Below are positions 1-64,000 of a stretch of 64,000 nucleotides of DNA, one piece after another. The notes beneath the pieces are model-generated. The model ran no database searches. It saw only the letters and a list, made by a program, of their open reading frames with translations, and was not told the DNA's origin. Position numbers and translations under genes: made by a program. The first letter of the stretch is position 1. Every line of letters begins with the position of its first letter. The DNA lies in contig CP134604.1 of the NCBI GenBank assembly GCA_021555105.2, positions 2,886,001 to 2,950,000 on the forward strand, read 5' to 3'. This DNA is from Thalassospiraceae bacterium LMO-JJ14. GTDB taxonomy: Bacteria > Pseudomonadota > Alphaproteobacteria > Rhodospirillales > Casp-alpha2.

Positions 1-553
1 ACGCCAGATCGAGCTGGCCACGGCGCTCGTAATAGAACGCCTTGCCCTTTTCGAATGCGGCGGCAGCGGGGCCGTCGATCTTGACGTTGACCGGCATGCC
101 GAGCGACTGGTTGTTGATGAACACCGTCATCGACAACATTTCACCCGATTCCCACTTGTACGGCTTGGCTTCCATGCGGTTCTCGAGGCAGTAGTTGATC
201 TGCTGCTCAACGGTCTGCACTTTGCCGAGTTCCTGATCGTACTCAGGATAGCTCGCCGCAACGCCCTTCATGGTTTCTCCAGAATCGCCGTGACAACTGG
301 CGCAGGATTTACCGGCCTTGCCGTCAACCTTGCTCCAAAGTTCGGCACCCTGTTCAGCCCAGAGCATGCCCGGGTTCTGGAAGTTGTCGACCTGCATGGC
401 CCGGCTTTCGTCGGTCATGTAGGTGAAACCGCTTCGGCGGTCATCGACTTGATATTGTCCCCAATCCGCAGCATCGGCGGTAGCGGCGAACACGCTTAAA
501 CCGACAGCAACGGCAGCCGACAGAAACGTGATCTGTTTCCAGTTCATTTTCAT
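1..553 (-). CDS. soxA: SoxA, c-type cytochrome of the Sox thiosulfate-oxidising complex (partial, C-terminus off window)
   Basis: SoxA pairs with SoxX as the periplasmic haem enzyme that joins thiosulfate oxidatively to the SoxY carrier cysteine. About 184 N-terminal residues lie in the window. A signal peptide with a hydrophobic run and an Ala-rich cleavage area (about residues 7-28) is followed by one CxxCH haem site (CASCH) near residue 83. The cysteine that carries the active-site ligand in SoxA lies in the C-terminal part beyond the left edge. The gene is last of the visible soxX-Y-Z-A run, 32 bp after soxZ; soxB probably follows outside the window. The ATG at 553 is followed by a second in-frame ATG two codons later, so the exact start is uncertain by two residues. 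Family call is secure from gene order and haem site. Confidence 0.9.
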   Translation of the reverse strand, partial: MKMNWKQITFLSAAVAVGLSVFAATADAADWGQYQVDDRRSGFTYMTDESRAMQVDNFQNPGMLWAEQGAELWSKVDGKAGKSCASCHGDSGETMKGVAASYPEYDQELGKVQTVEQQINYCLENRMEAKPYKWESGEMLSMTVFINNQSLGMPVNVKIDGPAAAAFEKGKAFYYERRGQLDLA

Positions 554-585
554 AGGTGTTTGCCTCCCAATGTTTTGTTAGCCGC

Positions 586-915
586 TTATGCTACGGTGAT
601 GCTCGCGGTTTTCTTATAAACGGAACCGTCGTCATCAGTCCAAGCGAAGGCAAACTCACCACTTTCTTCGACCTTCGCAAAGAAGGACATGTATGGATTT
701 GCCGAAATAGCCGGAGCCCAGTCAGAACTGAACAACGGCTTGCCGTTAAACGTGACTTCCATCTTGTTGATGATGCTCCGGGGGATCAGCTTGCCGTCCT
801 TACCTTTACGGCGACCGGATTCCATCTTGTGCGAAATCAGTGTCTTGATTTCGACGATCTCGCCTTTCGCAGCCTTCTTCTGGACACGAACGCGGGGTTT
901 TACATTTTTAGCCAT
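586..915 (-). CDS. soxZ: SoxZ, partner of the sulfur carrier SoxY
   Basis: SoxZ forms the SoxYZ heterodimer, on which sulfur intermediates ride between SoxXA, SoxB and SoxCD. The 109-residue protein has the normal family length and the typical basic start (MAKNVKPRVRVQKKA), the conserved region around residues 24-35 (ISHKMESGRRKG), and the family's C-terminal SAFIG-like beta-sandwich pattern. It has no signal peptide, as expected for a subunit exported together with SoxY by the Tat route. It lies 21 bp after soxY and 32 bp before soxA in one minus-strand operon. Confidence 0.95.
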   Translation of the reverse strand: MAKNVKPRVRVQKKAAKGEIVEIKTLISHKMESGRRKGKDGKLIPRSIINKMEVTFNGKPLFSSDWAPAISANPYMSFFAKVEESGEFAFAWTDDDGSVYKKTASITVA

Positions 916-936
916 GATATTCTCCTTTTGCTCGCG

Positions 937-1416
937 TCAGCCGCCGCAGCCGCCGATTGTGACTTTAACTTCCTGCTGGAAACGGAACGCACTGCCGTCG
1001 CTCATTTCGGCGACTGCAACAACGTTCTGCGTACCGGCAAGACGCATACGCGTCGACGCCGAAGCTTTCCCGCTCATCGGTGTGAAGTACATCGAAGCGA
1101 CTGCCGGCGCCGGGTTGCCGTCAGCGAACAGGTGCACGGCTTTCACATAGTTATCGGCGGTCATTGGGCTTTCGACCGTGAAACCGACCGGAACCGTGTT
1201 GCCGTTTTCGGCGATTTGCGGAAGATCGAGCGTGATCTTGCCTTCGGCCGGTTTTTTACCGACCAGTTTCATGACTGCTTCATCGACCATTTTCTGGTCT
1301 GCATTTGCGGTGCCGCTCGTCAAAACGACGCCCCCGGCGGCGACCATCGTCGCTCCGGCAGCCAGCAACAGTGCCTCGCGGCGCGTCAATGCTGAAAGTG
1401 CTTGTTTCGTGGACAT
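937..1416 (-). CDS. soxY: SoxY, sulfur-carrier subunit with C-terminal GGCGG arm
   Basis: SoxY carries covalently bound sulfur intermediates of thiosulfate oxidation on the cysteine of its flexible C-terminal arm. The 159-residue protein ends in IGGCGG, the diagnostic motif. The N-terminus has a Tat signal: TRREALLLAAGA at about residues 11-22, with a cleavage region near residue 39. The size matches the family. The gene sits between soxX (25 bp upstream) and soxZ (21 bp downstream), so it is translated from the same message. Nothing looks degenerate. Confidence 0.96.
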   Translation of the reverse strand: MSTKQALSALTRREALLLAAGATMVAAGGVVLTSGTANADQKMVDEAVMKLVGKKPAEGKITLDLPQIAENGNTVPVGFTVESPMTADNYVKAVHLFADGNPAPAVASMYFTPMSGKASASTRMRLAGTQNVVAVAEMSDGSAFRFQQEVKVTIGGCGG

Positions 1417-1441
1417 GTCTGTTCCTCTTGGTTTTTTATGC

Positions 1442-1894
1442 TTACTTGAGGGTTTTCAGATAAGCGACGACATCCTCGACCTCTTCGGCGTTGAGGATCG
1501 GCTTATCCTTGAATTTATCGAGTACTCGGTGAAAACCGTTAACGCGATAAAATGCCGGCATGATGGTGTCGGGGTTGATCACCTTTGCGTTGATGACCTG
1601 CATACGAAGCTGTCCTTCGCTGTAACGCCCCGCAACACCGTCTAGTGACGGGCCGATCTCACCGTGGAACGGCTGAGCCGACAATGCAGTCACTTGATGA
1701 CACGCCAGACAGTTCCCAAGCTTGCGGTTGGTGAACGTCTTAACCCCCTTTTGGGGATCGCCGGCTTTGCCGGTCAGTGATTTGTTTACGGAATTATCGA
1801 CGACCTCGTATTTCACGAGATCGGCGGCATAGGCCGTCCCTGCCAGCAAAAATGCAGCAGCAAGGGCCGGAACAAATGTTCTCAACTTTGGCAT
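1442..1894 (-). CDS. soxX: SoxX, monohaem cytochrome c subunit of SoxXA
   Basis: SoxX is the small haem subunit of SoxXA. The 150-residue protein has a Sec signal peptide (MPKLRTFVPALAAAFLLAG, cleavage near residue 23) and one CxxCH site (CLACH). A methionine in the TIMPAFYR motif is the likely sixth haem ligand. The ATG at 1894 was chosen because GGGAGG lies 10 bp before it and the signal peptide begins there; an upstream in-frame ATG at 1927 would add 11 residues that spoil the signal. First gene of the visible sox operon, with two copies of the CATATTC motif in the upstream 150 bp. Confidence 0.94.
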   Translation of the reverse strand: MPKLRTFVPALAAAFLLAGTAYAADLVKYEVVDNSVNKSLTGKAGDPQKGVKTFTNRKLGNCLACHQVTALSAQPFHGEIGPSLDGVAGRYSEGQLRMQVINAKVINPDTIMPAFYRVNGFHRVLDKFKDKPILNAEEVEDVVAYLKTLK

Positions 1895-1959
1895 AGGGCA
1901 ATCGCCTCCCAATAAAATGTGCCTCATTCAGGAGCGATCATTTTCCTTGTATTCGGAAT

Positions 1960-2044
1960 CATATTCCACACGTGGTGAATTATGATCGTCGCTCCAATTC
2001 CCTTAATCATATTCAAAATATATTATATATCAACATTGAATACG
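1960..2044. promoter_or_regulatory. AT-rich control region of soxXYZA with repeated CATATTC/GAAT half-sites
   Basis: Two exact CATATTC heptamers (1960-1966 and 2008-2014) each face a GAAT half-site (GAATTATG at 1977-1984, GAATACG at 2038-2044). The first pair is nearly palindromic around CACACGTGG. The block begins 66 bp upstream of the soxX start. Similar motifs lie before many sulfur genes in this window. The arrangement resembles operators of ArsR-family sulfur regulators; that link is inference. Confidence 0.45.
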
Positions 2045-2062
2045 ATTCCTAAATAACACATC

Positions 2063-2467
2063 CTAGTGTGAACAGGGTTGGGGGAGTTTGACAAGTTCCT
2101 GTGCCAGAAGCGGCCAGAAAAAATCTTCCCCCGCATAACCGACGAGACGGGCAACTTCCTTGCCCTCATGGAAAAGGACGAAGGTCGGAGTGTATACGAT
2201 GGCGGAAACACCACTAAGATCGTCGGGCCGCTGATCGTGAATATCCACACGGCGCAAAGGCGCACACTTGGATTCCGGCGTGTTAGGATAGGCTGGGCCG
2301 ATTTCATCATGCCAGCGCTTGCACCACGCGCAAGTCTCGCTTTCGAACATCACCAGCTCTGCACTTCCGGCTGTTCCGGAGATACCGCACAGCATCAAAG
2401 CAATCGCAAAACAGCGCCCCGCAGCCAGGATCGATTTTGTACCCATGGATTGTATTATACCCTTCAT
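2063..2467 (-). CDS. SoxS-like periplasmic thioredoxin-fold protein
   Basis: About 134 residues with an N-terminal signal or anchor (hydrophobic run near residues 15-30) and a thioredoxin-type CxxC active site (ESETCAWCKRWHDE). The short domain, with a cis-proline region (YTPTFVLF), fits the SoxS/SoxW class of thiol-disulfide proteins that keep SoxY reduced and active in Paracoccus-type sox clusters. It lies on the same strand as soxX, about 170 bp upstream of it, and is divergent from soxF 46 bp away. The start is uncertain: ATG at 2467 or 2446, neither with a strong ribosome binding site. SoxS is the likely name; a generic thioredoxin is the alternative. Confidence 0.75.
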   Translation of the reverse strand: MKGIIQSMGTKSILAAGRCFAIALMLCGISGTAGSAELVMFESETCAWCKRWHDEIGPAYPNTPESKCAPLRRVDIHDQRPDDLSGVSAIVYTPTFVLFHEGKEVARLVGYAGEDFFWPLLAQELVKLPQPCSH

Positions 2468-2513
2468 TGACCGGCCCCACAGCTGCAACAATCGCTACAG
2501 GAATTCATACTAA

Positions 2514-3800
2514 ATGACCAAAACTCCGTACACACGCCGGAACATGCTGATAGGCAGTGCGGCTTTTCTTGCTACGGGCGGTGCCGTGCTTGCCGATGGC
2601 AAAAGCCCCAGAATGTCGCAGGCAAAGGTGCGGATCGTTATCATCGGCGGCGGCTTCGGCGGTGCAACGGCGGCGCGCGCGGCGCGGGCCAACATGCCGG
2701 CGGCCGAGGTGACCCTGCTGACCGACCAGCCGAAATTCTGGATGTGCCCGGGCAGCAATTCCGTCATCGCCGGATATCATGAACTTGCCTCGGTCGAAGT
2801 CGGCTACGACAGCATCAAGGCGCACGGCATCGCCGTCGAGCTTGACCCCGCCGTCGGCATCGACGCCACCGCCCACACCGTCACCACGGCCAGCGGCCGC
2901 AAGCTTGTCTATGACAAGCTGATCCTTTCGCCTGGCGTTGCCTTTAATTACGATTCCATCGACGGCATCTCGCTCGACACCGCCGAGCGCGTGCCGCATG
3001 CCTGGAAGGCCGGCCCGCAGACACTGCTTCTCAGAAGCCAGTTGCAAGCCATGCCCGACGGCGGGTTGTTTGTCATGACCATGCCGCCGGCGCCATACCG
3101 CTGCCCCCCGGCGCCGGCCGAGCGGGCCTGCCTTGTCGCGGATTATATCAAGAACAACAAACCCGGTGCGCGGTTGCTGATCCTCGACGCCAAGGACGAA
3201 TTTCCGTTTCAGGACCTTTTCAGCGAAGCCTGGGATCAGCTTTATCCGGATATTATCGAATACCGCTCGATCGCCGATGACGGCGTGGTGCGCGAGGTCG
3301 ACCCCGAGACCCTGACCGCAATTACCGATTTCGAAGAGATCAAGGCCGACGTGCTCAACGTTATTCCGCCGCAGACCGCCGGTCGTATCGCCATCGATGC
3401 CGGGGCCACCGATGAAACCGGCTGGTGTCCGGTCGACATCCGTACCTTTGCCTCGACGCTGCTCGACGACGTGTACGTCATCGGCGATGCCGCCCTCGCC
3501 GATCCGCTGCCCAAGGCGGGGTCTACGGCCGCCAGCCAGGCGCATGTCGCCATCGAGGCTATTGCCGCCGAACTCAACGGCGATCCGGTCCCCCAGCCGT
3601 CGTGGATTGCCAACTGCTATTCGCTGGCCGCGCCGGATTACGGTGTGCGTCTCGGCGCGACATATACATACGAAACGGATCACGTCATCCGCAACAGCAC
3701 CAACTTCTCCGAGCTGGGCGCCAGCGCCGGTGACCGCAAGGCCGACGCGGAATACACCGATGCATGGCTGCAGCAGATCAAGCTCGAAGTCTGGGGCTGA
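2514..3800 (+). CDS. soxF: SoxF/FccB-type sulfide dehydrogenase flavoprotein subunit
   Basis: FAD-dependent periplasmic sulfide:cytochrome c oxidoreductase flavoprotein of the FccB/SoxF family; 428 residues is the usual length. It has a Tat signal (YTRRNMLIGSAAFLATGG, residues 6-23), a dinucleotide-binding motif (VIIGGGFGGATAA, about residues 42-54), a first redox cysteine in the FWMCPGSNSV motif, and a C-terminal FAD segment (DDVYVIGDAA). The last about 75 residues match the FccB C-terminal domain (NCYSLAAPDYG). It is divergent from the soxS-like gene. No haem partner (FccA/SoxE) is seen next to it. Confidence 0.9.
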   Translation: MTKTPYTRRNMLIGSAAFLATGGAVLADGKSPRMSQAKVRIVIIGGGFGGATAARAARANMPAAEVTLLTDQPKFWMCPGSNSVIAGYHELASVEVGYDSIKAHGIAVELDPAVGIDATAHTVTTASGRKLVYDKLILSPGVAFNYDSIDGISLDTAERVPHAWKAGPQTLLLRSQLQAMPDGGLFVMTMPPAPYRCPPAPAERACLVADYIKNNKPGARLLILDAKDEFPFQDLFSEAWDQLYPDIIEYRSIADDGVVREVDPETLTAITDFEEIKADVLNVIPPQTAGRIAIDAGATDETGWCPVDIRTFASTLLDDVYVIGDAALADPLPKAGSTAASQAHVAIEAIAAELNGDPVPQPSWIANCYSLAAPDYGVRLGATYTYETDHVIRNSTNFSELGASAGDRKADAEYTDAWLQQIKLEVWG

Positions 3801-3892
3801 AAACACGTCGAAATTCCCTTCTTAACTCATCCAGAGGGGCGGCTGGTTGCGCCTCGTAGGATGAGACCCGCGCCACTGTCCGGGGCCGCGTT

Positions 3893-4843
3893 CTATTCGA
3901 ACTCCATCTGTACGAACACACGGCCTGCATTGCGGGTCGCCAGCTGTTCATAGGTATCGAGATGCTTGTACGGTGTCTGATCGACGTAATACGCCTGTTC
4001 AAGCGTGCCGCCGTTCTCCAGATGCGCCGCGATCTTGCCGCGAAGATAAACCAGATAATCATGGGTATAGCGGCGCACCTGCGCCATGTTCGTCGGGTGC
4101 CCGTGGCCCGGAATGACGTAGGTCGCTTTCAAGGCCTCGAACGGGCCCTCCCAGGTTTCCAGCCAGCCCTTGGTGTCGGTGTCGTCGAAGATCGGCAGCA
4201 TGCGTTCGTGAAACGCCATGTCCCCGGCGATGACCAGCGACTGTTCCGGCAACCAGACCTGAATATCGCCGGGGCTGTGTGCGGGGCCGAGATGCAGGAC
4301 CTCGATCCTGAAGTTGCCCATCTCGATCTCGTATTTGTCCTCGAAGGTTTCCGTCGGCCCCTGGATTTTCGTGCCCTGGGCACGCTCCCTCAGCTGCCGC
4401 TTGGCGCTATCCATAATTTGCCCGGCACGGTCGTTGAATTCGTGTGCGGCATCGGCATGCGCGAGAATCTTCACGTTCTGCTCGATCCAATAGCTGTTGC
4501 CGAGCATGGCGTGACCCTGACCGTTTTCATTGATCACCAGTTTCACCGGCTGATCGGTGATCAGTTTTATTTCGTCATGCAACGCCTTGGCCAGCAGGTA
4601 TGCCCCGCCGCCGTTGACGACGATCACCCCGTCGCCGGTGACGATGAAGCTCAGATTATTGTTATGCCCGGTGTTGTCGTAACCAGGCGGGGCCGTGGCG
4701 CCGATCGCCGACCAGACATGCGGGATCACCTCGACCGGTTTCGAATACAGCATTGATGCCGGATATTGATCGGGGATGTCCTCGCTGGCGAATGCCGTCA
4801 ACGGCACTATCAGAGCCATGAATAAACAGATGACTGAACGCAT
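3893..4843 (-). CDS. SoxH-like secreted metallo-beta-lactamase-fold hydrolase with altered metal motif
   Basis: 316-residue exported MBL-fold protein of the SoxH / quinoprotein-relay type, often found near sox genes but without a firmly assigned reaction. The signal peptide is residues 1-19. The fold markers GPAHSPGD, IAGDMAFHE and VIPGHGHPT are intact, but the first metal motif, normally HxHxDH followed by xxGN, reads NGQGHAMLGN (about residues 107-116), so several ligands are replaced. The ATG at 4843 was chosen because GGAGG stands 5 bp before it and the signal peptide starts there; the frame is open about 300 bp further upstream without family support. Monocistronic, with a GAATATG motif 59 bp upstream. 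Confidence 0.8.
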   Translation of the reverse strand: MRSVICLFMALIVPLTAFASEDIPDQYPASMLYSKPVEVIPHVWSAIGATAPPGYDNTGHNNNLSFIVTGDGVIVVNGGGAYLLAKALHDEIKLITDQPVKLVINENGQGHAMLGNSYWIEQNVKILAHADAAHEFNDRAGQIMDSAKRQLRERAQGTKIQGPTETFEDKYEIEMGNFRIEVLHLGPAHSPGDIQVWLPEQSLVIAGDMAFHERMLPIFDDTDTKGWLETWEGPFEALKATYVIPGHGHPTNMAQVRRYTHDYLVYLRGKIAAHLENGGTLEQAYYVDQTPYKHLDTYEQLATRNAGRVFVQMEFE

Positions 4844-4901
4844 GAATTCCTCCGGTACTTTTTTGCTTACGGGAAGTATGCCTAAACAATTAAGAAAAAT
4901 C

Positions 4902-4908
4902 GAATATG
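4902..4908. promoter_or_regulatory. CATATTC-type motif upstream of the SoxH-like gene
   Basis: GAATATG at 4902-4908 preceded by an A-rich run. Read on the gene's strand this is CATATTCGATTTTT, identical over 14 bases to the element in the tusA/yeeE divergent region (32720-32733). It is 59 bp upstream of the start at 4843. The rest of 4844-5087 shows nothing else convincing. Confidence 0.35.
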
Positions 4909-5087
4909 AAAATCCGATGTACGCGGCGGGCTGGATTTCGGCGGCACGGGACATGATTTCAAGGCGCACCGGGGTGCTGCTCTGAGGCACGGATTTTCCG
5001 CAAATCCATTGTGCTACAAGGGAGGGTTGGCCATCATTGCATGACCGTCCCCTATGGGCCGGCAACAACTCCGGGAGACTCTGCTGA

Positions 5088-5948
5088 ATGACGGATACCC
5101 TACCCGAAGTCGCCGTCAGCGACGCCGATACGGAAACCCGCGACATCTACGAGCGTATCATGACCGCCACGGGGGTCGGCTCACCGGCGCTGATATACAG
5201 GCACTTTGCCGTGTATCCCGGCATGCTCGCCTGGGTCTGGTCGATCGTCGGCGCGTCCCTGGAAAGCGGACAGATCACCGCACACGCGCTCAAGGCCGTC
5301 GGCGACACTCCTATTGTCCCCTTGCCCGCCGTCAGCGCCGCTGAGATGCAGGCCACAGGAGTCGATGCCGACGGGCACCGGCTGATCGAGGCCATGATCG
5401 CCACCTATAATCGCATGAATCCGGTCAACCTGAGCCTGATCACGGCGATCCGAAATCTGCTCGACCCGACTCAACCGCCGGCACCGGCGGCATCGCTTCC
5501 ACCTGTTGCCGTGCAGCCACCACCCGTCGCGCACAAGCTGCCGGCGCCCTTGAGTCTGAATGCCATGCGCGGTGACGTGCGCGACGCGGTACTGGACCTC
5601 AGCGCCGCCATTCCAAGCGCGCTCCCCTCATCCGGGACGCAGGTGATCCCGACGCTGTACCGTCACCTGGCGATCTGGCCGGATTTTCTGATGCATGTGG
5701 CGCCGGGCCTTTTGCAGGCAATGCACCGCGGCGAGGTCGAGGCCCGCATGGCCGACCTGAACGCCGCCATGCAGCCGCTCATCGACAGCGTGACGGCTGC
5801 GGCCCGCGATGCAAACCCGCCGGCACCGCCGCTCGACGATCCGCAGGCGATGGTGACGACGCTGAATTCGTTTCTGTACACAATCCCGCAACTGGTTGTC
5901 GTCGGCACCGCATTACGCGCCGCCATTCCCACCGCGAAAACCACCTGA
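5088..5948 (+). CDS. DehI-like (AhpD-fold) protein with internal duplication
   Basis: 286-residue soluble protein built of two similar halves: residues 1-125 contain SPALIYRHFAVYPGMLAWVW and residues 160-286 contain IPTLYRHLAIWPDFLMHVAP, joined by a Pro/Ala-rich linker (about residues 126-152). This pseudo-dimer pattern is that of the DehI family, the group I 2-haloacid dehalogenases, which are all-helical. Whether it dehalogenates anything here is unknown; AhpD-like disulfide chemistry is unlikely because there is no CxxC. It stands alone on the plus strand, convergent with the following gene (6 bp between stops). Confidence 0.5.
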   Translation: MTDTLPEVAVSDADTETRDIYERIMTATGVGSPALIYRHFAVYPGMLAWVWSIVGASLESGQITAHALKAVGDTPIVPLPAVSAAEMQATGVDADGHRLIEAMIATYNRMNPVNLSLITAIRNLLDPTQPPAPAASLPPVAVQPPPVAHKLPAPLSLNAMRGDVRDAVLDLSAAIPSALPSSGTQVIPTLYRHLAIWPDFLMHVAPGLLQAMHRGEVEARMADLNAAMQPLIDSVTAAARDANPPAPPLDDPQAMVTTLNSFLYTIPQLVVVGTALRAAIPTAKTT

Positions 5949-5954
5949 CAGGAT

Positions 5955-7544
5955 TCAGGCCGGCGCGTCGACCCGGCGGAACGTCGATGGATCGGCACGC
6001 CGCCAGTGCATGGCGTATTCCTCGGGACAGTCGTCGCGCAGCAGCTGACCCGGCTCCAGCGTCACCATGGTGGTGCCGCTCAGATGCGGTTCGCGGAAAT
6101 TGATCATGTTCAGCGTGATCTGATCCGGCGCGGTCAGGCCCATGGCACCCAGCATCTCGGCAAAGCCGAGCAGTGTGTTGCCGTGGAAATTGGCGACGCG
6201 TCGGGCCTTGTCGCCGACGTGCAGACCGGACTGGCGCATCTGATCCTGCGTTGCGACCCCGGTCGGGCAGCGGTTGGTATGGCAAGCCCGGGCCTGGATG
6301 CAGCCGATCGAGAACATGAAACCGCGCGCCGAGTTACACCAGTCCGCACCGAGCGCGAGCGCCCGCGCCATGTCGGCACCGGAGACGATCTTGCCGCTGG
6401 CGCCGAGCTTGACCTTGTCGCGGATACCGGCGCCGACCAGCGCCTGATGCACGAAATGCAGCCCGTCCCTGAGCGGCAGGCCGAGAGAGTTGGAAAATTC
6501 GACTGGTGCGGCCCCGGTGCCGCCTTCCTTGCCGTCGATGACGATGAAGTCGGGATAACAGTCATTGGCCAGCATCGCCTTGATCATGGCCATGAATTCG
6601 CGCCGGTGTCCGACGCAGAGCTTGAAACCGACCGGTTTGCCTTCGGCGTTATCGCGAAGCAGTTGAATGAAATCGACCAGACCCTGCGGGCTTGAAAATG
6701 CCGAATGCGCCGACGGCGAGATGCAGTTGACCCCAATCGGAACCCCCCGCGCTTCCGAGATTTCCTCGGTCACCTTGGCCCCCGGCAGCATGCCGCCATG
6801 CCCCGGCTTGGCACCCTGCGACAGCTTGATCTCGATCATCTTGATCTGATTGTCGGCGGCCTTCTCCCTGAAGGTGTCGAGACAGAAACGGCCGTCCGCC
6901 GTGCGACAGCCGAAATACCCCGAGCCGATTTCCCAGATAATGTCGCCGCCGTTCTCGCGATGATAACGCGAAATGCCGCCTTCCCCGGTGTCATGCGCAA
7001 AACCGCCCATCGCCGCGCCACGGTTCAGTGCCGCAATGGCATTGCCGCTGAGCGCACCGAAACTCATTGCCGAGACGTTCAGCAACGAGCAGCTATAGGG
7101 CTGTTTGCAGGCGTCCCCACCGATGCTGACCCTGAGCGTTTTCGGATCGACGTGTTCGGGCAGCATGGAATGGCTGAAGTACGTATAACCCGGCGCATAC
7201 ACATCTTGCTGGGTACCGAAGGGAATGGTCTGCAGATCGTTCTTGGCGCGCTGGTAAACCAGCGAACGTTGCTCGCGGTTGAACGGAAAAGCGTCGGCAT
7301 CGCTTTCGATCAGGTACTGGCGGATTTCCGGGCGGATGCCTTCGAACAGCCAGCGCATATGCGATATGATCGGGTAGTTGCGCCACAACGTATGCCGCGT
7401 CTGGATCAGGTCGTAGACCCCGAGTGCCGCCAGCGGCGCACAGACGCCAAGAACCCACCAGCCGATAAAGCTGCCGGCGACCAGCAACACAAACCCGGCC
7501 CCGATGCCGATACCGGCACCGATCAATGCGAAAAACCTCCCCAT
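5955..7544 (-). CDS. FMN-binding glutamate synthase family protein, membrane anchored
   Basis: 529 residues. The N-terminal about 40 residues form two hydrophobic segments, then a domain matching the central FMN and Fe-S part of the glutamate synthase large subunit. Visible markers are GASGKIVSGADMARALALGAD, the 3Fe-4S-type cysteine cluster CIQARACHTNRCPTG (about residues 415-430), and KPGHGGMLPGAKV. There is no glutamine amidotransferase domain. Stand-alone proteins of this family are common in proteobacteria but their reaction is poorly defined. It is convergent with the DehI-like gene. A CATATTC motif occurs at 7609-7615, about 65 bp upstream. Confidence 0.85.
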   Translation of the reverse strand: MGRFFALIGAGIGIGAGFVLLVAGSFIGWWVLGVCAPLAALGVYDLIQTRHTLWRNYPIISHMRWLFEGIRPEIRQYLIESDADAFPFNREQRSLVYQRAKNDLQTIPFGTQQDVYAPGYTYFSHSMLPEHVDPKTLRVSIGGDACKQPYSCSLLNVSAMSFGALSGNAIAALNRGAAMGGFAHDTGEGGISRYHRENGGDIIWEIGSGYFGCRTADGRFCLDTFREKAADNQIKMIEIKLSQGAKPGHGGMLPGAKVTEEISEARGVPIGVNCISPSAHSAFSSPQGLVDFIQLLRDNAEGKPVGFKLCVGHRREFMAMIKAMLANDCYPDFIVIDGKEGGTGAAPVEFSNSLGLPLRDGLHFVHQALVGAGIRDKVKLGASGKIVSGADMARALALGADWCNSARGFMFSIGCIQARACHTNRCPTGVATQDQMRQSGLHVGDKARRVANFHGNTLLGFAEMLGAMGLTAPDQITLNMINFREPHLSGTTMVTLEPGQLLRDDCPEEYAMHWRRADPSTFRRVDAPA

Positions 7545-7646
7545 GGGTAACGTCTCCCCTCTACCCGAGCGATCACAAACGCTCCCCGATCATAAGTCGG
7601 GCAACGGTCATATTCTAATTTTATCAACGGCGTTGGTGAAGAAACC

Positions 7647-7919
7647 CTAAAAGCCTGCGACGTCGCCGTCGCTGCGCGGGTTGCTGGCCCCTTCGAGCAG
7701 ACCGTTCTCATGCCGGCAAACCGCCTCGGCGTGTCCCATGATGGACGTGAACGGCGCCATGATGTCGACGGCATGCCCGGAATCGCGCAACGCCTTGACG
7801 GTATCCGGGTCGAAGCGGCTTTCGAGCTTGAACGTGGTGTTGTCCTCGCCCCAGGTCCGCCCGAGCAGCCAACGCGGCGAGGTGATCATCCCGCGTGTTG
7901 CCGTGGGCGTATAGAGCAT
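7647..7919 (-). pseudogene. Truncated gamma-glutamyltransferase: C-terminal remnant
   Basis: About 90 residues that resemble only the C-terminal end of gamma-glutamyltransferases: TRGMITSPRWLLGRTW, LESRFDPDTVKALRDSGHAV, APFTSIMGHAEAV, then GASNPRSDGDVAGF. The full enzyme is about 530 residues and cleaves itself at a Thr far upstream of this part; no such sequence precedes the ATG, and the frame closes about 80 bp upstream. So most of the gene appears deleted. A DUF1028 gene stands next to it in the opposite direction, a neighbour that intact copies of this enzyme family often have. A small expressed peptide cannot be excluded. Confidence 0.65.
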
Positions 7920-8163
7920 CCAGATCTCCCGATTGCGGCATTGCGCCGGCGCTGCTGTGTCAGCGCATATATGAGGCTCAGGGCCATTGCATCAAGCGAA
8001 GATGCCCAAAAACGCCCGCATAGCGGAATAGGCAGGTCTGAATTCCATGCTTTACGAGGCGGCCGGGGATGGTCGATCCTAGCCCCAGGACAAGATTAAC
8101 GGAGAATATTTGCATGATCCGCACCAGCCAAAGACAGCCCGGCACACAAACGGGAGGCGGCAT

Positions 8164-8847
8164 ATGACATTTTCCATCGTCGCCCGATGCCGCAATACCG
8201 GCATGTTCGGCGTTGCCGTCACATCGTCGAGCCCAGCCGTTACGGCACGCTGCGCATTCGCCGAAGCCGGCGTCGGCGCCGTCGCCACGCAGAATATTAC
8301 CGATCCGTCTCTCGGCCCCCGCGGACTCGGACTGCTGCGCGCCGAAGCCGACGCACTGGAAACCATCGAAACGCTATTGAGCAGTTCCCAACACATGGAA
8401 TTTCGCCAGGTCATGGTCATTGATCGTAGCGGCGACACAGCGATCCATTCGGGTACGGAAATTCTCGGCGCATGGGGCGAAGCGGCGACAAAAAATGCCG
8501 CCGCGGCGGGCAACCTTCTCGGCGACAAGTCCGTGCCGCGATCCATGATCCTTGCCTTCGAGGAATCGGAAAACAGCGCGATGCATCTTGCCGACAGGCT
8601 GATCGATGCCCTGAAATCGGGTCTTGCGGCAGGTGGCGAAGCGGGGCCGGTGCATTCCGCCGGCATCAAGGTCGTCGACCGTGTCTCGTGGCCGATCGTC
8701 GATCTCCGTATTGACTGGACGGATGGCTGCCCGATCAACGAGCTGGAAGCGCTGTGGCAGCGTTACAAGCCGCAGATGGATGATTACGTGACCCGTGCCC
8801 TCGACCCGTCCGCGGCGCCGAGTTACGGCGTACCGGGCGACGCGTAG
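8164..8847 (+). CDS. DUF1028 family protein (Ntn-hydrolase-like)
   Basis: 227-residue protein with the family's typical start (MTFSIVARCRNTGMFGVAV) and the SSPAVTARC, VGAVATQN and GLGLLRAE blocks. DUF1028 proteins have an Ntn-hydrolase-like fold and are often found beside gamma-glutamyltransferases or peptidases; the substrate is unknown. The ATG at 8164 follows GGGAGG at 7 bp; an in-frame ATG at 8110 would add 18 residues that do not fit the family. It lies divergent from the gamma-glutamyltransferase remnant, so it may be a leftover of a broken peptide-degradation locus. Confidence 0.85.
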   Translation: MTFSIVARCRNTGMFGVAVTSSSPAVTARCAFAEAGVGAVATQNITDPSLGPRGLGLLRAEADALETIETLLSSSQHMEFRQVMVIDRSGDTAIHSGTEILGAWGEAATKNAAAAGNLLGDKSVPRSMILAFEESENSAMHLADRLIDALKSGLAAGGEAGPVHSAGIKVVDRVSWPIVDLRIDWTDGCPINELEALWQRYKPQMDDYVTRALDPSAAPSYGVPGDA

Positions 8848-8860
8848 GCTTTTTCCTTCC

Positions 8861-8945
8861 GTCACCCTGAACTCGATTCAGGGTCCATGCATACCAACCG
8901 AAATCACGCCGGAAATTATGGATCCTGAATCAAGTTCAGGATGTC
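8861..8945. repeat. Palindromic intergenic repeat element
   Basis: Two arms, CCCTGAACTCGATTCAGGG plus TCCAT (8865-8888) and ATGGATCCTGAATCAAGTTC plus AGGA (8918-8941), are near-complementary and each arm is itself palindromic. Such CCTGAAYTNNATTCAGG elements are widespread between genes in alphaproteobacteria. It lies between a plus-strand stop and a minus-strand stop, where it could end transcription from both sides. Confidence 0.75.
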
Positions 8946-8963
8946 TGCGGAAATTCTCCGGTA

Positions 8964-10601
8964 TCAGTCCTTTAGAATAATCGGCTCCGGTGGCGCGATA
9001 CCGCGGATCATGTCGGCGGCTTTTTCGGCAATCATGATGGTCGGCGCATTCAGATTGGCCGACGGCATCATCGGCATCACCGAAGCATCGACGACGCGCA
9101 GCCCTTCCAGCCCGTGAACCCGAAGCCGGTCATCGACGACCGCCGTCGGGTCGGTATCGGGCGCCATGCGGCAGGTCCCCATCGGATGGAACGTCGTCGT
9201 GCCGCGTTCCTTGGCAACCTGCAGCAGTTCGTCATCCGACTGCACGTCCGCACCGGGATAGATCCAGTGATCGAAATAGCGTTGCATGGGTTCGGTCGTC
9301 AGCATCCTGCGTGCCAGCTTCATCGCCGCCAGCAGGACCCGGCGGTCTGTTTCGTGTTCCAGATAACGCGGTTGAATAACCGGTTTTTCGAACGGGTCGG
9401 ATGACTTCGCGCGCACGTATCCGCTGCTTTCCGGACGCTGCTGCCAGGATGCAATGGTCATACCCGGGAAGTCGTCGAGTTCGGACTGCACCCCTTCCTT
9501 GTAGCTGGCGGGCGTGAAGGTGAACTGCACGTCGTTATAGTCGATATCCGGATGCGAGCGCCAGAAGCAATAGACCAGGGTCGGGCTCAGCGACAGGATG
9601 CCCTTACGCGACATGCCCCAGCGCGCGATCTCGCTGAGCAGACGCAATCCCTTGGTCCGTTCGTTGAGGCTCTGGACATTCTTGACCCGCGCCGTGAAGC
9701 GGGGTGCGTAATGATCGCGGAGGTTTTCACCAACCCCCGGCAGGGCGTGCATGACCTCGATGCCGAGCGATTTCAGGAAATCGGGCGCACCGATCCCGGA
9801 AACCTGCAGTAGTTGCGGCGAATTGATGGACCCGCCGGACAGAATTACTTCCTTTCGCGCAATGACCTGCATCGGTTTGCCGTTGCGACCGCCCTTGTTA
9901 TAGGCGACCCCGGTCGCGCGCTTGCCGTCGAGAATGACACGGGTGGCATGCGCATTTGTAATGACACGGACATTGCCGCGCTTCACCGCCGGGCGCAGGA
10001 AAGCCCGCGCCGTCGACATCCGCCGGCCGCCTGCGATGGTCCTTTGCGAGTACGTCGCACCTTCCTGCTTGGCGCCGTTGTAGTCGTCCGCCTTGGGAAT
10101 GCCGATGGTCTGCACGCCTTCGATAAAGGCATCCGTCAGCGGGTGCGACCAGTCGATATCAGTGACCGTCAACGGCCCGCCCCGGCCACGAAAAGTGTCA
10201 TCGCCCGCACCGACCCGGTTTTCGGAACGCTTGAAGTACGGCAACACGTCGGCATAGCCCCAGCCCCGGTTGCCGCGTTGCGCCCAGCCGTCGTAATCCA
10301 TGCGGTTGCCGCGCGTATAGATATGCCCGTTGATCGAGCTTGAGCCGCCCAGCGTCTTGCCGCGCGGCTGCTGTATGGCGCGCCCGGCGGTCCATTCCGT
10401 CGGTTCGGTTTCATACAGCCAGTTAATGCGCGGGTTCTTGATGGTATAGATAAACCCGGCCGGAATATGGATGAAGGGATCCCAGTCCGACGGCCCGGCT
10501 TCGAGCACGCAGATGCTGACGTTCGAGTCTTCGCCGAGCCTGTTGGCGAGAACGCTGCCCGCCGAACCCGCACCGACGATCACATAATCAAAAGTTTCCA
10601 T
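8964..10601 (-). CDS. GMC family FAD-dependent oxidoreductase (choline dehydrogenase-like)
   Basis: 545-residue flavoenzyme with the GMC N-terminal FAD motif (VIVGAGSAGSVLANRL, residues 7-22), the second GMC signature (SGGSINSPQLLQVSGIG, near residue 255) and the C-terminal substrate/FAD block (FHPMGTCRM, near residue 470). Family members oxidise alcohols to aldehydes; choline, polyethylene glycol or alkanol dehydrogenase are all possible and the sequence alone does not decide. No betaine aldehyde dehydrogenase or BetI regulator is adjacent, which argues against a dedicated choline operon. Confidence 0.88.
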   Translation of the reverse strand: METFDYVIVGAGSAGSVLANRLGEDSNVSICVLEAGPSDWDPFIHIPAGFIYTIKNPRINWLYETEPTEWTAGRAIQQPRGKTLGGSSSINGHIYTRGNRMDYDGWAQRGNRGWGYADVLPYFKRSENRVGAGDDTFRGRGGPLTVTDIDWSHPLTDAFIEGVQTIGIPKADDYNGAKQEGATYSQRTIAGGRRMSTARAFLRPAVKRGNVRVITNAHATRVILDGKRATGVAYNKGGRNGKPMQVIARKEVILSGGSINSPQLLQVSGIGAPDFLKSLGIEVMHALPGVGENLRDHYAPRFTARVKNVQSLNERTKGLRLLSEIARWGMSRKGILSLSPTLVYCFWRSHPDIDYNDVQFTFTPASYKEGVQSELDDFPGMTIASWQQRPESSGYVRAKSSDPFEKPVIQPRYLEHETDRRVLLAAMKLARRMLTTEPMQRYFDHWIYPGADVQSDDELLQVAKERGTTTFHPMGTCRMAPDTDPTAVVDDRLRVHGLEGLRVVDASVMPMMPSANLNAPTIMIAEKAADMIRGIAPPEPIILKD

Positions 10602-10676
10602 CCCGCACCCATTTCAATACCGGTTTATCCCGGCATTATGAAAATACTAGGCACCGGACCGGAGCTTGAAAAGCGT

Positions 10677-11354
10677 CTACAGGTGTGACGGCAAACCGCC
10701 GGGATCGAGCATAGGATAGTCGAAGGCGGCAAAATCCTCTGCATACAGATCGTTGACCAGTTGAACCGTCGCACGGTTGTATCGGGACAAGTATTTCGGC
10801 TGCTCTGGCGTACCTGCGGCGGGCTCACGCATATTGAACTTCTCCACCGTGCCGATTTCGATCCCGAGTTTATCCGCAAGCGCATGCAGGTCGCGCTCCA
10901 GATGCTCGGTGCGGCCGATCCAGTCGAGCGCGAAGGCCCCGTTCAGGTGCGAGAACGCGACCATCGGACAAAAGCAGACCCAGTCCCAGGCATGGACGAT
11001 ATCGGCCTTGGCGACGTATTCGTGCATGTAGAGGTTAAAGTCATCGCCGATCGCATCGAAGATCGGCTTCTTGGCGGCAATCCACGATGTCCATGTCTTC
11101 GACGCCAGCATGTCCTGGCGGAAACCGGAATACAGCCGGTCATAGGGATTGCGCACAAAGGTGAACTTGAAATATCGCTCGAAACGGTTTTCGCAATCGT
11201 ATTGCCCGAGGAATTTTTCGATCGTCACATGCTGTTCGAAATCCGTCACCGGATAGCCAATGTCCGTATACGGCGCCATCGCGTGCCGCACCGATGCCGA
11301 ACCGCATTTGGGGATGACGAAATACAGGTAACGATAGCAGTCCGAAATCACCAT
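10677..11354 (-). CDS. Sulfotransferase family 2 domain protein
   Basis: 225 residues resembling carbohydrate sulfotransferases that move sulfate from PAPS to sugar hydroxyls. The 5'-phosphosulfate loop is seen near the N-terminus (FVIPKCGSASVRHAM, residues 12-26) and the 3'-phosphate site further on (FTFVRNPYDRLYSGF, about residues 64-78). No signal peptide, so it acts in the cytoplasm. It follows the FkbM methyltransferase gene by 15 bp on the same strand; the two probably decorate the same surface polysaccharide or metabolite. Confidence 0.85.
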   Translation of the reverse strand: MVISDCYRYLYFVIPKCGSASVRHAMAPYTDIGYPVTDFEQHVTIEKFLGQYDCENRFERYFKFTFVRNPYDRLYSGFRQDMLASKTWTSWIAAKKPIFDAIGDDFNLYMHEYVAKADIVHAWDWVCFCPMVAFSHLNGAFALDWIGRTEHLERDLHALADKLGIEIGTVEKFNMREPAAGTPEQPKYLSRYNRATVQLVNDLYAEDFAAFDYPMLDPGGLPSHL

Positions 11355-11369
11355 CCCGTCACCGGCTTG

Positions 11370-12200
11370 TCATGTCGCGGGCGCGGCGCGCTTGTGCATC
11401 GGATGATCCGCGAAGCTTTCAAGTTTATGCAGTCCGGCAGTGTCGAGCGGTTTCGACGCATGGCAGCACAGCAGGCTGAACGAATAGATGTTCGGGAAAA
11501 TGTTTTCCGCCTGCCCGGCCAGATTATCGGGGCGGAACAACGGCACCTGATGCCACCACACGTCATAGCCGAAACCGCGCACCGTTTCGTACAGTTCCTG
11601 CGACAGTGCCGGGCGGTCGTCTTCCAGATAAAGGACCGGCTTGTCCCGTTCGATCAGCCGGCGCGCGCCTTCAATGACCCGTACCTCCATCCCCTCGGCA
11701 TCGCACTTGATCAGGGCGGTTTTCAGCTCTGGTCCAATGATGTCGTCAAGCCGGACAATCGGCGTTTTCCCGAGCGCCATGCCGCCGCCGGCCTCGATAC
11801 GATCCTGATTGACGCCGATGCCGCCGAAGTTAAGCGGCATGGCCGGATCGGCATCCATCATGACGGTATTGCCGGCGACATCGCCGACAGCAGCGTTGAA
11901 GGTGGCGACATTGATGCAGTCGTTATTGATGACGTTCGCGCCCAGCATCTGAAAGCAGATGCGTTGCGGTTCGAAGGCAATGACCCGCCCCGCCGTCACA
12001 TGGCGGGCCAGCGGCACCGTGTGCGCGCCGATGTTGGCGCCGACCTCGACGACATTGGCATTGCGGTCTAGATAGCCGCACAACAGGTCGATTTCGCCAT
12101 ACGACCATTCGCCATAGGTCAGCAGCGATTTGCCGATGTACTGATCGTTCGGGTTTGCCGTCCAGTGAAAACCGGCAATGTCGGCATGAGCAAATTGCAT
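11370..12200 (-). CDS. FkbM family SAM-dependent methyltransferase
   Basis: 276-residue protein with the SAM-binding motif VVEVGANIGAHTVPLA (about residues 50-65), an acidic motif II region (VIAFEPQRICFQML) and the FkbM-type block ALIKCDAEGMEVRVIEGA. FkbM-like enzymes O-methylate sugars or polyketides; bacterial copies are common in polysaccharide clusters. First gene of a two-gene unit with the sulfotransferase. There is no glycosyltransferase nearby, so the substrate cannot be deduced. Confidence 0.88.
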   Translation of the reverse strand: MQFAHADIAGFHWTANPNDQYIGKSLLTYGEWSYGEIDLLCGYLDRNANVVEVGANIGAHTVPLARHVTAGRVIAFEPQRICFQMLGANVINNDCINVATFNAAVGDVAGNTVMMDADPAMPLNFGGIGVNQDRIEAGGGMALGKTPIVRLDDIIGPELKTALIKCDAEGMEVRVIEGARRLIERDKPVLYLEDDRPALSQELYETVRGFGYDVWWHQVPLFRPDNLAGQAENIFPNIYSFSLLCCHASKPLDTAGLHKLESFADHPMHKRAAPAT

Positions 12201-12364
12201 AGCGTTCTCACCCTGCCCGATGGCGGCCGGTCAACACACACGGGACAAGCGTGTCACATGCCGTTCCGGAAGGGCGACCATTTCCTGCGCGGACATGTTC
12301 TTGCACAGGCAAACCTTGGCACCGCCGATCACCCGCAATTAAAGCAGCGTCGCAGTTAAACGAA

Positions 12365-12395
12365 AAGCCCCGAAACCAACAAGGTTCCGGGGCTT
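12365..12395 (-). terminator. Rho-independent terminator after xsc
   Basis: Stem AAGCCCCGAAAC / GTTCCGGGGCTT with one mismatch and a 7-base loop. On the minus strand it is followed by a T-rich run. It lies 28 bp beyond the xsc stop codon. Confidence 0.85.
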
Positions 12396-12422
12396 GTCTT
12401 AACGCCGGGTACAGGGTCGGCG

Positions 12423-14204
12423 TTAGTTTGCACCCTCTTGCGGGCACATGTCGGCGGGGTCGATGCCGGCGACCTGAACTGGCGCCTTCATGGCATCGCG
12501 GCGGAACGGCTCGCCCAGTTCCTGGTTAAGCACCACTTCGATGAAGGTGGTTTCACCGTTCTTCATCTGCGCATCGACGGCGGCGGCAAGCTGCTCGGTC
12601 AGTTCCGCCATCGTCGTCACCTGGACGCCTTTGACGCCACAGGCCTTGGCGATATCTGCGTACTTCACATCGAGATCAAGCTCGGTGCCGACGAAGTTGT
12701 CCGCATACCACAGTGTGGTGTTGCGTTTTTCCGCACCCCACTGGTAGTTGCGGAAGATTACCATCGTGACCGGCGGCCACGGATCGCGGCCGATCGCCGT
12801 CATCTCGTTCATGGAGATGCCGAATGCGCCGTCACCGGCAAAGCCGATCACCGGCATGTCCGGTTTTGCTATCTTGGCACCGACAATCGACGGCAGACCG
12901 TATCCGCAGGGGCCGAACAGGCCTGGTGCCAGATAGCGGCGACCATGTTCGAAGGTCGGATAAGCGTTACCGATGGCACAGTTGTTACCGATGTCCGACG
13001 AAATGATCACATCCTTCGGCATTGCCGCCTGAATGGCGCGCCACGCCATGCGCGGCGACATCCGTTCGGGCTGGCTGTTACGGGCACGCTCGTTCCAGGT
13101 GGTGCCCGGATCGTCGTCTTCGTGATCCATCGACGACAGTTGCTGCAGCCAGGCCGAACGGGTCTGGTGGATCAGCTTTTCACGGTCTTCGCGGTCGGCA
13201 TTACCGGCATCTGCAGAAAGCTGCGACAGCAGGCTTTCGGCAACCAGCTTGGCATCGCCCTGAATGGCGACGGTAACTTTCTTGGTCAGACCGATGCGAT
13301 CCGCGTTCATATCGACCTGGATCACCTTGGCATCCTTGGGCCAGTAATCGATACCATACCCCGGCAGGGTCGAGAACGGGTTGAGGCGCGTCCCCAGCGC
13401 GAGAACAACATCGGCCTTGGAGATCAGTTCCATCGCTGCCTTCGAGCCGTTGTAGCCGAGCGGCCCGGCGAATAGCGGATGCGAGCCCGGGAAGGCGTCA
13501 TTGTGCTGATAGCCGCAGCAGACCGGCGCGCTCAGTTTTTCGGCCAGCGCCGCGGATGCCGGGATGCCCCCCGACAGCACCACGCCGGCGCCGTTCAGGA
13601 TGACCGGGAACTTGGCTTCCGACAGCAGCTTGGCAGCATCGGCGATGGCGGCGGCGCCACCGGCCGGGCGTTCCAGCTTCACGGTGTCGGGAATTTCGAT
13701 ATCGACGACCTGGGTCCAGAAATCGCGCGGTACGTTGATCTGTGCCGGGCCGCTACCGCGCCAGGCCTGTTCGATGACGCGGTTCAGTACTTCGGCGATC
13801 CGCGTCGGATCGCGCACTTCTTCCTGATAGCAGACCATGTCCTCGAACAGGGCCATCTGCGGGATTTCCTGAAAACCGCCCTGACCGATGGTCTTGTTGG
13901 CAGCCTGCGGCGTCACCAGAAGCAACGGCGTATGGTTCCAGTATGCGGTTTTGACCGGCGTCACGAAGTTGGTAATGCCCGGGCCGTTCTGCGCGATCAT
14001 CATGCTCATCTTGCCGCTGGATCGGGTGAACCCGTCGGCCATCATGCCGGCATTGCACTCATGCGCGCAGTCCCAGAACGTGATCCCGGCCTTCGGGAAA
14101 ATATCGGACACCGGCATCATGGCCGAGCCAATAATCCCGAACGCATGTTCGATACCATGCTTTTGCAGAACTTTTACGAATGCTTCCTCGGTTGTCATTT
14201 TCAT
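12423..14204 (-). CDS. xsc: Sulfoacetaldehyde acetyltransferase (Xsc)
   Basis: ThDP-dependent cytoplasmic enzyme that converts sulfoacetaldehyde and phosphate to acetyl phosphate and sulfite, the desulfonation step of taurine, isethionate and related sulfonate degradation. 593 residues equals the family length. N-terminal pyrimidine domain with AHECNAGMMADGFTRSSGK (residues 47-65, acid residue for cofactor activation), QNGPGITNFVTPVKTAYWNH, and a C-terminal ThDP motif starting GFAGDGAFGISMNEM. No pta follows it; downstream is a terminator. The upstream neighbour on the same strand is an ApbA-like dehydrogenase with its own terminator. Sulfite released could feed the Apr/Sat or SoxCD systems in this window. 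Start ATG 14204 has GGAG 9 bp upstream; ATG 14198 is possible. Confidence 0.9.
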   Translation of the reverse strand: MKMTTEEAFVKVLQKHGIEHAFGIIGSAMMPVSDIFPKAGITFWDCAHECNAGMMADGFTRSSGKMSMMIAQNGPGITNFVTPVKTAYWNHTPLLLVTPQAANKTIGQGGFQEIPQMALFEDMVCYQEEVRDPTRIAEVLNRVIEQAWRGSGPAQINVPRDFWTQVVDIEIPDTVKLERPAGGAAAIADAAKLLSEAKFPVILNGAGVVLSGGIPASAALAEKLSAPVCCGYQHNDAFPGSHPLFAGPLGYNGSKAAMELISKADVVLALGTRLNPFSTLPGYGIDYWPKDAKVIQVDMNADRIGLTKKVTVAIQGDAKLVAESLLSQLSADAGNADREDREKLIHQTRSAWLQQLSSMDHEDDDPGTTWNERARNSQPERMSPRMAWRAIQAAMPKDVIISSDIGNNCAIGNAYPTFEHGRRYLAPGLFGPCGYGLPSIVGAKIAKPDMPVIGFAGDGAFGISMNEMTAIGRDPWPPVTMVIFRNYQWGAEKRNTTLWYADNFVGTELDLDVKYADIAKACGVKGVQVTTMAELTEQLAAAVDAQMKNGETTFIEVVLNQELGEPFRRDAMKAPVQVAGIDPADMCPQEGAN

Positions 14205-14502
14205 AGTTTCGGCTCCTTGCTTGCCAACTTTCCGGCCTTTTCGTCGGCCAGGTTTGAGCGATTATCAAAAAACAATAAAATTCATTAATGAGACGTTATG
14301 TCCTAATTTTTCATATTTATGCATCGCCGTCAAATCTATTTATCAGCCCTGGCGCGGCATGGTCCTTTAGGTAAAAAGCCCTGTATTCCCAGTCCTCCCC
14401 TGTATGGGGTAGTAGTCATTGCAGATATGAGAAAGGGCCAGCACCGTGCGGATCATGGTGCCAGTTCCCTGCCCCGGCATTTCCCGGGAGAGAATACCTG
14501 CC
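14205..14502. other. Noncoding stretch upstream of xsc
   Basis: The interval 14205-14581 separates xsc from the ApbA-like gene. Its first part (14260-14330) is AT-rich and is the probable xsc promoter area, with CATATTT near 14308, one base off the CATATTC motif. The middle shows no recognisable gene or RNA. The end (14503-14552) is the terminator of the ApbA-like gene. Confidence 0.5.
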
Positions 14503-14552
14503 TAAAAAACCAAAGGCGGCGTCCGCCGGCTTGCACCGTCAAACGCCGCCTT
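14503..14552 (-). terminator. Rho-independent terminator after the ApbA-like gene
   Basis: Stem AAGGCGGCGT / ACGCCGCCTT (14513-14522 and 14543-14552) with a 20-base loop. On the minus strand it is followed by GGTTTTTTAGG. It lies 29 bp beyond the stop of the minus-strand gene. Confidence 0.8.
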
Positions 14553-14581
14553 ATCGGCGGGACAAGTCCGTCAGGGATTGC

Positions 14582-15658
14582 TTAGCCTTTTGCGGCGCGG
14601 TTCGTCTGCAGACGCTTGTTGACCAGTTCGACCGTGTCTTCGACCATTTTCGAGTGCATACCGATCCCGTCCGACAGGGTCTTCACGAGAAGGTCCAGCC
14701 GCTCAATGTTCGGCGCACCGGCAAACAGTGCGCGCGCCGCCGACGACGGTTTCGACAGGCCCTGGGCGGCGTTCGCGTACTTTTCGAACGGTACCATGTC
14801 GGCCGGATCCGCACCCATCGTCTGGCACAGCTGATGCACCCAGTTGTAGACCTCCTTCGAGGCTTCCAGGTTGGAGTGCACGGCTTCCTTGATCGAGCGG
14901 GCCTCGTCCTCCATGACGCAGCGGTAATTGCCGGTCATCAGCATCGCCCATTTCGCCAGCGGCACGAAAACCGACTCATAGACCTTGAGCTTCACCGGCA
15001 GCTCGATCGGCGTGCCGTCACCCGGATCGAAGCGAATGTCCATAATGTCCTGTTCGATCTGGCGCAGCATGTCGGTGTGCGCGTCGGACGCAAAGCGTGC
15101 GACCTTGAAGTTGGTCGGCAGGCTGACCTGCAGAACGTTGACCGGCTCGTCCGGCGGGCGGAAAGCCTGCGGGTCGGGACTGGCCAGCGTCATCAGGTCG
15201 CTGTCGAAGTTTTCCCACACCGTCGGATCGGTATAGCAATGCTTGATGGCATCGGCCTGAATGCCCGGGAGGCGCAACAGGTACGGCAGCGGCGGCATGT
15301 TCATGATCGACATGCACGGCACGCCGGATGTGGCGACCTTGTCGAGAAGCTCGCGCACCCCGGGAGAGCGGTATTGCGGCTCCTGCATCGCCAGCGCGAC
15401 GAGATCGTAATCCTTGGGATCGACGTCGCCGGGGCCGGCGGCATTCAGCTTGCCGGGTGAATTGACGGAATCCACCTGCACAAGTTCATCTCGGCCGCGA
15501 ACAGGTATGCGGACATGAATGCCGTCCTTATTGATCAGGTCGGCCTCTTCCGGCAAGCAGATCAGGGTGGTGTTGTGACCCGCCAACAGAAGTTTTGTCG
15601 CCAGCAATGAGCCGTATGACGCCCCAAGGATCAGGACGTTATATTTTTTACCAGACAT
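14582..15658 (-). CDS. ApbA/ketopantoate-reductase-like or opine-dehydrogenase-like NAD(P) protein
   Basis: 358 residues with an N-terminal Rossmann fold (NVLILGASYGSLLATKLLLAG, residues 7-27) and a helical C-terminal half, as in ketopantoate reductases and opine dehydrogenases. The pantothenate role is unlikely to be decided by sequence alone: the usual Lys-Asn-Glu catalytic set of PanE is not clearly recognisable. Being next to xsc suggests a role in sulfonate metabolism, but each gene has its own terminator. The ATG at 15658 was chosen because GGAGGA stands 3 bp upstream and the Rossmann fold begins there. Reaction unknown. Confidence 0.6.
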   Translation of the reverse strand: MSGKKYNVLILGASYGSLLATKLLLAGHNTTLICLPEEADLINKDGIHVRIPVRGRDELVQVDSVNSPGKLNAAGPGDVDPKDYDLVALAMQEPQYRSPGVRELLDKVATSGVPCMSIMNMPPLPYLLRLPGIQADAIKHCYTDPTVWENFDSDLMTLASPDPQAFRPPDEPVNVLQVSLPTNFKVARFASDAHTDMLRQIEQDIMDIRFDPGDGTPIELPVKLKVYESVFVPLAKWAMLMTGNYRCVMEDEARSIKEAVHSNLEASKEVYNWVHQLCQTMGADPADMVPFEKYANAAQGLSKPSSAARALFAGAPNIERLDLLVKTLSDGIGMHSKMVEDTVELVNKRLQTNRAAKG

Positions 15659-15977
15659 GTTTCCTCCAAAGTTCAGGAAAAACGGCGGCGCTCCTTTTTT
15701 TCGCGAGAAGCGTCTCATCCGCACATAGATTTAATGTTTGAAACCGGTGTTCGGCCAGTCCCCTTTAGTATCTTGATCTTCATTGCAGCACTTGGGCATT
15801 CACGGTGCCAGTACCAATAAAAAATTCAAAATATACAGGGCCACTTTTAGCCCGCCCAGCATCCGGATTCAACCTTTCACGGAGGACGGTGCTGAAATAA
15901 ACTCGCCGCCGCATCAACATCGATCAAAGCACGACCAGGCGGAAGCGATTGCCAGGAAAAACCGCAAAGGTGAAGCC
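15659..15977. other. Divergent intergenic region, no gene seen
   Basis: This stretch separates the ApbA-like gene from the BaiN/YhiN flavoprotein gene. The plus-strand frame is open from 15783, but the translated extension is rich in unlike-family residues and lacks a good ribosome binding site, so it is treated as noncoding. Promoters for both genes presumably lie here. Confidence 0.45.
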
Positions 15978-17168
15978 GTGACACAAAACCGCCCACTACA
16001 GTTCGACGTCATCGTCATCGGTGCCGGGGCCGCCGGCTTGATGTGCGCATTGACCGCAGGTGCCAGGGGGCGGCGCGTGCTGTTGCTGGATCACGCCGAC
16101 GCGGCGGGCAAGAAAATCCTGATTTCCGGCGGCGGGCGGTGCAACTTCACCAACACTCACTGCCGACCCGATAACTTCATTTCCACAAACCGGCATTTCT
16201 GCAAATCCGCCCTCGCCCGCTACACGCCTGCGGATTTCATACAAATGGTCGAAAAGCACGATATTGCCTGGCACGAAAAGACCCTGGGCCAGTTGTTTTG
16301 CGACGGGCGCGCCGGGGCAGTCGTCGAAATGCTGCTCAGGGAATGCCGCGCCGGGGCGGTCGATATCCGCCTCAACCACAACGTCACCGATGTTACCCGT
16401 GCCGAGCGTTTCAAGGTCGCGACCGACAAGGGGGACTTCGAAGCCGCATCGCTGGTGCTGGCCAGCGGCGGCCTGTCGATCCCGAAAATGGGTGCCAGCG
16501 ATTTCGCGCACCGCACCGCGCGCCGGTTCGGCCTGACGCTGATCCATCCCCGCCCGGCCCTGGTGCCGCTGAAGGTCGGCGCCGACGATCTCGCGTTGAT
16601 GAACCCCTTGAGCGGCGTCGCCACCGAATGCATCGCCCGACACGGCAAGACAAGCTTCCGCGAAGCCATGCTGCTGACGCACCGCGGCCTGTCCGGCCCG
16701 GCAATCCTGCAGATTTCATCATACTGGCGCGAAGGCGATGCGATCTCGCTCAACATCATTCCCGACACCGACGCCGCCGGGTATCTGCTGGCTGCCAAGC
16801 AGTCCGGCGCCAAGGCCAAGCCCGGCAACGTCCTCGGCCGTCTGCTGCCGGCGCGCCTGGCGACGGCGCTGGCCGCCGCCGACCTGCCTGACCGGCCCAT
16901 CGGCGAGATCACCGATCGCGATCTGTCGCAGTTCGGCCACAAACTCAACAACTGGCAGGTCGTGCCGACCGGCAGCGAGGGCTTTGCCAAGGCCGAGGTT
17001 ACGCTCGGCGGCATCGACACCAAGCACCTTTCCTCGCAGACCATGGAAGCCAAGAACGTGCCCGGTCTTTTCATCATCGGCGAGGCGGTCGACGTGACCG
17101 GCTGGCTCGGCGGCTATAATTTCCAGTGGGCCTGGGCCAGCGGCCGCGCTGCGGGCGAAGCGGTGTAG
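15978..17168 (+). CDS. BaiN/YhiN (HI0933) family flavoprotein
   Basis: 396-residue FAD protein of the HI0933/YhiN/BaiN group. N-terminal GAGAAGLMCALTAGARGRRV (FAD motif), ISGGGRCNFTNTH, the typical second-site signature, and C-terminal GLFIIGEAVDVTGWLGGYNF followed by QWAWASGR. Family members reduce flavin-linked substrates; one is a bile-acid reductase, most are unassigned. The GTG at 15978 was chosen: AAAGG lies 7 bp upstream and the length then equals the family norm of about 400. The next gene (cupin) follows 57 bp downstream. Confidence 0.85.
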   Translation: MTQNRPLQFDVIVIGAGAAGLMCALTAGARGRRVLLLDHADAAGKKILISGGGRCNFTNTHCRPDNFISTNRHFCKSALARYTPADFIQMVEKHDIAWHEKTLGQLFCDGRAGAVVEMLLRECRAGAVDIRLNHNVTDVTRAERFKVATDKGDFEAASLVLASGGLSIPKMGASDFAHRTARRFGLTLIHPRPALVPLKVGADDLALMNPLSGVATECIARHGKTSFREAMLLTHRGLSGPAILQISSYWREGDAISLNIIPDTDAAGYLLAAKQSGAKAKPGNVLGRLLPARLATALAAADLPDRPIGEITDRDLSQFGHKLNNWQVVPTGSEGFAKAEVTLGGIDTKHLSSQTMEAKNVPGLFIIGEAVDVTGWLGGYNFQWAWASGRAAGEAV

Positions 17169-17225
17169 GCATTTCACGCCGTATCAAAACCGTTATACTC
17201 GCGACAACATAGACCGGAGGATACC

Positions 17226-17621
17226 ATGACCGAGACCTGGACATTCAGCCACAGCATGGCCACCGACGCCGAATGGACACCGGGGCTTCGCGATATATTC
17301 GACTATCGTGACCTGGGCCTGAAGGCGTCCACCGACGGCGATTACGTGGCACACCTGATCCGCGCCAACGGCCGCAAGGAAGCAGACGCCGTGCAACAGT
17401 GGCACTGCCATCACTGCAGGTTCCAGGTTGTCCTGGTGCTGAACGGCTGGGCCGAATTCGAATACGAGGGCGAAGGCGTGCACCGCATCGAAAAAGGCGA
17501 CTTCATCCATCAGCGCCCAGGCATCCGCCACCGCGAAATCGCCTGCTCGGATGATTTCGAAGTGCTCGAGATTGTCTCGCCGGCCGACTTCAAGACCGAA
17601 ATCACCGACCCGCCCGCCTGA
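17226..17621 (+). CDS. Small cupin-domain protein
   Basis: 131 residues with one conserved cupin barrel. Metal-binding residues are recognisable in HCHHCRFQVVLVLNGWAEFE (about residues 59-78) and HQRPGIRHREIAC. Cupins of this size may be enzymes or binding proteins; no substrate can be named. GGAGG precedes the ATG at 17226 by about 5 bp. It lies between the flavoprotein and the egtB-egtD gene on the same strand, and could be read with either. Confidence 0.75.
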   Translation: MTETWTFSHSMATDAEWTPGLRDIFDYRDLGLKASTDGDYVAHLIRANGRKEADAVQQWHCHHCRFQVVLVLNGWAEFEYEGEGVHRIEKGDFIHQRPGIRHREIACSDDFEVLEIVSPADFKTEITDPPA

Positions 17622-17717
17622 CCGGCGTCATGACGTTGTCACGAATTTGTTACATGGGCGGGGTGCCATTTCCGTGGCCGACGCGCTAGGCTTTGTGCCA
17701 CAAGCAGGAGATTCCCC

Positions 17718-19955
17718 ATGTTGAAGTCACAGGCGCATGGCCTGAAAGCGCCGGATCCCGCCGAAATCGCCAAGCGTTTCAGCGCCATCCGCGAACAAAC
17801 GCAAAACCTGGCCCAGCCGCTCAGCGCCGAGGATCAGTGCATCCAGTCGATGCCAGATACCAGCCCGACGAAATGGCATCTGGCACATACCACATGGTTT
17901 TTCGAAACGTTTATCCTGAAATCATACGTCGACGGCTACGCGGTATTCGATCCGAACTACAATTACCTGTTCAATTCCTATTACGAGCAGATCGGCGCCC
18001 GCCATGCGCGGCCCGAACGCGGCATGCTGACGCGCCCGCCGCTCAGTGACATTCATGCCTTTCGTGCGCATGTCGATGCCGGGATGAAGGCCTATCTGGA
18101 AACCTCCCCGGCGCCCGACGTGCTCAACCTGATCGAGCTTGGCCTGCAGCACGAGCAGCAACATCAGGAACTTCTGCTCACCGACATCAAACACGCGCTT
18201 TCGATGAACCCGCTTTTCCCCGCCTACCACCGGCCCAGGCCGATGGATGCGACGCGCAACCGCGAAACAGGCTGGGCCGATCATCCGGGCGGCCTTGTCG
18301 AAATCGGCCACAAGGAAGGCGGCTTCGCTTTCGATTGCGAGGGGCCGCGCCACAAGGTCTGGCTGGAGCCGTTCCGTCTGGCGACGCACCCGGTGTCCAA
18401 CGGCGAATATGTTCGCTTCATCGAGGACGGCGGTTATCGAACCGCGGAGCTATGGCTGTCGGACGGCTGGGCGAAGTGTCAGGAAGACGGCTGGCAGGCC
18501 CCGATGTACTGGCAGAAAGGCGATGATGGCGCGTGGCGGATTTTCACGCTCGCGGGCCTGCGCCCCGTCGATCCGGATTCCCCGGTGTGTCACGTCAGCT
18601 ATTACGAGGCCGACGCCTTCGCCCGCTGGGCCGGCGCGCGGCTGGCGCGCGAGGCGGAATGGGAAGCCGTCGCCGCCGAACAGCATATGACCGGGAATTT
18701 CGCCGGCACCGGAATCTATCACCCGATGCCCGCGCCCACCGGCGGGCTGGCGCAGATGTTCGGTGATGTCTGGGAATGGACGGGGAGCGCCTACGACGCC
18801 TACCCGGGCTACCGTCCGGCCGAAGGTGCGGTCGGCGAATACAACGGCAAGTTCATGTCGGGACAGATGGTGCTGCGGGGCGGCTCCTGCGTCACGCCCG
18901 AAGCGCACATCCGCGCATCGTACCGGAACTTCTTTCATCCCTGGGCACGCTGGCAGTTTTCGGGCATCCGCCTCGCCGACGATGCCCCGGCGTCCCGCGT
19001 CGGCGCGGACGCCCCGGCAGACGGCAGCGAAGCGACGTTTCTGCACGATGTCGTCACCGGCCTTTCCGCGACGCCGAAGCGTTTGTCGCCGAAATATTTC
19101 TACGATGCCGAGGGGGCGCGGCTGTTTACGGAAATCTGCGAACTGGACGAGTATTATCCGACACGCACCGAAATGGGCATCCTGAGCAGTAACGCGGACG
19201 ACATCGCGGCCAAGCTCGGCCCCGACGTGATGCTGATCGAATACGGCTCCGGCGCGCTCGACAAGGTGCGTATCCTGCTCGATGCGCTGCACGATCCGGT
19301 GTCGCTGTGCGCGATCGACATTTCCGCCGAGCAACTGCAACAGGCGGCCGATGACGTCCGCGCCGCTTATCCAGATCTTGAAGTCCTCGCTGTCGAGGCT
19401 GACTTCACCCATGCCGTCGATCTGCCGCTGCCGAAGCGCAGCCCGAAAGCACGGGTCGCGTTCTTCCCCGGCTCGACCATCGGCAATTTCGACCCCGCCG
19501 ACGCCGAAGCCTTTCTTGCCGGTATCCGCCAGACCGTCGGGCGCCACGGCATGCTGGTGATCGGTGTCGATCTGAAAAAGGACGCAGGCCGCCTCGTCGA
19601 TGCCTATGACGACGCTCAGGGGATCACGGAAGCATTCAACAAGAACCTGCTGACGCGCATCAACAATGAACTGGATGGTGATTTCAACCCGTCGCTGTTC
19701 CGCCATATCGCGCGTTACAATGCGCTCGCCGGCCGGGTCGAGATGCATCTCGAAAGCTGCACCGACCAGACCGTCCACGTCGGCGGGACCGGCTTTCACT
19801 TCAGCGCCGGCGAGACCATACACACCGAGAATTCATACAAGTTCACGCCTGAGGAATTCGAGGCCATGGCGCAGGCGGCGGGCTTCGCCAAGCTCGCCAT
19901 GTGGTGCGATGCGGACAATCTGTTCGCGGTCATGCTGCTGCGCGTCAGGACATAA
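17718..19955 (+). CDS. egtBD: EgtB-EgtD fusion: ergothioneine biosynthesis protein
   Basis: 745-residue fusion of two cytoplasmic ergothioneine enzymes. Residues about 1-425 are EgtB-like, the iron-dependent sulfoxide synthase: a DinB-type N-terminal helical domain with the metal site HLAHTTWFFE and HEQQHQE, then an FGE-sulfatase-type domain (FGDVWEWTGSAYDAYPGY, GGSCVTPEAHIRASYRNFF). Residues about 435-745 are EgtD-like, the histidine N-trimethyltransferase: LSPKYFYDAEGARLFTEI, SAM motif LIEYGSGALDK and FFPGSTIGNF. In many bacteria these are two genes. EgtC, EgtE and EgtA are not seen nearby, so sulfur insertion may follow a cysteine-using or reduced route. No frameshift is visible at the junction. 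Confidence 0.9.
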   Translation: MLKSQAHGLKAPDPAEIAKRFSAIREQTQNLAQPLSAEDQCIQSMPDTSPTKWHLAHTTWFFETFILKSYVDGYAVFDPNYNYLFNSYYEQIGARHARPERGMLTRPPLSDIHAFRAHVDAGMKAYLETSPAPDVLNLIELGLQHEQQHQELLLTDIKHALSMNPLFPAYHRPRPMDATRNRETGWADHPGGLVEIGHKEGGFAFDCEGPRHKVWLEPFRLATHPVSNGEYVRFIEDGGYRTAELWLSDGWAKCQEDGWQAPMYWQKGDDGAWRIFTLAGLRPVDPDSPVCHVSYYEADAFARWAGARLAREAEWEAVAAEQHMTGNFAGTGIYHPMPAPTGGLAQMFGDVWEWTGSAYDAYPGYRPAEGAVGEYNGKFMSGQMVLRGGSCVTPEAHIRASYRNFFHPWARWQFSGIRLADDAPASRVGADAPADGSEATFLHDVVTGLSATPKRLSPKYFYDAEGARLFTEICELDEYYPTRTEMGILSSNADDIAAKLGPDVMLIEYGSGALDKVRILLDALHDPVSLCAIDISAEQLQQAADDVRAAYPDLEVLAVEADFTHAVDLPLPKRSPKARVAFFPGSTIGNFDPADAEAFLAGIRQTVGRHGMLVIGVDLKKDAGRLVDAYDDAQGITEAFNKNLLTRINNELDGDFNPSLFRHIARYNALAGRVEMHLESCTDQTVHVGGTGFHFSAGETIHTENSYKFTPEEFEAMAQAAGFAKLAMWCDADNLFAVMLLRVRT

Positions 19956-19966
19956 AAACACGTCGG

Positions 19967-20072
19967 ATCATCCTTCGAGACGGCCTGTCGGCCTCCTCAT
20001 GACGAGGGTCAATTTAATCTCGGGTCCCACCTTATGCTGAGGAGGATGCGGTGCATCCGTCTCGAAGCATGA
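19967..20072. repeat. Palindromic intergenic repeat (REP-like)
   Basis: Left arm with TCATCCTTCGAGACGGCCTG (from 19968) and CCTCATGACGAGGGTC; right arm with TTATGCTGAGGAGGATGCGG and CGTCTCGAAGCATGAG. The arms are imperfect inverted copies. The pattern CATCCTTCGAGACG...CGTCTCGAAG.ATGAG is frequent between genes in alphaproteobacteria. It lies between convergent genes. Confidence 0.7.
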
Positions 20073-20079
20073 GCTTTTG

Positions 20080-20910
20080 CTACAACTTGCCGGTATTGTT
20101 CTCGGCGCCGTGATACAGGACTTCGCGGAATGCCTGCGTGGCGCGTTCATGGAAAGCCACCGCGGCGGCGTCGAAGTCGTGCGCCGGGACCGGTGTCGGC
20201 TCGAAGTGACCGAACGGATCTTCGCCCCGCACCAGCGCCGCGCTGTCCCATGAGCCGACGATCTGTTCCGTTTCCGGCGGCATGAAGTGCATGGAAACGC
20301 CGATCCGCCGGTCGGGCGCATTGTTCGGCCCCGACGCGTGCGCGATCCGGTAGTTGTGAATCGACATCTGACCGGGTTGGAGCGGCATGAACACCGCATC
20401 CTCGTCGCGGGGCACGTTCGAGAGTTCCTGCCCGCGAGTCAGCATATTGTCCTCGTTGTAACGTTCGTCGTGTTCCAGAATATCGCCCCGGTGCGAGCCC
20501 GGCAGCACTTTCATGCACCCGGCTTCGATGCTTGCCGGGGACAGCGCCACCCAGGCGGTCACCACCTTGTCGCTGGAAAGCCCCCAGTACTTGGTGTCCT
20601 GATGCCAGCCGACAAAAGACCTGTGATCGGCTTCCTTGATCCAGAAAAGCGTGTTCCAGCAGAGGATATTCGGGCCGATCAGTTGTTCGACCGGATCGAG
20701 AACGCGCGGATCGCGGATCAGGTCATCGAGCCACTTGAAAAGAAGGTGCCCTTTCGAGCGCTGCCCGGGCAACAGCTTGCCGCCGTGCTTCGCTTCTTCC
20801 GCCTGAAGTTGCGCACGAATATCCGCAACCTCGGAAGAATCAAGGATATCGACGGGAAAAACATACCCGTCGCGGTGAAACTGTTCGATATCGGATGCTG
20901 TCAGCGTCAT
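20080..20910 (-). CDS. Phytanoyl-CoA dioxygenase (PhyH) family protein
   Basis: 276-residue Fe(II)/2-oxoglutarate oxygenase of the PhyH superfamily. Iron-binding residues are visible as WHQDTKYWG (HxD, about residues 101-109) and the distal His in MSIHNYRIAHAS, with the 2OG-binding Arg further on (PDRRIGVSMHF). Bacterial members hydroxylate small molecules such as ectoine, phosphonates or secondary metabolites; the substrate here is unknown. No operon partner: the next gene is on the other strand. Confidence 0.85.
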   Translation of the reverse strand: MTLTASDIEQFHRDGYVFPVDILDSSEVADIRAQLQAEEAKHGGKLLPGQRSKGHLLFKWLDDLIRDPRVLDPVEQLIGPNILCWNTLFWIKEADHRSFVGWHQDTKYWGLSSDKVVTAWVALSPASIEAGCMKVLPGSHRGDILEHDERYNEDNMLTRGQELSNVPRDEDAVFMPLQPGQMSIHNYRIAHASGPNNAPDRRIGVSMHFMPPETEQIVGSWDSAALVRGEDPFGHFEPTPVPAHDFDAAAVAFHERATQAFREVLYHGAENNTGKL

Positions 20911-21146
20911 ACCGGTCCTCCCAAACCTGCAGGGATTTTAAGTGGCCCTGTCGCCGTATCACAACCATTACCCGCCGATCCGTGATATTTATGTTGCAAT
21001 GCAGCATAAATGCTTTATCACCACCGCAACAACTCTTCCCCGGCTCAGGCCTGATATTGGATTTTCAAAACGTGGTTAAGCTTTCTCTGGCGACCCTCAC
21101 GGGTCGTTTTTCTTTTGCCCGGCATGAAGGCGGCTGGGCCGCTTCG

Positions 21147-22682
21147 ATGTCGCCCCTCATCATCAAGACCGAAATACTGGCCGGACTGACCGTTGCCCTG
21201 GCCATGGTACCGGAAGCCGTGGCGTTTTCGTTCGTCGCCGGGGTGCACCCGCTGGTCGGCCTGTATGCGGCGTTTATCGTCGGTCTGGTGACGGCCTTGA
21301 TCGGCGGCCGTCCCGGCATGATTTCCGGCGCCACAGGCGCACTGGCCGTGGTCATGGTCGCGCTGGTTGCCCGCCACGGCGTCGAATATTTGTTCGCAAC
21401 CGTGATTCTGATGGGCATCATCCAGGTTTTTGCCGGTGTCTTTCACCTCGGCAAGTTCATCCGTCTGGTGCCGCACCCGGTGATGCTGGGATTCGTCAAC
21501 GGCCTCGCCATCATCATTTTCCTGGCGCAAATGTCACAATTTCAGCTTCCCGGCACAGACGGCCGGATGCAATGGATGACCGGCATGCCGCTTGCCGTGA
21601 TGCTGGGTCTGGTCGCTCTGACGATGGCCATCATCTGGCTGATGCCGAAGCTGACAAAGGCCGTGCCCGCGCCACTCTGCGCGATTGCCGTGGTCGCCGG
21701 TATCGTTATCGCCTTCGGCATCGATGTGCCGCGCGTCGGCGATCTGGCGTCGATCAAGGGCGGACTGCCTTCCCTGCACATCCCGATGGTGCCGCTGACA
21801 CTGGAGACGCTGAAGATCATCTTGCCGTTCGCGCTGATCCTGTCGGCCATCGGCCTGATTGAAAGTCTGCTCACGCTCAACCTTGTCGGCGACATCGTCA
21901 ACAAGCGCGGCGGCGCCTCGCAGGAATGTATCGCCCAAGGCATCGCCAACACGCTGACCGGATTCTTTGGTGGCATGGGCGGTTGCGCCATGATCGGCCA
22001 GTCTATCATCAACGTGAAATCCGGCGGCCGGCATCGCTTGTCGGGCATTTCCGCGGCGCTGTTCCTGCTGGCGTTTATTCTCGTCGCTTCGAGCATGATC
22101 GAGCAGATCCCGCTGGCCGCCCTGGTCGGCGTCATGTTCATGGTCGTCATCGGCACCTTCGCGTGGCAGAGCATCACCATCCTCAGGAAAATTCCGCTGA
22201 CGGATGCATTCGTCATGCTGCTGGTCACCGCCGTCACGGTGATGAGCGATCTGGCCGTCGCCGTCGTCGTCGGCGTGATCGTCTCGGCGCTGGCCTATGC
22301 GTGGAACAATTCCAAGCGCATCCATGCCAAAATCCACACCACGCCCGAAGGCGCCAAGGTCTACCGCATCGACGGGCCGCTGTTCTTCGGATCGGTGGAC
22401 GGATTTACAGAACTGTTCGAGCCGGCATCGGACCCAAGCCTGGTTATCGTCGACTTCATCGACAGCCGGGTCGTCGACCAGTCCGCCCTGCAGGCGATAG
22501 AAGCGCTGGCGATGAAGTACGAGACGCAGGGCAAGACGCTGCAGCTCAGGCACCTGTCACAGGACTGCCACCGGCTGCTGAACCGCGCCGGTCAGCTGAT
22601 GGTCGATTCAGACGACGACCCGAGCTACGGCCTGGCCGTCGATTACGATGTGAAGACCGGTATTCTCGGCAGCGGTCACTAA
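21147..22682 (+). CDS. SulP family inorganic anion transporter with C-terminal STAS domain
   Basis: About 511 residues: a SulP membrane domain of 10 or more hydrophobic segments (residues about 5-400), starting with the TM1 signature LTVALAMVPEAVAFSFVAGV, and a cytoplasmic STAS domain (about residues 410-500, DGPLFFGSVDGFTELF and VIVDFIDSRVVDQSAL). SulP proteins carry sulfate, bicarbonate or other anions. In a sulfate-producing organism either is plausible. The start is uncertain: ATG at 21147 fits homolog N-termini but has a weak ribosome site; GTG at 21072 would add 25 residues. Confidence 0.85.
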   Translation: MSPLIIKTEILAGLTVALAMVPEAVAFSFVAGVHPLVGLYAAFIVGLVTALIGGRPGMISGATGALAVVMVALVARHGVEYLFATVILMGIIQVFAGVFHLGKFIRLVPHPVMLGFVNGLAIIIFLAQMSQFQLPGTDGRMQWMTGMPLAVMLGLVALTMAIIWLMPKLTKAVPAPLCAIAVVAGIVIAFGIDVPRVGDLASIKGGLPSLHIPMVPLTLETLKIILPFALILSAIGLIESLLTLNLVGDIVNKRGGASQECIAQGIANTLTGFFGGMGGCAMIGQSIINVKSGGRHRLSGISAALFLLAFILVASSMIEQIPLAALVGVMFMVVIGTFAWQSITILRKIPLTDAFVMLLVTAVTVMSDLAVAVVVGVIVSALAYAWNNSKRIHAKIHTTPEGAKVYRIDGPLFFGSVDGFTELFEPASDPSLVIVDFIDSRVVDQSALQAIEALAMKYETQGKTLQLRHLSQDCHRLLNRAGQLMVDSDDDPSYGLAVDYDVKTGILGSGH

Positions 22683-22701
22683 GGCACCGCAGATTCGCGG
22701 C

Positions 22702-23796
22702 CTAGGGAACGATTGCCGCGCGCAAAACCGAACGGTCCGATGCCCGTGCGAACGCTTCGTCCAGTTGATCGAGCGAAAACTTGGAATCGACAAGATCGCC
22801 GAACGGAAAGCGGTCGCGATTGCTCATCACGAAATCAAGCGCCTGTATCAGGTGGCGCGGATGATAATTGTGGACCCCCTTGATATTGATCCAGCCGCGC
22901 AGGATCTGATTGCCGTCGATCGTGAATGTTGCATCCGGATTGACCAATCCGCCGATAACGTAACAGCCGCCGACCCTGAGCATGCGGATGCCAATCGGCA
23001 CCACATCCGGATAGCCGCAGACCTCGATACCGACATCCGCACCGTCGGGCGGGCATTCGGCCCGCACGGCAGCGACCAGTTCGTCATCGCTCATTTTCGA
23101 AACATCGAATGTCACATCGGCGCCGAAGCGCTCCGCGATTTCCAGCCGGCTGGCCACGGTATCCAGACCGATGACCCGCCTTGCACCGCGCGCCTTGGCA
23201 ATCGCGCAGCCGTAAAGCCCGAGAAGGCCGAGCCCCTGCACCACAACGGTATCGCCGATATCGATGGCCGCGGCTTCGGTCACCGAAATCATCGTCGCCA
23301 CGCCGCAGTTGAGCGGCGTCGCCTCTTCGTCGCTGATCTCGTCGGGCAATTTGAGAATCCCCGTCCCCGGCAGGATGTAGCAGTACTCGGCGAACCCGCC
23401 GAGGAAATGCGGATCATCTTCCGCCAAATCGTGACCGTATTTACGCAGGCCCTTGGATTTCTGCGGCATGTCGTGAACATCGCGGTAATACGACGGCCCA
23501 TGATGAAAGAACTCGGTCCAGGTAACCCGGTCGCCGATATTCAGCGTATCGCCTCGCATGTCGTGGGTAATCGTGTGCCCAAGCTGCTCTATAACGCCGA
23601 CGATCTCATGGCCGAGAATACCGGGACACGGGTTCGGCCGGTGCCCCTGATAGGAATGAATATCGGAGCGGCAGATCGTCGACATGGTGATCCGTACCAG
23701 CACCTCGTCAGGCGTGACATCGCGAACCGGATAGTCGCGGACTTTGAACGGTGCATTGGGAGCGTCATATACGACGGCGCGTCCTGTTTTTGACAT
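22702..23796 (-). CDS. Zinc-binding alcohol dehydrogenase associated with phosphonate transport genes
   Basis: 364-residue medium-chain dehydrogenase. Catalytic zinc residues are visible in STICRSDIHSYQGHRP and GHEIVGVIEQLG; NAD-binding motif VVQGLGLLGLYGCAIAKARG. It resembles the family of alcohol dehydrogenases recurrently linked to phosphonate uptake or catabolism operons. It lies downstream of phnC-phnE-phnE on the same strand, 102 bp after the last permease. ATG at 23796 with GGAG 8 bp upstream was preferred to the longer frame from 23871. Substrate unknown. Confidence 0.8.
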   Translation of the reverse strand: MSKTGRAVVYDAPNAPFKVRDYPVRDVTPDEVLVRITMSTICRSDIHSYQGHRPNPCPGILGHEIVGVIEQLGHTITHDMRGDTLNIGDRVTWTEFFHHGPSYYRDVHDMPQKSKGLRKYGHDLAEDDPHFLGGFAEYCYILPGTGILKLPDEISDEEATPLNCGVATMISVTEAAAIDIGDTVVVQGLGLLGLYGCAIAKARGARRVIGLDTVASRLEIAERFGADVTFDVSKMSDDELVAAVRAECPPDGADVGIEVCGYPDVVPIGIRMLRVGGCYVIGGLVNPDATFTIDGNQILRGWINIKGVHNYHPRHLIQALDFVMSNRDRFPFGDLVDSKFSLDQLDEAFARASDRSVLRAAIVP

Positions 23797-23898
23797 TTTG
23801 GTTACTCCAGCTTCTGTAAGGCACACCGCCACATGAACTTCGGTCGTGAATTCAGGCTTCCGGCGGCACACCCGCCGGCAAGTTAAAGTGAAAGAAAG

Positions 23899-24744
23899 CT
23901 ATTTCATCTTCATCACAGCATTTCTTGCCCAGGCGGAAAGCGCTTCCGAGATGATCACCAGCACAATGATCGACAGGATGATTGCCGCCACGCGCTCGGT
24001 TTCGATCTGCAGAACGTTACGCTTGAGATACCAGCCCATACCGCCGGCGCCGAAGAACCCGACCACCGTCGCCGCACGAAACGCCACATCCCAGGTGTAT
24101 ATCGCGATCCCGGTGAAGGCGACGCGGACCTGCGGCCAGACACCGAACACCATCACCTGAAACAGATTTGCGCCGGTTGCCCGCATGGCCTCGACTGGCC
24201 CCATATCGACGGATTCGATTTCCTCGGCAAACAGCTTGGCCGCGAAACCGGCACTGAACAGTGTCAGTGCAAGAACGCCGGGCAGCATCCCGAAGCCCAG
24301 GATCGACACAAACAGGATTGCCCAGATGGTTTCGTGCACGGCGCGGCACGACATACCGAAAAGACGCGCAACCGGGTACACGAACAGACGGCTTGGCGTC
24401 ATGTTATATGACGCGAACCAGGCAACCGGAATCGTGATGATGAGACCGAACAACGCGCCCAGGTACGCCATCTGGATGGTCTCGACGACATATTCGAAAT
24501 AGTCGCGGTCCATGATGTATTCGATATCCGGCGGATAGTAACGCGACGCCAGAATGTCGCCCATCCGGCCCAGCATGCCGAACAGCCGGTCGAGTGGAAT
24601 GTCCAGATACTCGATACTGAACACCACCACCGTGAACGCGAGCAGCCAGGCACCATAGGCGTAAAGGGAATCCGGATAGCGAAAGCGGCGCCATTTAAGG
24701 CGTTTGCCGTCGCCGAACAGGGTGATCGTTTCGTTTTCAGCCAT
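23899..24744 (-). CDS. phnE: PhnE-type ABC transporter permease (second copy)
   Basis: 281-residue inner-membrane permease with about six hydrophobic segments. The permease loop EAMRATGANLFQVMVFGVWPQ (about residues 185-205) contacts the ATPase. Family: PhnE/PtxC permeases for phosphonate or phosphite. Together with the preceding copy it would form a heterodimeric channel. It starts 12 bp after the first permease gene. The dehydrogenase gene follows. Confidence 0.87.
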   Translation of the reverse strand: MAENETITLFGDGKRLKWRRFRYPDSLYAYGAWLLAFTVVVFSIEYLDIPLDRLFGMLGRMGDILASRYYPPDIEYIMDRDYFEYVVETIQMAYLGALFGLIITIPVAWFASYNMTPSRLFVYPVARLFGMSCRAVHETIWAILFVSILGFGMLPGVLALTLFSAGFAAKLFAEEIESVDMGPVEAMRATGANLFQVMVFGVWPQVRVAFTGIAIYTWDVAFRAATVVGFFGAGGMGWYLKRNVLQIETERVAAIILSIIVLVIISEALSAWARNAVMKMK

Positions 24745-24756
24745 CGTCGCGGGTTC

Positions 24757-25599
24757 CTATATCAGACGCCGGCGGATGAAATACGACACCGCCTCGCCCA
24801 GCAGAATGATGATCAGAATGGCAAGGATGACCGTCGTCACCCCGTGATAATTGAACGTGTTCATCTGCCGGAAGAACACCAGCCCGAGGCCGCCGGCCCC
24901 GACCAGACCGAGGATCGCCGAACGGCGGATATTAATTTCCCATTCGAAGATGACGACGCTGACGATTTGCGGCAGCACTTGCGGCAGAATGGCGTAGATT
25001 ATGATCTGCAAGGGCGAACCGCCGACGGCGCGGATTGCTTCGACCGGGCCATGATCGATATCCTCGATCGCTTCTGCCGACATCTTGGCGATAAACCCGA
25101 CCGAGCGGACGGCAATTGCCATCACGCCGGCCATGGCGCCAAGTCCGACCACGGCAACGAAGAACAATGCCCAGACGATCTCATGGATCGAGCGACTGAG
25201 CGTCATCATGAGGCGCGCCAGCGGATAGGTAACGGGCTTGTACGGCGTGATGTTCATGGCCCCGAACCACGCAGCCGGCACACACAGGATAAGACCGAAA
25301 AACGTCCCCAGACAGGCAATCAGCAGGGTTTCCAGCGCCGGCACCATGAGTGTGCCGAAAAGCTCGAAATCGATGCCGATGAAGCGGCTTGTCGCTTCCC
25401 ATACCTTTTCAACGCTGCCGATGCGTTCCCAGTCCGTGTCCTGGATGACCGTAACGTCGATACTCCACGCAACCAGCGCCAGCAGAACAACGGTGGCGCC
25501 TGCCGAGAACATACGGCTGCGCCGCCGCTTTTCGACGACACCGTCCGCGACCGCGGCCAGCGAGCCTTTGAGATTGGGTTTCAGGGGTGCTGATGCCAT
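24757..25599 (-). CDS. phnE: PhnE-type ABC transporter permease (first copy)
   Basis: 280-residue membrane protein with an N-terminal cytoplasmic stretch (about residues 1-30) and about six TM segments. The coupling loop contains EAIRAVGGSPLQIIIYAILPQ. Similar to the downstream permease over its length, as in phnC-phnD-phnE-phnE systems. It starts 9 bp after phnC. There are no obvious defects. Confidence 0.87.
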   Translation of the reverse strand: MASAPLKPNLKGSLAAVADGVVEKRRRSRMFSAGATVVLLALVAWSIDVTVIQDTDWERIGSVEKVWEATSRFIGIDFELFGTLMVPALETLLIACLGTFFGLILCVPAAWFGAMNITPYKPVTYPLARLMMTLSRSIHEIVWALFFVAVVGLGAMAGVMAIAVRSVGFIAKMSAEAIEDIDHGPVEAIRAVGGSPLQIIIYAILPQVLPQIVSVVIFEWEINIRRSAILGLVGAGGLGLVFFRQMNTFNYHGVTTVILAILIIILLGEAVSYFIRRRLI

Positions 25600-25608
25600 G
25601 ATGATCCC

Positions 25609-26361
25609 TCAGAGCACTTCCATGGCATAAATCTCGCCAAGTTTTTCTTCGTTCATCAGTTCCGTCACGCCCGAGAACATGGTCACGCCGTCCTGCAGAC
25701 CGATGATCTTGTTACAGAACTCCTGTGCCAGCTTGACGTCGTGAATATTGCAAAGGCACGGCACCTTGAGTTCCTGCGCCATCTGCTTGATCAGTGCCAT
25801 GACCTCGCGCGAAATCTTCGGATCGAGCGCCGAGGTTGGCTCGTCGAGCAGCATCAGTTTCGGATTCTGCATCAATGCACGCGCGATTCCGACCCGCTGG
25901 CGTTGACCGCCGGACAGCTCGTCGGCGCGTTTGTCGACGTGATCGATCAGGCCGACACGTTCGAGCAGCATCAACGCATGGTCGATATCCTTGCGCGGAA
26001 AGGCCCGGAACAGGGTGCGCAGATCGGACGTATACCCGAGGCGGCCGGACAACACGTTGTCCATGACGCTCATCCGGTTGATGAGATTGAATTCCTGGAA
26101 AATCATGCCGATGTCACGGCGCAGACGCCTAAGCTCTCGCCGGCGTAGTGCCGTCACGTTGCGCCCGTCGAAAACGATACTGCCGGACGTCGGCTCGACA
26201 AGCCGGTTGATGCAGCGGATCAGGGTCGACTTGCCGGCGCCGCTGGGGCCGATAATCGCAAAGAAATCATTGTCTTCGACTTCGAATGAGATCCCCTTGA
26301 GGATTTCCGGGCCTGAGGCGCTGTAGCGCGCGCGTAGATCGCTGACTTGTAGGACAGCCAT
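25609..26361 (-). CDS. phnC: PhnC-type phosphonate ABC transporter ATPase
   Basis: 250-residue ABC ATPase. Walker A GPSGAGKSTLI (about residues 38-48), Q-loop GMIFQEFNLI, signature LSGGQRQRVGIARAL, Walker B KLMLLDEPTSALD, H-loop NIHDVKLA. The ARRREL-type region and MDNVLSGRLGY match PhnC. It sits between phnD (118 bp upstream) and the two permeases and powers their transport. Which phosphorus compound it imports is not shown by the sequence. Confidence 0.92.
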   Translation of the reverse strand: MAVLQVSDLRARYSASGPEILKGISFEVEDNDFFAIIGPSGAGKSTLIRCINRLVEPTSGSIVFDGRNVTALRRRELRRLRRDIGMIFQEFNLINRMSVMDNVLSGRLGYTSDLRTLFRAFPRKDIDHALMLLERVGLIDHVDKRADELSGGQRQRVGIARALMQNPKLMLLDEPTSALDPKISREVMALIKQMAQELKVPCLCNIHDVKLAQEFCNKIIGLQDGVTMFSGVTELMNEEKLGEIYAMEVL

Positions 26362-26479
26362 GTCAATAGTTCCTGTCGTCTCGAATGAGGCGGATAGATT
26401 AATTCAAGGCAAGATTGCGGGCGACCGGTTTCGGATTGCAACCAGGGTTAAACCGGCCGCCCGTGGGAGCTGGCGTTAA

Positions 26480-27430
26480 TCAGCTCTTCTTTTTCTTGCG
26501 TTCGTCTTTCGCTTTCTTCAGCGCGCGAATGATGTCGTAATCCTCGGACGTCATCGGAACGAATTTGTTCGACTTCACGTTGGCGAGGAATTTTTTCGCG
26601 GAAGCTTCCTTCGAGAGACCGAGGAACGTTTCGCGGACGTTCTTTTTAATGTCTTCGCAAAGCGTGTTGCGATAGACGAACGGATCCTGCGGGATCGGCT
26701 TCGACTGCCAGAGAATATTGACGTCGTCGAGTTTCGCTTCGCCCTTGGAAACGACATTGTCGAAACGGTGCGTGGCGACAAACGCGGCATCGACCTTGCC
26801 CTGGACGACAGCGACCGACGACAGTTCATGCGACCCGGTATAAGCGACCTTGCCGAAGAATTTGTCGATATCCATGCCGACGACCTGCGAGAACACGACA
26901 CGCGGCATCAGGTTGCCGGACGTGCTGCCCGGGTCGGTCAGACCGACGGTGGCGCCCTTCAGTGAATCGATGGTCGTGAACTTCGAGCCTTTTTTGGAAA
27001 TCAGCGCAGCGCGATAGCCGGGGCCTTCTTCCTGCATATGCCCCTTCTTCTTGGCATAAGTCGCAAAAACCTCGACGCTCGGATCTTTCTCGCTGGCGAT
27101 CACGTACGAGTACGGACCAAGCACGGCGACATCGACAAACTTGCTAAGCAGCCCTTCGACCACCGACGCATAAGATGTCGGCATGAAGAACTGAATTTTC
27201 TTGCCGGTCAGCTTGGCCATACGGTCGGTCACGGGCTTGTAAAGCTGCAACTCGGCAACGGATTCCTCGGTCGGTACGATGGCGAACGTCAACGCATCGG
27301 GGTTTTCACATTCGGCAGCCTTTACTGCACCGCTGAATGCGAGTCCGGCAATCGCCGCGATACCCAGAACGCCAATTGCCTGTTTACAGGCGCCGACGCA
27401 GGATTTGGTAAGTTTGGATCTGGACTTCAT
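26480..27430 (-). CDS. phnD: PhnD-type periplasmic phosphonate-binding protein
   Basis: 316-residue solute-binding protein with a signal peptide (charged start then LTKSCVGACKQAIGVLGIAA; cleavage near residue 38). The mature part has the PhnD features FAIVPTEESVAELQLYKPVT, the ligand region DPGSTSGNLMPR and SHELSSVAVVQGKVDAAFVA. The C-terminus is Lys-rich. ATG at 27430 chosen for GGAGA 7 bp upstream; the frame extends five codons further. First gene of the phnD-phnC-phnE-phnE-dehydrogenase unit, divergent from a LysR gene 339 bp away. Confidence 0.9.
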   Translation of the reverse strand: MKSRSKLTKSCVGACKQAIGVLGIAAIAGLAFSGAVKAAECENPDALTFAIVPTEESVAELQLYKPVTDRMAKLTGKKIQFFMPTSYASVVEGLLSKFVDVAVLGPYSYVIASEKDPSVEVFATYAKKKGHMQEEGPGYRAALISKKGSKFTTIDSLKGATVGLTDPGSTSGNLMPRVVFSQVVGMDIDKFFGKVAYTGSHELSSVAVVQGKVDAAFVATHRFDNVVSKGEAKLDDVNILWQSKPIPQDPFVYRNTLCEDIKKNVRETFLGLSKEASAKKFLANVKSNKFVPMTSEDYDIIRALKKAKDERKKKKS

Positions 27431-27769
27431 TGGATGTCTCCTCATTGATGACTATTACGTCCACCGGCAACATGGCCGACGAACATTGCCCCGTCTCATT
27501 TCCATTTTCGGATTATTGGACGTGACCGGGGACCTGGGAAATCTCCGGGCATCGCCGTTTCGGCATGTTTTTCCGTGAATTTGCCGCCTTTGAAAAAAGG
27601 CAGCACACAGCAAAGTACAAAATCATGTGCAGAGTTATTCATCGCTTCTCCCAGCCATCGCTTGCCGATTATATTTACTGTTCGGCTTGGCGATCAGGCA
27701 AGATGATGATCCTATGAAGCTATCTATTGGACAAATTCATATTTAAGATGTTATCCATTTAAATAAGCA
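27431..27769. other. Divergent phnD-lysR promoter region
   Basis: No gene seen. The last 60 bp (27710-27769) are AT-rich, with CATATTT at 27729-27735, one base off the CATATTC motif. The LysR regulator encoded at 27770 is the natural candidate to bind here. I could not recognise a Pho box. Confidence 0.5.
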
Positions 27770-28639
27770 ATGATATTTACACAGCTCAGATCCTTTCACG
27801 CCGTCGCTGCCGAGCATGGGTTCACCGCTGCTTCGCGGGTGCTGAATGTCGGCCAGCCGACATTGACCAGTCAGGTCCGCGCACTCGAGGAAATGTTCCA
27901 GGTCGAGCTTTTCCACCGCCGCGGCCGCGAGATCGCATTGACCGATGCCGGAAAAGCGCTGTTCGTGATCACCCGGCGTATCATGGATCTGGAAGGGGAA
28001 GCCCGAGATGTGCTGAATGCCTTCGGCGGGTTTCACACCGGCACGCTCAGGGTCGGTGCGGTCGGCCCGTTCCATGCGACGGAAATGCTCAGCGCCTTTA
28101 GCGAACGCTATCCCGGGATACGTTTGGCCGTGACCGTCGGGAACTCACGCGAGATGGTGAACAAGCTTCTGGATTACTCAGCCGATGTCGCTGTTCTCGC
28201 GCATGTCGAAGATGACCCGCATATCTTCGCTATGCCCTACAGCCGTCACAAGGTCGTTATCTTCAGCAATAAATCGCATCGCTTTGCCAGACGCCGAAGC
28301 ATCCGCATTGCCGAGCTTGAAGGCGAACGCATGGTGCTGCGCGAACGTGGCTCGACGACACGCCTCGCTCTTGAAGCCGCCCTTAAGGATCACGGCGTTT
28401 CAATCAACCCGGTCATGGAAATTGGCAGCCGCGAAGCGGTCTGGCTGGCCGTCGCGCGCGGCATCGGGATCGGGGTGGTATCGGACATTGAATTCATCCC
28501 CCACCCCGATCTGCATGTCTTCGGCGTTTCCGATGCCGATATCTACACCACGGCGCACGTCAACTGCCTGATGGAGCGACGCAACTCGCGGCTGATCGAC
28601 GCCTTCTTCGAGATCGCAAAACTGACCCGACGTTCATAG
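27770..28639 (+). CDS. LysR family regulator next to phn genes
   Basis: 289 residues: winged helix-turn-helix at residues 1-60 (FHAVAAEHGFTAASRVLNVG, QPTLTSQVRALEE) and a periplasmic-binding-like effector domain from about residue 90. Divergent from phnD, as is typical of a LysR protein controlling its neighbour. Its effector is probably the transported compound or a product of it. It ends 36 bp from the convergent rhodanese gene. Confidence 0.88.
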   Translation: MIFTQLRSFHAVAAEHGFTAASRVLNVGQPTLTSQVRALEEMFQVELFHRRGREIALTDAGKALFVITRRIMDLEGEARDVLNAFGGFHTGTLRVGAVGPFHATEMLSAFSERYPGIRLAVTVGNSREMVNKLLDYSADVAVLAHVEDDPHIFAMPYSRHKVVIFSNKSHRFARRRSIRIAELEGERMVLRERGSTTRLALEAALKDHGVSINPVMEIGSREAVWLAVARGIGIGVVSDIEFIPHPDLHVFGVSDADIYTTAHVNCLMERRNSRLIDAFFEIAKLTRRS

Positions 28640-28675
28640 TCCGAAAATTACGATGGCGCCGGGATCGGTTGCTGC

Positions 28676-29275
28676 TTACATATCACCTTCAACGACAGTC
28701 AGGCCGAGGATATGCCAGGCCTGCATGCCGCCCCGGTAATAAAGGATTTTATCCGCCGGATAGCCTTCCCGCAGCATCGCCTTGATTGCCATCGGCGACT
28801 GGCCACACCAGGGGCCGTTGCAGAAAAGCAGAACTTTTTCGGCTTTGGTGCAATCCCATTTGCCGGCAGCGCCGGTGCAGCCGATCTCGTCCAGCCGGTC
28901 GGCCATTTGCGTATAAGGCATGTTAACGGCGCCCGGGATCGTTCCATCAAGATGCCATTCCACCGTCCGGCCATCGATCAACTTGCCGCCGTTCTTGGCG
29001 AATTCAAGCAGTTCGACCTCGCCGACGGTGGTCACGCCGGGTGCGACCTGCATCGGCTGGATGCAGAACGGCGGACATTTGCGTGAGGTCTTCGCATATT
29101 TCGAATCGACCGTCGCATCCATGTCCTGATTGCGCATGATTTCGACCGGCCCTTTGGCCGTCGGCACGGTCACGCTCGGTGTCCGCGCATTGATTTTGAC
29201 ATCAAGTTCGGCAGCCGTTGCATTCGTAACAACCAGGCCCAGAACAAGCGTCAATACGGTAAAAAGCATCTTCAT
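28676..29275 (-). CDS. Exported rhodanese-like protein
   Basis: 199 residues with a signal peptide (about residues 1-21) and a single C-terminal rhodanese domain with the active-site loop FCNGPWCGQSPMA, a persulfide-carrying cysteine (about residues 151-163). There is an extra pre-domain of about 90 residues with a CPPFC pair. Likely moves sulfane sulfur in the periplasm. It follows the persulfide dioxygenase on the same strand but has its own AT-rich motif region (29334-29361). Confidence 0.82.
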   Translation of the reverse strand: MKMLFTVLTLVLGLVVTNATAAELDVKINARTPSVTVPTAKGPVEIMRNQDMDATVDSKYAKTSRKCPPFCIQPMQVAPGVTTVGEVELLEFAKNGGKLIDGRTVEWHLDGTIPGAVNMPYTQMADRLDEIGCTGAAGKWDCTKAEKVLLFCNGPWCGQSPMAIKAMLREGYPADKILYYRGGMQAWHILGLTVVEGDM

Positions 29276-29333
29276 GGATATCCCCTTTCTTTCGTGGCCC
29301 TGATCGGGCGTTTTATAAAACGTCTTAATTTAT

Positions 29334-29361
29334 ACATTATCATTATATGATATTTGAATGT
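29334..29361. promoter_or_regulatory. AT-rich palindromic motif upstream of the exported rhodanese gene
   Basis: ACATT (29334-29338) and GAATGT (29356-29361) flank a core ATCATTATATGAT, which is a perfect short palindrome with a TAT centre. It lies 59 bp upstream of the rhodanese start. It resembles the CATATTC/GAATATG elements elsewhere. Confidence 0.4.
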
Positions 29362-29429
29362 ATTAGTTGCTCGTTCAACGCCCCGTCAGGATTTACCTCC
29401 GTTATGCGCGTCTTCGTGCGGGCCGCGTC

Positions 29430-30296
29430 TCATAATGCGTTGATCGGGATTTTCATGTAGCTGGTGCCGTTGTCCTCGGCGGGCGGCAATGCGCCGGCAC
29501 GCATGTTGATCTGTACCGCCGGCAGGATCAGCTTGGGCATGCCGAGCGTCTTGTCACGTTCGGTCCGCATCTTGACGAACGCATCCTCGCTGATGCCGTC
29601 ATGCACATGAATATTGTTGGCGCGCTGGTCGGCGACGGTGCATTCCCAGGCGAATTCATCGCGGCCGGGCGCCTTGTAATCGTGACACATGAACAGGCGG
29701 GTTTCCGGCGGCAGCTCGAAAATCCGCTTGATCGAGGCATACAGCGCCCGCGCATCACCGCCCGGAAAATCACACCGTGCCGTACCGTAATCGGGCATGA
29801 AGATGGTGTCGCCGACAAAGGCCGCATCGCCGATCGTATACACCATGCATGCGGGTGTATGGCCGGGCGTATTCATGGCCTTCGCCTCGATGTTGCCAAG
29901 CATGAAGGTATCGCCGTCGGAAAGCAGCCGGTCGAACTGCGAGCCGTCTTTCTTGAATTCAGGTTCGGCATTGAAGATATCGGCGAAGACCGTCTGAACG
30001 ATTGTGATGTTTGAGCCGATACCGATCGCAGCGCCGGTTTTTTCACGCAGATAAGGTGCCGCGGTCAGATGGTCCGCATGCACGTGGGTTTCAAGAATCC
30101 ATTCCACCGACAGTTCCTGTTCTGCGATGTAAGCGAGAATGGCATCGGCGGAAGCATGAGACGTCCGGCCTGCGGCCGGGTCGTAATCGAGGACGGAATC
30201 GATGATGGCGCATCTATTCGTTTCACGATCCGTTACCACGTACGAAACCGTAAAAGTCGCCTCGTCGAAAAAGGCTTTCACGTCGGGATTTGCCAC
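29430..30296 (-). CDS. Persulfide dioxygenase-like MBL protein (ETHE1/Blh family)
   Basis: 288-residue metallo-beta-lactamase-fold enzyme of the ETHE1/Blh group, which oxidise glutathione persulfide to sulfite in the cytoplasm. Metal residues are visible: THVHADHLTAAPYL (about residues 79-92), NTPGHTPACM and FVGDTIFMPDYGTARCDFPGG. The GTG at 30296 was chosen: GGAGG lies 5 bp before it and the family's VKAFFDEATFTVSY start follows at once; the ATG at 30371 would add 25 residues without family support. Rhodanese downstream, soxD upstream. A CATATTC motif is 77 bp upstream. Confidence 0.88.
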   Translation of the reverse strand: MANPDVKAFFDEATFTVSYVVTDRETNRCAIIDSVLDYDPAAGRTSHASADAILAYIAEQELSVEWILETHVHADHLTAAPYLREKTGAAIGIGSNITIVQTVFADIFNAEPEFKKDGSQFDRLLSDGDTFMLGNIEAKAMNTPGHTPACMVYTIGDAAFVGDTIFMPDYGTARCDFPGGDARALYASIKRIFELPPETRLFMCHDYKAPGRDEFAWECTVADQRANNIHVHDGISEDAFVKMRTERDKTLGMPKLILPAVQINMRAGALPPAEDNGTSYMKIPINAL

Positions 30297-30372
30297 CAGT
30301 ACCTCCGCAAAATATTCAAAAGCAGCGTTGCCGGAAAAAAGAAACGCCGGACCTTGGCCGTCCAAACGCAAA

Positions 30373-30390
30373 CATATTCAAGAAATATAA
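30373..30390. promoter_or_regulatory. CATATTC motif upstream of persulfide dioxygenase
   Basis: CATATTC at 30373-30379 followed by the AT-rich AAGAAATATAAAATATATTT run. It is 77 bp upstream of the GTG start at 30296. The rest of the interval 30297-30556 shows no other gene; it contains a small inverted repeat (GGATT/AATCC) near 30528. Confidence 0.38.
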
Positions 30391-30556
30391 AATATATTTC
30401 CCGCCCTTCAAGTGTAAAATAAACTTCTATCCAGCATCGGCGCACGTTTTACGGCGGCAGGGATCCGTGATCTTGCCGCAGCAAACAAGCCGTTCTTATT
30501 GTCAGAAAATACAGAATACGAAAGTCGGATTGATCTAATCCAATCCGGGGAAATTT

Positions 30557-31180
30557 CTACTTTGCGACGCCAAGCACCTGATATGGCGGGCAATCATGCA
30601 TGCATGAATCAGCGTATGATTCTTTCGTCTTTCTATTGTCCATGTAAAATCCATCGACATTAGGCATTTCAATCCCGGTGATGCTGGTCTGATTTAATAT
30701 GAAATCCTTTGGCACGATATTATTGATGTACAAAACATACGAAGTGACAGAATAAACGTCTTCATCCGCCAAACTCTGCGGTGCCTGCATGGGCATTGTC
30801 CGCTTGATATAATCGAACAGTGTCGTCGCGAAGGGCCAGTAATTGCCGACTGTCCTGATGGGTCTGTCATCCAACAGCGTGCCGCTGCCGCTTATCAGTT
30901 TGGGCATATTACCTACCCCCTCGCCGAAGTCGCCGTGGCAGTGAGCGCATTTTTCGAAATAGACCGCTTCACCGTTTGAGACATTGCCGCTCCCCGGCGG
31001 CGCCCCGGCACCATTTGGCGCGACATCGATGTTCCAGGCACGGATCAGATCCGCAGAAGCGGCAGCGCCAATGCCATCGTATCGGGCTTCGCCGGCTTCC
31101 GCGCCGTGGCTGCCCACGATAGCGAGCCCCGTCAATCCACAGCGTATGATCCTAGCCCAAACGGACATTCTGTACTTCAC
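30557..31180 (-). CDS. soxD: SoxD-like cytochrome c, short monohaem form
   Basis: 207 residues: signal peptide (to about residue 29), one CxxCH (KCAHCHGDFGEGVG, about residues 78-91) and the DYIKRTMPMQAPQSL motif that supplies a distal Met ligand. SoxD is the electron-accepting partner of the SoxC molybdenum enzyme. The protein is about half the length of the two-haem Paracoccus type, and there is no second CxxCH, so it is a short variant. It begins inside soxC, overlapping it by 29 bp, which fits translational coupling. Confidence 0.82.
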   Translation of the reverse strand: MKYRMSVWARIIRCGLTGLAIVGSHGAEAGEARYDGIGAAASADLIRAWNIDVAPNGAGAPPGSGNVSNGEAVYFEKCAHCHGDFGEGVGNMPKLISGSGTLLDDRPIRTVGNYWPFATTLFDYIKRTMPMQAPQSLADEDVYSVTSYVLYINNIVPKDFILNQTSITGIEMPNVDGFYMDNRKTKESYADSCMHDCPPYQVLGVAK

Positions 31181-32402
31181 CGCTGGGTTTCACATGCCAC
31201 GTTTGAATGGCATTGTTATGATATGTGGAGTTCACGCCCCGGACCTTTTTGAGCGCCGCCATCTGTGGCTGGACGTATCCCGTACTATCGACAGCGCGGC
31301 TTTGCAGATAAAGTTCTTCGCCATTCCACGACCAATCCTCAAGGAAAAAACGGGTCAGGCATTTATCGTAGACAGGCCCCTCCAGTTTCGCGTGGCGCCA
31401 ATTCCGTCCGCCATCAAAAGACACGTGCACTTCCGCAATCATGCCGCGACCGGACCACGCAAGTCCCCGCAACAGGTTGGTCCCTTTCCGGGCAATCGGA
31501 TTTTCCGGGCATGGTGTCGTGATCACGGACTTGCAGTCCATCTCCCACGTGAAGCGGCGTGCGCGACCGTCGGGCATCAGATCGGTGTAGCGCGCCGTTT
31601 CCTCGCGCGTTTGCCAGGCACCTTCCCCTACTTCGATCCGGCGCAGCCATTTGATCCACATGCTGCCCTCGAACCCCGGCACCACCAGCCGTAACGGGTA
31701 GCCTTGCTCCGTGCGAAGGCGCTCGCCATTCATGAACAACGCGATCATGCAGTCATCCAGGGCCTTGTCGATCGGCAGGGAACGCGTCATTGCCGCGCCG
31801 TCGCCGCCTTCTACCAACAGCCATTTGGCTTTGTCGCTGATGCCGGCGTGCTCCAGCAGCAGCCTCAAGGGCACGCCTGTGTACTGTACGCAATGCACCA
31901 TGCCGTGCGTGAATTGCACCGCATTCATTTGTGCATTTCGCCATTCCATGCCGCCATTGGCCGCACATTCGAGAAAATAGAAGCGTGAAATCCTGGGCAA
32001 CCTGAGCAGGTCCTCAAGCGTGAATGTCATCGGCCGGTCGACCATGCCATGCAAAAGCAGGCGGTGCGCAGACGGATCGACCACCGCAGCGCCGGCATGG
32101 TGCCGCTCGAAACAAAGGCCGTTTGGGGTGACGATGCCCTCGAGCGCATGCAGGGGTGTGAAATTCACCGATGACTCGCGCGTTGGCGTCAGCCAGTCGA
32201 CATTCTTGCGCACCACGTCCGCTTCATACGGCGACGGCATGCCATAAGGCGACGCATCGACCCCCGCCCCGAGCGAACGCGTCCATTCCGGGACAAGGCT
32301 ATTGCCCTCTTCCGCTCGCGACACCGATGCCCCTGCACCGCCGGCAACGGCGGCAAGGGATCCTGCTACAAGAAAACGCCGGCGCCCGAAATCGGGTCGC
32401 AC
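31152..32402 (-). CDS. soxC: SoxC, sulfane dehydrogenase molybdenum subunit
   Basis: About 416 residues. SoxC removes six electrons from SoxY-bound sulfane sulfur. A Tat signal (FGRRRFLVAGSLAAVAGG) is near the N-terminus. The molybdopterin domain has the FLECAANGGMEW motif with the Mo-binding cysteine, and a dimerisation domain follows (FTWEMDCKSVITTPCPENPI). The start was placed at GTG 32402, four bases after the tusA stop; the longer frame from ATG 32468 reads through tusA in another frame. Operon order tusA-soxC-soxD. Confidence 0.87.
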   Translation of the reverse strand: MRPDFGRRRFLVAGSLAAVAGGAGASVSRAEEGNSLVPEWTRSLGAGVDASPYGMPSPYEADVVRKNVDWLTPTRESSVNFTPLHALEGIVTPNGLCFERHHAGAAVVDPSAHRLLLHGMVDRPMTFTLEDLLRLPRISRFYFLECAANGGMEWRNAQMNAVQFTHGMVHCVQYTGVPLRLLLEHAGISDKAKWLLVEGGDGAAMTRSLPIDKALDDCMIALFMNGERLRTEQGYPLRLVVPGFEGSMWIKWLRRIEVGEGAWQTREETARYTDLMPDGRARRFTWEMDCKSVITTPCPENPIARKGTNLLRGLAWSGRGMIAEVHVSFDGGRNWRHAKLEGPVYDKCLTRFFLEDWSWNGEELYLQSRAVDSTGYVQPQMAALKKVRGVNSTYHNNAIQTWHVKPSGEVQNVRLG

Positions 32403-32406
32403 CCAG

Positions 32407-32631
32407 TCAGGCCTTTTTGATCTGGAACGTAAATACGCCCGCGTCTTCGTTCCATTCCAACAGCTCATTGCCTGTTTTGCGGGTGAATGCCTCGAAGTCT
32501 TTCACCGCGCCGGGATCCGTCGCCAAAATTTCAAGAACCTGCCCTGCGGACATGTCTGCGAGTGCTTTTTTTGCCTTAACGATAGGGATAGGGCAGTTGA
32601 GCCCCTTTGTATCGAGCGTTTGGTCCGCCAT
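32407..32631 (-). CDS. tusA: TusA-family sulfur carrier
   Basis: 74-residue TusA-like protein with the CPIP active cysteine motif (DTKGLNCPIPIVKAKKAL, Cys near residue 13). TusA proteins relay persulfide sulfur in the cytoplasm, for example to DsrE and sHdr partners. First gene of a tusA-soxC-soxD unit: soxC begins almost at its stop. It is divergent from a TsuA-like transporter gene, and a TsuB role for it is possible. The exact partner cannot be told from sequence. Confidence 0.9.
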   Translation of the reverse strand: MADQTLDTKGLNCPIPIVKAKKALADMSAGQVLEILATDPGAVKDFEAFTRKTGNELLEWNEDAGVFTFQIKKA

Positions 32632-32719
32632 GAATCATCAACCTCCCGTGTGTACTGCTACAAATACCAAAACTTGAATCGAACACTTACATAAACTGTT
32701 GTAAAAAAAACTGTTTTTT

Positions 32720-32740
32720 CATATTCGATTTTTATATATT
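32720..32740. promoter_or_regulatory. CATATTC motif in the tusA/yeeE divergent promoter
   Basis: CATATTCGATTTTT at 32720-32733 followed by ATATATT and GATAG. It sits between tusA (start at 32631, minus) and the TsuA-like gene (start at 32819, plus). The first 14 bases are identical to the element before the SoxH-like gene. Confidence 0.42.
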
Positions 32741-32818
32741 GATAGTATCATGTGAAATCAAATTTTGAAGTCTTAAAATCGCAGGACACCGTGATTGTCC
32801 GCGACAGGCAGGAATAAA

Positions 32819-33922
32819 ATGATCGAATTTTCAGTCACCACGCAGGTGGCCTTACTTGGACTGCTGCTCGGTGGTATTTTTGGAGCAACGGCACACAGAA
32901 CAAATTTTTGTACAATGGGCGCCGTTTCCGATCTGGTCATGATGGATGACTGGAATCGCTTTCGCGCCTGGCTGCTAGCGATTGCCGTGGGCATTTTCGG
33001 CACGCAGGTTCTGCACCTCGCGGGCTATATTGACATCAACAACGCCATATATCTGACACCGAGCCTTGGCTGGCTGGGGGCGATTCTAGGCGGCCTCATG
33101 TTCGGCTTTGGCATGACCCAGGCAGGCGGGTGCGGCTCGAAAACACTTATTCGGCTCGGTGCGGGCAACCTCAAATCGCTGATCGTCGCGCTTATTCTGG
33201 GTGTCTTCGCCTACATGACGCTACGCGGCCTGATTGCGTTGGGGCGTACGGCGCTGGAGGGTGCTACCAATATAGATATGCTGACGATCGGTGCGAACAA
33301 TCAGGGCATCCCCGATGCACTCGCCGCCAGCGGCGTCATCGATATCGATACGGCACGTTTGCTCGTCAGCGCCATCGCGGTTCTGGGTCTGCTGTGGTTT
33401 TGCCTCAAGGATGCCGATTTCAGAGCCTCTAAACCCGATGTCATTGCCGGCATCGTCATCGGTCTGTGCGTTCCCGCCGGCTGGATCATCACCGGCATCG
33501 TCGGGTTCGACGAATTTGAGCCGACACAAATGGCATCGCTGACATTCGTTGCCCCTGTCGCCAACAGCATTCAGTACCTGATGACCTTCACCGGTTCGAC
33601 CATCGACTTCGGCATTTCCACCGTCGGCGGGGTTATACTCGGGTCCTTTATCTCGGCTAAGCTTGCCGGCGAGTTCAAGTTCGAATCGTTCGTCGGCACC
33701 GACGACATGCTGCGCCATATCGGTGGCGCGGCGTTGATGGGAATCGGTGGCGTGCTGGCGCTCGGATGTACCATTGGTCAGGGACTGACCGGAATGTCGA
33801 CGCTGGCCATCGGGGCTTTGCTGGCGTTCCTTTCAATCGTTGCCGGCGGCGTTCTCGGCATGAAGTACATCGAGGAAGGTTCGTTCGGCGGCGCCGTTGC
33901 CGCAATGATGGGCCGCGGATAA
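32819..33922 (+). CDS. YeeE/YedE-family transporter, TsuA-like thiosulfate importer
   Basis: 367-residue membrane protein with about nine or more hydrophobic segments. Three conserved cysteines are present: C31 in HRTNFCTMGA, about C105 in GGCGSKTLIRLG and about C317 in LGCTIGQGLTG. These three are the residues that line the thiosulfate path in TsuA-type YeeE proteins. Likely brings thiosulfate or another sulfur form into the cell. ATG 32819 has AGGA 6 bp upstream. Divergent from tusA; the known TsuA/TsuB pair links this transporter to a TusA-like protein. Confidence 0.85.
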   Translation: MIEFSVTTQVALLGLLLGGIFGATAHRTNFCTMGAVSDLVMMDDWNRFRAWLLAIAVGIFGTQVLHLAGYIDINNAIYLTPSLGWLGAILGGLMFGFGMTQAGGCGSKTLIRLGAGNLKSLIVALILGVFAYMTLRGLIALGRTALEGATNIDMLTIGANNQGIPDALAASGVIDIDTARLLVSAIAVLGLLWFCLKDADFRASKPDVIAGIVIGLCVPAGWIITGIVGFDEFEPTQMASLTFVAPVANSIQYLMTFTGSTIDFGISTVGGVILGSFISAKLAGEFKFESFVGTDDMLRHIGGAALMGIGGVLALGCTIGQGLTGMSTLAIGALLAFLSIVAGGVLGMKYIEEGSFGGAVAAMMGRG

Positions 33923-33945
33923 ATACGACAATCCGTAAACAACGA

Positions 33946-33975
33946 AAAAGGCCCGCAGATTGCGGGCCTTTTTGT
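33946..33975. terminator. Rho-independent terminator between the transporter gene and lbpA
   Basis: Stem AAAGGCCCGCA / TGCGGGCCTTT with a three-base centre, A-run before and T-run after. It can end transcription in both directions: the transporter gene (plus) stops 24 bp before it and lbpA (minus) stops 21 bp beyond it. Confidence 0.88.
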
Positions 33976-33995
33976 TTGTCCGCCCGTCGAGCCGT

Positions 33996-34436
33996 TCAGC
34001 CGCAGCCGGCGAACCCGTCTGCTTCCATCTTCGCCTCGTAAGGGGCTGCAACGTCGCTGCCGGCAACGAGATCGCCCCGCACCGAGTCCCAGTCTTCAGG
34101 CTTCAGGATGACAAGCCAACCCGCGTCGTAAGGGTCCCCGTTGATAATATCCGGTTGATCGACGACCGCCTGATTGATCTCGACGATCTCGCCCGCTGCA
34201 ATGGATTTTGCCGGCCCGACCCACTTTCCGGATTCGATGGTGGCGCAGGATTTCCCGGCCTTAACGCTACGTCCGGCTTTCTTGGGGGTGACCGCGACCA
34301 ACTGCCCGGCCATTGCTGCGGCAACCGCCGTCATGCCTATCTTGACGTTACCGTCGCCCATTTCCTTGAACCACACCTGATCTTCCACATGATAAAGCAG
34401 ATCGTCAGGCAGGTTACATCCCCTCACATTAGCCAT
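33996..34436 (-). CDS. lbpA: LbpA, GcvH-like lipoate-binding protein of the sHdr system
   Basis: 146-residue GcvH-like protein with a lipoylation site lysine in TIESGKWVGPAKS (about residues 69-81). In sHdr sulfur oxidisers, LbpA carries sulfur or electrons on lipoate and is essential for sulfur oxidation. A glycine-cleavage role is unlikely: no gcvT or gcvP is here and it ends the hdr operon. The ATG at 34436 was chosen; GGAG lies 9 bp upstream. The reading frame continues upstream to 34511, which overlaps the preceding gene. Confidence 0.92.
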   Translation of the reverse strand: MANVRGCNLPDDLLYHVEDQVWFKEMGDGNVKIGMTAVAAAMAGQLVAVTPKKAGRSVKAGKSCATIESGKWVGPAKSIAAGEIVEINQAVVDQPDIINGDPYDAGWLVILKPEDWDSVRGDLVAGSDVAAPYEAKMEADGFAGCG

Positions 34437-34477
34437 CGGTCGTAACTCCTTTACTTCCAGTGCCGCGCACCACTGAT

Positions 34478-34891
34478 TTATTCTGCCGCATGGAGCGGCT
34501 TCGAGGAACAACAGAATTCACCAAGTCCCTCGACTTCCATCTTTCCGGATACGAACAGATACAGATGCATGGCGACAAGGGCCATCATCTGCAGCTTCGC
34601 CCGCTGCTGGTCTTCGTTCGCTTCCCGCTCAATCAGGTTATAATGATAAACGAGCTCGCGGCAGGTTTCACGGCAGGCGTTGAACGACGGCGACCCTTTG
34701 GCCCCTTGCCGGTGCAATGCCAGCAGCCGAAAGCCTTCCTTTTCATCCAGCGTCGGCTGTTCGCCGCGTCCGATAATCCAATGTTCCAGCACCGTCTCGC
34801 CAATCGAAACAAGCGTTTGAGCGCCGTGTTTCGCATCGCCTTCAGCGGCGGCGACGGAAATCGCCAGCTCAAGCTCGGACAGAGGCGTCAT
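34478..34891 (-). CDS. Uncharacterised protein between hdrB2 and lbpA
   Basis: 137 residues, no signal peptide, no recognised domain. Largely helical in look, with a hydrophobic stretch near residues 97-112 (KLQMMALVAMHLYLFVSG) and a Cys-Cys pair close to the C-terminus (EFCCSSKPLH). It overlaps the hdrB2 stop by four bases (ATGA), so it is probably translationally coupled and co-made with the sHdr proteins. lbpA follows 41 bp downstream. Function unknown; a role in LbpA handling or sHdr assembly is only a guess. Confidence 0.8.
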   Translation of the reverse strand: MTPLSELELAISVAAAEGDAKHGAQTLVSIGETVLEHWIIGRGEQPTLDEKEGFRLLALHRQGAKGSPSFNACRETCRELVYHYNLIEREANEDQQRAKLQMMALVAMHLYLFVSGKMEVEGLGEFCCSSKPLHAAE

Positions 34892-35823
34892 ACGAACCCC
34901 CTGTCCTGCAGAAAGCCCATGGAGTCGGAGATATTTTCATGCACGCCGAGATCGCGGAGCGGCACGCCGAGCGCCATGCCGAGAAGCTGCGTGAAATACA
35001 GGATTTTCACGTTGGACTGAAAACCGAACCGCTTCTCGCCGCGGATCTGATGCATTTCCAGGCCCGAATGACAGGTCGGGCATTCGGTGGCAATAACCTC
35101 GGCACCCGAGGCCTCTGCCGCGCGGATGATATTGATCACCAGCTTGGTCGACATATCGGAATCGGAAAGCGTGTGCGCGCCGCCGCAGCATGCCGTCTTG
35201 AGCGGAAAATCCACGTTCTCCGCACCGGCTGCGGCAAGAAGATCGTCCATGAAGTGCGGCTGAGATGTCGACTCGCTCCCCGGCCCCTGATCCTTTTCAG
35301 GAAAAATGTGCCGTGGGCGGGTGTACATGCAACCGTAATAGTTGGCGACTTTAAGCCCCTTCAGTGAATTCTTGACGCGCGCCTTGAGGCCTTCTTCGCC
35401 GATACCTTCCTTGATCCAGTCGAGCGCATGGATGGTTTCTATCTGCCCCGCCTCATAGGTGCCGTGCCCTGCCTTGCCGGACAACCGGTCGACGACTTCC
35501 TTGCTCTCTTCGTCGTGTTCAAGATCGTATTCGGCTTTTTTAAGGTTGTGATAGCAGCCGTTGCACGGTGCCATAACGGTGTCGAAACCCATTTCATTGG
35601 CGGCTGTATTCATCACCCGCGAGGAAAGATAGGTCTGGATCTTCGGGTCGATGTTCTTGACTTCCATCGCGCCGCAGCAGTTCCAGTTATCGACCTCGGT
35701 CAACTCCATGCCGAGGTTCTTGCCGATCGCCTTTGTCGACGTATTGTAGGAATGCCCGGATCCTTCCAGCGCACAGCCAGGATAGTAGGCGACCTTTTGA
35801 TATTTTTTTGAGGTCTCGTTCAT
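34888..35823 (-). CDS. hdrB2: sHdrB2, heterodisulfide-reductase-like CCG-domain subunit
   Basis: 311-residue subunit with two CCG-type cysteine blocks: NWNCCGAMEVK (about residue 49 on) and KTACCGGAHTLSD (about residue 209 on), plus PCNGCYHN and ECPTCHSGLE. These bind the noncubane Fe-S centres of HdrB. Cytoplasmic part of the sHdr complex that oxidises bound sulfur to sulfite. ATG at 35823 has GGGAGA 5 bp upstream; the ATG at 35838 would overlap hdrC2. Next gene overlaps its stop by 4 bp. Confidence 0.92.
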   Translation of the reverse strand: MNETSKKYQKVAYYPGCALEGSGHSYNTSTKAIGKNLGMELTEVDNWNCCGAMEVKNIDPKIQTYLSSRVMNTAANEMGFDTVMAPCNGCYHNLKKAEYDLEHDEESKEVVDRLSGKAGHGTYEAGQIETIHALDWIKEGIGEEGLKARVKNSLKGLKVANYYGCMYTRPRHIFPEKDQGPGSESTSQPHFMDDLLAAAGAENVDFPLKTACCGGAHTLSDSDMSTKLVINIIRAAEASGAEVIATECPTCHSGLEMHQIRGEKRFGFQSNVKILYFTQLLGMALGVPLRDLGVHENISDSMGFLQDRGFV

Positions 35824-35834
35824 CGTCTTCTCCC

Positions 35835-36584
35835 TCATTCGGCCGCTTGCGGCTGATCCAGTTTAAGCGCCTTGCGATGCTCGGCATCTTTTTCGGCAAC
35901 GTATTCCTCGATTGCGGCGCGGGCGCCGTCCCATCCCTTGGTGCGCGGACGGAGCACGCCCTGCATGCCCATTGCGAACAGCATCTTGACCGGCAGGTGA
36001 CGCAGCATGCGGCGCACCATTTCGATCAGCCAGTCCTGATTTAAGGATTGCTTGGTACGTGCAAAGAAGCCCCGGATGATCCGGCCTTCTTCTATCTTGC
36101 CCGTGGCGATAACTTGCGACGCGAACTCTTCATCAAAGTGCATCGATGGTGATTTCTCGGTGTGGCCCTTCAACTCGCACCAGTGCGACAACGCCTTCAT
36201 CACGCCTTCGGGATTGACGTCGCGCGGACAGGCATAGGTGCATTTATTGCAAGAAACGCACTGCCAGATGATGTCCTTGTCTCTAAGCAATTCATCTTCC
36301 ATGCCGAGACGCGCCAGATAAATCCAGTATCGGGGGTTAAAGTCGGGATTTACAGCGTTCACCGTACACGCGTTGGTGCACGATCCGCACTGCCAGCAGC
36401 GGTGTATGTATTCACCGCCGGGAAGTGCCGCGATTTCCTCCTGCATCTCCTCGTTATAGTCCCGAACGACGCGGGATTCGATGAAGGTACTCCAGTGTCC
36501 CGAAACATCCACACCGTCTATTTCCAGGTGTTCCTGTTCGATCAGGTTTTCGGGCCGGATCAGCGATTTCTCATGGATTGGCAT
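35835..36584 (-). CDS. hdrC2: sHdrC2, ferredoxin-like subunit of sHdr
   Basis: 249 residues with two 4Fe-4S motifs: CWQCGSCTNACT (about residues 63-74) and CVSCNKCTYACP (about residues 108-119). It passes electrons between HdrB2 and HdrA in the sHdr complex. The order hyp-hdrC2-hdrB2 matches known sHdr operons. It starts 18 bp after the hyp gene stop and ends just before hdrB2. Confidence 0.92.
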   Translation of the reverse strand: MPIHEKSLIRPENLIEQEHLEIDGVDVSGHWSTFIESRVVRDYNEEMQEEIAALPGGEYIHRCWQCGSCTNACTVNAVNPDFNPRYWIYLARLGMEDELLRDKDIIWQCVSCNKCTYACPRDVNPEGVMKALSHWCELKGHTEKSPSMHFDEEFASQVIATGKIEEGRIIRGFFARTKQSLNQDWLIEMVRRMLRHLPVKMLFAMGMQGVLRPRTKGWDGARAAIEEYVAEKDAEHRKALKLDQPQAAE

Positions 36585-36602
36585 AAATGCTTCCCTCGCG
36601 GT

Positions 36603-37472
36603 TCAGTGCGTCGTCTCGTCGATGTCGAGTATAATCGGCCGGCCCTCAATGCCCTTGGCACGGGTCCGCCCGGTTTCGGGGTCGATGCCCTCCAGGCCAA
36701 GCATCCGGCGCGTATACTGAAGCGGATCCTCTGCCGCGGAAAAGTCCGTACGCAAATAACTGCCGCCCTGTTCACAGATGTAATCGGCGTAGATTTGCGC
36801 ACAAAGGATATCCACATACGCCATCACGTCCCGGAAGACCCCGTTATCCGAAAGATACTGGCTCAACTCTTCGCGCAGCATCAGGAACGTGTCGTAATTG
36901 TCCGGCACATCCAGCGTCATATGGTCGATATTCGGGTCATGCCATAATTCACGGATCACACCCGTGTTGGCCTTCACATCCCAGACCCACCTGTTCATCA
37001 GCGGATAACGTTCGGGCATCACGCCATGCAGGATTTCAGCGGCGAGATCACGAACCCAGCGATACCCCCGGCCATCCGGAAATTTCTCACAGAAACGGCG
37101 CACGGCGTCATCGCACTCGCTCGCGGCCTGCGCCTGGTCCAGAAGCGATGCCACGGCCGTCCTGATTGTTTCCATGCCCGAGGTGCCCGCTTCTTCGAGC
37201 CAGGGACCGATACGGCGGCGCACCGGCGCCATAAAAGCGACGACGCTGAGAAACGTATCGATATCCAGCGCGTCGATGCCGTCACGCTTGAAGACATCGG
37301 CGACGACCTCGGACTTGAACTGCACGCCCCTGACAAGAAATTCGATCCCGCCGACACCTTCCGATCTCGAAACCACGGTTTCGAGTGCCGCAGCGAGTTT
37401 CGGCCCATCCAGGTGCAGGACTGGCCGGCTGGTACTTGCGATCGGCTTTCTAGATAAGATCATCCCATCCAT
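36603..37472 (-). CDS. sHdr-associated hypothetical protein (hyp between hdrA and hdrC2)
   Basis: 289 residues without signal peptide or cysteine-rich motif. The position between hdrA and hdrC2 is that of the conserved hypothetical gene in sHdr operons, so family identity is inferred from synteny. There are few cysteines. It lies 9 bp after hdrA and 18 bp before hdrC2. Start ATG at 37472 or the third in-frame ATG at 37463 are both possible. Role unknown. Confidence 0.8.
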   Translation of the reverse strand: MDGMILSRKPIASTSRPVLHLDGPKLAAALETVVSRSEGVGGIEFLVRGVQFKSEVVADVFKRDGIDALDIDTFLSVVAFMAPVRRRIGPWLEEAGTSGMETIRTAVASLLDQAQAASECDDAVRRFCEKFPDGRGYRWVRDLAAEILHGVMPERYPLMNRWVWDVKANTGVIRELWHDPNIDHMTLDVPDNYDTFLMLREELSQYLSDNGVFRDVMAYVDILCAQIYADYICEQGGSYLRTDFSAAEDPLQYTRRMLGLEGIDPETGRTRAKGIEGRPIILDIDETTH

Positions 37473-37481
37473 CCGATGTTC

Positions 37482-38534
37482 TTATTCCGCGGCCTGAATT
37501 TTGTTGCCGTTGGCGACAGCCAGGGCCGCCAGGGCCGCTCCCTGACCCTGGGCAATGGAATCGTCGATCGTCTCGGGGCCCGTTGCGGCACCGGCCACGA
37601 ACACGCCTGCACGAGACGTTTCCGCCATCGAGCTGTAGGTATCCATGCGCTTGATATGCCCATGTTGTTGCAGCTCGACACCGAAGATCGATGCAATCAG
37701 GACGTTGTCCACATTCGGGTCCATGCCAATGGCGTGAACCACCATATCGAACGGCACCGTGATCGGGCGCTTGACCAGCGTGTCTTCGCCTTTGACGATC
37801 AGCTTGTTCCCGTCCGACGTCACCTCGGCGATCCGCGCCTTGATGTACTTGATCTTAAACTCTTCCTGGCTCTTCCAGTAATACGTGTCCTCATAAAGAC
37901 CGAATGTGCGAATATCCATGTAATAGATATAGACGTGACAGTCCGGCAGCTCTTCACGAATTTCCATGCCGAGGTTGGACGACACGGTGCAGCATATTTT
38001 GGAGCACCACTCACGGCCGATCTGCCGGTCACGCGAGCCGACACAAAGCAAAATTGCAACCCGCTTCGGTTTACGCCCATCCGACGGACACCTGACGCCC
38101 GCACCTGATGAAATCATCTGCTCGACCTGGGTCGTTGTGACGACATCGGGGAAGGTGCCGAAACCCCACTCGGGTTTGTTGACGGAATCGAAATGAGTGA
38201 ACCCCGTGCAGAGCACTGCCGTCGACGCGTTGATCGACTCGCCATTCGAAAATTGAGCCGTGAAATCACCAGGCGTACCGTCGAAGGCCTGTACCATGGT
38301 ATCCGTATAGACCTTTATCGAGCCGTTGCCGGTGACACGATCGACCATGCCGCCAATGGCATCCTTCGCCCATTCGCCGCTCGGGACCAGCTTTGCGTAA
38401 CCAGACAATATCGGCGTGCCGCCCAGGCGATCCGCCTTGTCGACCAGGACAACTTCCTGACCGACCGATGCCAAGGCATGTGCAGCAGAGAGCCCCGCCG
38501 GCCCGGCGCCGACAACAAGAACAGGTTTAGTCAT
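37482..38534 (-). CDS. hdrA: sHdrA, FAD-containing heterodisulfide-reductase-like subunit
   Basis: 350-residue flavoprotein. N-terminal FAD motif VLVVGAGPAGLSAAHALASVGQ (about residues 5-26); C-terminal second nucleotide region with GVFVAGAATGPETIDDSIAQG (about residues 315-335) typical of HdrA. Shorter than methanogen HdrA and lacking its long Fe-S insert, as in sulfur oxidisers. ATG 38534 has GAGGAA 8 bp upstream; the frame also has a TTG start at 38549. Located between hdrB1 and hyp. Confidence 0.92.
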   Translation of the reverse strand: MTKPVLVVGAGPAGLSAAHALASVGQEVVLVDKADRLGGTPILSGYAKLVPSGEWAKDAIGGMVDRVTGNGSIKVYTDTMVQAFDGTPGDFTAQFSNGESINASTAVLCTGFTHFDSVNKPEWGFGTFPDVVTTTQVEQMISSGAGVRCPSDGRKPKRVAILLCVGSRDRQIGREWCSKICCTVSSNLGMEIREELPDCHVYIYYMDIRTFGLYEDTYYWKSQEEFKIKYIKARIAEVTSDGNKLIVKGEDTLVKRPITVPFDMVVHAIGMDPNVDNVLIASIFGVELQQHGHIKRMDTYSSMAETSRAGVFVAGAATGPETIDDSIAQGQGAALAALAVANGNKIQAAE

Positions 38535-38553
38535 GCTCAATTTCCTCAATCTT

Positions 38554-39903
38554 TTATTCAGCGGCCGCCTTAAAACCCGGCCCCGACGTAATCATGCGGC
38601 GCGGATCGTACAGATTTTCGCCATTACCCGCTTCGACTTCCTTGAGATAAGCCTCGAACTCGGCCTTCGATTTTTCCCAATCGATACCCATTTTCGCGAG
38701 CAGGGTCTCAACCGGTGAAGCATGCCAGTGCATTTGTGCGATCTTGTAAGGGTGTGCACCGCAAGCCAGCGCCGCAAATTGGCAATCTGCGACGACGGGC
38801 AGGGAAACACTCGATTTGTCGGACGCCTGGCTGATCCACTGGTTCTTGTCGAGCGTCGTGATGCAGCCGGTATCGTGGCCGATCATGACGTCGGATTTGG
38901 CTTCCTCGACAGCGACTCGGATTTTGCGGTCGATGGCAAACGAGCGGGTAAACTCTCGCTCGGAAATAATGTGACGGAAGCCGAAACCGCAGCAATCGTA
39001 CCATGTCGAATAGTCGATGACGTCTGCGCCCAGTTCCTGCATCAGGCCGGTCGACACCGCAACGCGGTTCCCTTCAAGAATATCATCGTCGTAGATCGCA
39101 TCCTCGGGGATCATCTTGTAGACGTGACAGGCCGGATGGACCGTGGCGCGGATATTGGAGACATCGATGGTCTGATGTTCCTTGATACGGTAGCGCATGG
39201 CGTGAAGCCATTCCGAGTAATGCACGATCTCTTCCGGGATCAGCAGCTTGCCGTCGACCAAACGGCCGAGTTTGCCGAGAATTTTCTTCACGCGCTCGCG
39301 CAATTCCGCGGAATGCAGCAGGAAGCCCCGAATTTCCTTATAATTGCCGAAAGACGTCCCGCAATGAACCAGCGGGTAATAATGGCCGCGGCCCTTACCC
39401 TCTGCTTCACCGGCGACGTAGGCCTGATGGAAATTACGGAGGAAAACGGCAGCCAGGCTCTCGACGTTGCCGATACCTGATCCATGGTAATTCCAGGCGG
39501 TGCAGGAGGTCTGGTCGGTCTCGTCCAGATACTCGATCCCCATCTGGTTCATCAGCCACAGCAGCGAGGTCGGATAGCCGGGAATATTACCGCACTGACC
39601 GCAGGATTTATGGTGCCACAACCGCGTTGTCGGGATTTTCTTTTCCCATCCGAACAGGGTGCGGAGCGTGATCGGCTCGTATTCATCGCGCATGCGATGA
39701 ACGATGATCTCGCCGTCCTTTTCAAGCTGCCACATGATGTCGCGGACATCCTCGACCCGGTCTTTGTTGGTCAGCATCGAGCGCTTGTCTACGCGCGCCT
39801 CAACCCACGAGGTGGCCGTCTGCGCCTGCTCGGGGCTGAGTTGAGCATCCCGCCATTCTGAACCGTGCCCGGTGAAACGTGTGTCGTCAGTTTGATCGCT
39901 CAT
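38554..39903 (-). CDS. hdrB1: sHdrB1, HdrB-like subunit
   Basis: 449 residues. Cysteine groups HKSCGQCGNIPG (about residues 97-108), TSCTAWNYHGSG and YDCCGFGF (about residue 303 on) resemble a CCG-type Fe-S binding protein; a longer and more divergent relative of HdrB2. Part of the cytoplasmic sHdr complex. It lies 51 bp after hdrC1, and hdrA follows 19 bp after its stop. Confidence 0.9.
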   Translation of the reverse strand: MSDQTDDTRFTGHGSEWRDAQLSPEQAQTATSWVEARVDKRSMLTNKDRVEDVRDIMWQLEKDGEIIVHRMRDEYEPITLRTLFGWEKKIPTTRLWHHKSCGQCGNIPGYPTSLLWLMNQMGIEYLDETDQTSCTAWNYHGSGIGNVESLAAVFLRNFHQAYVAGEAEGKGRGHYYPLVHCGTSFGNYKEIRGFLLHSAELRERVKKILGKLGRLVDGKLLIPEEIVHYSEWLHAMRYRIKEHQTIDVSNIRATVHPACHVYKMIPEDAIYDDDILEGNRVAVSTGLMQELGADVIDYSTWYDCCGFGFRHIISEREFTRSFAIDRKIRVAVEEAKSDVMIGHDTGCITTLDKNQWISQASDKSSVSLPVVADCQFAALACGAHPYKIAQMHWHASPVETLLAKMGIDWEKSKAEFEAYLKEVEAGNGENLYDPRRMITSGPGFKAAAE

Positions 39904-39954
39904 TTTCTCATCCTTTCGGTCGCCGCGCGCCTGTTTCGGGCGGGCAATTCCCTA

Positions 39955-40713
39955 TCAATCGTCGTCCTCGTCATCGTCCTGGTCTTCCAACCAGTCCTCA
40001 TAATCGTCACGCTTCTCGTCCATGATGTCCGAGATCACGTCGTACAGGTTTTCGTCGATTGTCTCGAGTTGCTCGAGAACACCGGTCATTTCCCAGATCG
40101 TATACAGTTCGACCGATGTCTTGAGGTTCACTTCCCAGGCCGTATCCGTGGTATTCAGGGTCGGCATGGGTATCGCCTGGCGCAGCAGTTTAAGCGGCGC
40201 ATCGACCTTCGAGATGTTCGGTCCCCAGTCCGGGAAGTGATCGGGCGTGATCATGTTCGGGGCAAGCTGGTTGCCGGTCGAAATCAGCTTCAGCATGACA
40301 CGGGAAAACGGCCGCAACACGTCCTTCGCGGACTGCATGCCATGCTTGATGGCAACTTCCCGCATGATCATCACCAAACCGCCCGGAGAGTTCCCGAAGG
40401 GGCAACGCGCGGCACAGGTATAGCATTGCGCGCAGGACCAGATTTTCTCCTGCATGGCATCGTGAATGCCTTCGAGATTCTCGGTCCATAGCAACTGCAC
40501 GATCTCTCGTGGACTGAAATCGTAATAATGAGCTGCCGGACAGGTCGCCGTACAGATCCCGCAATTCAGGCATCCGTTCAGTTCATGGTCATAACGCATG
40601 TCCGCCTGAATATCCTGGAACACCTTTTCCATGGTGTCGTAATCGACCGCCGGCTCCGCAGAGACGGGGTCGCCTATGAATTCCTGAATACGGCTTCCGC
40701 TTGCGTGGCTCAT
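39955..40713 (-). CDS. hdrC1: sHdrC1, ferredoxin-like subunit of sHdr
   Basis: 252-residue protein with two 4Fe-4S motifs: CLNCGICTATCP (about residues 48-59) and CAQCYTCAARCP (about residues 93-104). The C-terminus is a strongly acidic tail (about residues 232-252, Asp/Glu repeats), unusual for HdrC. It starts 10 bp after dsrE and is first of the hdr subunits in the operon. Paralog of HdrC2. Confidence 0.92.
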   Translation of the reverse strand: MSHASGSRIQEFIGDPVSAEPAVDYDTMEKVFQDIQADMRYDHELNGCLNCGICTATCPAAHYYDFSPREIVQLLWTENLEGIHDAMQEKIWSCAQCYTCAARCPFGNSPGGLVMIMREVAIKHGMQSAKDVLRPFSRVMLKLISTGNQLAPNMITPDHFPDWGPNISKVDAPLKLLRQAIPMPTLNTTDTAWEVNLKTSVELYTIWEMTGVLEQLETIDENLYDVISDIMDEKRDDYEDWLEDQDDDEDDD

Positions 40714-40723
40714 GTGTGCATCC

Positions 40724-41104
40724 TCAATACGTCAGAACCTTGGCGTCATCGTTCTCCATCACCTCTTCGATGACATGCGCGCCGCCGACAATCCCCGAAC
40801 ATTCAGGGATCAGGTCGTCCTCGGTCATGTCGAAAAGATCAAGGTTCGGCGAACAGCAGTAAAAAGTGACACCCGCCTCATGCGCGTCCTTGATGAAATC
40901 GTAAACGGTCTTGGGGGAGCCTTCCTTGACGACAAGACTTTCAGCAAAGCCCTTTTTCATAAGCTGCCCTGAGGTTGCCGTGCATATGACCTCGACCTCG
41001 TAATCCATCGCCGCTGCGACGGTGGCCTGGAAAAACGGCGCACCGAGCTCCTCACCGTTACGAGGATCGGTGTTCACCATAATGATCACGAGTTTTTCGG
41101 CCAT
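40724..41104 (-). CDS. DsrE-family sulfur-relay protein heading the sHdr operon
   Basis: 126-residue DsrE/DsrE3-like protein. The family cysteine lies in TFYCCSPNLDLFDM (about residues 80-93); further cysteines are in EVICTATSGQL and IPECSGIV. These proteins transfer sulfur to TusA and the sHdr partners in the cytoplasm. The ATG at 41104 was chosen for GGGAGG 5 bp upstream; hdrC1 starts 10 bp after its stop. Probably the DsrE3C type known from sHdr clusters, but the subtype is inferred. Confidence 0.82.
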   Translation of the reverse strand: MAEKLVIIMVNTDPRNGEELGAPFFQATVAAAMDYEVEVICTATSGQLMKKGFAESLVVKEGSPKTVYDFIKDAHEAGVTFYCCSPNLDLFDMTEDDLIPECSGIVGGAHVIEEVMENDDAKVLTY

Positions 41105-41177
41105 AATGCCTCCCAAGCTGTTTTTGTTTTTACGTTAGGCACATAATCACAAAGGAGACGCGTCAAAGCAATAACAA

Positions 41178-41193
41178 ATTCACTTTTTCGAAT
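41178..41193. promoter_or_regulatory. ATTC-N8-GAAT site before the sHdr operon
   Basis: ATTC (41178-41181), then eight bases ACTTTTTC, then GAAT (41190-41193); 74 bp upstream of the dsrE start. This is the spacing I recall for SqrR, an ArsR-family persulfide-responsive repressor of alphaproteobacteria. The flanks are AT-rich. No ArsR gene is in the window. Confidence 0.45.
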
Positions 41194-41246
41194 GTGTTAT
41201 TTTGCGTCAATGCAACCCGCAATACCGATACTTGCAGGTCTTGGCA

Positions 41247-41969
41247 TTAGGGCTTGTCAGGTTTCGGCTGCATCAGCCCTGTGATCTGAATAACCCCGGT
41301 CATCATTTCGACCAGCGCATCTTCGATCGCCGGCGTTTTTTCGCTCAGCGCCTGCAGACCCGGCGCAATGACGTCTGGCGATTCTTCGAACTCCATCACC
41401 AAGTCTTCTATCATAGCGCGTTTTGCCCCCGGATGCCCAAGAAAACCCAAAGACGTCCCGCCCAGTTGAAACACGAGCGGCGCACCCGACGCATCAGCCG
41501 CCAGCACATCCGCATATGAGGGCAGAACCGGACGGTCGCGCATATAGATCGCCATCGGAAATCTATCCGGCATATACCCATTGAGCGCGTCTTGCTTGCA
41601 GCGCACGGCCTCGACCACATCGAATGTCAGCGGTGTCTTTTCAACCTTTCCACCGCCGCCGAGCGCAACGATCAGGGCGCCGAGACCGATGCCGATTTGC
41701 GGAATCCCAAGGGCCAGGCACTCGTGTGACAAGGCAACTTCGTTCGCCAGCGACGGCAAGTCCCGATCGCCCGCCGCCCCCCATGGACCGCCGCCAAGAA
41801 ATATGACGCCATCGACGAAGCGCGCCGACGGCGGCAATTTGCCGTCCGTCGTGTGCGGGCGAATATAGGTAAAGCGGATACCGCGCCCTTCAAAGTGATC
41901 TTCCATGCGCCCGAGGTATTCGCTATCGGTGTGCTGGATGACGTAAAGGTTGCGTTCCGGGCGTATCAT
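41247..41969 (-). CDS. Class I glutamine-amidotransferase-like protein without the catalytic cysteine
   Basis: 240-residue protein with the class I GATase fold: VIFLGGGPWGAAGD and QIGIGLGALIVALGGGGKVE (about residues 91-110). Where active enzymes have GxCxG, this has GIGLGA, so the nucleophile Cys is missing, and the His-Glu motif is altered to GHPGAKRA. It is thus probably not an amidase. The gene ends the lipoate-assembly group and its start overlaps the ligase stop by 4 bp. A GATase-like gene is a known companion of sHdr lipoate-assembly clusters. Confidence 0.8.
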   Translation of the reverse strand: MIRPERNLYVIQHTDSEYLGRMEDHFEGRGIRFTYIRPHTTDGKLPPSARFVDGVIFLGGGPWGAAGDRDLPSLANEVALSHECLALGIPQIGIGLGALIVALGGGGKVEKTPLTFDVVEAVRCKQDALNGYMPDRFPMAIYMRDRPVLPSYADVLAADASGAPLVFQLGGTSLGFLGHPGAKRAMIEDLVMEFEESPDVIAPGLQALSEKTPAIEDALVEMMTGVIQITGLMQPKPDKP

Positions 41970-43030
41970 GAAACACCCCCCGCCGCCGCTTCACGGATGA
42001 CACCGGCCAAAGCATCACCGGGCACCGTAATCGCCCCGCCGTCAGCAAGCACAGCGTCGATCGTGTCGCCGATGTTTTCCAGCGGTGCATCCTTCAGCGC
42101 CGCTTCCAGGTCAAAAACGAGGCGCGGCGGATTGGCGAAAAAATCACCGGTGATGAGCACTTGCTGAATACGCTGCTGGCCCCGGTGCAGGCGCAAATAA
42201 ACCGTTACGCTTCCACCGGGCGTGGTGATGCTCGCCGATTGGAAGCCGCTGTCGCTTTCCGGATCGTCGATTTCGGCGACAAAGTCATCCGTTCCGATTT
42301 CCTCGTCATGGATCTCCCGCGCCCGCGCCCATTCACGCTCGCTCACCTCTCCATCCTCGGCGCGGAGGCCGAGACCTGCTTCGAAGCCCTGCAACAATGC
42401 CTGCTTGGCCGCATCGATGCCCGGCGTCCTGTCGCCGAGCAAGGCACGCAGTGTGACAACCCGCTGTGCCGCGGAATCAAGGTCACGCTTGGCCAGCTTG
42501 GCTTGTGGCACCTTCAGCGCCTGCGCCATCACTTCCGGGTTGGTGTCGATCAGCAACGTCCCCTGATAGAACAGCACATCGCCATCGAAAAAGCCGCCGG
42601 TCCCGGATATTTTGCGGCCATCGACCTCGATATCATTACGTGGCCTGAAACGTGCATCGATCCCGAGCGTGCGCAGCCCTTCGGCCGCGGCGGTGCAAAT
42701 AAGCTCGGCCGTGGCCCCGAGATCCGGTGCCGGCAGCGACGCACGATGGAAAACCAGTTCCCAACCCAGTTGCCCTTCATCGAAGAATATACTGCCGCCG
42801 CCGGTGATCCGCCGCCCGAGCCCGATACCATTGGCGGCGCAGTAATCGACGTCGACTTCACGGCTTAAAGCCTGGTGCCGGCCGACCAGCGCAGTCGGCT
42901 TGAAGCGCAGAAAGCGGATGGTGTCGGGAATTTCACCGGACGCCCGCGCATCGATCAGCGCCTGATCGAAAGCAATGTTGAGCCGCCCGTGCTCGACCCC
43001 AGTGTCGATCACGCGGAAGATTTTACTCAT
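41966..43030 (-). CDS. Lipoate:protein ligase, sLpl(AB)-type
   Basis: 354 residues: lipoate ligase / biotin-lipoyl transferase fold with GRRITGGGSIFFDEGQLGW (about residues 72-90), KISGTGGFFDGDVLFYQGT (catalytic Lys region) and a C-terminal accessory LplB-like domain from about residue 245. It attaches lipoate or a precursor to LbpA. Location just after a radical SAM gene (10 bp) and before the GATase-like gene, with 4 bp overlap, fits the sulfur-oxidiser lipoate cluster. Confidence 0.87.
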   Translation of the reverse strand: MSKIFRVIDTGVEHGRLNIAFDQALIDARASGEIPDTIRFLRFKPTALVGRHQALSREVDVDYCAANGIGLGRRITGGGSIFFDEGQLGWELVFHRASLPAPDLGATAELICTAAAEGLRTLGIDARFRPRNDIEVDGRKISGTGGFFDGDVLFYQGTLLIDTNPEVMAQALKVPQAKLAKRDLDSAAQRVVTLRALLGDRTPGIDAAKQALLQGFEAGLGLRAEDGEVSEREWARAREIHDEEIGTDDFVAEIDDPESDSGFQSASITTPGGSVTVYLRLHRGQQRIQQVLITGDFFANPPRLVFDLEAALKDAPLENIGDTIDAVLADGGAITVPGDALAGVIREAAAGGVS

Positions 43031-43040
43031 CTTGCGCGGC

Positions 43041-44300
43041 TCAGTTCACGGTTTTCGGAAAACCCATTTGGCGGCGGACTTTCCGAATATCCGTCTTATT
43101 GGGTTGGAACGGGAAACTCGCAATATCGCTTGGCGGAGAGTCGCCGTACGGGCGGTCACAGGCGGATATGTCCTCCTGGAATTTACCCGGGCAGCCAGAG
43201 GTCCGGAACGGGAGGCCGGTATCGATGATGCCGTCCAGTTCGGCCTTCGGCAGGCCGAAATCGCTGACCCGGCCATGTTCGTCGAAGCTCATGTGCTCGA
43301 GCCGCACATTACAGTAATCGATGAGGTAGCGCGCCATCTGTACACGGCGCCATTGATCGCGGGGCGTCGCCGGAAGGTGGTCCATCAGCGAGCCTTTTTC
43401 AGGGAAGAAACAGAACATATGACTGTGTCCCCCCATATCGCGCAGGTCCTGGACGACCGAAAGAACATCGTGTTCGGTCTCACCCATGCCAACGATCAGA
43501 TGCGCACCGAATTTTTCCTTGCCGAAAATGTCACGCGCATCGTTGAGGATTTCCCAGTACTTCTTCCAGGTGTGCGGCGACTGCACGCCCTTACCCCGAG
43601 TGCGGTCGAAAAGCGTCGGTGTCGCCGCGTCCAGGGCAACGGTAAAGATATCGGCGCCGAGACCGTGCAGTGTTGCGACATCGTCTCTCTGCATGGTCGT
43701 CGGGTTCGATAAAATCGACACCGGCACTGTTTTCGGATCGATCCGGTCGGTCCAGGCCTTGAGCACGGATACCGTATCCGCATCCGAGTTCGGATGCGTG
43801 ATCATGCTGATGCACATCCGATGGAACGGCGTGTTCTCGCCATCCGCTGCGACTTTTTCAATAATTTCCGCGACCGGTACCGACGGCCAGTCGACGCGGA
43901 TAAAGTTACGGTCGGCATAATCACGATCGGCTTCACGATGGCGGGCCAGACCGCAATAGGCACAATTCGCGCGGCAGCCTTCGGGATACGTCAGCAGAAG
44001 ATTGAGACACCGCGTACATTCGCAACGGTACATCTTGCCGGCCATGATCCCGAGCGTGATCGCCGCCGCCGTCGACATCTGCACGTATTCAGGCGAGCGC
44101 ATATCCGGCGTCTGGATATTGTTGTTGGGCAAATAGACGCCGCTCGGCGTCGCCGCCTGCGACTTGACCCTACCCCCGTTGCGGAGTTCAGCGGGCGTTT
44201 TATCCGGGCTGCGCGGCGCCATCTCGTCATAGGCATTGAAGTCCATGCCTTTCGCCGTTTTGTCTCCAGGCATTTTGCCCTCGGGCTTTAAACAGGTCAT
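43041..44300 (-). CDS. Radical SAM lipoyl synthase-like protein (LipS2-like by position)
   Basis: 419-residue radical SAM protein. The cluster motif is CRANCAYCGLARHRE (CxxxCxxC, about residues 109-123), preceded by CECTRCLNLLLTYPEG, which may hold a further cluster. In sHdr lipoate clusters two radical SAM proteins together insert sulfur into octanoyl chains; assignment as LipS2 rests on gene order. ATG 44300 overlaps the lipT stop by four bases (ATGA); a longer frame starts at 44339. Confidence 0.8.
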   Translation of the reverse strand: MTCLKPEGKMPGDKTAKGMDFNAYDEMAPRSPDKTPAELRNGGRVKSQAATPSGVYLPNNNIQTPDMRSPEYVQMSTAAAITLGIMAGKMYRCECTRCLNLLLTYPEGCRANCAYCGLARHREADRDYADRNFIRVDWPSVPVAEIIEKVAADGENTPFHRMCISMITHPNSDADTVSVLKAWTDRIDPKTVPVSILSNPTTMQRDDVATLHGLGADIFTVALDAATPTLFDRTRGKGVQSPHTWKKYWEILNDARDIFGKEKFGAHLIVGMGETEHDVLSVVQDLRDMGGHSHMFCFFPEKGSLMDHLPATPRDQWRRVQMARYLIDYCNVRLEHMSFDEHGRVSDFGLPKAELDGIIDTGLPFRTSGCPGKFQEDISACDRPYGDSPPSDIASFPFQPNKTDIRKVRRQMGFPKTVN

Positions 44301-45406
44301 GCCGCGTTTCCCCTTACCAAAGTCGTTTCGTCGTTCCAATATTCTTCGTATGCAATCCAGCCGCGCCGGAAATCCGCCGCCGTTGCCTCACCGCTGCCAA
44401 GGGCGCCGAGCAATTCGCACCGACGCCGCACCGCCCTGTTCAAGGCCGGATCGAAAATGGCGGCAAGTTCACTTTCAAAATCGTCAAGGCTGTCTTCGTC
44501 GCCGTCCAGCCATCCAACCGCTGCTTCCCCGGCGAGCCCGCCGGAGATCACCGCCGACGCAATTCCGCCACCCGTCACCGGATTGGCAAGACCGCATGCG
44601 TCGCCGCAAAGTAAAACCGCCGTGTCCCCGAGCATGGCATAACTGAAAAGCCGTCCACCGACCGGGATTGCGCCGCCGGTATAAGACAACACCTCCGCGC
44701 CGACGCGCCCCTGGGCGACGAGATCTTCGTGGAGTTCGTTCAGGTAGTCCTTCAATACGGTGCGGGCACACGGGATCACGCCCGCGCCCAGGTTCGCAAC
44801 GTCGCCCCGCGGGAACAACCAGGCGTACCCGCCTGGCAGTTGTTCGCTAAGGAATATATCCGTGGCGTCGTGGGCGCGAAGCAAAGGCACCGTCAACTGG
44901 CGCGTCTCCACCATGTCGGTATTAACTGCACCGATTGCCGCGCCGACACATGAACGCGGGCCATCGCCGCCGATCAGTACCGGGGCTTTCAGGGTCTGGC
45001 CATCAGAAAGGTGCACAGCACCATCCTCTGCGATGGCTGCGATCTTGACCCCGAACCGGCAATCGCTCCCCGCATGGATGGCGTCCTCGACAAGCCGGCG
45101 GTCGAACGCTTCCCGGCTGATCATACGGCCCGGGAAATTCTCCGTCCGCTCGCATGTCTCGCCTTCGATAAACGTTTCCATGGCGTTGATCCGCTGGCGC
45201 GTAACGGCATCCAGTTCGCCAAGTTCCTGAGATACCATGGTCGGAATGAATTCAGCGCATTGCACCGGCATCCCGGCGCGGCGTTTACGTTCGAGCGCGA
45301 TAACGCGCTTGCCCTCCTTCGCCGCCGCCGCTGCAGCGCGCGCGCCGGCCGGCCCCAGACCGGCGACAATTACATCAGCGTCAAAGTTTTCACTTACGCC
45401 GCGCAT
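44297..45406 (-). CDS. Geranylgeranyl-reductase-like FAD oxidoreductase (LipT-like)
   Basis: 369-residue flavoprotein of the geranylgeranyl reductase group. FAD motif ADVIVAGLGPAGARAAAAAA (about residues 10-29), GGDGPRSCVGAAIG and CGDACGLANPVTGGGIASA near residue 270. It sits between two radical SAM genes, overlapping each by 13 and 4 bp, as LipT-type genes do in lipoate assembly clusters of sulfur oxidisers. It may supply reducing power for sulfur insertion. Confidence 0.8.
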   Translation of the reverse strand: MRGVSENFDADVIVAGLGPAGARAAAAAAKEGKRVIALERKRRAGMPVQCAEFIPTMVSQELGELDAVTRQRINAMETFIEGETCERTENFPGRMISREAFDRRLVEDAIHAGSDCRFGVKIAAIAEDGAVHLSDGQTLKAPVLIGGDGPRSCVGAAIGAVNTDMVETRQLTVPLLRAHDATDIFLSEQLPGGYAWLFPRGDVANLGAGVIPCARTVLKDYLNELHEDLVAQGRVGAEVLSYTGGAIPVGGRLFSYAMLGDTAVLLCGDACGLANPVTGGGIASAVISGGLAGEAAVGWLDGDEDSLDDFESELAAIFDPALNRAVRRRCELLGALGSGEATAADFRRGWIAYEEYWNDETTLVRGNAA

Positions 45407-46431
45407 GAAGACCCTTTCTCAAGGCTCAGACTGCCGCCGATCTTGATCGAGCAGCACGCATGTTCCTGATGATGCGCACGCCCTAACGCCTGCGCTAACG
45501 CTGCCGTACCGTCGGCAGGAAAAGCAATGCCATCCAGACCGGCCATGACGGCATAGGCATCGGTGACACGTTTGTGCATACCGGCAGGACGCGCGCACCC
45601 TAACAACACTTGCCGGTCGGGCAGCCTGCGACGCGCTTCCAGGAATACATGGCCGACGTCGGATGTGGGTGTCGTCACGAAGGTCCGGTTCTTGGCATAA
45701 AACGGCATGACGACGACCAGGACCAATGCATGCACATCGTGGCGCGAGACGATGTCGAGAGCGTTTTCCTCACCCAGCAATTCACCGTAGTGAAGGCCGA
45801 TCACGATATGCGGCACGATCTCCATGGACGTCGAGACCAACGCCGCAAGGGTCGCTTCGAAATCTTCTACGGGACGGTCGAGATGATAGACGTCGCGGAT
45901 GGTTTCCTGTGCGCCGATCACATCCATCATCGCCGTATCCACGCCGGCGCTTTCCATCAGCTTCGCACGTTTCTCATCAAGCAACGCGGTGTGGATTGCG
46001 ACCTTAAGGTCCGGGTAATCGCGTTTCAGGCCTTCTATCACCGGATAAAACCGCTCGTAAGCAATCTCGTTTTGCCGGTTGGACCCGCCTGAGAGCAGGA
46101 AGCCCTTTAAATCCTGCAGCATGATGAGGTCTCGGACTTTCTGATCCAGCATTTCGGGAGACGTTGCCGGAATCATGGGCTCGAGTATTTTGGCTTCGCA
46201 ATGATCACACATCAGCGCACAGCCGCCGGCGGTGATCGAAAATGCAGGGAAACTGTTCTTCGAACAGCCTTTCATCTCGGCGGATTCGAAATCCTTGAAG
46301 GTCGGTGTCGAGAAACGGATCGGCCGCGAGAGTGCAAGTGCCTGTTCACGCTCGAAAGCATTCACAAGATCACGGTCGAACTCGGCGTCCTCGTATTCTT
46401 CAATCGCCGAAACGGCGTCAATCCAGGCCAT
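45394..46431 (-). CDS. Radical SAM lipoyl synthase-like protein (LipS1-like by position)
   Basis: 345 residues. The cluster motif is GGCALMCDHCEAKIL (CxxxCxxC, about residues 69-83), with SITAGG before it. First gene of the lipS1-lipT-lipS2-ligase-GATase chain; it overlaps the next gene by 13 bp. It lacks an obvious octanoyl-binding signature, so the lipoyl-synthase role is from gene neighbourhood and the family. Motif GAATATG is 44 bp upstream, and the HDAC-like gene ends 76 bp upstream. Confidence 0.8.
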   Translation of the reverse strand: MAWIDAVSAIEEYEDAEFDRDLVNAFEREQALALSRPIRFSTPTFKDFESAEMKGCSKNSFPAFSITAGGCALMCDHCEAKILEPMIPATSPEMLDQKVRDLIMLQDLKGFLLSGGSNRQNEIAYERFYPVIEGLKRDYPDLKVAIHTALLDEKRAKLMESAGVDTAMMDVIGAQETIRDVYHLDRPVEDFEATLAALVSTSMEIVPHIVIGLHYGELLGEENALDIVSRHDVHALVLVVVMPFYAKNRTFVTTPTSDVGHVFLEARRRLPDRQVLLGCARPAGMHKRVTDAYAVMAGLDGIAFPADGTAALAQALGRAHHQEHACCSIKIGGSLSLEKGSSCAA

Positions 46432-46460
46432 CTCTATTCTCCCTGCGCCACGGAGCTTTT

Positions 46461-46481
46461 ATTATATAAAAATTGAATATG
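46461..46481. promoter_or_regulatory. CATATTC-type motif upstream of the lipoate-assembly genes
   Basis: ATTATATAAAAATT followed by GAATATG at 46475-46481, 44 bp upstream of the first radical SAM start. On the gene's strand it reads CATATTCAATTTTTATATA, nearly the same as the tusA/yeeE element. It suggests that the group can be transcribed separately from the upstream HDAC-like trio. Confidence 0.42.
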
Positions 46482-46507
46482 TATCGTGGCATTTTTTATT
46501 TTTTGGA

Positions 46508-47629
46508 TCAAACGACTTCTCTCCAATCGCTTCCAGTGTCACCGATCAATGCGGCGACTTCTTCGCGCACCGGCGCTTTGTTTGGTGCGTCATCCAGCCG
46601 CTCCCGCCAGGCTTGATCGATGTCTTCTTCGTCAACCAGATCGCATTCGATTTCGTCGAACCGAACCTTGATTTTCTCCGGCACGGGCCATGGCGGCGTC
46701 CTGCCAGAAAGCCGCCCCCAGAGCCCCGACCAGCAACGTGCCACGGTCCACGGATTGTACCCGCCGCCACCAAGAACGACGGCGCCGGGAACCCGTTCGG
46801 TGACAGCTGTGACCGCATCCCAGAGCGCAACATTCGAGAGCATCATACCCGAGAGCGGATCCCCGGCCAACGCGTCGGCACCGCACGTGATCACGGCGAC
46901 ATCGGGTTTGAGTTCCTCGATCATCGGCAGAACGGCGCCCGACATCAACGCCGCCAGTTCGCAGTCGTTGAAGCCCTTCGGAACAGGATAATTGTAGGCA
47001 CCGGCTCCCCTGCCGCCATGCGCGGTCCCCGTCCCGGGCCAGCGTGCGCGCTCATGAATAGAGAGCGTGACGACGCGCGGCTCATCCAGGAACGCGGCCT
47101 CGACCCCATCACCATGGTGGGCATCGAGATCAAGATAGAATATCGACCCCGCACCGCCGTCCAGCAATGTCATGATCGCCATGACCGGATCGTTGAAGTA
47201 ACAGAAACCGTGCGCATGGTCCGGCATGCCATGATGGGTGCCGCCTGCGGGGTTGAAAGCCACGCAACCAGCAAGCGCTTTTTCAGCCGCCAGAATAGAG
47301 CCGCCGCAAGTTGTCCGGGCGCGCTGTTCCAGACCTTCGAAAACCGGGTTTTCCATGGTTCCCAGTTGATACCGCACGCGGTCGTTTTCTTCCGCCCGCC
47401 CTGCCATGGCGACCCGTTTCACGGCCTCAAGATAATCGCGGTCATGGAACCGCAGCAGCGCCTTGTCATCGGCCATCGGACTGTCGAGATAATTTTCATC
47501 GAGCCAGGACATCGCCTCGCAAATCTCGAGCACGAGACCCACTCTTGGAATCGCCAAAGGGTGGTTGGCGCCGAAACCGGGACGGCGATAAATGTCACCG
47601 CCGACAAAAAACGGCCCGGCTGTTTTCAT
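46508..47629 (-). CDS. Histone-deacetylase-like (AcuC/class I HDAC fold) deacylase
   Basis: 373-residue zinc amidohydrolase of the HDAC fold. Visible active-site blocks: GGTHHGMPDHAHGFCYFND (His-His pair, about residues 129-147), YLDLDAHHGDGVEAAF (metal Asp/His, about residues 164-179), ITCGADALAGDPL and GGGGYNP. All catalytic residues look intact. Cytoplasmic. The start overlaps the diiron gene stop by four bases, and the stop is 76 bp before the lipoate-assembly genes. Bacterial relatives act on acetyl-lysine, polyamines or acetoin-related substrates. Given the neighbours, an acyl-lysine of the lipoyl protein is a possible target, but that is inference. Confidence 0.85.
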   Translation of the reverse strand: MKTAGPFFVGGDIYRRPGFGANHPLAIPRVGLVLEICEAMSWLDENYLDSPMADDKALLRFHDRDYLEAVKRVAMAGRAEENDRVRYQLGTMENPVFEGLEQRARTTCGGSILAAEKALAGCVAFNPAGGTHHGMPDHAHGFCYFNDPVMAIMTLLDGGAGSIFYLDLDAHHGDGVEAAFLDEPRVVTLSIHERARWPGTGTAHGGRGAGAYNYPVPKGFNDCELAALMSGAVLPMIEELKPDVAVITCGADALAGDPLSGMMLSNVALWDAVTAVTERVPGAVVLGGGGYNPWTVARCWSGLWGRLSGRTPPWPVPEKIKVRFDEIECDLVDEEDIDQAWRERLDDAPNKAPVREEVAALIGDTGSDWREVV

Positions 47630-48498
47630 TGCACGCTCGCCGTCGCCTGCGGATTATTCGAGAAACGCTTGTCTATCAGCTTCATTGCAGGCTCGGCGCA
47701 ACTCTCGGCCAACGACCGCCCGGCCGGGCTTCGGTGCGCCTGGCGCCAGACCTCCCGTGCGTTCGGAAATTGAAGCGCTTCCAGACTCTGCAAACTCGGA
47801 AACAGGGTCGCACTCAAGAAGCGCCGGATCAGCAGCTTCGTCAGCAGCCGGAACCCGGCACGCTCAACAGCCGACATCGCTTTGATTTTTTCGCCGAGCA
47901 GCGCTTTCGCCGCGGCAATGTGGCGGGCTTCGTCGGCGTGGTGCCACTGCATCACTTGGCGGGCCAGCGGGCAGATCGCCTGCCCCTCTCCGTCGGCTTC
48001 TTTCAGCGCTTTCAAGGCAAACGTATCGGTTACCGACTCGCCGATAAAGACCATGGCCCAGAACCCGGCACCCTTCGGATTCAGCATTTTCGCGACGGTG
48101 GTCAGTAGTCCGGTGGGCCCCAGCAGATGCTTGCCGCTCATCCCGGCCCGCTCGATCATTTTCAGAAACATAAGGCTGTGACCGGTCTCTTCGCGTACTT
48201 CCTGCAGAACAATCTGCGTCTCCAGCGTGTCGGCGGCGACAAAGCCCGCATGCGTGACCCGGTGAATCATCAAACCTTCCAGCCACAAACCGGCAGCACA
48301 CAAGCGCGCAAATTCGACGCGCGAGACCTGGCGTTTCTTGTTTTCGTCCAACTCGTTCCAAACGGGAAGGCTGGAAAGGCTGATCATGCTATCTGGCAGC
48401 CACGGCAGTTCGGGATCGGCGCCTGCCCAGTCGATCTCGTTCATCGGATCCTTGTAAGGCGGCACGGCGGCCGCAAGACGGTTGAAAATCGTACTCAT
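47626..48498 (-). CDS. AurF-like diiron oxygenase
   Basis: 290 residues, helical, with a ferritin-like diiron pattern: VLQEVREETGHSLMFLKMIE (about residues 97-116), FIGESVTDTFALKAL and WHHADEARHIAAAKALL. This is the AurF/diiron oxygenase type, which oxidises amines or hydroxylates organic substrates. Coupled to the genes on both sides by four-base overlaps (ATGA). No substrate can be named from the sequence. The role in a sulfur or lipoate context is not known to me. Confidence 0.75.
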   Translation of the reverse strand: MSTIFNRLAAAVPPYKDPMNEIDWAGADPELPWLPDSMISLSSLPVWNELDENKKRQVSRVEFARLCAAGLWLEGLMIHRVTHAGFVAADTLETQIVLQEVREETGHSLMFLKMIERAGMSGKHLLGPTGLLTTVAKMLNPKGAGFWAMVFIGESVTDTFALKALKEADGEGQAICPLARQVMQWHHADEARHIAAAKALLGEKIKAMSAVERAGFRLLTKLLIRRFLSATLFPSLQSLEALQFPNAREVWRQAHRSPAGRSLAESCAEPAMKLIDKRFSNNPQATASVQ

Positions 48499-49550
48499 GC
48501 AGTTACCGCCTTCCGTACATCAGATAATCCGCCGGCCCGCTGCCGCCACGCCTCACCAAGCAATTTCAGCGAGCGGGCAACCTCGTCGGGGAGCAGATCA
48601 CCACCGCCGCAGACCAGACTGACGCGATCCAGCCCCGCCGTCTCGAGTGCGGACAGCCGGGCGGTCACATGTTCGGGATCACCGACCGCCGCGAGGCCCA
48701 ATCGCTCAAGCACGGCGATCGACAGCATCTTGTCGAGCAACGGCACCGTCCACCCCAGTTGCCGGTAATGCTCATATCCCTCGACCTGCTTCGACAGCAT
48801 CGGCTTGGCAATCTCGAACAGCCGGCGGTAGACCCATACAATCCCACGCCGGGCGCGTTCACGTGCCGCTTTATGATCCTGCTCGCAGTAAACCGAAAGT
48901 GTGAACGATGTCTGCCCGCCGGCACAGGCCTTCCGGTAGCGGGCCAGATCCGCATTCACAAACGCCCACGGCTTGAACGGCCCGGTCATCACATTGAGGC
49001 CCTGCTGTGCGGCGAACGTAAACGTCTCGGGGCTGACCGCTGCAATCCACCCCTGATCAAGTCCACCCGGAACCGGCGGGTAAATGGGAAGCCTCTGCGC
49101 ATCGCGCTCGGCATGCCCGGTGCTTAAAATGTCCTGCAATTGCGCAAACTTGGCCTCAAAAATCTCACGGCTCTCGGCCGGGTTTATGCCAAAGCCGGCA
49201 AGTTCGGTTACCGTCACGCCGCGACCAACGCCCCACCGCACGCGGCCAGGCGCCAGTGCATCCAGCGTCGCCAGCCGCTCGGCAACCCGGACCGGGTCGT
49301 GCAGCGGCAGCGGAATGATCGCAAAACCGAGATTAATGCGCTTCGTCGCCTGGGAAACGGCCGCCAGCAACATATCAGGCGCGGCGGCATTCGAATAACC
49401 TTCGAGAAAGTGATGCTCGGGGAGCCACAGCGTATCCATGCCGGCAGCCTCTGCAGCGACCGCGATTTCGACCGTATCGCGTATGACGTCCGCAGGCGTC
49501 TTGGATATCCATGGCGGCGACGCCAGCTCCAGAAACAAGTCCAGTTTCAT
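48495..49550 (-). CDS. Luciferase-like (LLM class) flavin-dependent monooxygenase
   Basis: 351-residue bacterial-luciferase-fold protein with WLPEHHFLEGYSNA (about residues 42-55), GFAIIPLPLHDPVRVAERLA and WGVGRGVTVTELAGFG. Uses reduced flavin and oxygen on carbonyl, sulfur or other organic groups; members include sulfonate monooxygenases, so organosulfur substrates are plausible. First gene of a three-gene unit with the diiron oxygenase and HDAC-like genes, all joined by 4 bp overlaps. It is 78 bp downstream of the rhodanese gene. Confidence 0.85.
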   Translation of the reverse strand: MKLDLFLELASPPWISKTPADVIRDTVEIAVAAEAAGMDTLWLPEHHFLEGYSNAAAPDMLLAAVSQATKRINLGFAIIPLPLHDPVRVAERLATLDALAPGRVRWGVGRGVTVTELAGFGINPAESREIFEAKFAQLQDILSTGHAERDAQRLPIYPPVPGGLDQGWIAAVSPETFTFAAQQGLNVMTGPFKPWAFVNADLARYRKACAGGQTSFTLSVYCEQDHKAARERARRGIVWVYRRLFEIAKPMLSKQVEGYEHYRQLGWTVPLLDKMLSIAVLERLGLAAVGDPEHVTARLSALETAGLDRVSLVCGGGDLLPDEVARSLKLLGEAWRQRAGGLSDVRKAVTA

Positions 49551-49628
49551 TGCCCTACCCCATCAAGAGCATGCCGTCCCCGGACACGAAGATCAACAAT
49601 CAGCAGCCCAAGGCCGGCAGCAGCGCTT

Positions 49629-50000
49629 TCAGGTATCGACCGGGCCATCAATCTCGGTCCATGCATTGAATGTTTCGAGGGTGCGGACATCCTTGTATCC
49701 AAGGTCCAGAAGCGCGGCGCCGCAAAGCGCAGCCCGCGCCCCGGTGGCGCAATAGACTATGATTGTCTCGGCATCCTCAAAGTCGTCATTGAACAGCGGC
49801 GAGGCTTTATCCGCCTTGAACTCCAGGGTGCCGCGGGAAACATGTAAAGCACCTTCAATTTTACCGCCCCTTGCGATCTCGTGCTCATCACGCACATCAA
49901 CGATCAGCACATCGCTGCGACCGGCCAGTTCCTTGACCTCTTCCGCGGAAATCGTGCTTAACCGCAGCTTTGCCGCCTTAACTTTTTCCATTATCGACAT
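49629..50000 (-). CDS. Cytoplasmic rhodanese-like protein
   Basis: 123-residue single rhodanese domain with the active-site loop VYCATGARAALCG (Cys about residue 83) and the structural VDVRDEHEIARGG. No signal peptide. Could move sulfane sulfur in the cytoplasm. Its start overlaps the end of a small upstream reading frame; AAGGGGGAA precedes the ATG. Followed by the LLM/diiron/HDAC unit on the same strand. Confidence 0.85.
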   Translation of the reverse strand: MSIMEKVKAAKLRLSTISAEEVKELAGRSDVLIVDVRDEHEIARGGKIEGALHVSRGTLEFKADKASPLFNDDFEDAETIIVYCATGARAALCGAALLDLGYKDVRTLETFNAWTEIDGPVDT

Positions 50001-50161
50001 TTGTTCCCCCTTGCCTGAATCAGGGCTGCCGATTCCAAGGCATCGGCATATTCACCGTTGCCAATGCACATGTGCCCACAAGACTCGCCTCTAATACCAA
50101 CAGCCATCGCCTCGCCACCCCTTAAAAGCGTCTCATGTTCATGAGGGGAGATAGCTTGCAT
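49991..50161 (-). CDS. Possible small protein overlapping the rhodanese start
   Basis: 56-residue reading frame whose first half resembles the N-terminus of a rhodanese domain (ISPHEHETLLRGGEAMAVGI). Its stop overlaps the next gene's ATG by ten bases, as in coupled genes. GGAAGAG lies 8 bp upstream of the ATG and the GAATATG motif lies 48 bp upstream. The C-terminal half matches nothing known. It could be a remnant of a duplicated domain, a real small peptide or a leader. Evidence is limited. Confidence 0.4.
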   Translation of the reverse strand: MQAISPHEHETLLRGGEAMAVGIRGESCGHMCIGNGEYADALESAALIQARGNKCR

Positions 50162-50194
50162 ATGCCGAACTCTTCCAACAAATTCATAAATTAC

Positions 50195-50215
50195 AATATA
50201 TATTATATGAATATG
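50195..50215. promoter_or_regulatory. CATATTC-type motif upstream of the rhodanese genes
   Basis: AATATATATTATAT followed by GAATATG (50209-50215), 48 bp upstream of the small reading frame. An ATTC half-site is at 50182-50185. AT-rich surroundings. Confidence 0.4.
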
Positions 50216-50292
50216 ATAGAAAAGAGTGTCGCCACCGAGGTGCTGTGAACCGACAAGCACTCAACGGACATCGTCCAGAAAATGGGATGAGG

Positions 50293-51177
50293 TTAGACCG
50301 GTCCCAGAACCATTTCGATAAGGGCCGACTGCGCATCGCTCGGCTTCGCCTTGCTACGGCGGACCATCATGAATTTACGCGGCGGCATATCGAGAGGAAG
50401 GGCACGCAGCAATTCGGCTTCAATGGCGGTTGCAACCACATGCCGGGAGAGGACGGCAGCACCGACCCCCGCCACAACCGCCTCGCGCACGGCCTCGTTG
50501 CTCGGAAGTTCGAGGATAATGTTGAGATCGGACAAGCTCAGACCTTCGTCGGCGGCAAGCTTTTCCAATACCCCCCGGGTGCCGGAGCCGGGCTCACGCA
50601 CAACCCACGGCACGGAAGTCAGATCAATGGCCCTTTTCCCTCGTCCCAATGAAGGCCAGCGTTTAAATGGCACGACCATAACCGGTTGGTCGTGATCCAC
50701 CTCGTCCAGCTTCAGATTTTTAGAACTGATGGAGCCTTCGACGAAGCCGATGTCGGCATCTCCGGCATCGACGAGGTTTTCGACCTCACGCGTATTGCCG
50801 ATGGAAATATTGAGATTGATCCCCGGGTAGCAGTCATGAAAAGCGGCCAGGCGGCGCGGCAGCCAGTAATTGGCGATGGTCTGGCTGGCGGCGATCTCCA
50901 GCCGGCCGATCGTGCGCCCCCCAAGGGCATCCAGCATGCGTTCCGCCGCCTGGGCCCGTTCCAGTACGTCATGCGCATGTTCCAGAAAGATTCGCCCGAC
51001 TTCCGATAGCTCTATGGCCCGGCCAACGCGATTGAACAGCTTGATATCGTGCTGCTTCTCGATTGCAGATATGGCAGCCGATGCTGCGGATTGCGTAATA
51101 TGGAGCTTTTCGGCGGCACGGGTGACATGCCCGAATTCGGCGACAGCGGCAAAGATCTTTAGCTGCGTAAGGGTCAT
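50293..51177 (-). CDS. LysR family regulator in the sulfur island
   Basis: 294 residues: helix-turn-helix at residues 1-60 (MTLTQLKIFAAVAEFGHVTR, AAEKLHITQSAASAAISAIE) and an effector domain of CysL/CbbR-like type. Divergent from the CBS-domain gene, with an AT-rich 231 bp region between. Its position suggests control of sulfur or electron-balance genes; the target is not shown by sequence. The GAATATG motif overlaps its own promoter. Confidence 0.88.
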   Translation of the reverse strand: MTLTQLKIFAAVAEFGHVTRAAEKLHITQSAASAAISAIEKQHDIKLFNRVGRAIELSEVGRIFLEHAHDVLERAQAAERMLDALGGRTIGRLEIAASQTIANYWLPRRLAAFHDCYPGINLNISIGNTREVENLVDAGDADIGFVEGSISSKNLKLDEVDHDQPVMVVPFKRWPSLGRGKRAIDLTSVPWVVREPGSGTRGVLEKLAADEGLSLSDLNIILELPSNEAVREAVVAGVGAAVLSRHVVATAIEAELLRALPLDMPPRKFMMVRRSKAKPSDAQSALIEMVLGPV

Positions 51178-51189
51178 ATGAATTGATAA

Positions 51190-51207
51190 AATATATGTGT
51201 GAATATG
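51190..51207. promoter_or_regulatory. CATATTC-type motif in the lysR/CBS divergent region
   Basis: AATATATGTGT followed by GAATATG (51201-51207), 24 bp upstream of the lysR start. The 51178-51408 interval separates lysR from the CBS gene and contains no gene. Confidence 0.4.
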
Positions 51208-51408
51208 ACAATTACTATTTGTTAGATTTATCAGTCAAAATGCCCAGAATAACCAGTGTAGGGAAATAAATTCAGGTGAGGTGCGAAAACACTCTCTGGA
51301 GTCCGATACGTGTTATTCGGGTCCATCCGCTGACAAAACGTCTGCACGAATGGTCACGGGGCTTCGAACACATCGCTAAGAGAAAATACCCGATAGGAGG
51401 AATAAATA

Positions 51409-51843
51409 ATGCAAATCAGGGACATCCTGCGGATCAAGAAAACCACATTAGCCGCCACCTTGCCCGACGCATCAATTAAGGTCGCGATCGACCTGCTGAG
51501 CGAGCACAATATCGGCGCCCTGCCGGTTTGCGATGCATCCAACAAGGTCGTGGGCATACTCTCCGAACGGGACATTGTTCGCTGGCTTTCGAAGAACTTA
51601 TTGAACTTCGAAAACGTTCAGGTTTCCGGGCTGATGACGTCTGATGTCGTTACGTGCACAGAAGACTTCGACCTCGTAGACGTCATGACCATGATGGACA
51701 AAAATGGTATCCGCCATATGCCCGTGGTATCGGATGACAAGTTGATCGGGATGGTGAGTTCCCGCGACATTCTGCATACGCTTCACGACGATATGAAAGC
51801 GTATGCGACGAAAATGACTCTGAATTATGAGATCATGCGCTAA
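51409..51843 (+). CDS. CBS-domain-pair protein
   Basis: 144-residue cytoplasmic protein made of two CBS domains: about residues 7-61 (TLPDASIKVAIDLLSEHNIG, ALPVCDASNKVVGILSERDI) and about 72-130 (VVTCTEDFDLVDVMTMMDKN, IRHMPVVSDDKLIGMVSSRD). CBS pairs bind adenine nucleotides such as ATP, AMP or S-adenosyl-methionine and act as energy sensors. GGAGG lies 12 bp before the ATG. Stands alone on the plus strand between lysR and the CysH-like gene. Confidence 0.9.
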   Translation: MQIRDILRIKKTTLAATLPDASIKVAIDLLSEHNIGALPVCDASNKVVGILSERDIVRWLSKNLLNFENVQVSGLMTSDVVTCTEDFDLVDVMTMMDKNGIRHMPVVSDDKLIGMVSSRDILHTLHDDMKAYATKMTLNYEIMR

Positions 51844-52022
51844 GCCTTCGGGAGCAAGTACCCGTTTCTGAGAGCGATACTTTCTCAGCACCCGCGATAT
51901 TGAACCCCGGAGCGGATAGGAGCGACTTCACACCCTTTGCCAGCAAATCCCTGTTTCCGGCTGCCATTTGAGTTATATTATGACGGCAAGCTTATGCATC
52001 CAGTTTTTGGAGGATAGTGATC

Positions 52023-52646
52023 ATGGCAATGTCACTGCCGGAAATCATCAATGAGTGCGAGGGAATGGAAGCGGCAGAACTTTTGCGCTACCTCGTCGTC
52101 GATAAATTTCCCGGCAAGGTCATGGTCACGGCATCTCTTCGTGCCCGAAGCGTGGCAACGCTCCGACTGATTGCGGATATCGATCCGGCGACACCGGTCG
52201 TATTTTGCCACATGAAAAACGTCTTCCAGGAAAGCCTTGAGTATAAATCGACGATTATTGAAGAACTGGGTCTGACGGATGTCAGGGCCCCGGCTGAAGA
52301 TCCTGGAATTATACACGGAGATTCTTATCACTGTGAAAACCTGTGGGGCGACGATCCCGACGACGGCACCCGCCGATACTCCACGATCCCCTTGAATGAA
52401 ACGCTCAAACCCTTCGATTGCTGGATCAGTGCCGTGTATCACAATCCCTACACATACGAACCGCGTCCGAAGTTGTCAGCGGAGGGCCGTATCCTTCGCG
52501 TTCATCCTTTGGCCGGCTGGACGCAAGACGAAGTGCGCGCATATCTGAAAGAACGCAATCTACCGTTCCACCCCAAGGCGATGCAGCTGGTTCACCAAAA
52601 CATCGCGCCCACACCTTTCATCCATACCGACGATTATCATTACTGA
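52023..52646 (+). CDS. PAPS/APS-reductase-fold protein lacking the catalytic C-terminal motif
   Basis: 207 residues of the adenine-nucleotide alpha-hydrolase fold seen in CysH, with the C-terminal block GRILRVHPLAGWTQDEVRAY (about residues 160-179) and WGDDPDDGTRRYSTIPLNETL. It lacks the ECG(I/L)H motif and the paired cysteines that bind the Fe-S cluster in APS reductases, so it is not a normal assimilatory enzyme. It may bind APS or ATP in another role. The ATG at 52023 was chosen (GGAGG 9 bp upstream); a GTG at 52017 is nearer the site. Confidence 0.7.
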   Translation: MAMSLPEIINECEGMEAAELLRYLVVDKFPGKVMVTASLRARSVATLRLIADIDPATPVVFCHMKNVFQESLEYKSTIIEELGLTDVRAPAEDPGIIHGDSYHCENLWGDDPDDGTRRYSTIPLNETLKPFDCWISAVYHNPYTYEPRPKLSAEGRILRVHPLAGWTQDEVRAYLKERNLPFHPKAMQLVHQNIAPTPFIHTDDYHY

Positions 52647-52716
52647 TTATTGCGGCCTGAGTTTCAAAAGTGACGCCTCCCCAAACCCCACCGCCTGAAA
52701 TAACGACGTTGTTTTC

Positions 52717-53490
52717 ATGATCATCGCACAAATATCGGATACCCATATTGATCCCGCGCACGAAAACGGGCCGGCACGCCTCGGCGACCTTGAGGCGTGT
52801 GTCGAAGACATCAACGCATTGGAACCGGCACCGGATCTCGTGATTCATACAGGCGACATGGCCCACGATGGGGATGAAGATAAATATCGCCTGGCGCTTG
52901 GCATCCTCAAGAATCTTAAAATGCCGTTGTTCATCTGCGCGGGAAACAGAGACGAGCGATCGTTGTTGACCGAGCGGTTCAGCATTGGACGCCGCCTGAT
53001 GCCCGACGCCCCATACGTTCAATACGTCGTCGATGATTTTCCGGTGCGTCTGGTCGCTCTCGATACATTGAGTGAACAAAGCAACCAGGGTTCATATTGT
53101 CAGGACCGGGCGGATAATTTGCGTGGTTATTTGTCATCGGACACGTCGAAACCAACGGTGGTTTTCATGCACCACCCGCCGTTCGAAATAGAGGAATCCG
53201 CATATCCCCGTCAGTTTGAGTCGTGGGAAAGCGCGGAACGTCTTGCCGGTGCGCTCAAAGGCCAGAACCACGTCGTGCGAGGTTTTTGCGGGCATTCCCA
53301 CCGTCATGCCGTGGGCACCGTCGCCGGTATTCCCTTCAGCACCGTCCCCAGCGTCGCCCGTGACCTTCGCTTGGGCGATTTTGCACCGGAGATGACGGAT
53401 ACCCCCGTCTACCACCTTCATACGTTCAATGGAGAAGATGCCTTCAGAACGGAAATACGCCCGGCATCGAAGCGCGCGTTTACTGTATAG
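52717..53490 (+). CDS. Calcineurin-like metallophosphoesterase (CpdA-like)
   Basis: 257-residue dimetal phosphoesterase with the full set of motifs: SDTHIDPA (about residues 7-14), HTGDMAHDGD, CAGNRDERS, HHPPFEIEE and FCGHSHRHA. Similar to cyclic-nucleotide phosphodiesterases of the CpdA type; other phosphate esters are possible. It follows the CysH-like gene by 70 bp on the same strand, and overlaps the convergent SlyD-like gene by 11 bp. Confidence 0.85.
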   Translation: MIIAQISDTHIDPAHENGPARLGDLEACVEDINALEPAPDLVIHTGDMAHDGDEDKYRLALGILKNLKMPLFICAGNRDERSLLTERFSIGRRLMPDAPYVQYVVDDFPVRLVALDTLSEQSNQGSYCQDRADNLRGYLSSDTSKPTVVFMHHPPFEIEESAYPRQFESWESAERLAGALKGQNHVVRGFCGHSHRHAVGTVAGIPFSTVPSVARDLRLGDFAPEMTDTPVYHLHTFNGEDAFRTEIRPASKRAFTV

Positions 53491-53992
53491 GCACGGTCAA
53501 GCCGGCATCGATATCCGGCTGGGCTTCGATGGGGCCGCCAATTTTAATTTCCTCTTCCGTCGCATCGCGAACGGAAAGAACCTTCAATTTGAAAATCACC
53601 TGGCGGCCGCAAAGCGGATGATTGCCGTCGACGGTTAGCGTCTCTTCATCCATCCGGGTAACGATAAACCGCTGCGATTTCCCTTTTTCGTTCTCGGTCA
53701 GGATCGAAGTGCCGACTTCACGATATTCCTCCGGTACGTTCTCGATCCGGTCCGTAAACACCAGGTTTTCATCTCTGGGGCCATATATCTGGTCACCATT
53801 GAAAGGGACTTCGATCTCATCGCCGGCAACCTTGCCGGCGAGAGCTTCAAGGACATCAGGCCCCAGAATTTCGTTGGCGCCGTGGACGTATCCAAGTGGA
53901 AACTCGACCGAAACCAGGACGTCGCCGGTTTTTTCGTCGATCACATCGTATTTCAGTTCGACGTATTTGTTGTCTTCTATCGTTTCGGTCAT
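53480..53992 (-). CDS. SlyD-like FKBP-type peptidyl-prolyl isomerase
   Basis: 170-residue cytoplasmic SlyD/FKBP protein: FKBP core split by an insert-in-flap segment with FPLGYVHGANEILGPDVLEA (about residues 31-50) and a C-terminal LTVDGNHPLCGRQVIFKLKV (about residues 118-137). SlyD proteins fold proteins and, when His-rich, help metal delivery; the His-rich tail is absent. It ends overlapping the phosphoesterase gene by 11 bp. Downstream of the small unknown gene by 20 bp. Confidence 0.87.
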   Translation of the reverse strand: MTETIEDNKYVELKYDVIDEKTGDVLVSVEFPLGYVHGANEILGPDVLEALAGKVAGDEIEVPFNGDQIYGPRDENLVFTDRIENVPEEYREVGTSILTENEKGKSQRFIVTRMDEETLTVDGNHPLCGRQVIFKLKVLSVRDATEEEIKIGGPIEAQPDIDAGLTVPIQ

Positions 53993-54012
53993 CTTGAACC
54001 CTTGCCGTTTAA

Positions 54013-54366
54013 TCAGAAGACTGAAGCGCCGAATATCTTGATCTCGTCATCCTGATTGAAACCGAGGACGAGGCGGCCAAGCCACTCGCCTTGCTTCTTT
54101 TTGCTACGCACCCGGTATAGAACCGTAACGTGTTCGCCGCGACGGATGATCCCGAGAAAGTCATAGACTTCGGAAAGTGACCGCGTCAGTTCGCTGTTCG
54201 CGAATTGCTTTCCGACTTCGATTTCGTTCAGGCCTTGGGTCAGGCTGTAATCGAAATTTCGGATGAACTTTCCGTAATCACCGTCATTGGACGCGCGAAC
54301 GAGTTCCGTCCACAAAGGCTCGGCAACGGCCAGAATTTCATCGTCCGAGAGTTTGATAATGTTCAT
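54013..54366 (-). CDS. Unknown protein, possible NTF2-like fold
   Basis: 117 residues without signal peptide or cysteines. An N-terminal helical part (AEPLWTELVRASNDGDYGKF) and a beta-rich C-terminal half ending in EWLGRLVLGFNQDDEIKIFG look like small NTF2-like domains, but this is a fold guess. The gene is on the strand of the apr genes, beyond their terminator, and 20 bp before the SlyD-like gene. ATG 54366; function unknown. Confidence 0.7.
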   Translation of the reverse strand: MNIIKLSDDEILAVAEPLWTELVRASNDGDYGKFIRNFDYSLTQGLNEIEVGKQFANSELTRSLSEVYDFLGIIRRGEHVTVLYRVRSKKKQGEWLGRLVLGFNQDDEIKIFGASVF

Positions 54367-54408
54367 TTGTATCCTCAGTCATGCGGAAGCGGAATCTCGC
54401 AGGGTCAC

Positions 54409-54446
54409 AAAAAAAGATCAACATGTGACTGCTGATCTTTTTTAAA
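54409..54446 (-). terminator. Terminator after the apr operon
   Basis: Inverted repeat AAAAAAGATCA / TGATCTTTTTT with a 12-base loop; a T-run follows the stem on the minus strand. The stem is weak in GC. It lies 49 bp beyond the aprA stop. A second GC-rich repeat (CCGCCAGG/CCTGGCGG, 54450-54481) lies between it and aprA and may help. Confidence 0.6.
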
Positions 54447-54494
54447 CGCCCGCCAGGAATTCAAAGAGAACGCCTGGCGGATGTTTATATATGC

Positions 54495-56378
54495 TTATTC
54501 GGCCGCAGCCACTTCATCATCATCGACAAGATGATACAGCGGCGCTTTTTCCATCGTGTATTCGCCGGTCTTAGGATCGCGGCGCGATACGGTCAGGACA
54601 TGCCAGTTCTCATCGTCGAGTTTCATGGCATCGCCACGGTAGTAGTAGCCCGGCCAACGGGTTTCCTTACGGAACAAGGTGTGCTGCAAGACGCACTCCG
54701 AAGCCCGGTGGCGGTGTTTGACTTCCCAGGCCCGAAGTAATTCGTGCAGGTCCTGGGCCGCAATCTTCTCAAGATCCTCTTCCATGATTTTGAGTTTCTT
54801 GAGGCCGATGCTCAGGAGTTTGTCGTTGGTCATATAGTTGACCGTGACACCCCCGCCGTACTCGTCCATCAACTTCTGCAGGCGGTCGAGTGCCTGCCGC
54901 GGGTTGTGGTAGTTCGGGTTGACCGTACCGGCGACGATTTCGTTGCGGTGGACCTTGTAATGTTCAAGCGGTTTGAAGACCTCTTCCTTGCGGTCGAAGA
55001 TCTGCTTTTCCGAAACAGTGATCCCCTCGGCCTTGCCGTCATCGATGTACTTGCAAGCGGCTTTCGCGGCCAGGCGGCCTTCGGTGAACGAACCCGACGA
55101 AAACGCATGCGGCGTACCGCCGACTGCGTCGCCGGCGCCGAACAGGCCTTCGATGGTCGTCATCCGGTTATAGCCCCAGAAGTACTCGGGCGGCGAAATG
55201 TCCTCAGGACCTGAGCACCATGCCCCGCAACCGGTGGCATGGGACCCCATGACGTACGGCTCGGAGGTGGTCAGTTCCGGATTTTCATTCTTCGGATCGA
55301 CGTCGGTCGCAGCCCACAGAACGGCCTGGCCGACGGTCATACCAAGGAAGTTATGCCAGCCGATTTCTTCCAGATGCGGATCCTGGAACGAGTGCATGGT
55401 GACCATGTGGATCGGCCCGCGGCCTGCGTTCACTTCATGAATGATGCAGTGGTTACGAAGGCACGTCGGGATCGGGCGGTGGGTAAGGTGCGAAACTTCG
55501 GGGTCCAGATATTCCTTACCGACCAGCTTCTGCAATTCGGGGAACCACTTGGATTCGTACTCTTCGCCGTAGGCGTTCTGCGTATAGGTCTTGAGGTGCA
55601 GGAAGTAAGCACCGACCGGGCCGTAACCGTCTTTGAAGCGGGCCAGAACGATGCGGTTTTCCATCTGCGTCATCTTGGCGCCGGCATTGATCATCAATGC
55701 GTAGGCGGAACCAGAAGACCAGGGTGCATACCAGACACGGCCTGCACCCTCGCCGACGGAACGCGGCTTGAAGATGTTGGACGCCCCGCCTGCACCGCAG
55801 ATCACGGTCTTCGATTTGAAGACATGGAAATCGCCGGTCCGGACATTGAAGCCGACGGCGCCCGCAACGCGGTTTTCCTTGGCTTCGTCCATCAGCAAGT
55901 GCGTGACGCAGATACGGTTGAATACCTTGTCGGCGTTTTTCTTCGCCGCCTCGGCGACAATCGGCTTGTAGGATTCGCCGTGGATCATGATCTGCCAGCG
56001 GCCTTCGCGCAGGAAGGAGCCTTTCTCCTTGTCGCGCATAATCGGCAGGCCCCAATCTTCAAAATTGTGAACCGTGGAATCCACGTGGCGCGCCATATCG
56101 AACAGAAGATCTTCGCGGACCATGCCCATCAGATCGATCCGCGCATAGCGTACGTGATCTTCCGGATTGTTCTCGCCGAAGCGGGTGCCCATGTAGCAGT
56201 TGATCGCGTACAGCCCCTGAGCGACGGCGCCGGAGCGGTCGATGTTGGCCTTTTCGGCGATCACGATTTTCTTGTCCTGGCCCCAATAGCGGGCTTCGAA
56301 AGCTGCACCGGTGCCGCCAAGTCCTGCGCCGGCGACCAAGACGTCGATGTTGTCTTCTACGATCGTTTTATAAGCCAT
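54495..56378 (-). CDS. aprA: Adenylylsulfate (APS) reductase alpha subunit
   Basis: 627-residue flavoprotein that interconverts sulfite plus AMP and APS; in this organism it would run in the oxidative direction. FAD-binding GAGLGGTGAAFEARYWGQDK (about residues 17-36); the typical RSGAVAQGLYAINCYMG and CGAGGASNIFKPRSVGEG are present. Size is in the family range. Last gene of aprM-aprB-aprA: its start overlaps the aprB stop by one base. A Sat enzyme is encoded about 4 kb away. Dissimilatory sulfate reduction is unlikely, as no dsrAB is seen. Confidence 0.95.
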   Translation of the reverse strand: MAYKTIVEDNIDVLVAGAGLGGTGAAFEARYWGQDKKIVIAEKANIDRSGAVAQGLYAINCYMGTRFGENNPEDHVRYARIDLMGMVREDLLFDMARHVDSTVHNFEDWGLPIMRDKEKGSFLREGRWQIMIHGESYKPIVAEAAKKNADKVFNRICVTHLLMDEAKENRVAGAVGFNVRTGDFHVFKSKTVICGAGGASNIFKPRSVGEGAGRVWYAPWSSGSAYALMINAGAKMTQMENRIVLARFKDGYGPVGAYFLHLKTYTQNAYGEEYESKWFPELQKLVGKEYLDPEVSHLTHRPIPTCLRNHCIIHEVNAGRGPIHMVTMHSFQDPHLEEIGWHNFLGMTVGQAVLWAATDVDPKNENPELTTSEPYVMGSHATGCGAWCSGPEDISPPEYFWGYNRMTTIEGLFGAGDAVGGTPHAFSSGSFTEGRLAAKAACKYIDDGKAEGITVSEKQIFDRKEEVFKPLEHYKVHRNEIVAGTVNPNYHNPRQALDRLQKLMDEYGGGVTVNYMTNDKLLSIGLKKLKIMEEDLEKIAAQDLHELLRAWEVKHRHRASECVLQHTLFRKETRWPGYYYRGDAMKLDDENWHVLTVSRRDPKTGEYTMEKAPLYHLVDDDEVAAAE

Positions 56379-56860
56379 CAGTAGTACACCCCTACCTTCA
56401 TCTTGAGACCATTGGATTCCAGGGTGTGCACATCGCCGTCATCCATGCGGATGTATTTCGGCTCGCTGTACAGTTGCTGGCTGTCGCGCTGTTCCTGGGT
56501 CGGTGCCGTTTCCTTCCTGAGGTCCGGGGTTGCCGAGCCCCAAGGTTTCGTGGTGATCGGCGCCAGCAGGTTAAGGTCCTTTTCGCCATTGCGGAATTTA
56601 ATACGCCAGGCAATGACGCCCTTTTCCTCATCGCGAATGACGCGGACACTGTGACCGAGCGGTGCGAAATCCGCATAGCCACGTACGTCGATCGCGTTCT
56701 GCGGGCAAGCTTTCACGCAGGAATAACATTCCCAGCACATATTCGGTTCGATGTTATAGGCACGCCGGTACGTCTTATCGATGTGCATGATATCGGACGG
56801 GCAGATATCGACGCAGTGGCCGCATCCGTCGCATCGGGTCATATATACAAAAGTAGGCAT
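56378..56860 (-). CDS. aprB: APS reductase beta subunit (ferredoxin)
   Basis: 160-residue iron-sulfur subunit with two 4Fe-4S motifs: CDGCGHCVDICP (about residues 10-21) and CWECYSCVKACP (about residues 42-53). The C-terminal tail (residues about 80-160) wraps around AprA in known structures. It carries electrons from AprA to AprM. Start 42 bp after the aprM stop; overlaps aprA by one base. Confidence 0.95.
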   Translation of the reverse strand: MPTFVYMTRCDGCGHCVDICPSDIMHIDKTYRRAYNIEPNMCWECYSCVKACPQNAIDVRGYADFAPLGHSVRVIRDEEKGVIAWRIKFRNGEKDLNLLAPITTKPWGSATPDLRKETAPTQEQRDSQQLYSEPKYIRMDDGDVHTLESNGLKMKVGVYY

Positions 56861-56902
56861 CGTGATGTTTCTCTCTGTTCAGAATTTTGTTTCGCTTTGG
56901 GC

Positions 56903-57745
56903 TCAGTAATGGCGTGGCGCTTCGCGCTTGATGCCGAGGCCCATGTAGGACGGCTTGCTGCCCAGGTATTCCGGGATATCGGGGAAACGCTGCTGTAACG
57001 CCGGGTCCGACAGATCGCCCAGTTCCGGCAGGTTTTCCATGGAGCCGTCTGCTTTGATGACACGCTTGTTGAATGCGGCTGCCGGCTTGAAGAACATGTG
57101 CGCGAACTTCGACCACAGGACACCGCCGAAAAGCACCGTCGAGGAAATCAGGAACAAGGCCAGCAGAAGCGTGTTCAAGGTGCCGCCCGCTGATTGCGTG
57201 AGAGACCACAGGAACCCGAAGGTCGTAGTGCCGAGAAGCGAAAGAATGAAAAGGTCCGCCTTGACGAGGTGGTACCATTTGTTGGCTTCCGCGGCGATGT
57301 CGACACGGATGAAGAACCAGAACCAGAAACCGCCGACCATCACCATAAGGGCGCCCAGATGCCAAAGCTGCGAGACAATGGCCGGGGCGGCGTCGCTCGG
57401 ATAGGCGAATACCAGGGCAACGGTCGTCAGGATAAACAAGATGAAGCCGTACATCGTCAGCAGGTGCGCAATGCGGCGCTTCGGGTTGCAGAATTCGGCG
57501 GATGTCGCCACGTCGATGACCGCGGTCTGAACGGCGATACCGGCTTTGTCGCCTGCGCTCAGTTCACGGGTGCGTGCGGCTTCGGCAGCCTTGGCTTTGG
57601 CGAAAAAGTACTTGGCGCTTCTCTTGTGGATGATGTCGACAAGCGTACCGCCGACGACCAGAAGGAACATCAAAACGACGTACCCCTGAATGACGTCAAG
57701 CGGGATCGTCGTCACAAGATCAGCAAATGGATTACTGGCGAACAT
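56903..57745 (-). CDS. aprM: AprM, membrane anchor for APS reductase
   Basis: 280 residues with about five hydrophobic segments (about residues 18-40, 93-115, 125-147, 163-180, 190-215) and no haem or Fe-S motif. The gene order aprM-aprB-aprA and its type match AprM of some sulfur oxidisers, which replaces the QmoABC complex as electron link to the quinone pool. It carries no close relation to Qmo. First gene of the operon. Confidence 0.87.
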   Translation of the reverse strand: MFASNPFADLVTTIPLDVIQGYVVLMFLLVVGGTLVDIIHKRSAKYFFAKAKAAEAARTRELSAGDKAGIAVQTAVIDVATSAEFCNPKRRIAHLLTMYGFILFILTTVALVFAYPSDAAPAIVSQLWHLGALMVMVGGFWFWFFIRVDIAAEANKWYHLVKADLFILSLLGTTTFGFLWSLTQSAGGTLNTLLLALFLISSTVLFGGVLWSKFAHMFFKPAAAFNKRVIKADGSMENLPELGDLSDPALQQRFPDIPEYLGSKPSYMGLGIKREAPRHY

Positions 57746-58139
57746 AGATGTCTCCCCGTTTCACAGCCCTAATTTCTTGAAATCCCCTGCGACAGGTCTT
57801 CCTAATTGCCGTTTATTATATGAAGGCCGAATATAAAAGTAACGTATTTTGATAATCCTCACGGCTAAAAAATTGTATAATTCGCAAATAATGGACACTT
57901 CGGGACCCGACTAACAATTTTTATTTCTTGAACCAACAAGATCAGCTTATGAATAGGTTGGTGTTGCTACCTATCTGACCAAGTAGGCATTAGAATTCGT
58001 TCAAAAAGCTGCTTCCCTCCTGCACCGTCATCCTATAAATTCGGAAATTGAAATGTGAACATTACTCTTCGGGATCGGATGCTTTGCCGCGATGCGGCCG
58101 GCAGTCCCGGTGAGCAGTCAAACGACGGGGAGATCACCG
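57746..58139. promoter_or_regulatory. Divergent control region of aprM and a small gene
   Basis: 394 bp without a gene. GAATATA at 57829-57835 with TTATTATATGAA upstream resembles the CATATTC motif and lies 84 bp upstream of aprM. The stretch 57800-57990 is AT-rich. I see no riboswitch. Confidence 0.45.
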
Positions 58140-58298
58140 ATGGCCAATGTAGACAAGAATGCGCCGGTTCCTGAAGGCAAGACAAAGTACTACACCACGA
58201 AGCAGCAACCGGCGAACAAGGAAGGTTTCGTCGGATACCATACCGATTGGGTCGCGTGGCATAAGGAAGTACCGTACGAAACCCCCAAGAAACCGTGA
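58140..58298 (+). CDS. Small hydrophilic protein of unknown function
   Basis: 52 residues, polar, rich in Lys and Pro, with aromatic motif YHTDWVAWHKEV (about residues 34-45). No signal peptide. GGAGA is 6 bp upstream of the ATG and a clean terminator follows, so it looks like an expressed monocistronic gene. No family recognised. It sits divergent from the apr operon. Confidence 0.65.
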   Translation: MANVDKNAPVPEGKTKYYTTKQQPANKEGFVGYHTDWVAWHKEVPYETPKKP

Positions 58299-58340
58299 GC
58301 GGTTCCGGTCAGCTGTAAGCTGCCTGAATAAGCACGAAAC

Positions 58341-58368
58341 AGGAGGCGTTTACGCCTCCTTTTCTTTT
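58341..58368 (+). terminator. Rho-independent terminator after the small gene
   Basis: AGGAGGCG / CGCCTCCT stem with a 4-base loop (58341-58360), then TTTCTTTTG. Placed 42 bp after the stop. Confidence 0.85.
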
Positions 58369-58379
58369 GTCCCGACGGC

Positions 58380-59138
58380 TTAGCTGGCGCCGGTTATTTT
58401 CTTGAGAAATTCGGCGCGTCGCTCACGATCCATAACGACGCTTTCTTCCGTCGGCTCGCCATGCAGATACCATTCCCCCGGGCCGTCATCGTATTCGACG
58501 GCGGGGCCGTCTTCGCGGTGCAGCCAGCCGTTCACCCACCACTGGCGCATGATGTGTTCCTCGATCACGGCGGGGCCGTCGTCACGGTGACGCACGCCGT
58601 TGACCCACCACTGCTGCACGCCGTCCGGGCGAATGACCGCCGGGCCGTCTTCGCGATGCGCGATCCCGTTCACATGCCATTCCTGGGTGCCGTCGGATTC
58701 CATGATGGCGGGCCCGTCGTCACGGTGCAATTTACCGTTCTGCCACCATTCCCTGCTGCCGTCGTTGTGCTCGACGGCAGGGCCGTCGTCGCGGTGTTGC
58801 TTGCCATGGCGGAACCAGACACGTGTGCCGTCAGGGCGTTCGACGGCGGGACCGTCTTCACGGTGCAGCTTATCATTCAGACGCCACTCGATCATACCGT
58901 CTTCGGCTTCGGTTCGCTGCGGCGTCTGCTGAAGCTGGCCGTTCAGCCAGTATTCCTTGCTGCCGTCCGCGTGCTCGACGGCAGGGCCATCCTCGCGATG
59001 CTGTTTGCCGTGTTTGAACCAGACCCGGGTTCCGTTCGGTTTTTCCACGGCAGGACCGTCTTCGCGGTGCAGTTTCCCATCGAGACGCCACTCGACCGTT
59101 CCGTCTTCTTTTTCGATTTTTTCCGGTGTTTCGGGCAT
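58380..59138 (-). CDS. Tandem-repeat protein with HREDGPAV repeats
   Basis: 252-residue soluble protein made of about ten repeats of roughly 18-24 residues. The core is W-x-x-x-G-K-x-H-R-(E/D)-D-G-P-A-V-(E/I) with a following PDGT or DGS turn; eight repeats are clear and two degenerate. It resembles MORN-like beta repeats but is a distinct pattern. No signal peptide, transmembrane segment or catalytic site. Repeats probably form a long beta sheet. Its length and repeat number likely vary between strains. No function known; the two neighbours are small unknown genes. Confidence 0.75.
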   Translation of the reverse strand: MPETPEKIEKEDGTVEWRLDGKLHREDGPAVEKPNGTRVWFKHGKQHREDGPAVEHADGSKEYWLNGQLQQTPQRTEAEDGMIEWRLNDKLHREDGPAVERPDGTRVWFRHGKQHRDDGPAVEHNDGSREWWQNGKLHRDDGPAIMESDGTQEWHVNGIAHREDGPAVIRPDGVQQWWVNGVRHRDDGPAVIEEHIMRQWWVNGWLHREDGPAVEYDDGPGEWYLHGEPTEESVVMDRERRAEFLKKITGAS

Positions 59139-59234
59139 TCAGATAATCCGTTTCAATGTGACGTTGCCAGACAATGAGCCGTTTCCTCGGCAAGGTGATC
59201 GTTCTATACAACAGATTGAGGAATGGAGAAAACG

Positions 59235-59420
59235 ATGCCAAATGTCGAAGTTCGGGATGCTGATGGAAGCTTGCTCCATACGTATCAGATCATTGTGGAA
59301 GAATACGGCACCCTGATCAAAGACGATCATGTCATCGAGATTGCGAAACTAAACGCTATCGAAGACGAACTCGTTTCCGAAGACCGGGCCGGTGAGCTGA
59401 CTTTCAACGTCGTCGCTTAA
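59235..59420 (+). CDS. Small conserved-looking protein of unknown function
   Basis: 61 residues, acidic, beginning MPNVEVRDADGSLLHTYQII. No cysteines and no signal. The ATG at 59235 follows GGAGA at 5 bp; the ATG at 59223 lies too near an alternative site. It lies divergent from the repeat-protein gene and convergent with sat, with a 10-bp-stem hairpin (59421-59444) after the stop. No family recognised. Confidence 0.6.
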   Translation: MPNVEVRDADGSLLHTYQIIVEEYGTLIKDDHVIEIAKLNAIEDELVSEDRAGELTFNVVA

Positions 59421-59456
59421 GCCCGATCGGGATTCCGACCGGGCAAACAGTAGCGT

Positions 59457-60731
59457 TCAGTCCTTCAACGAACCGTAATAAGCCTGAAGCACGGCGACGA
59501 CTTCGGGCCGGGAAAATTCCCCCGGCACCTGTTCCTTGTTCGCGAACATCTCGCGGAGCCGGGTACCGGAAATCTGAAGCTTCGTCTCGGGGCCGTATTT
59601 GCATGGGCGCGGTGGCGCTTTACCTGTCGCGACATCAGCCGAAATCTTGAGCCGTTCGGCCTCCGTGGCGATCGAGCCGTCCTCGCGCTCATAACAGACC
59701 TTCCCCGTCGCCATCCCGCCACACTGGTGGCAGAAAAACGTGATATCGATCTTCAGCGGCTTGGTGACCAGGCTCCCTTCCGGGATCGTGTCGAATATGT
59801 CGTGCGCGTCGAACGGCCCATAGTAATCGCCGACACCGGCGTGGTCGCGGCCGACGACAAGGTGCGAACACCCGAAGTTCTGGCGGAACAGAGCGTGCAG
59901 CAGTGCCTCCCTGGGACCGGCATAGCGCATCTCGATCGGATAGCCGGCCTGCACCACCGTTGCCGGCGCGAAGTAATTCTGCACGAGGGCATCGATCGCC
60001 TTGACGCGGACATCGGCAGGAATGTCGCCGGGCTTGAGCGCACCGAGAACTTGGTGGATCAGCAAGCCGTCACATACTTCGACGGCTGTTTTGGCCAGGA
60101 ATTCATGCGAGCAATGCATCGGGTTGCGGGTCTGAAACGCGGCAACCGTTTTCCAGCCCTTTTCAGCGAAAAGTGCGCGGGTTTCGAGCGGACGAAGGTA
60201 GAGACCGGCATATGTTTCCGGGAAGTGACCTTCGGAAACAACGCGTACGGCGCCGCCCAGATTGACAGGGCCTTGTTCCAACACCTTTTGTACGCCCGGA
60301 TGTTTCGGGTCGGTTGTGCCATAAACACTTGAGCATTCGAGGTCTTTGTCGATGCCGTATTTTTCGCGAACCACCATCGTTGCGAGAATCTCGCCCGTGT
60401 CGCCGTCGGTCAGCGCGACCTCCTCGTCCGGGGCGATACTGTCGGCGAGGTCTTGCGTGGCCGACAGGGTGATCGGAATGGGCCAGAAAACACCGTTCGA
60501 AAGCTGCATATCAACACAGCTCCCACGCCAGTCATCATGCCCCATGAAGCCGGTCAGCGGTGTGTAAGCACCCATCCCCAACATCAACAGGTCCGAGACT
60601 TCCCGGCTTGAAAGCGGCACCTTCTTGAGTGCCTGCGCGCGTGCTATTTCGGCGTCTCTATCTGCTTCTGCAAGCAGCAACTGTTGAATGCTTTCTGCAC
60701 CGTGTGGCGGCACCAATTCCGACATATTCAT
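59457..60731 (-). CDS. sat: Sulfate adenylyltransferase (ATP sulfurylase), homooligomeric Sat
   Basis: 424-residue dissimilatory-type ATP sulfurylase. It makes ATP and sulfate from APS and pyrophosphate here. Active-site motif [15 protein letters not shown] (about residues 201-215) with the QxRNP and HxxH elements, and [20 protein letters not shown]. There is also a zinc-like set of cysteines ([14 protein letters not shown], about residues 337-350), as in related Sat proteins. GAGG stands 4 bp before the ATG at 60731. Monocistronic, with a CACATTC motif 81 bp upstream. AprA is its natural partner. Confidence 0.94.
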
Positions 60732-60811
60732 ACTTCCTCAACCCACTTCAATTTTATTGCCAATACCACGACGGCAATTTCATAGGCGCTAATGCATACA
60801 CAGTCCCGCTA

Positions 60812-60830
60812 CACATTCAATAATTTATAA
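60812..60830. promoter_or_regulatory. CACATTC motif in the sat promoter
   Basis: CACATTCAATAATTTATAAA at 60812-60831, with an AT-rich flank, 81 bp upstream of sat. One base off the CATATTC heptamer. Confidence 0.33.
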
Positions 60831-60881
60831 ATGTAATTCGTCCTTCGGAACTTGGGCGATCTTGCAAACGGCCCGGACAGC

Positions 60882-60917
60882 AAAAAGCCCCTAACCTTTT
60901 GAGTTAGGGGCTTTTTT
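60882..60917 (-). terminator. Rho-independent terminator of the rRNA operon
   Basis: Strong stem AAAAAGCCCCTAAC / GTTAGGGGCTTTTT with a 7-base loop. It follows the tRNA gene on the minus strand. Confidence 0.92.
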
Positions 60918-60920
60918 TAT

Positions 60921-60997
<77 letters not shown>

Positions 60998-61145
60998 TCA
61001 ATGTCGCAAAACCGGTGGAACGACGTCCCGAACGTGGTTTTGCGCAAACACTTCAGCTGCACCGTTGCGGGCATGAATGGATTGACCGAAGCGGTACAGA
61101 AGAAGAAAGAGGAACGATTGTTTTGTTTGCCTTGCGTTTCGAAGA

Positions 61146-61259
61146 CCTGGCGGCGACCTACTCTCCCACACCTTAAGATGCAGTACCATCGGCGCTAAGG
61201 GCTTTCACGTCCGAGTTCGGGATGGGATCGGGTGGGGCACCCTTGCCATGACCACCAGG
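61146..61259 (-). rRNA. rrf: 5S ribosomal RNA
   Basis: About 114 nt. On the minus strand it starts CCTGGTGGTCATGGCAAGGG and contains CCCATCCCGAACTCGG, with GGTGTGGGAGAGTAGGTC at the end: conserved 5S blocks. Ends are estimated from base pairing of CCTGG with CCAGG. Confidence 0.93.
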
Positions 61260-61437
61260 TCGTCGAAGCGCAAGGTTTGTTGCCTGTCACTGTTGTGACG
61301 CGGCGTTCTCTGTCTGGTTTGTGTGCGTTTGAAGTATATGCCGCTCTACGATGCGTAAAGCGCGCCCAGACATTGAGTATGGGCAAACATATTGAGTTAA
61401 TAAAGGTTCCGTTCGTCCGTGCGCATGAGCACGTTCT

Positions 61438-64000
<2,563 letters not shown>

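Follow-up and report, generated by a model that had tools for sequence, protein, structure and literature searches.

We analysed a 64,000-nucleotide window of Thalassospiraceae bacterium LMO-JJ14 in which genes for a luciferase-like flavin monooxygenase (LLM), an AurF-like diiron protein and an HDAC-family deacylase lie beside genes for lipoate assembly (Table 1). All three are minus-strand open reading frames with ATG starts, joined by consecutive 4-bp overlaps (47626-47629 and 48495-48498). The original prediction had placed them in this way, 76 bp before the lipoate chain and across a motif-bearing gap, and the layout was borne out on every count, including an operator-like motif within the gap. 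Transcription runs from the rhodanese gene through LLM, AurF and HDAC to LipS1; the trio is thus upstream of the lipoate genes. With lipS1, lipS2, lipT and slpl(AB) clustered with shdr-lbpA, the window carries an sLpl(AB)-LipS1/S2 assembly locus.

Table 1 Features of the locus, with positions in the 64,000-nucleotide window
Feature	Position	Strand	Evidence
HDAC-family (classical Zn-dependent) deacylase, lipS1-linked group, predicted acyl-lysine hydrolase	46508..47629	-	PF00850 Hist_deacetyl, E 2.4e-63
AurF-like diiron protein, predicted oxygenase	47626..48498	-	PF11583 AurF, E 5.7e-42
Luciferase-like flavin monooxygenase (LLM)	48495..49550	-	PF00296 Bac_luciferase, E 2.3e-48
HDAC-lipS1 gap, 76 bp, motif CATATTCAATTTTTATATA at 46463-46481	46432..46507	-	
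lipS1, radical SAM lipoyl synthase component	45394..46431	-	NF053742, E 2.5e-54, 184.7 bits, below NCBIfam cut-off of 230
lipT, FAD oxidoreductase, geranylgeranyl-reductase type	44297..45406	-	TIGR02032, E 1.1e-51; named by position after PMC10332631
lipS2, radical SAM lipoyl synthase component	43041..44339	-	NF053743, E 3.2e-54, 184.4 bits, below NCBIfam cut-off of 270
slpl(AB), lipoate/octanoate:protein ligase	41966..43030	-	PF21948, E 5e-45
lipX, glutamine-amidotransferase-like	41247..41969	-	NF005458, E 1.9e-15, below cut-off, without Pfam match; named by position after PMC10332631
shdrC1-B1-A-hyp-C2-B2	34888..40713	-	Fe-S, CCG and FAD domains in order, hyp without Pfam match; names follow the gene order of published clusters
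lbpA, GcvH-like lipoate carrier	33996..34511	-	PF01597, E 1.5e-33
Rhodanese, upstream of LLM	49629..50000	-	PF00581, E 4.6e-17
Weaker motif copy, upstream of rhodanese-LLM-AurF-HDAC	50195..50215	-	One mismatch to relaxed pattern

The HDAC-family protein has a full set of catalytic residues, which counts in favour of the original prediction. H132, H133, D169, H171, D252 and Y291, together with a GFC motif (G141 F142 C143), are invariant in 32 aligned sequences; alignment to HDLP and a motif list assign these residues as the His-His dyad, the predicted Asp-His-Asp zinc ligands and the catalytic Tyr. Its predicted model (pLDDT 93) has the arginase/deacetylase fold and best matches Aquifex HDLP (1c3r, TM 0.90). 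At the predicted foot pocket, AGGTHH and GGGGY stand in place of the RPP motif. PMC11532494 links replacement of RPP by xGGxHH, with GGGY, to room for longer acyl chains. The putative pocket would be compatible with such chains, but the signature is not decisive because ordinary AcuC-type paralogs share it. Many named top homologues among 119 carry the label AcuC, and the characterised proteins closest to it (class I, AcuC) are either deacetylases or promiscuous enzymes.

The remaining two proteins form a predicted oxygenase pair. Seven residues of the AurF-like protein (E74, E104, H107, E154, H186, E190 and H193) are invariant in two alignments of 38 and 28 sequences and include the HxxxExxH pattern; we take them to be diiron ligands from the assignment of iron-binding residues in AurF. 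The predicted model (pLDDT 92) best fits AurF itself (2jcd, TM 0.65-0.70). Luciferase alpha chains are the best solved relatives of the LLM (8cbb, alkanal monooxygenase alpha chain, E 3e-24), which carries a conserved PFKPW motif and matches DszA (5tlc) weakly. No second LLM was found among the annotated neighbours of the locus, and the alpha/beta pair of bacterial luciferase is thus not present there.

In alphaproteobacterial lipoate-assembly clusters, lipS1 repeatedly has an HDAC-family gene ahead of it. Two draws of 398 and 385 genomes gave 15 distinct LipS1 genomes of the window's class, the window counted in; in 11 of these, HDAC precedes lipS1 in the same orientation, and 10 of the 11 lack LLM-AurF. 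HDAC is the nearest matched gene in eight, and a YeeE gene intervenes in three. These counts rest on tblastn layouts, the ORF caller having chosen wrong-strand frames in GC-rich loci; LipS1 was called at E 1e-20 or 140 bits, with all calls below the NCBIfam cut-off and 2 of 14 control genomes also matching. Within the window's family, HDACs of at least 420 bits occur in 6 of 48 genomes, all six among the nine with LipS1 and none among the 39 others; an AcuC-type paralog (about 290-350 bits) is found in LipS1-free family genomes too. No HDAC stands beside lipS1 in 4 of the 15 class genomes, in 6 of 13 close AurF loci or in 20 fetched lip loci, mostly from beta/gamma genomes (one partial HDAC lay 10 kb off), and the lipoate pathway therefore runs without it. 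In locus L216, HDAC has a FadL-type gene close by.

The lipS1-linked deacylases also form a group of their own. Among hand-chosen sequences (20 lipS1-linked HDACs, 25 AcuC from 7 family and 18 class-level rows, and 11 homologues, with other family AcuC and distant HDACs set aside), one branch with support 100/97 splits the 20 from the 25. An earlier first tree had placed the lip group at two changes, where a single clade was not rejected (p 0.389) yet not demonstrated. Four residues ahead of D252, the predicted zinc ligand, the linked proteins carry T rather than Q. GGTHH was rejected as a mark of this group: its contrast with GGQHH held inside the family, but class-level AcuC proteins carry GGTHH too. 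We likewise discarded the HDAC of genome G517 as an unlinked lip-type copy. Its score of 394.8 bits is close to the 398.5 of G125's lip-type copy, yet it contains QCGAD and groups with AcuC in the tree; outside the family, bit scores alone thus do not separate the two types.

LLM and AurF show a linkage of their own. AurF precedes lipS1 in all nine LipS1 genomes of the window's family. Among the best 80 of 133 AurF loci, 17 are close relatives: lipS1 is next, or behind HDAC, in 13/13 with downstream sequence, and LLM is present in 16/16 with upstream sequence. Fifty genomes were reached through 6 of these 17 close and 44 of the 63 distant loci in the same best 80; LipS1 is encoded in 45 of them, compared with 8 of 398 in the phylum draw, and LLM of at least 207 bits in 46, a count without a matched control. 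Distant LLM and AurF genes lie mostly away from lipoate genes, yet co-occur with LipS1 in the genome. The genes around distant AurF copies have no function common to most of them; in loci L044 and L075, where LLM is near, ABC and Mla genes turn up repeatedly. In beta/gamma genomes LLM adjoins Mla-type transporter genes (MlaE, MlaD, ABC), not lip genes. LipS1-free genomes also gave matches, weak for AurF (72 and 46 bits) and partial for LLM (17 profile matches at 145-215 bits).

None of HDAC, LLM and AurF was found in every LipS1 genome, and a strict obligatory trio is ruled out: HDAC-lipS1 exists without LLM-AurF, and LLM-AurF-lipS1 without HDAC. Because they separate in both directions, HDAC and LLM-AurF are two modules, each associated with LipS1. 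The original prediction of one linked unit, staked on the trio not lying mostly away from lipoate genes, therefore stands in part. Linkage to lipS1 holds for the lipS1-linked HDACs and the close AurF and LLM relatives, whereas the three genes are separable and the distant LLM and AurF mostly unlinked. The linkage of these modules to lipoate genes is not chance. It fits a role in lipoate assembly or in sHdr sulfur oxidation alike and cannot tell them apart.

The gap had been thought to allow two independent groups. The core of its motif CATATTCAATTTTTATATA, however, also precedes LLM in seven relatives, and this common core makes the putative operator an argument for shared regulation. Sigma-70 promoter-like sites were not enriched (5 found, 5.3 expected), nor terminator-like sites clearly so (13 found, 11.0 expected). 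A word search of the H. denitrificans literature examined returned no operator sequence; in that organism shdrR and lipS1 have one intergenic region in common, and HDAC is not beside lipS1.

Our best explanation, with a probability of roughly 45%, is that HDAC clears octanoyl, thio-octanoyl or lipoyl from LbpA as an editor and LLM-AurF helps make or trim free C8 acid. Both reactions, what they act on and the part played in editing are our inference; what the analysis shows is the order of the genes, their conservation and co-occurrence, a predicted fold, the active-site residues and the shared motif. In the assembly line, sLpl(AB) loads octanoate on LbpA, and LipS2 and LipS1 insert two sulfurs. 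With O2 and reduced flavin, LLM-AurF would probably produce the free C8 acid for sLpl(AB) or trim a precursor to it, a role proposed because the best solved relatives of LLM are alkanal monooxygenases, which convert aldehydes to acids. LLM-AurF is present in just one of eight LipS1 genomes of the phylum draw (398 genomes; at most six AurF or five LLM first-look candidates scored per genome), which means that LLM-AurF cannot be a general requirement for supplying octanoate. The deacylase would hydrolyse octanoyl, thio-octanoyl or lipoyl off the acceptor lysine, erasing wrongly loaded or half-way-stuck LbpA for reloading. PMC10332631 reports one stalled carrier, heterologous LbpA that was left at mercapto-octanoyl. 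More speculative, and in our judgement rather unlikely, is that sHdr sulfur oxidisers have a dedicated zinc-dependent HDAC-family delipoylase/deoctanoylase editing LbpA together with an O2-dependent LLM/diiron octanoate supply, a write-erase-supply line outside canonical LipA/LipB. These recurrent cluster partners make the octanoate source for LbpA and carrier editing genetically approachable, and if an HDAC-family enzyme does act on a cofactor, bacterial 'AcuC' annotations could cover a wider range of functions.

Other readings divide the modules differently. LLM-AurF could act on a hydrophobic or organic sulfur compound whose oxidation delivers sulfane sulfur to sHdr, unrelated to lipoate and with a separate role for HDAC. 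The LLM superfamily includes sulfur-compound monooxygenases, DszA among the weak matches here, and both the Mla-type neighbours in beta/gamma genomes and the co-occurrence with LipS1 even when unlinked fit such a function; given the junction to lipS1 among close relatives and the alkanal monooxygenases as best solved kin, we hold it to be rather unlikely. That the trio and the lipoate genes are mere chance neighbours is scarcely credible. The gap with its own motif, and the absence of both AurF and LipS1 from the seven genus mates searched, would suit that idea, which is contradicted by linkage that is kept across several families, by co-occurrence and by the shared motif.

For the deacylase, it is conceivable, if somewhat unlikely, that an AcuC-like deacetylase frees a lysine of LbpA or sLpl(AB) from acetyl or another short acyl group, so that carrier or ligase is unblocked while the cofactor stays in place. 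Its class I/AcuC-like sequence and fold agree with this; AcuC switches on an AMP-forming acetyl-CoA synthetase by deacetylating it (PMC11532494), and lipoate ligases likewise use acyl-AMP (PMC10332631). Against it, the lipS1-linked HDACs group apart from the AcuC-type paralog kept in the same genomes and carry the T-for-Q change near D252. That the enzyme feeds sLpl(AB) by cleaving an N-acyl small molecule (acyl-polyamine, acyl-amino acid) to free octanoate or a different acid seems improbable. Polyamine deacylases do belong to the HDAC family (PMC11532494), sLpl(AB) attaches octanoate or lipoate (PMC10332631), and the FadL-type gene of L216 would be in keeping; polyamine deacetylases, however, form cluster 4 (annotated ApaH in 1c and 1d) with a gatekeeper motif (PMC11532494).

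The sLpl(AB)-LipS1/S2 assembly described by Tanabe et al. 2023 (PMC10332631) names LipS1, LipS2, LipT, sLpl(AB), LipX and LipY in the text available. The words 'oxygenase' and 'deacetylase' are absent from its main text by word search, and on that text HDAC, LLM or AurF as enzymes of this pathway is not a published feature. The bacterial luciferase alpha chain is the best solved sequence match to the LLM, with the EHHF region aligned, whereas the window's LLM is a single gene with a conserved PFKPW motif. The AurF-like protein shares Pfam family, fold and HxxxExxH with the diiron N-oxygenases AurF and CmlI, but identity to AurF 2jcd is 18-19% over the fold alignment (profile E 7.3e-5), and an arylamine substrate is not expected. 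With Aquifex HDLP and bacterial AcuC (class I-like), the deacylase has fold, catalytic residues, GG-HH and GGGY in common; it differs in its lipS1-linked grouping and in T for Q before D252, and besides it the genome has an AcuC-type paralog. Its proposed chemistry, lipoyl removal from a carrier lysine, is that of the sirtuin lipoamidases CobB and SrtN, of which CobB also acts on the glycine cleavage complex (PMC5596343). Those enzymes are NAD-dependent and unrelated in fold, whereas the deacylase described here is a predicted zinc hydrolase whose gene belongs to the assembly cluster.

An earlier reading of the sequence had placed genes for an HDAC-family deacylase, an AurF-like diiron protein and a luciferase-like flavin monooxygenase (LLM) beside the lipoate-assembly (lip) genes, and their positions were borne out: all three are read from the minus strand, overlap their neighbours by 4 bp, and end 76 bp before lipS1. 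As transcribed, the order is LysR, rhodanese, LLM, AurF-like, HDAC, lipS1, lipT, lipS2, slpl(AB), lipX-like, the sulfur-oxidation genes shdrC1-B1-A-hyp-C2-B2, and lbpA, which encodes the lipoate carrier. The genome is a single contig of 3.89 Mb and is 99% complete.

Coordinates of the features discussed (window positions unless a fetched locus, L, is named; G denotes a sampled genome)
Feature	Position	Strand	Remark
HDAC gene	46508-47629	-	
AurF-like gene	47626-48498	-	
LLM gene	48495-49550	-	
Segment considered for gain or loss	41247-49550		
Motif site	32720		Before YeeE-type gene
PAPS-reductase-domain gene and calcineurin-like phosphoesterase gene	52017-53490		Flanked by LysR gene and apr genes
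YeeE-type sulfur-transport gene	L302:3060-4181		56 bp after a motif copy
Acyl-CoA-dehydrogenase-like flavoprotein (Acyl-CoA_dh_2) gene	L264:8385-9590		G838; immediately precedes lipS1
FadL/TodX-type outer membrane transporter gene	L216:6176-7498		G497; close to HDAC-lipS1 genes

Linkage of the HDAC gene to lipS1 recurs within the class, taken to be Alphaproteobacteria. Calling LipS1 with NF053742 at E 1e-20 or better (no match rose above the curated cut-off) yielded 8 of 398 genomes drawn from the phylum and 10 of 385 from the class; pooled, these comprise 15 distinct class genomes, the window's counted, and one genome of another class. We compared the non-window LipS1 regions by matching window proteins onto them. 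Eleven of the 15 class genomes have a same-strand HDAC gene upstream of lipS1. In G000, G125, G180, G370, G452, G486, G497 and G729 no other matched gene lies closer to lipS1, the gaps between match ends being 80-186 bp; in G678, G765 and G836 (L268-L270; one genus) a single YeeE gene separates the two. No HDAC lies upstream of lipS1 in G517, G688, G722 and G838, nor beside it in G122, from the other class. The 19.9-kb stretch from G838 (L264) has no match for HDAC, LLM, AurF or shdr genes; in the G497 stretch (L216), the lip genes are followed by NiFe hydrogenase genes. Among 20 mostly beta- and gammaproteobacterial lip loci (L165-L184), lbpA is followed by lipS1 in 19, and the sole HDAC is a partial one in L176, 10 kb off. 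L079 (Burkholderiales) is a beta case in which an HDAC adjoins lipS1.

The linked HDACs can also be told apart from the paralogous AcuC group. In a tree that includes class-level AcuC sequences and is arbitrarily rooted, one branch (100/97) divides 20 lipS1-linked HDACs from 25 AcuC rows, L027 being the linked row closest to the AcuC side; in an earlier, narrower tree the linked rows did not fall on one branch, and a single branch was not rejected (p 0.389). T248 (TCGAD) provides a usable mark of the linked group, with Q there in AcuC: T occurs in 19 of 19 readable linked rows (L216 was not readable), whereas all 15 AcuC rows from the family have Q, as does each of the 8 class-level ones (of 18) picked up by a T-or-Q pattern. 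The 119 top homologues carry T (111), V (6) or C (2), and none carries Q. All catalytic residues are invariant across 32 aligned sequences, D252 being the predicted zinc ligand. The predicted model (pLDDT 93) best matches the Aquifex HDAC-like protein HDLP (TM 0.90).

Within the window's GTDB family, strong LipS1 occurs in 9 of 48 genomes, and in all nine AurF precedes lipS1 or HDAC-lipS1 (fragments at contig ends in G034 and G120; position in G121 read via record L021, treated as the same genome because the coordinates match). HDACs of at least 420 bits occur in six genomes, all belonging to these nine; an AcuC-type paralog of about 290-350 bits occurs in LipS1-free genomes as well. An AurF search of 37 family genomes found matches in 7 of 7 with LipS1 (G034 by a 21-bit fragment, counted by position), and two weak matches (24 and 21 bits) among the 30 without. 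Strong LipS1 and AurF are absent from all seven genus mates searched, two of which are <70% complete. The locus is therefore patchy, and this absence is suggestive of acquisition by transfer or of loss more than once.

With 38 AurF relatives as queries, we analysed the best 80 of 133 AurF places, of which 17 were close (43% identity or more) and 63 distant (about 30%). All 13 close loci with downstream sequence have lipS1, six directly and seven behind an HDAC, and four close contigs stop within 8 bp downstream; LLM is present in 16 of 16 with upstream sequence. L024/L025 and L028/L042 resemble near-copies or pieces of single genomes, so independent cases are fewer. Lip or shdr genes appear at three distant places by set thresholds, with shdr genes at a fourth, L072, in another comparison; twelve of the 63 show an LLM. 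In a 50-genome sample of the 80 (6 with close and 44 with distant AurF), 45 had LipS1 above 140 bits and 46 an LLM of at least 207 bits, both counts inflated by kinship; other LLMs there scored 110 bits or less, save a second copy in G088 (241 bits). The reverse does not hold in the phylum draw, where AurF and a full-length LLM occur together in one of eight LipS1 genomes, the window's (5-6 candidates scored per genome). Neither LLM nor AurF was matched at any of the 14 non-window class lipS1 loci. Counting against specificity are low-scoring AurF matches in two LipS1-free genomes (72 and 46 bits) and LLM matches of 145-215 bits in 17 such genomes, none of which spans more than about 250 of 341 positions. 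At 20 beta/gamma LLM loci, neighbour clusters annotated from one representative each as ABC, MlaE, MlaD and epimerase-like recur in 13-14 loci apiece. In some LLM loci of beta/gamma sulfur oxidisers (L145-L164), MlaC joins these neighbours, along with an outer membrane efflux protein.

A shared operator-like motif, CATATTCRATTTTTATATA, was derived from two window sites, at 32720 and in the HDAC-lipS1 gap, and matches there by construction. Genome-wide it has 7 sites at <=3 mismatches (reversed control, 0). The third-best copy (one mismatch) precedes the L302 YeeE-type gene, a second gene of this type outside the window, beside a divergent rhodanese-domain gene whose longest frame covers the site. 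A relaxed form, drawn after the sites were seen, gives five window sites versus none in shuffles, one of them upstream of the rhodanese gene preceding LLM. By raw counts over 23 lip loci, the CATATTC core (either direction) lies before LLM in 7 (L014, L019, L020, L021, L025, L026, L224), before lipS1 in 4 (L013, L015, L264, L265) and close to neither in 12; L021, L024, L025 and L224 have a further copy separating the lipX-like gene from shdrC1. The H. denitrificans repressors SoxR and sHdrR have been assayed on a set of probes that includes the lipS1 upstream region, and four of five were bound by SoxR (PMC10451225, PMC12423496); the motif was not found in the accessible texts of these papers. 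By analogy with these probe results, the motif likely marks a sulfane-sulfur regulon.

According to the available text of PMC10332631, sLpl(AB) loads octanoate or lipoate, after which LipS1/S2 add sulfurs; in E. coli the final sulfur step was inefficient and mercapto-octanoyl LbpA remained. That work used gammaproteobacterial genes from a source depicted without an HDAC, so we take this species as an example of a stall, not as evidence for editing. For a deacylase encoded beside lipS1 and close to the shared motif, the best explanation is an enzyme that would reset LbpA carriers stalled, for instance, at mercapto-octanoyl. Across the open-access text searched, no paper pairs sHdr, lipS1 or lipoate-binding/lipoate with any of luciferase, diiron, deacetylase and acetoin utilization protein, and 'deacetylase' has no match in the main texts of PMC10332631, PMC12423496, PMC10451225, PMC11582611 and PMC6067878.

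Among known deacylases, replacement of the RPP motif together with xGGxHH and GGGY has been associated with a foot pocket admitting longer acyl chains, as in AcuC, the V. cholerae de-decanoylase and HDAC11 (PMC11532494, in whose accessible text 'lipoyl' and 'lipoate' yield no match). The window HDAC carries AGGTHH and GGGGY, compatible with, though not demonstrating, C8 or lipoyl substrates. Removal of lipoyl groups is in itself a known activity of sirtuins (PMC5596343, available text). The less secure half of the mechanism is that LLM and AurF may serve the supply of free octanoate. The AurF-like protein retains seven predicted ligands, and its predicted fold matches AurF first (TM 0.65-0.70), then CmlI and R2-like ligand-binding oxidases; the window LLM is closest to luciferase alpha chains.
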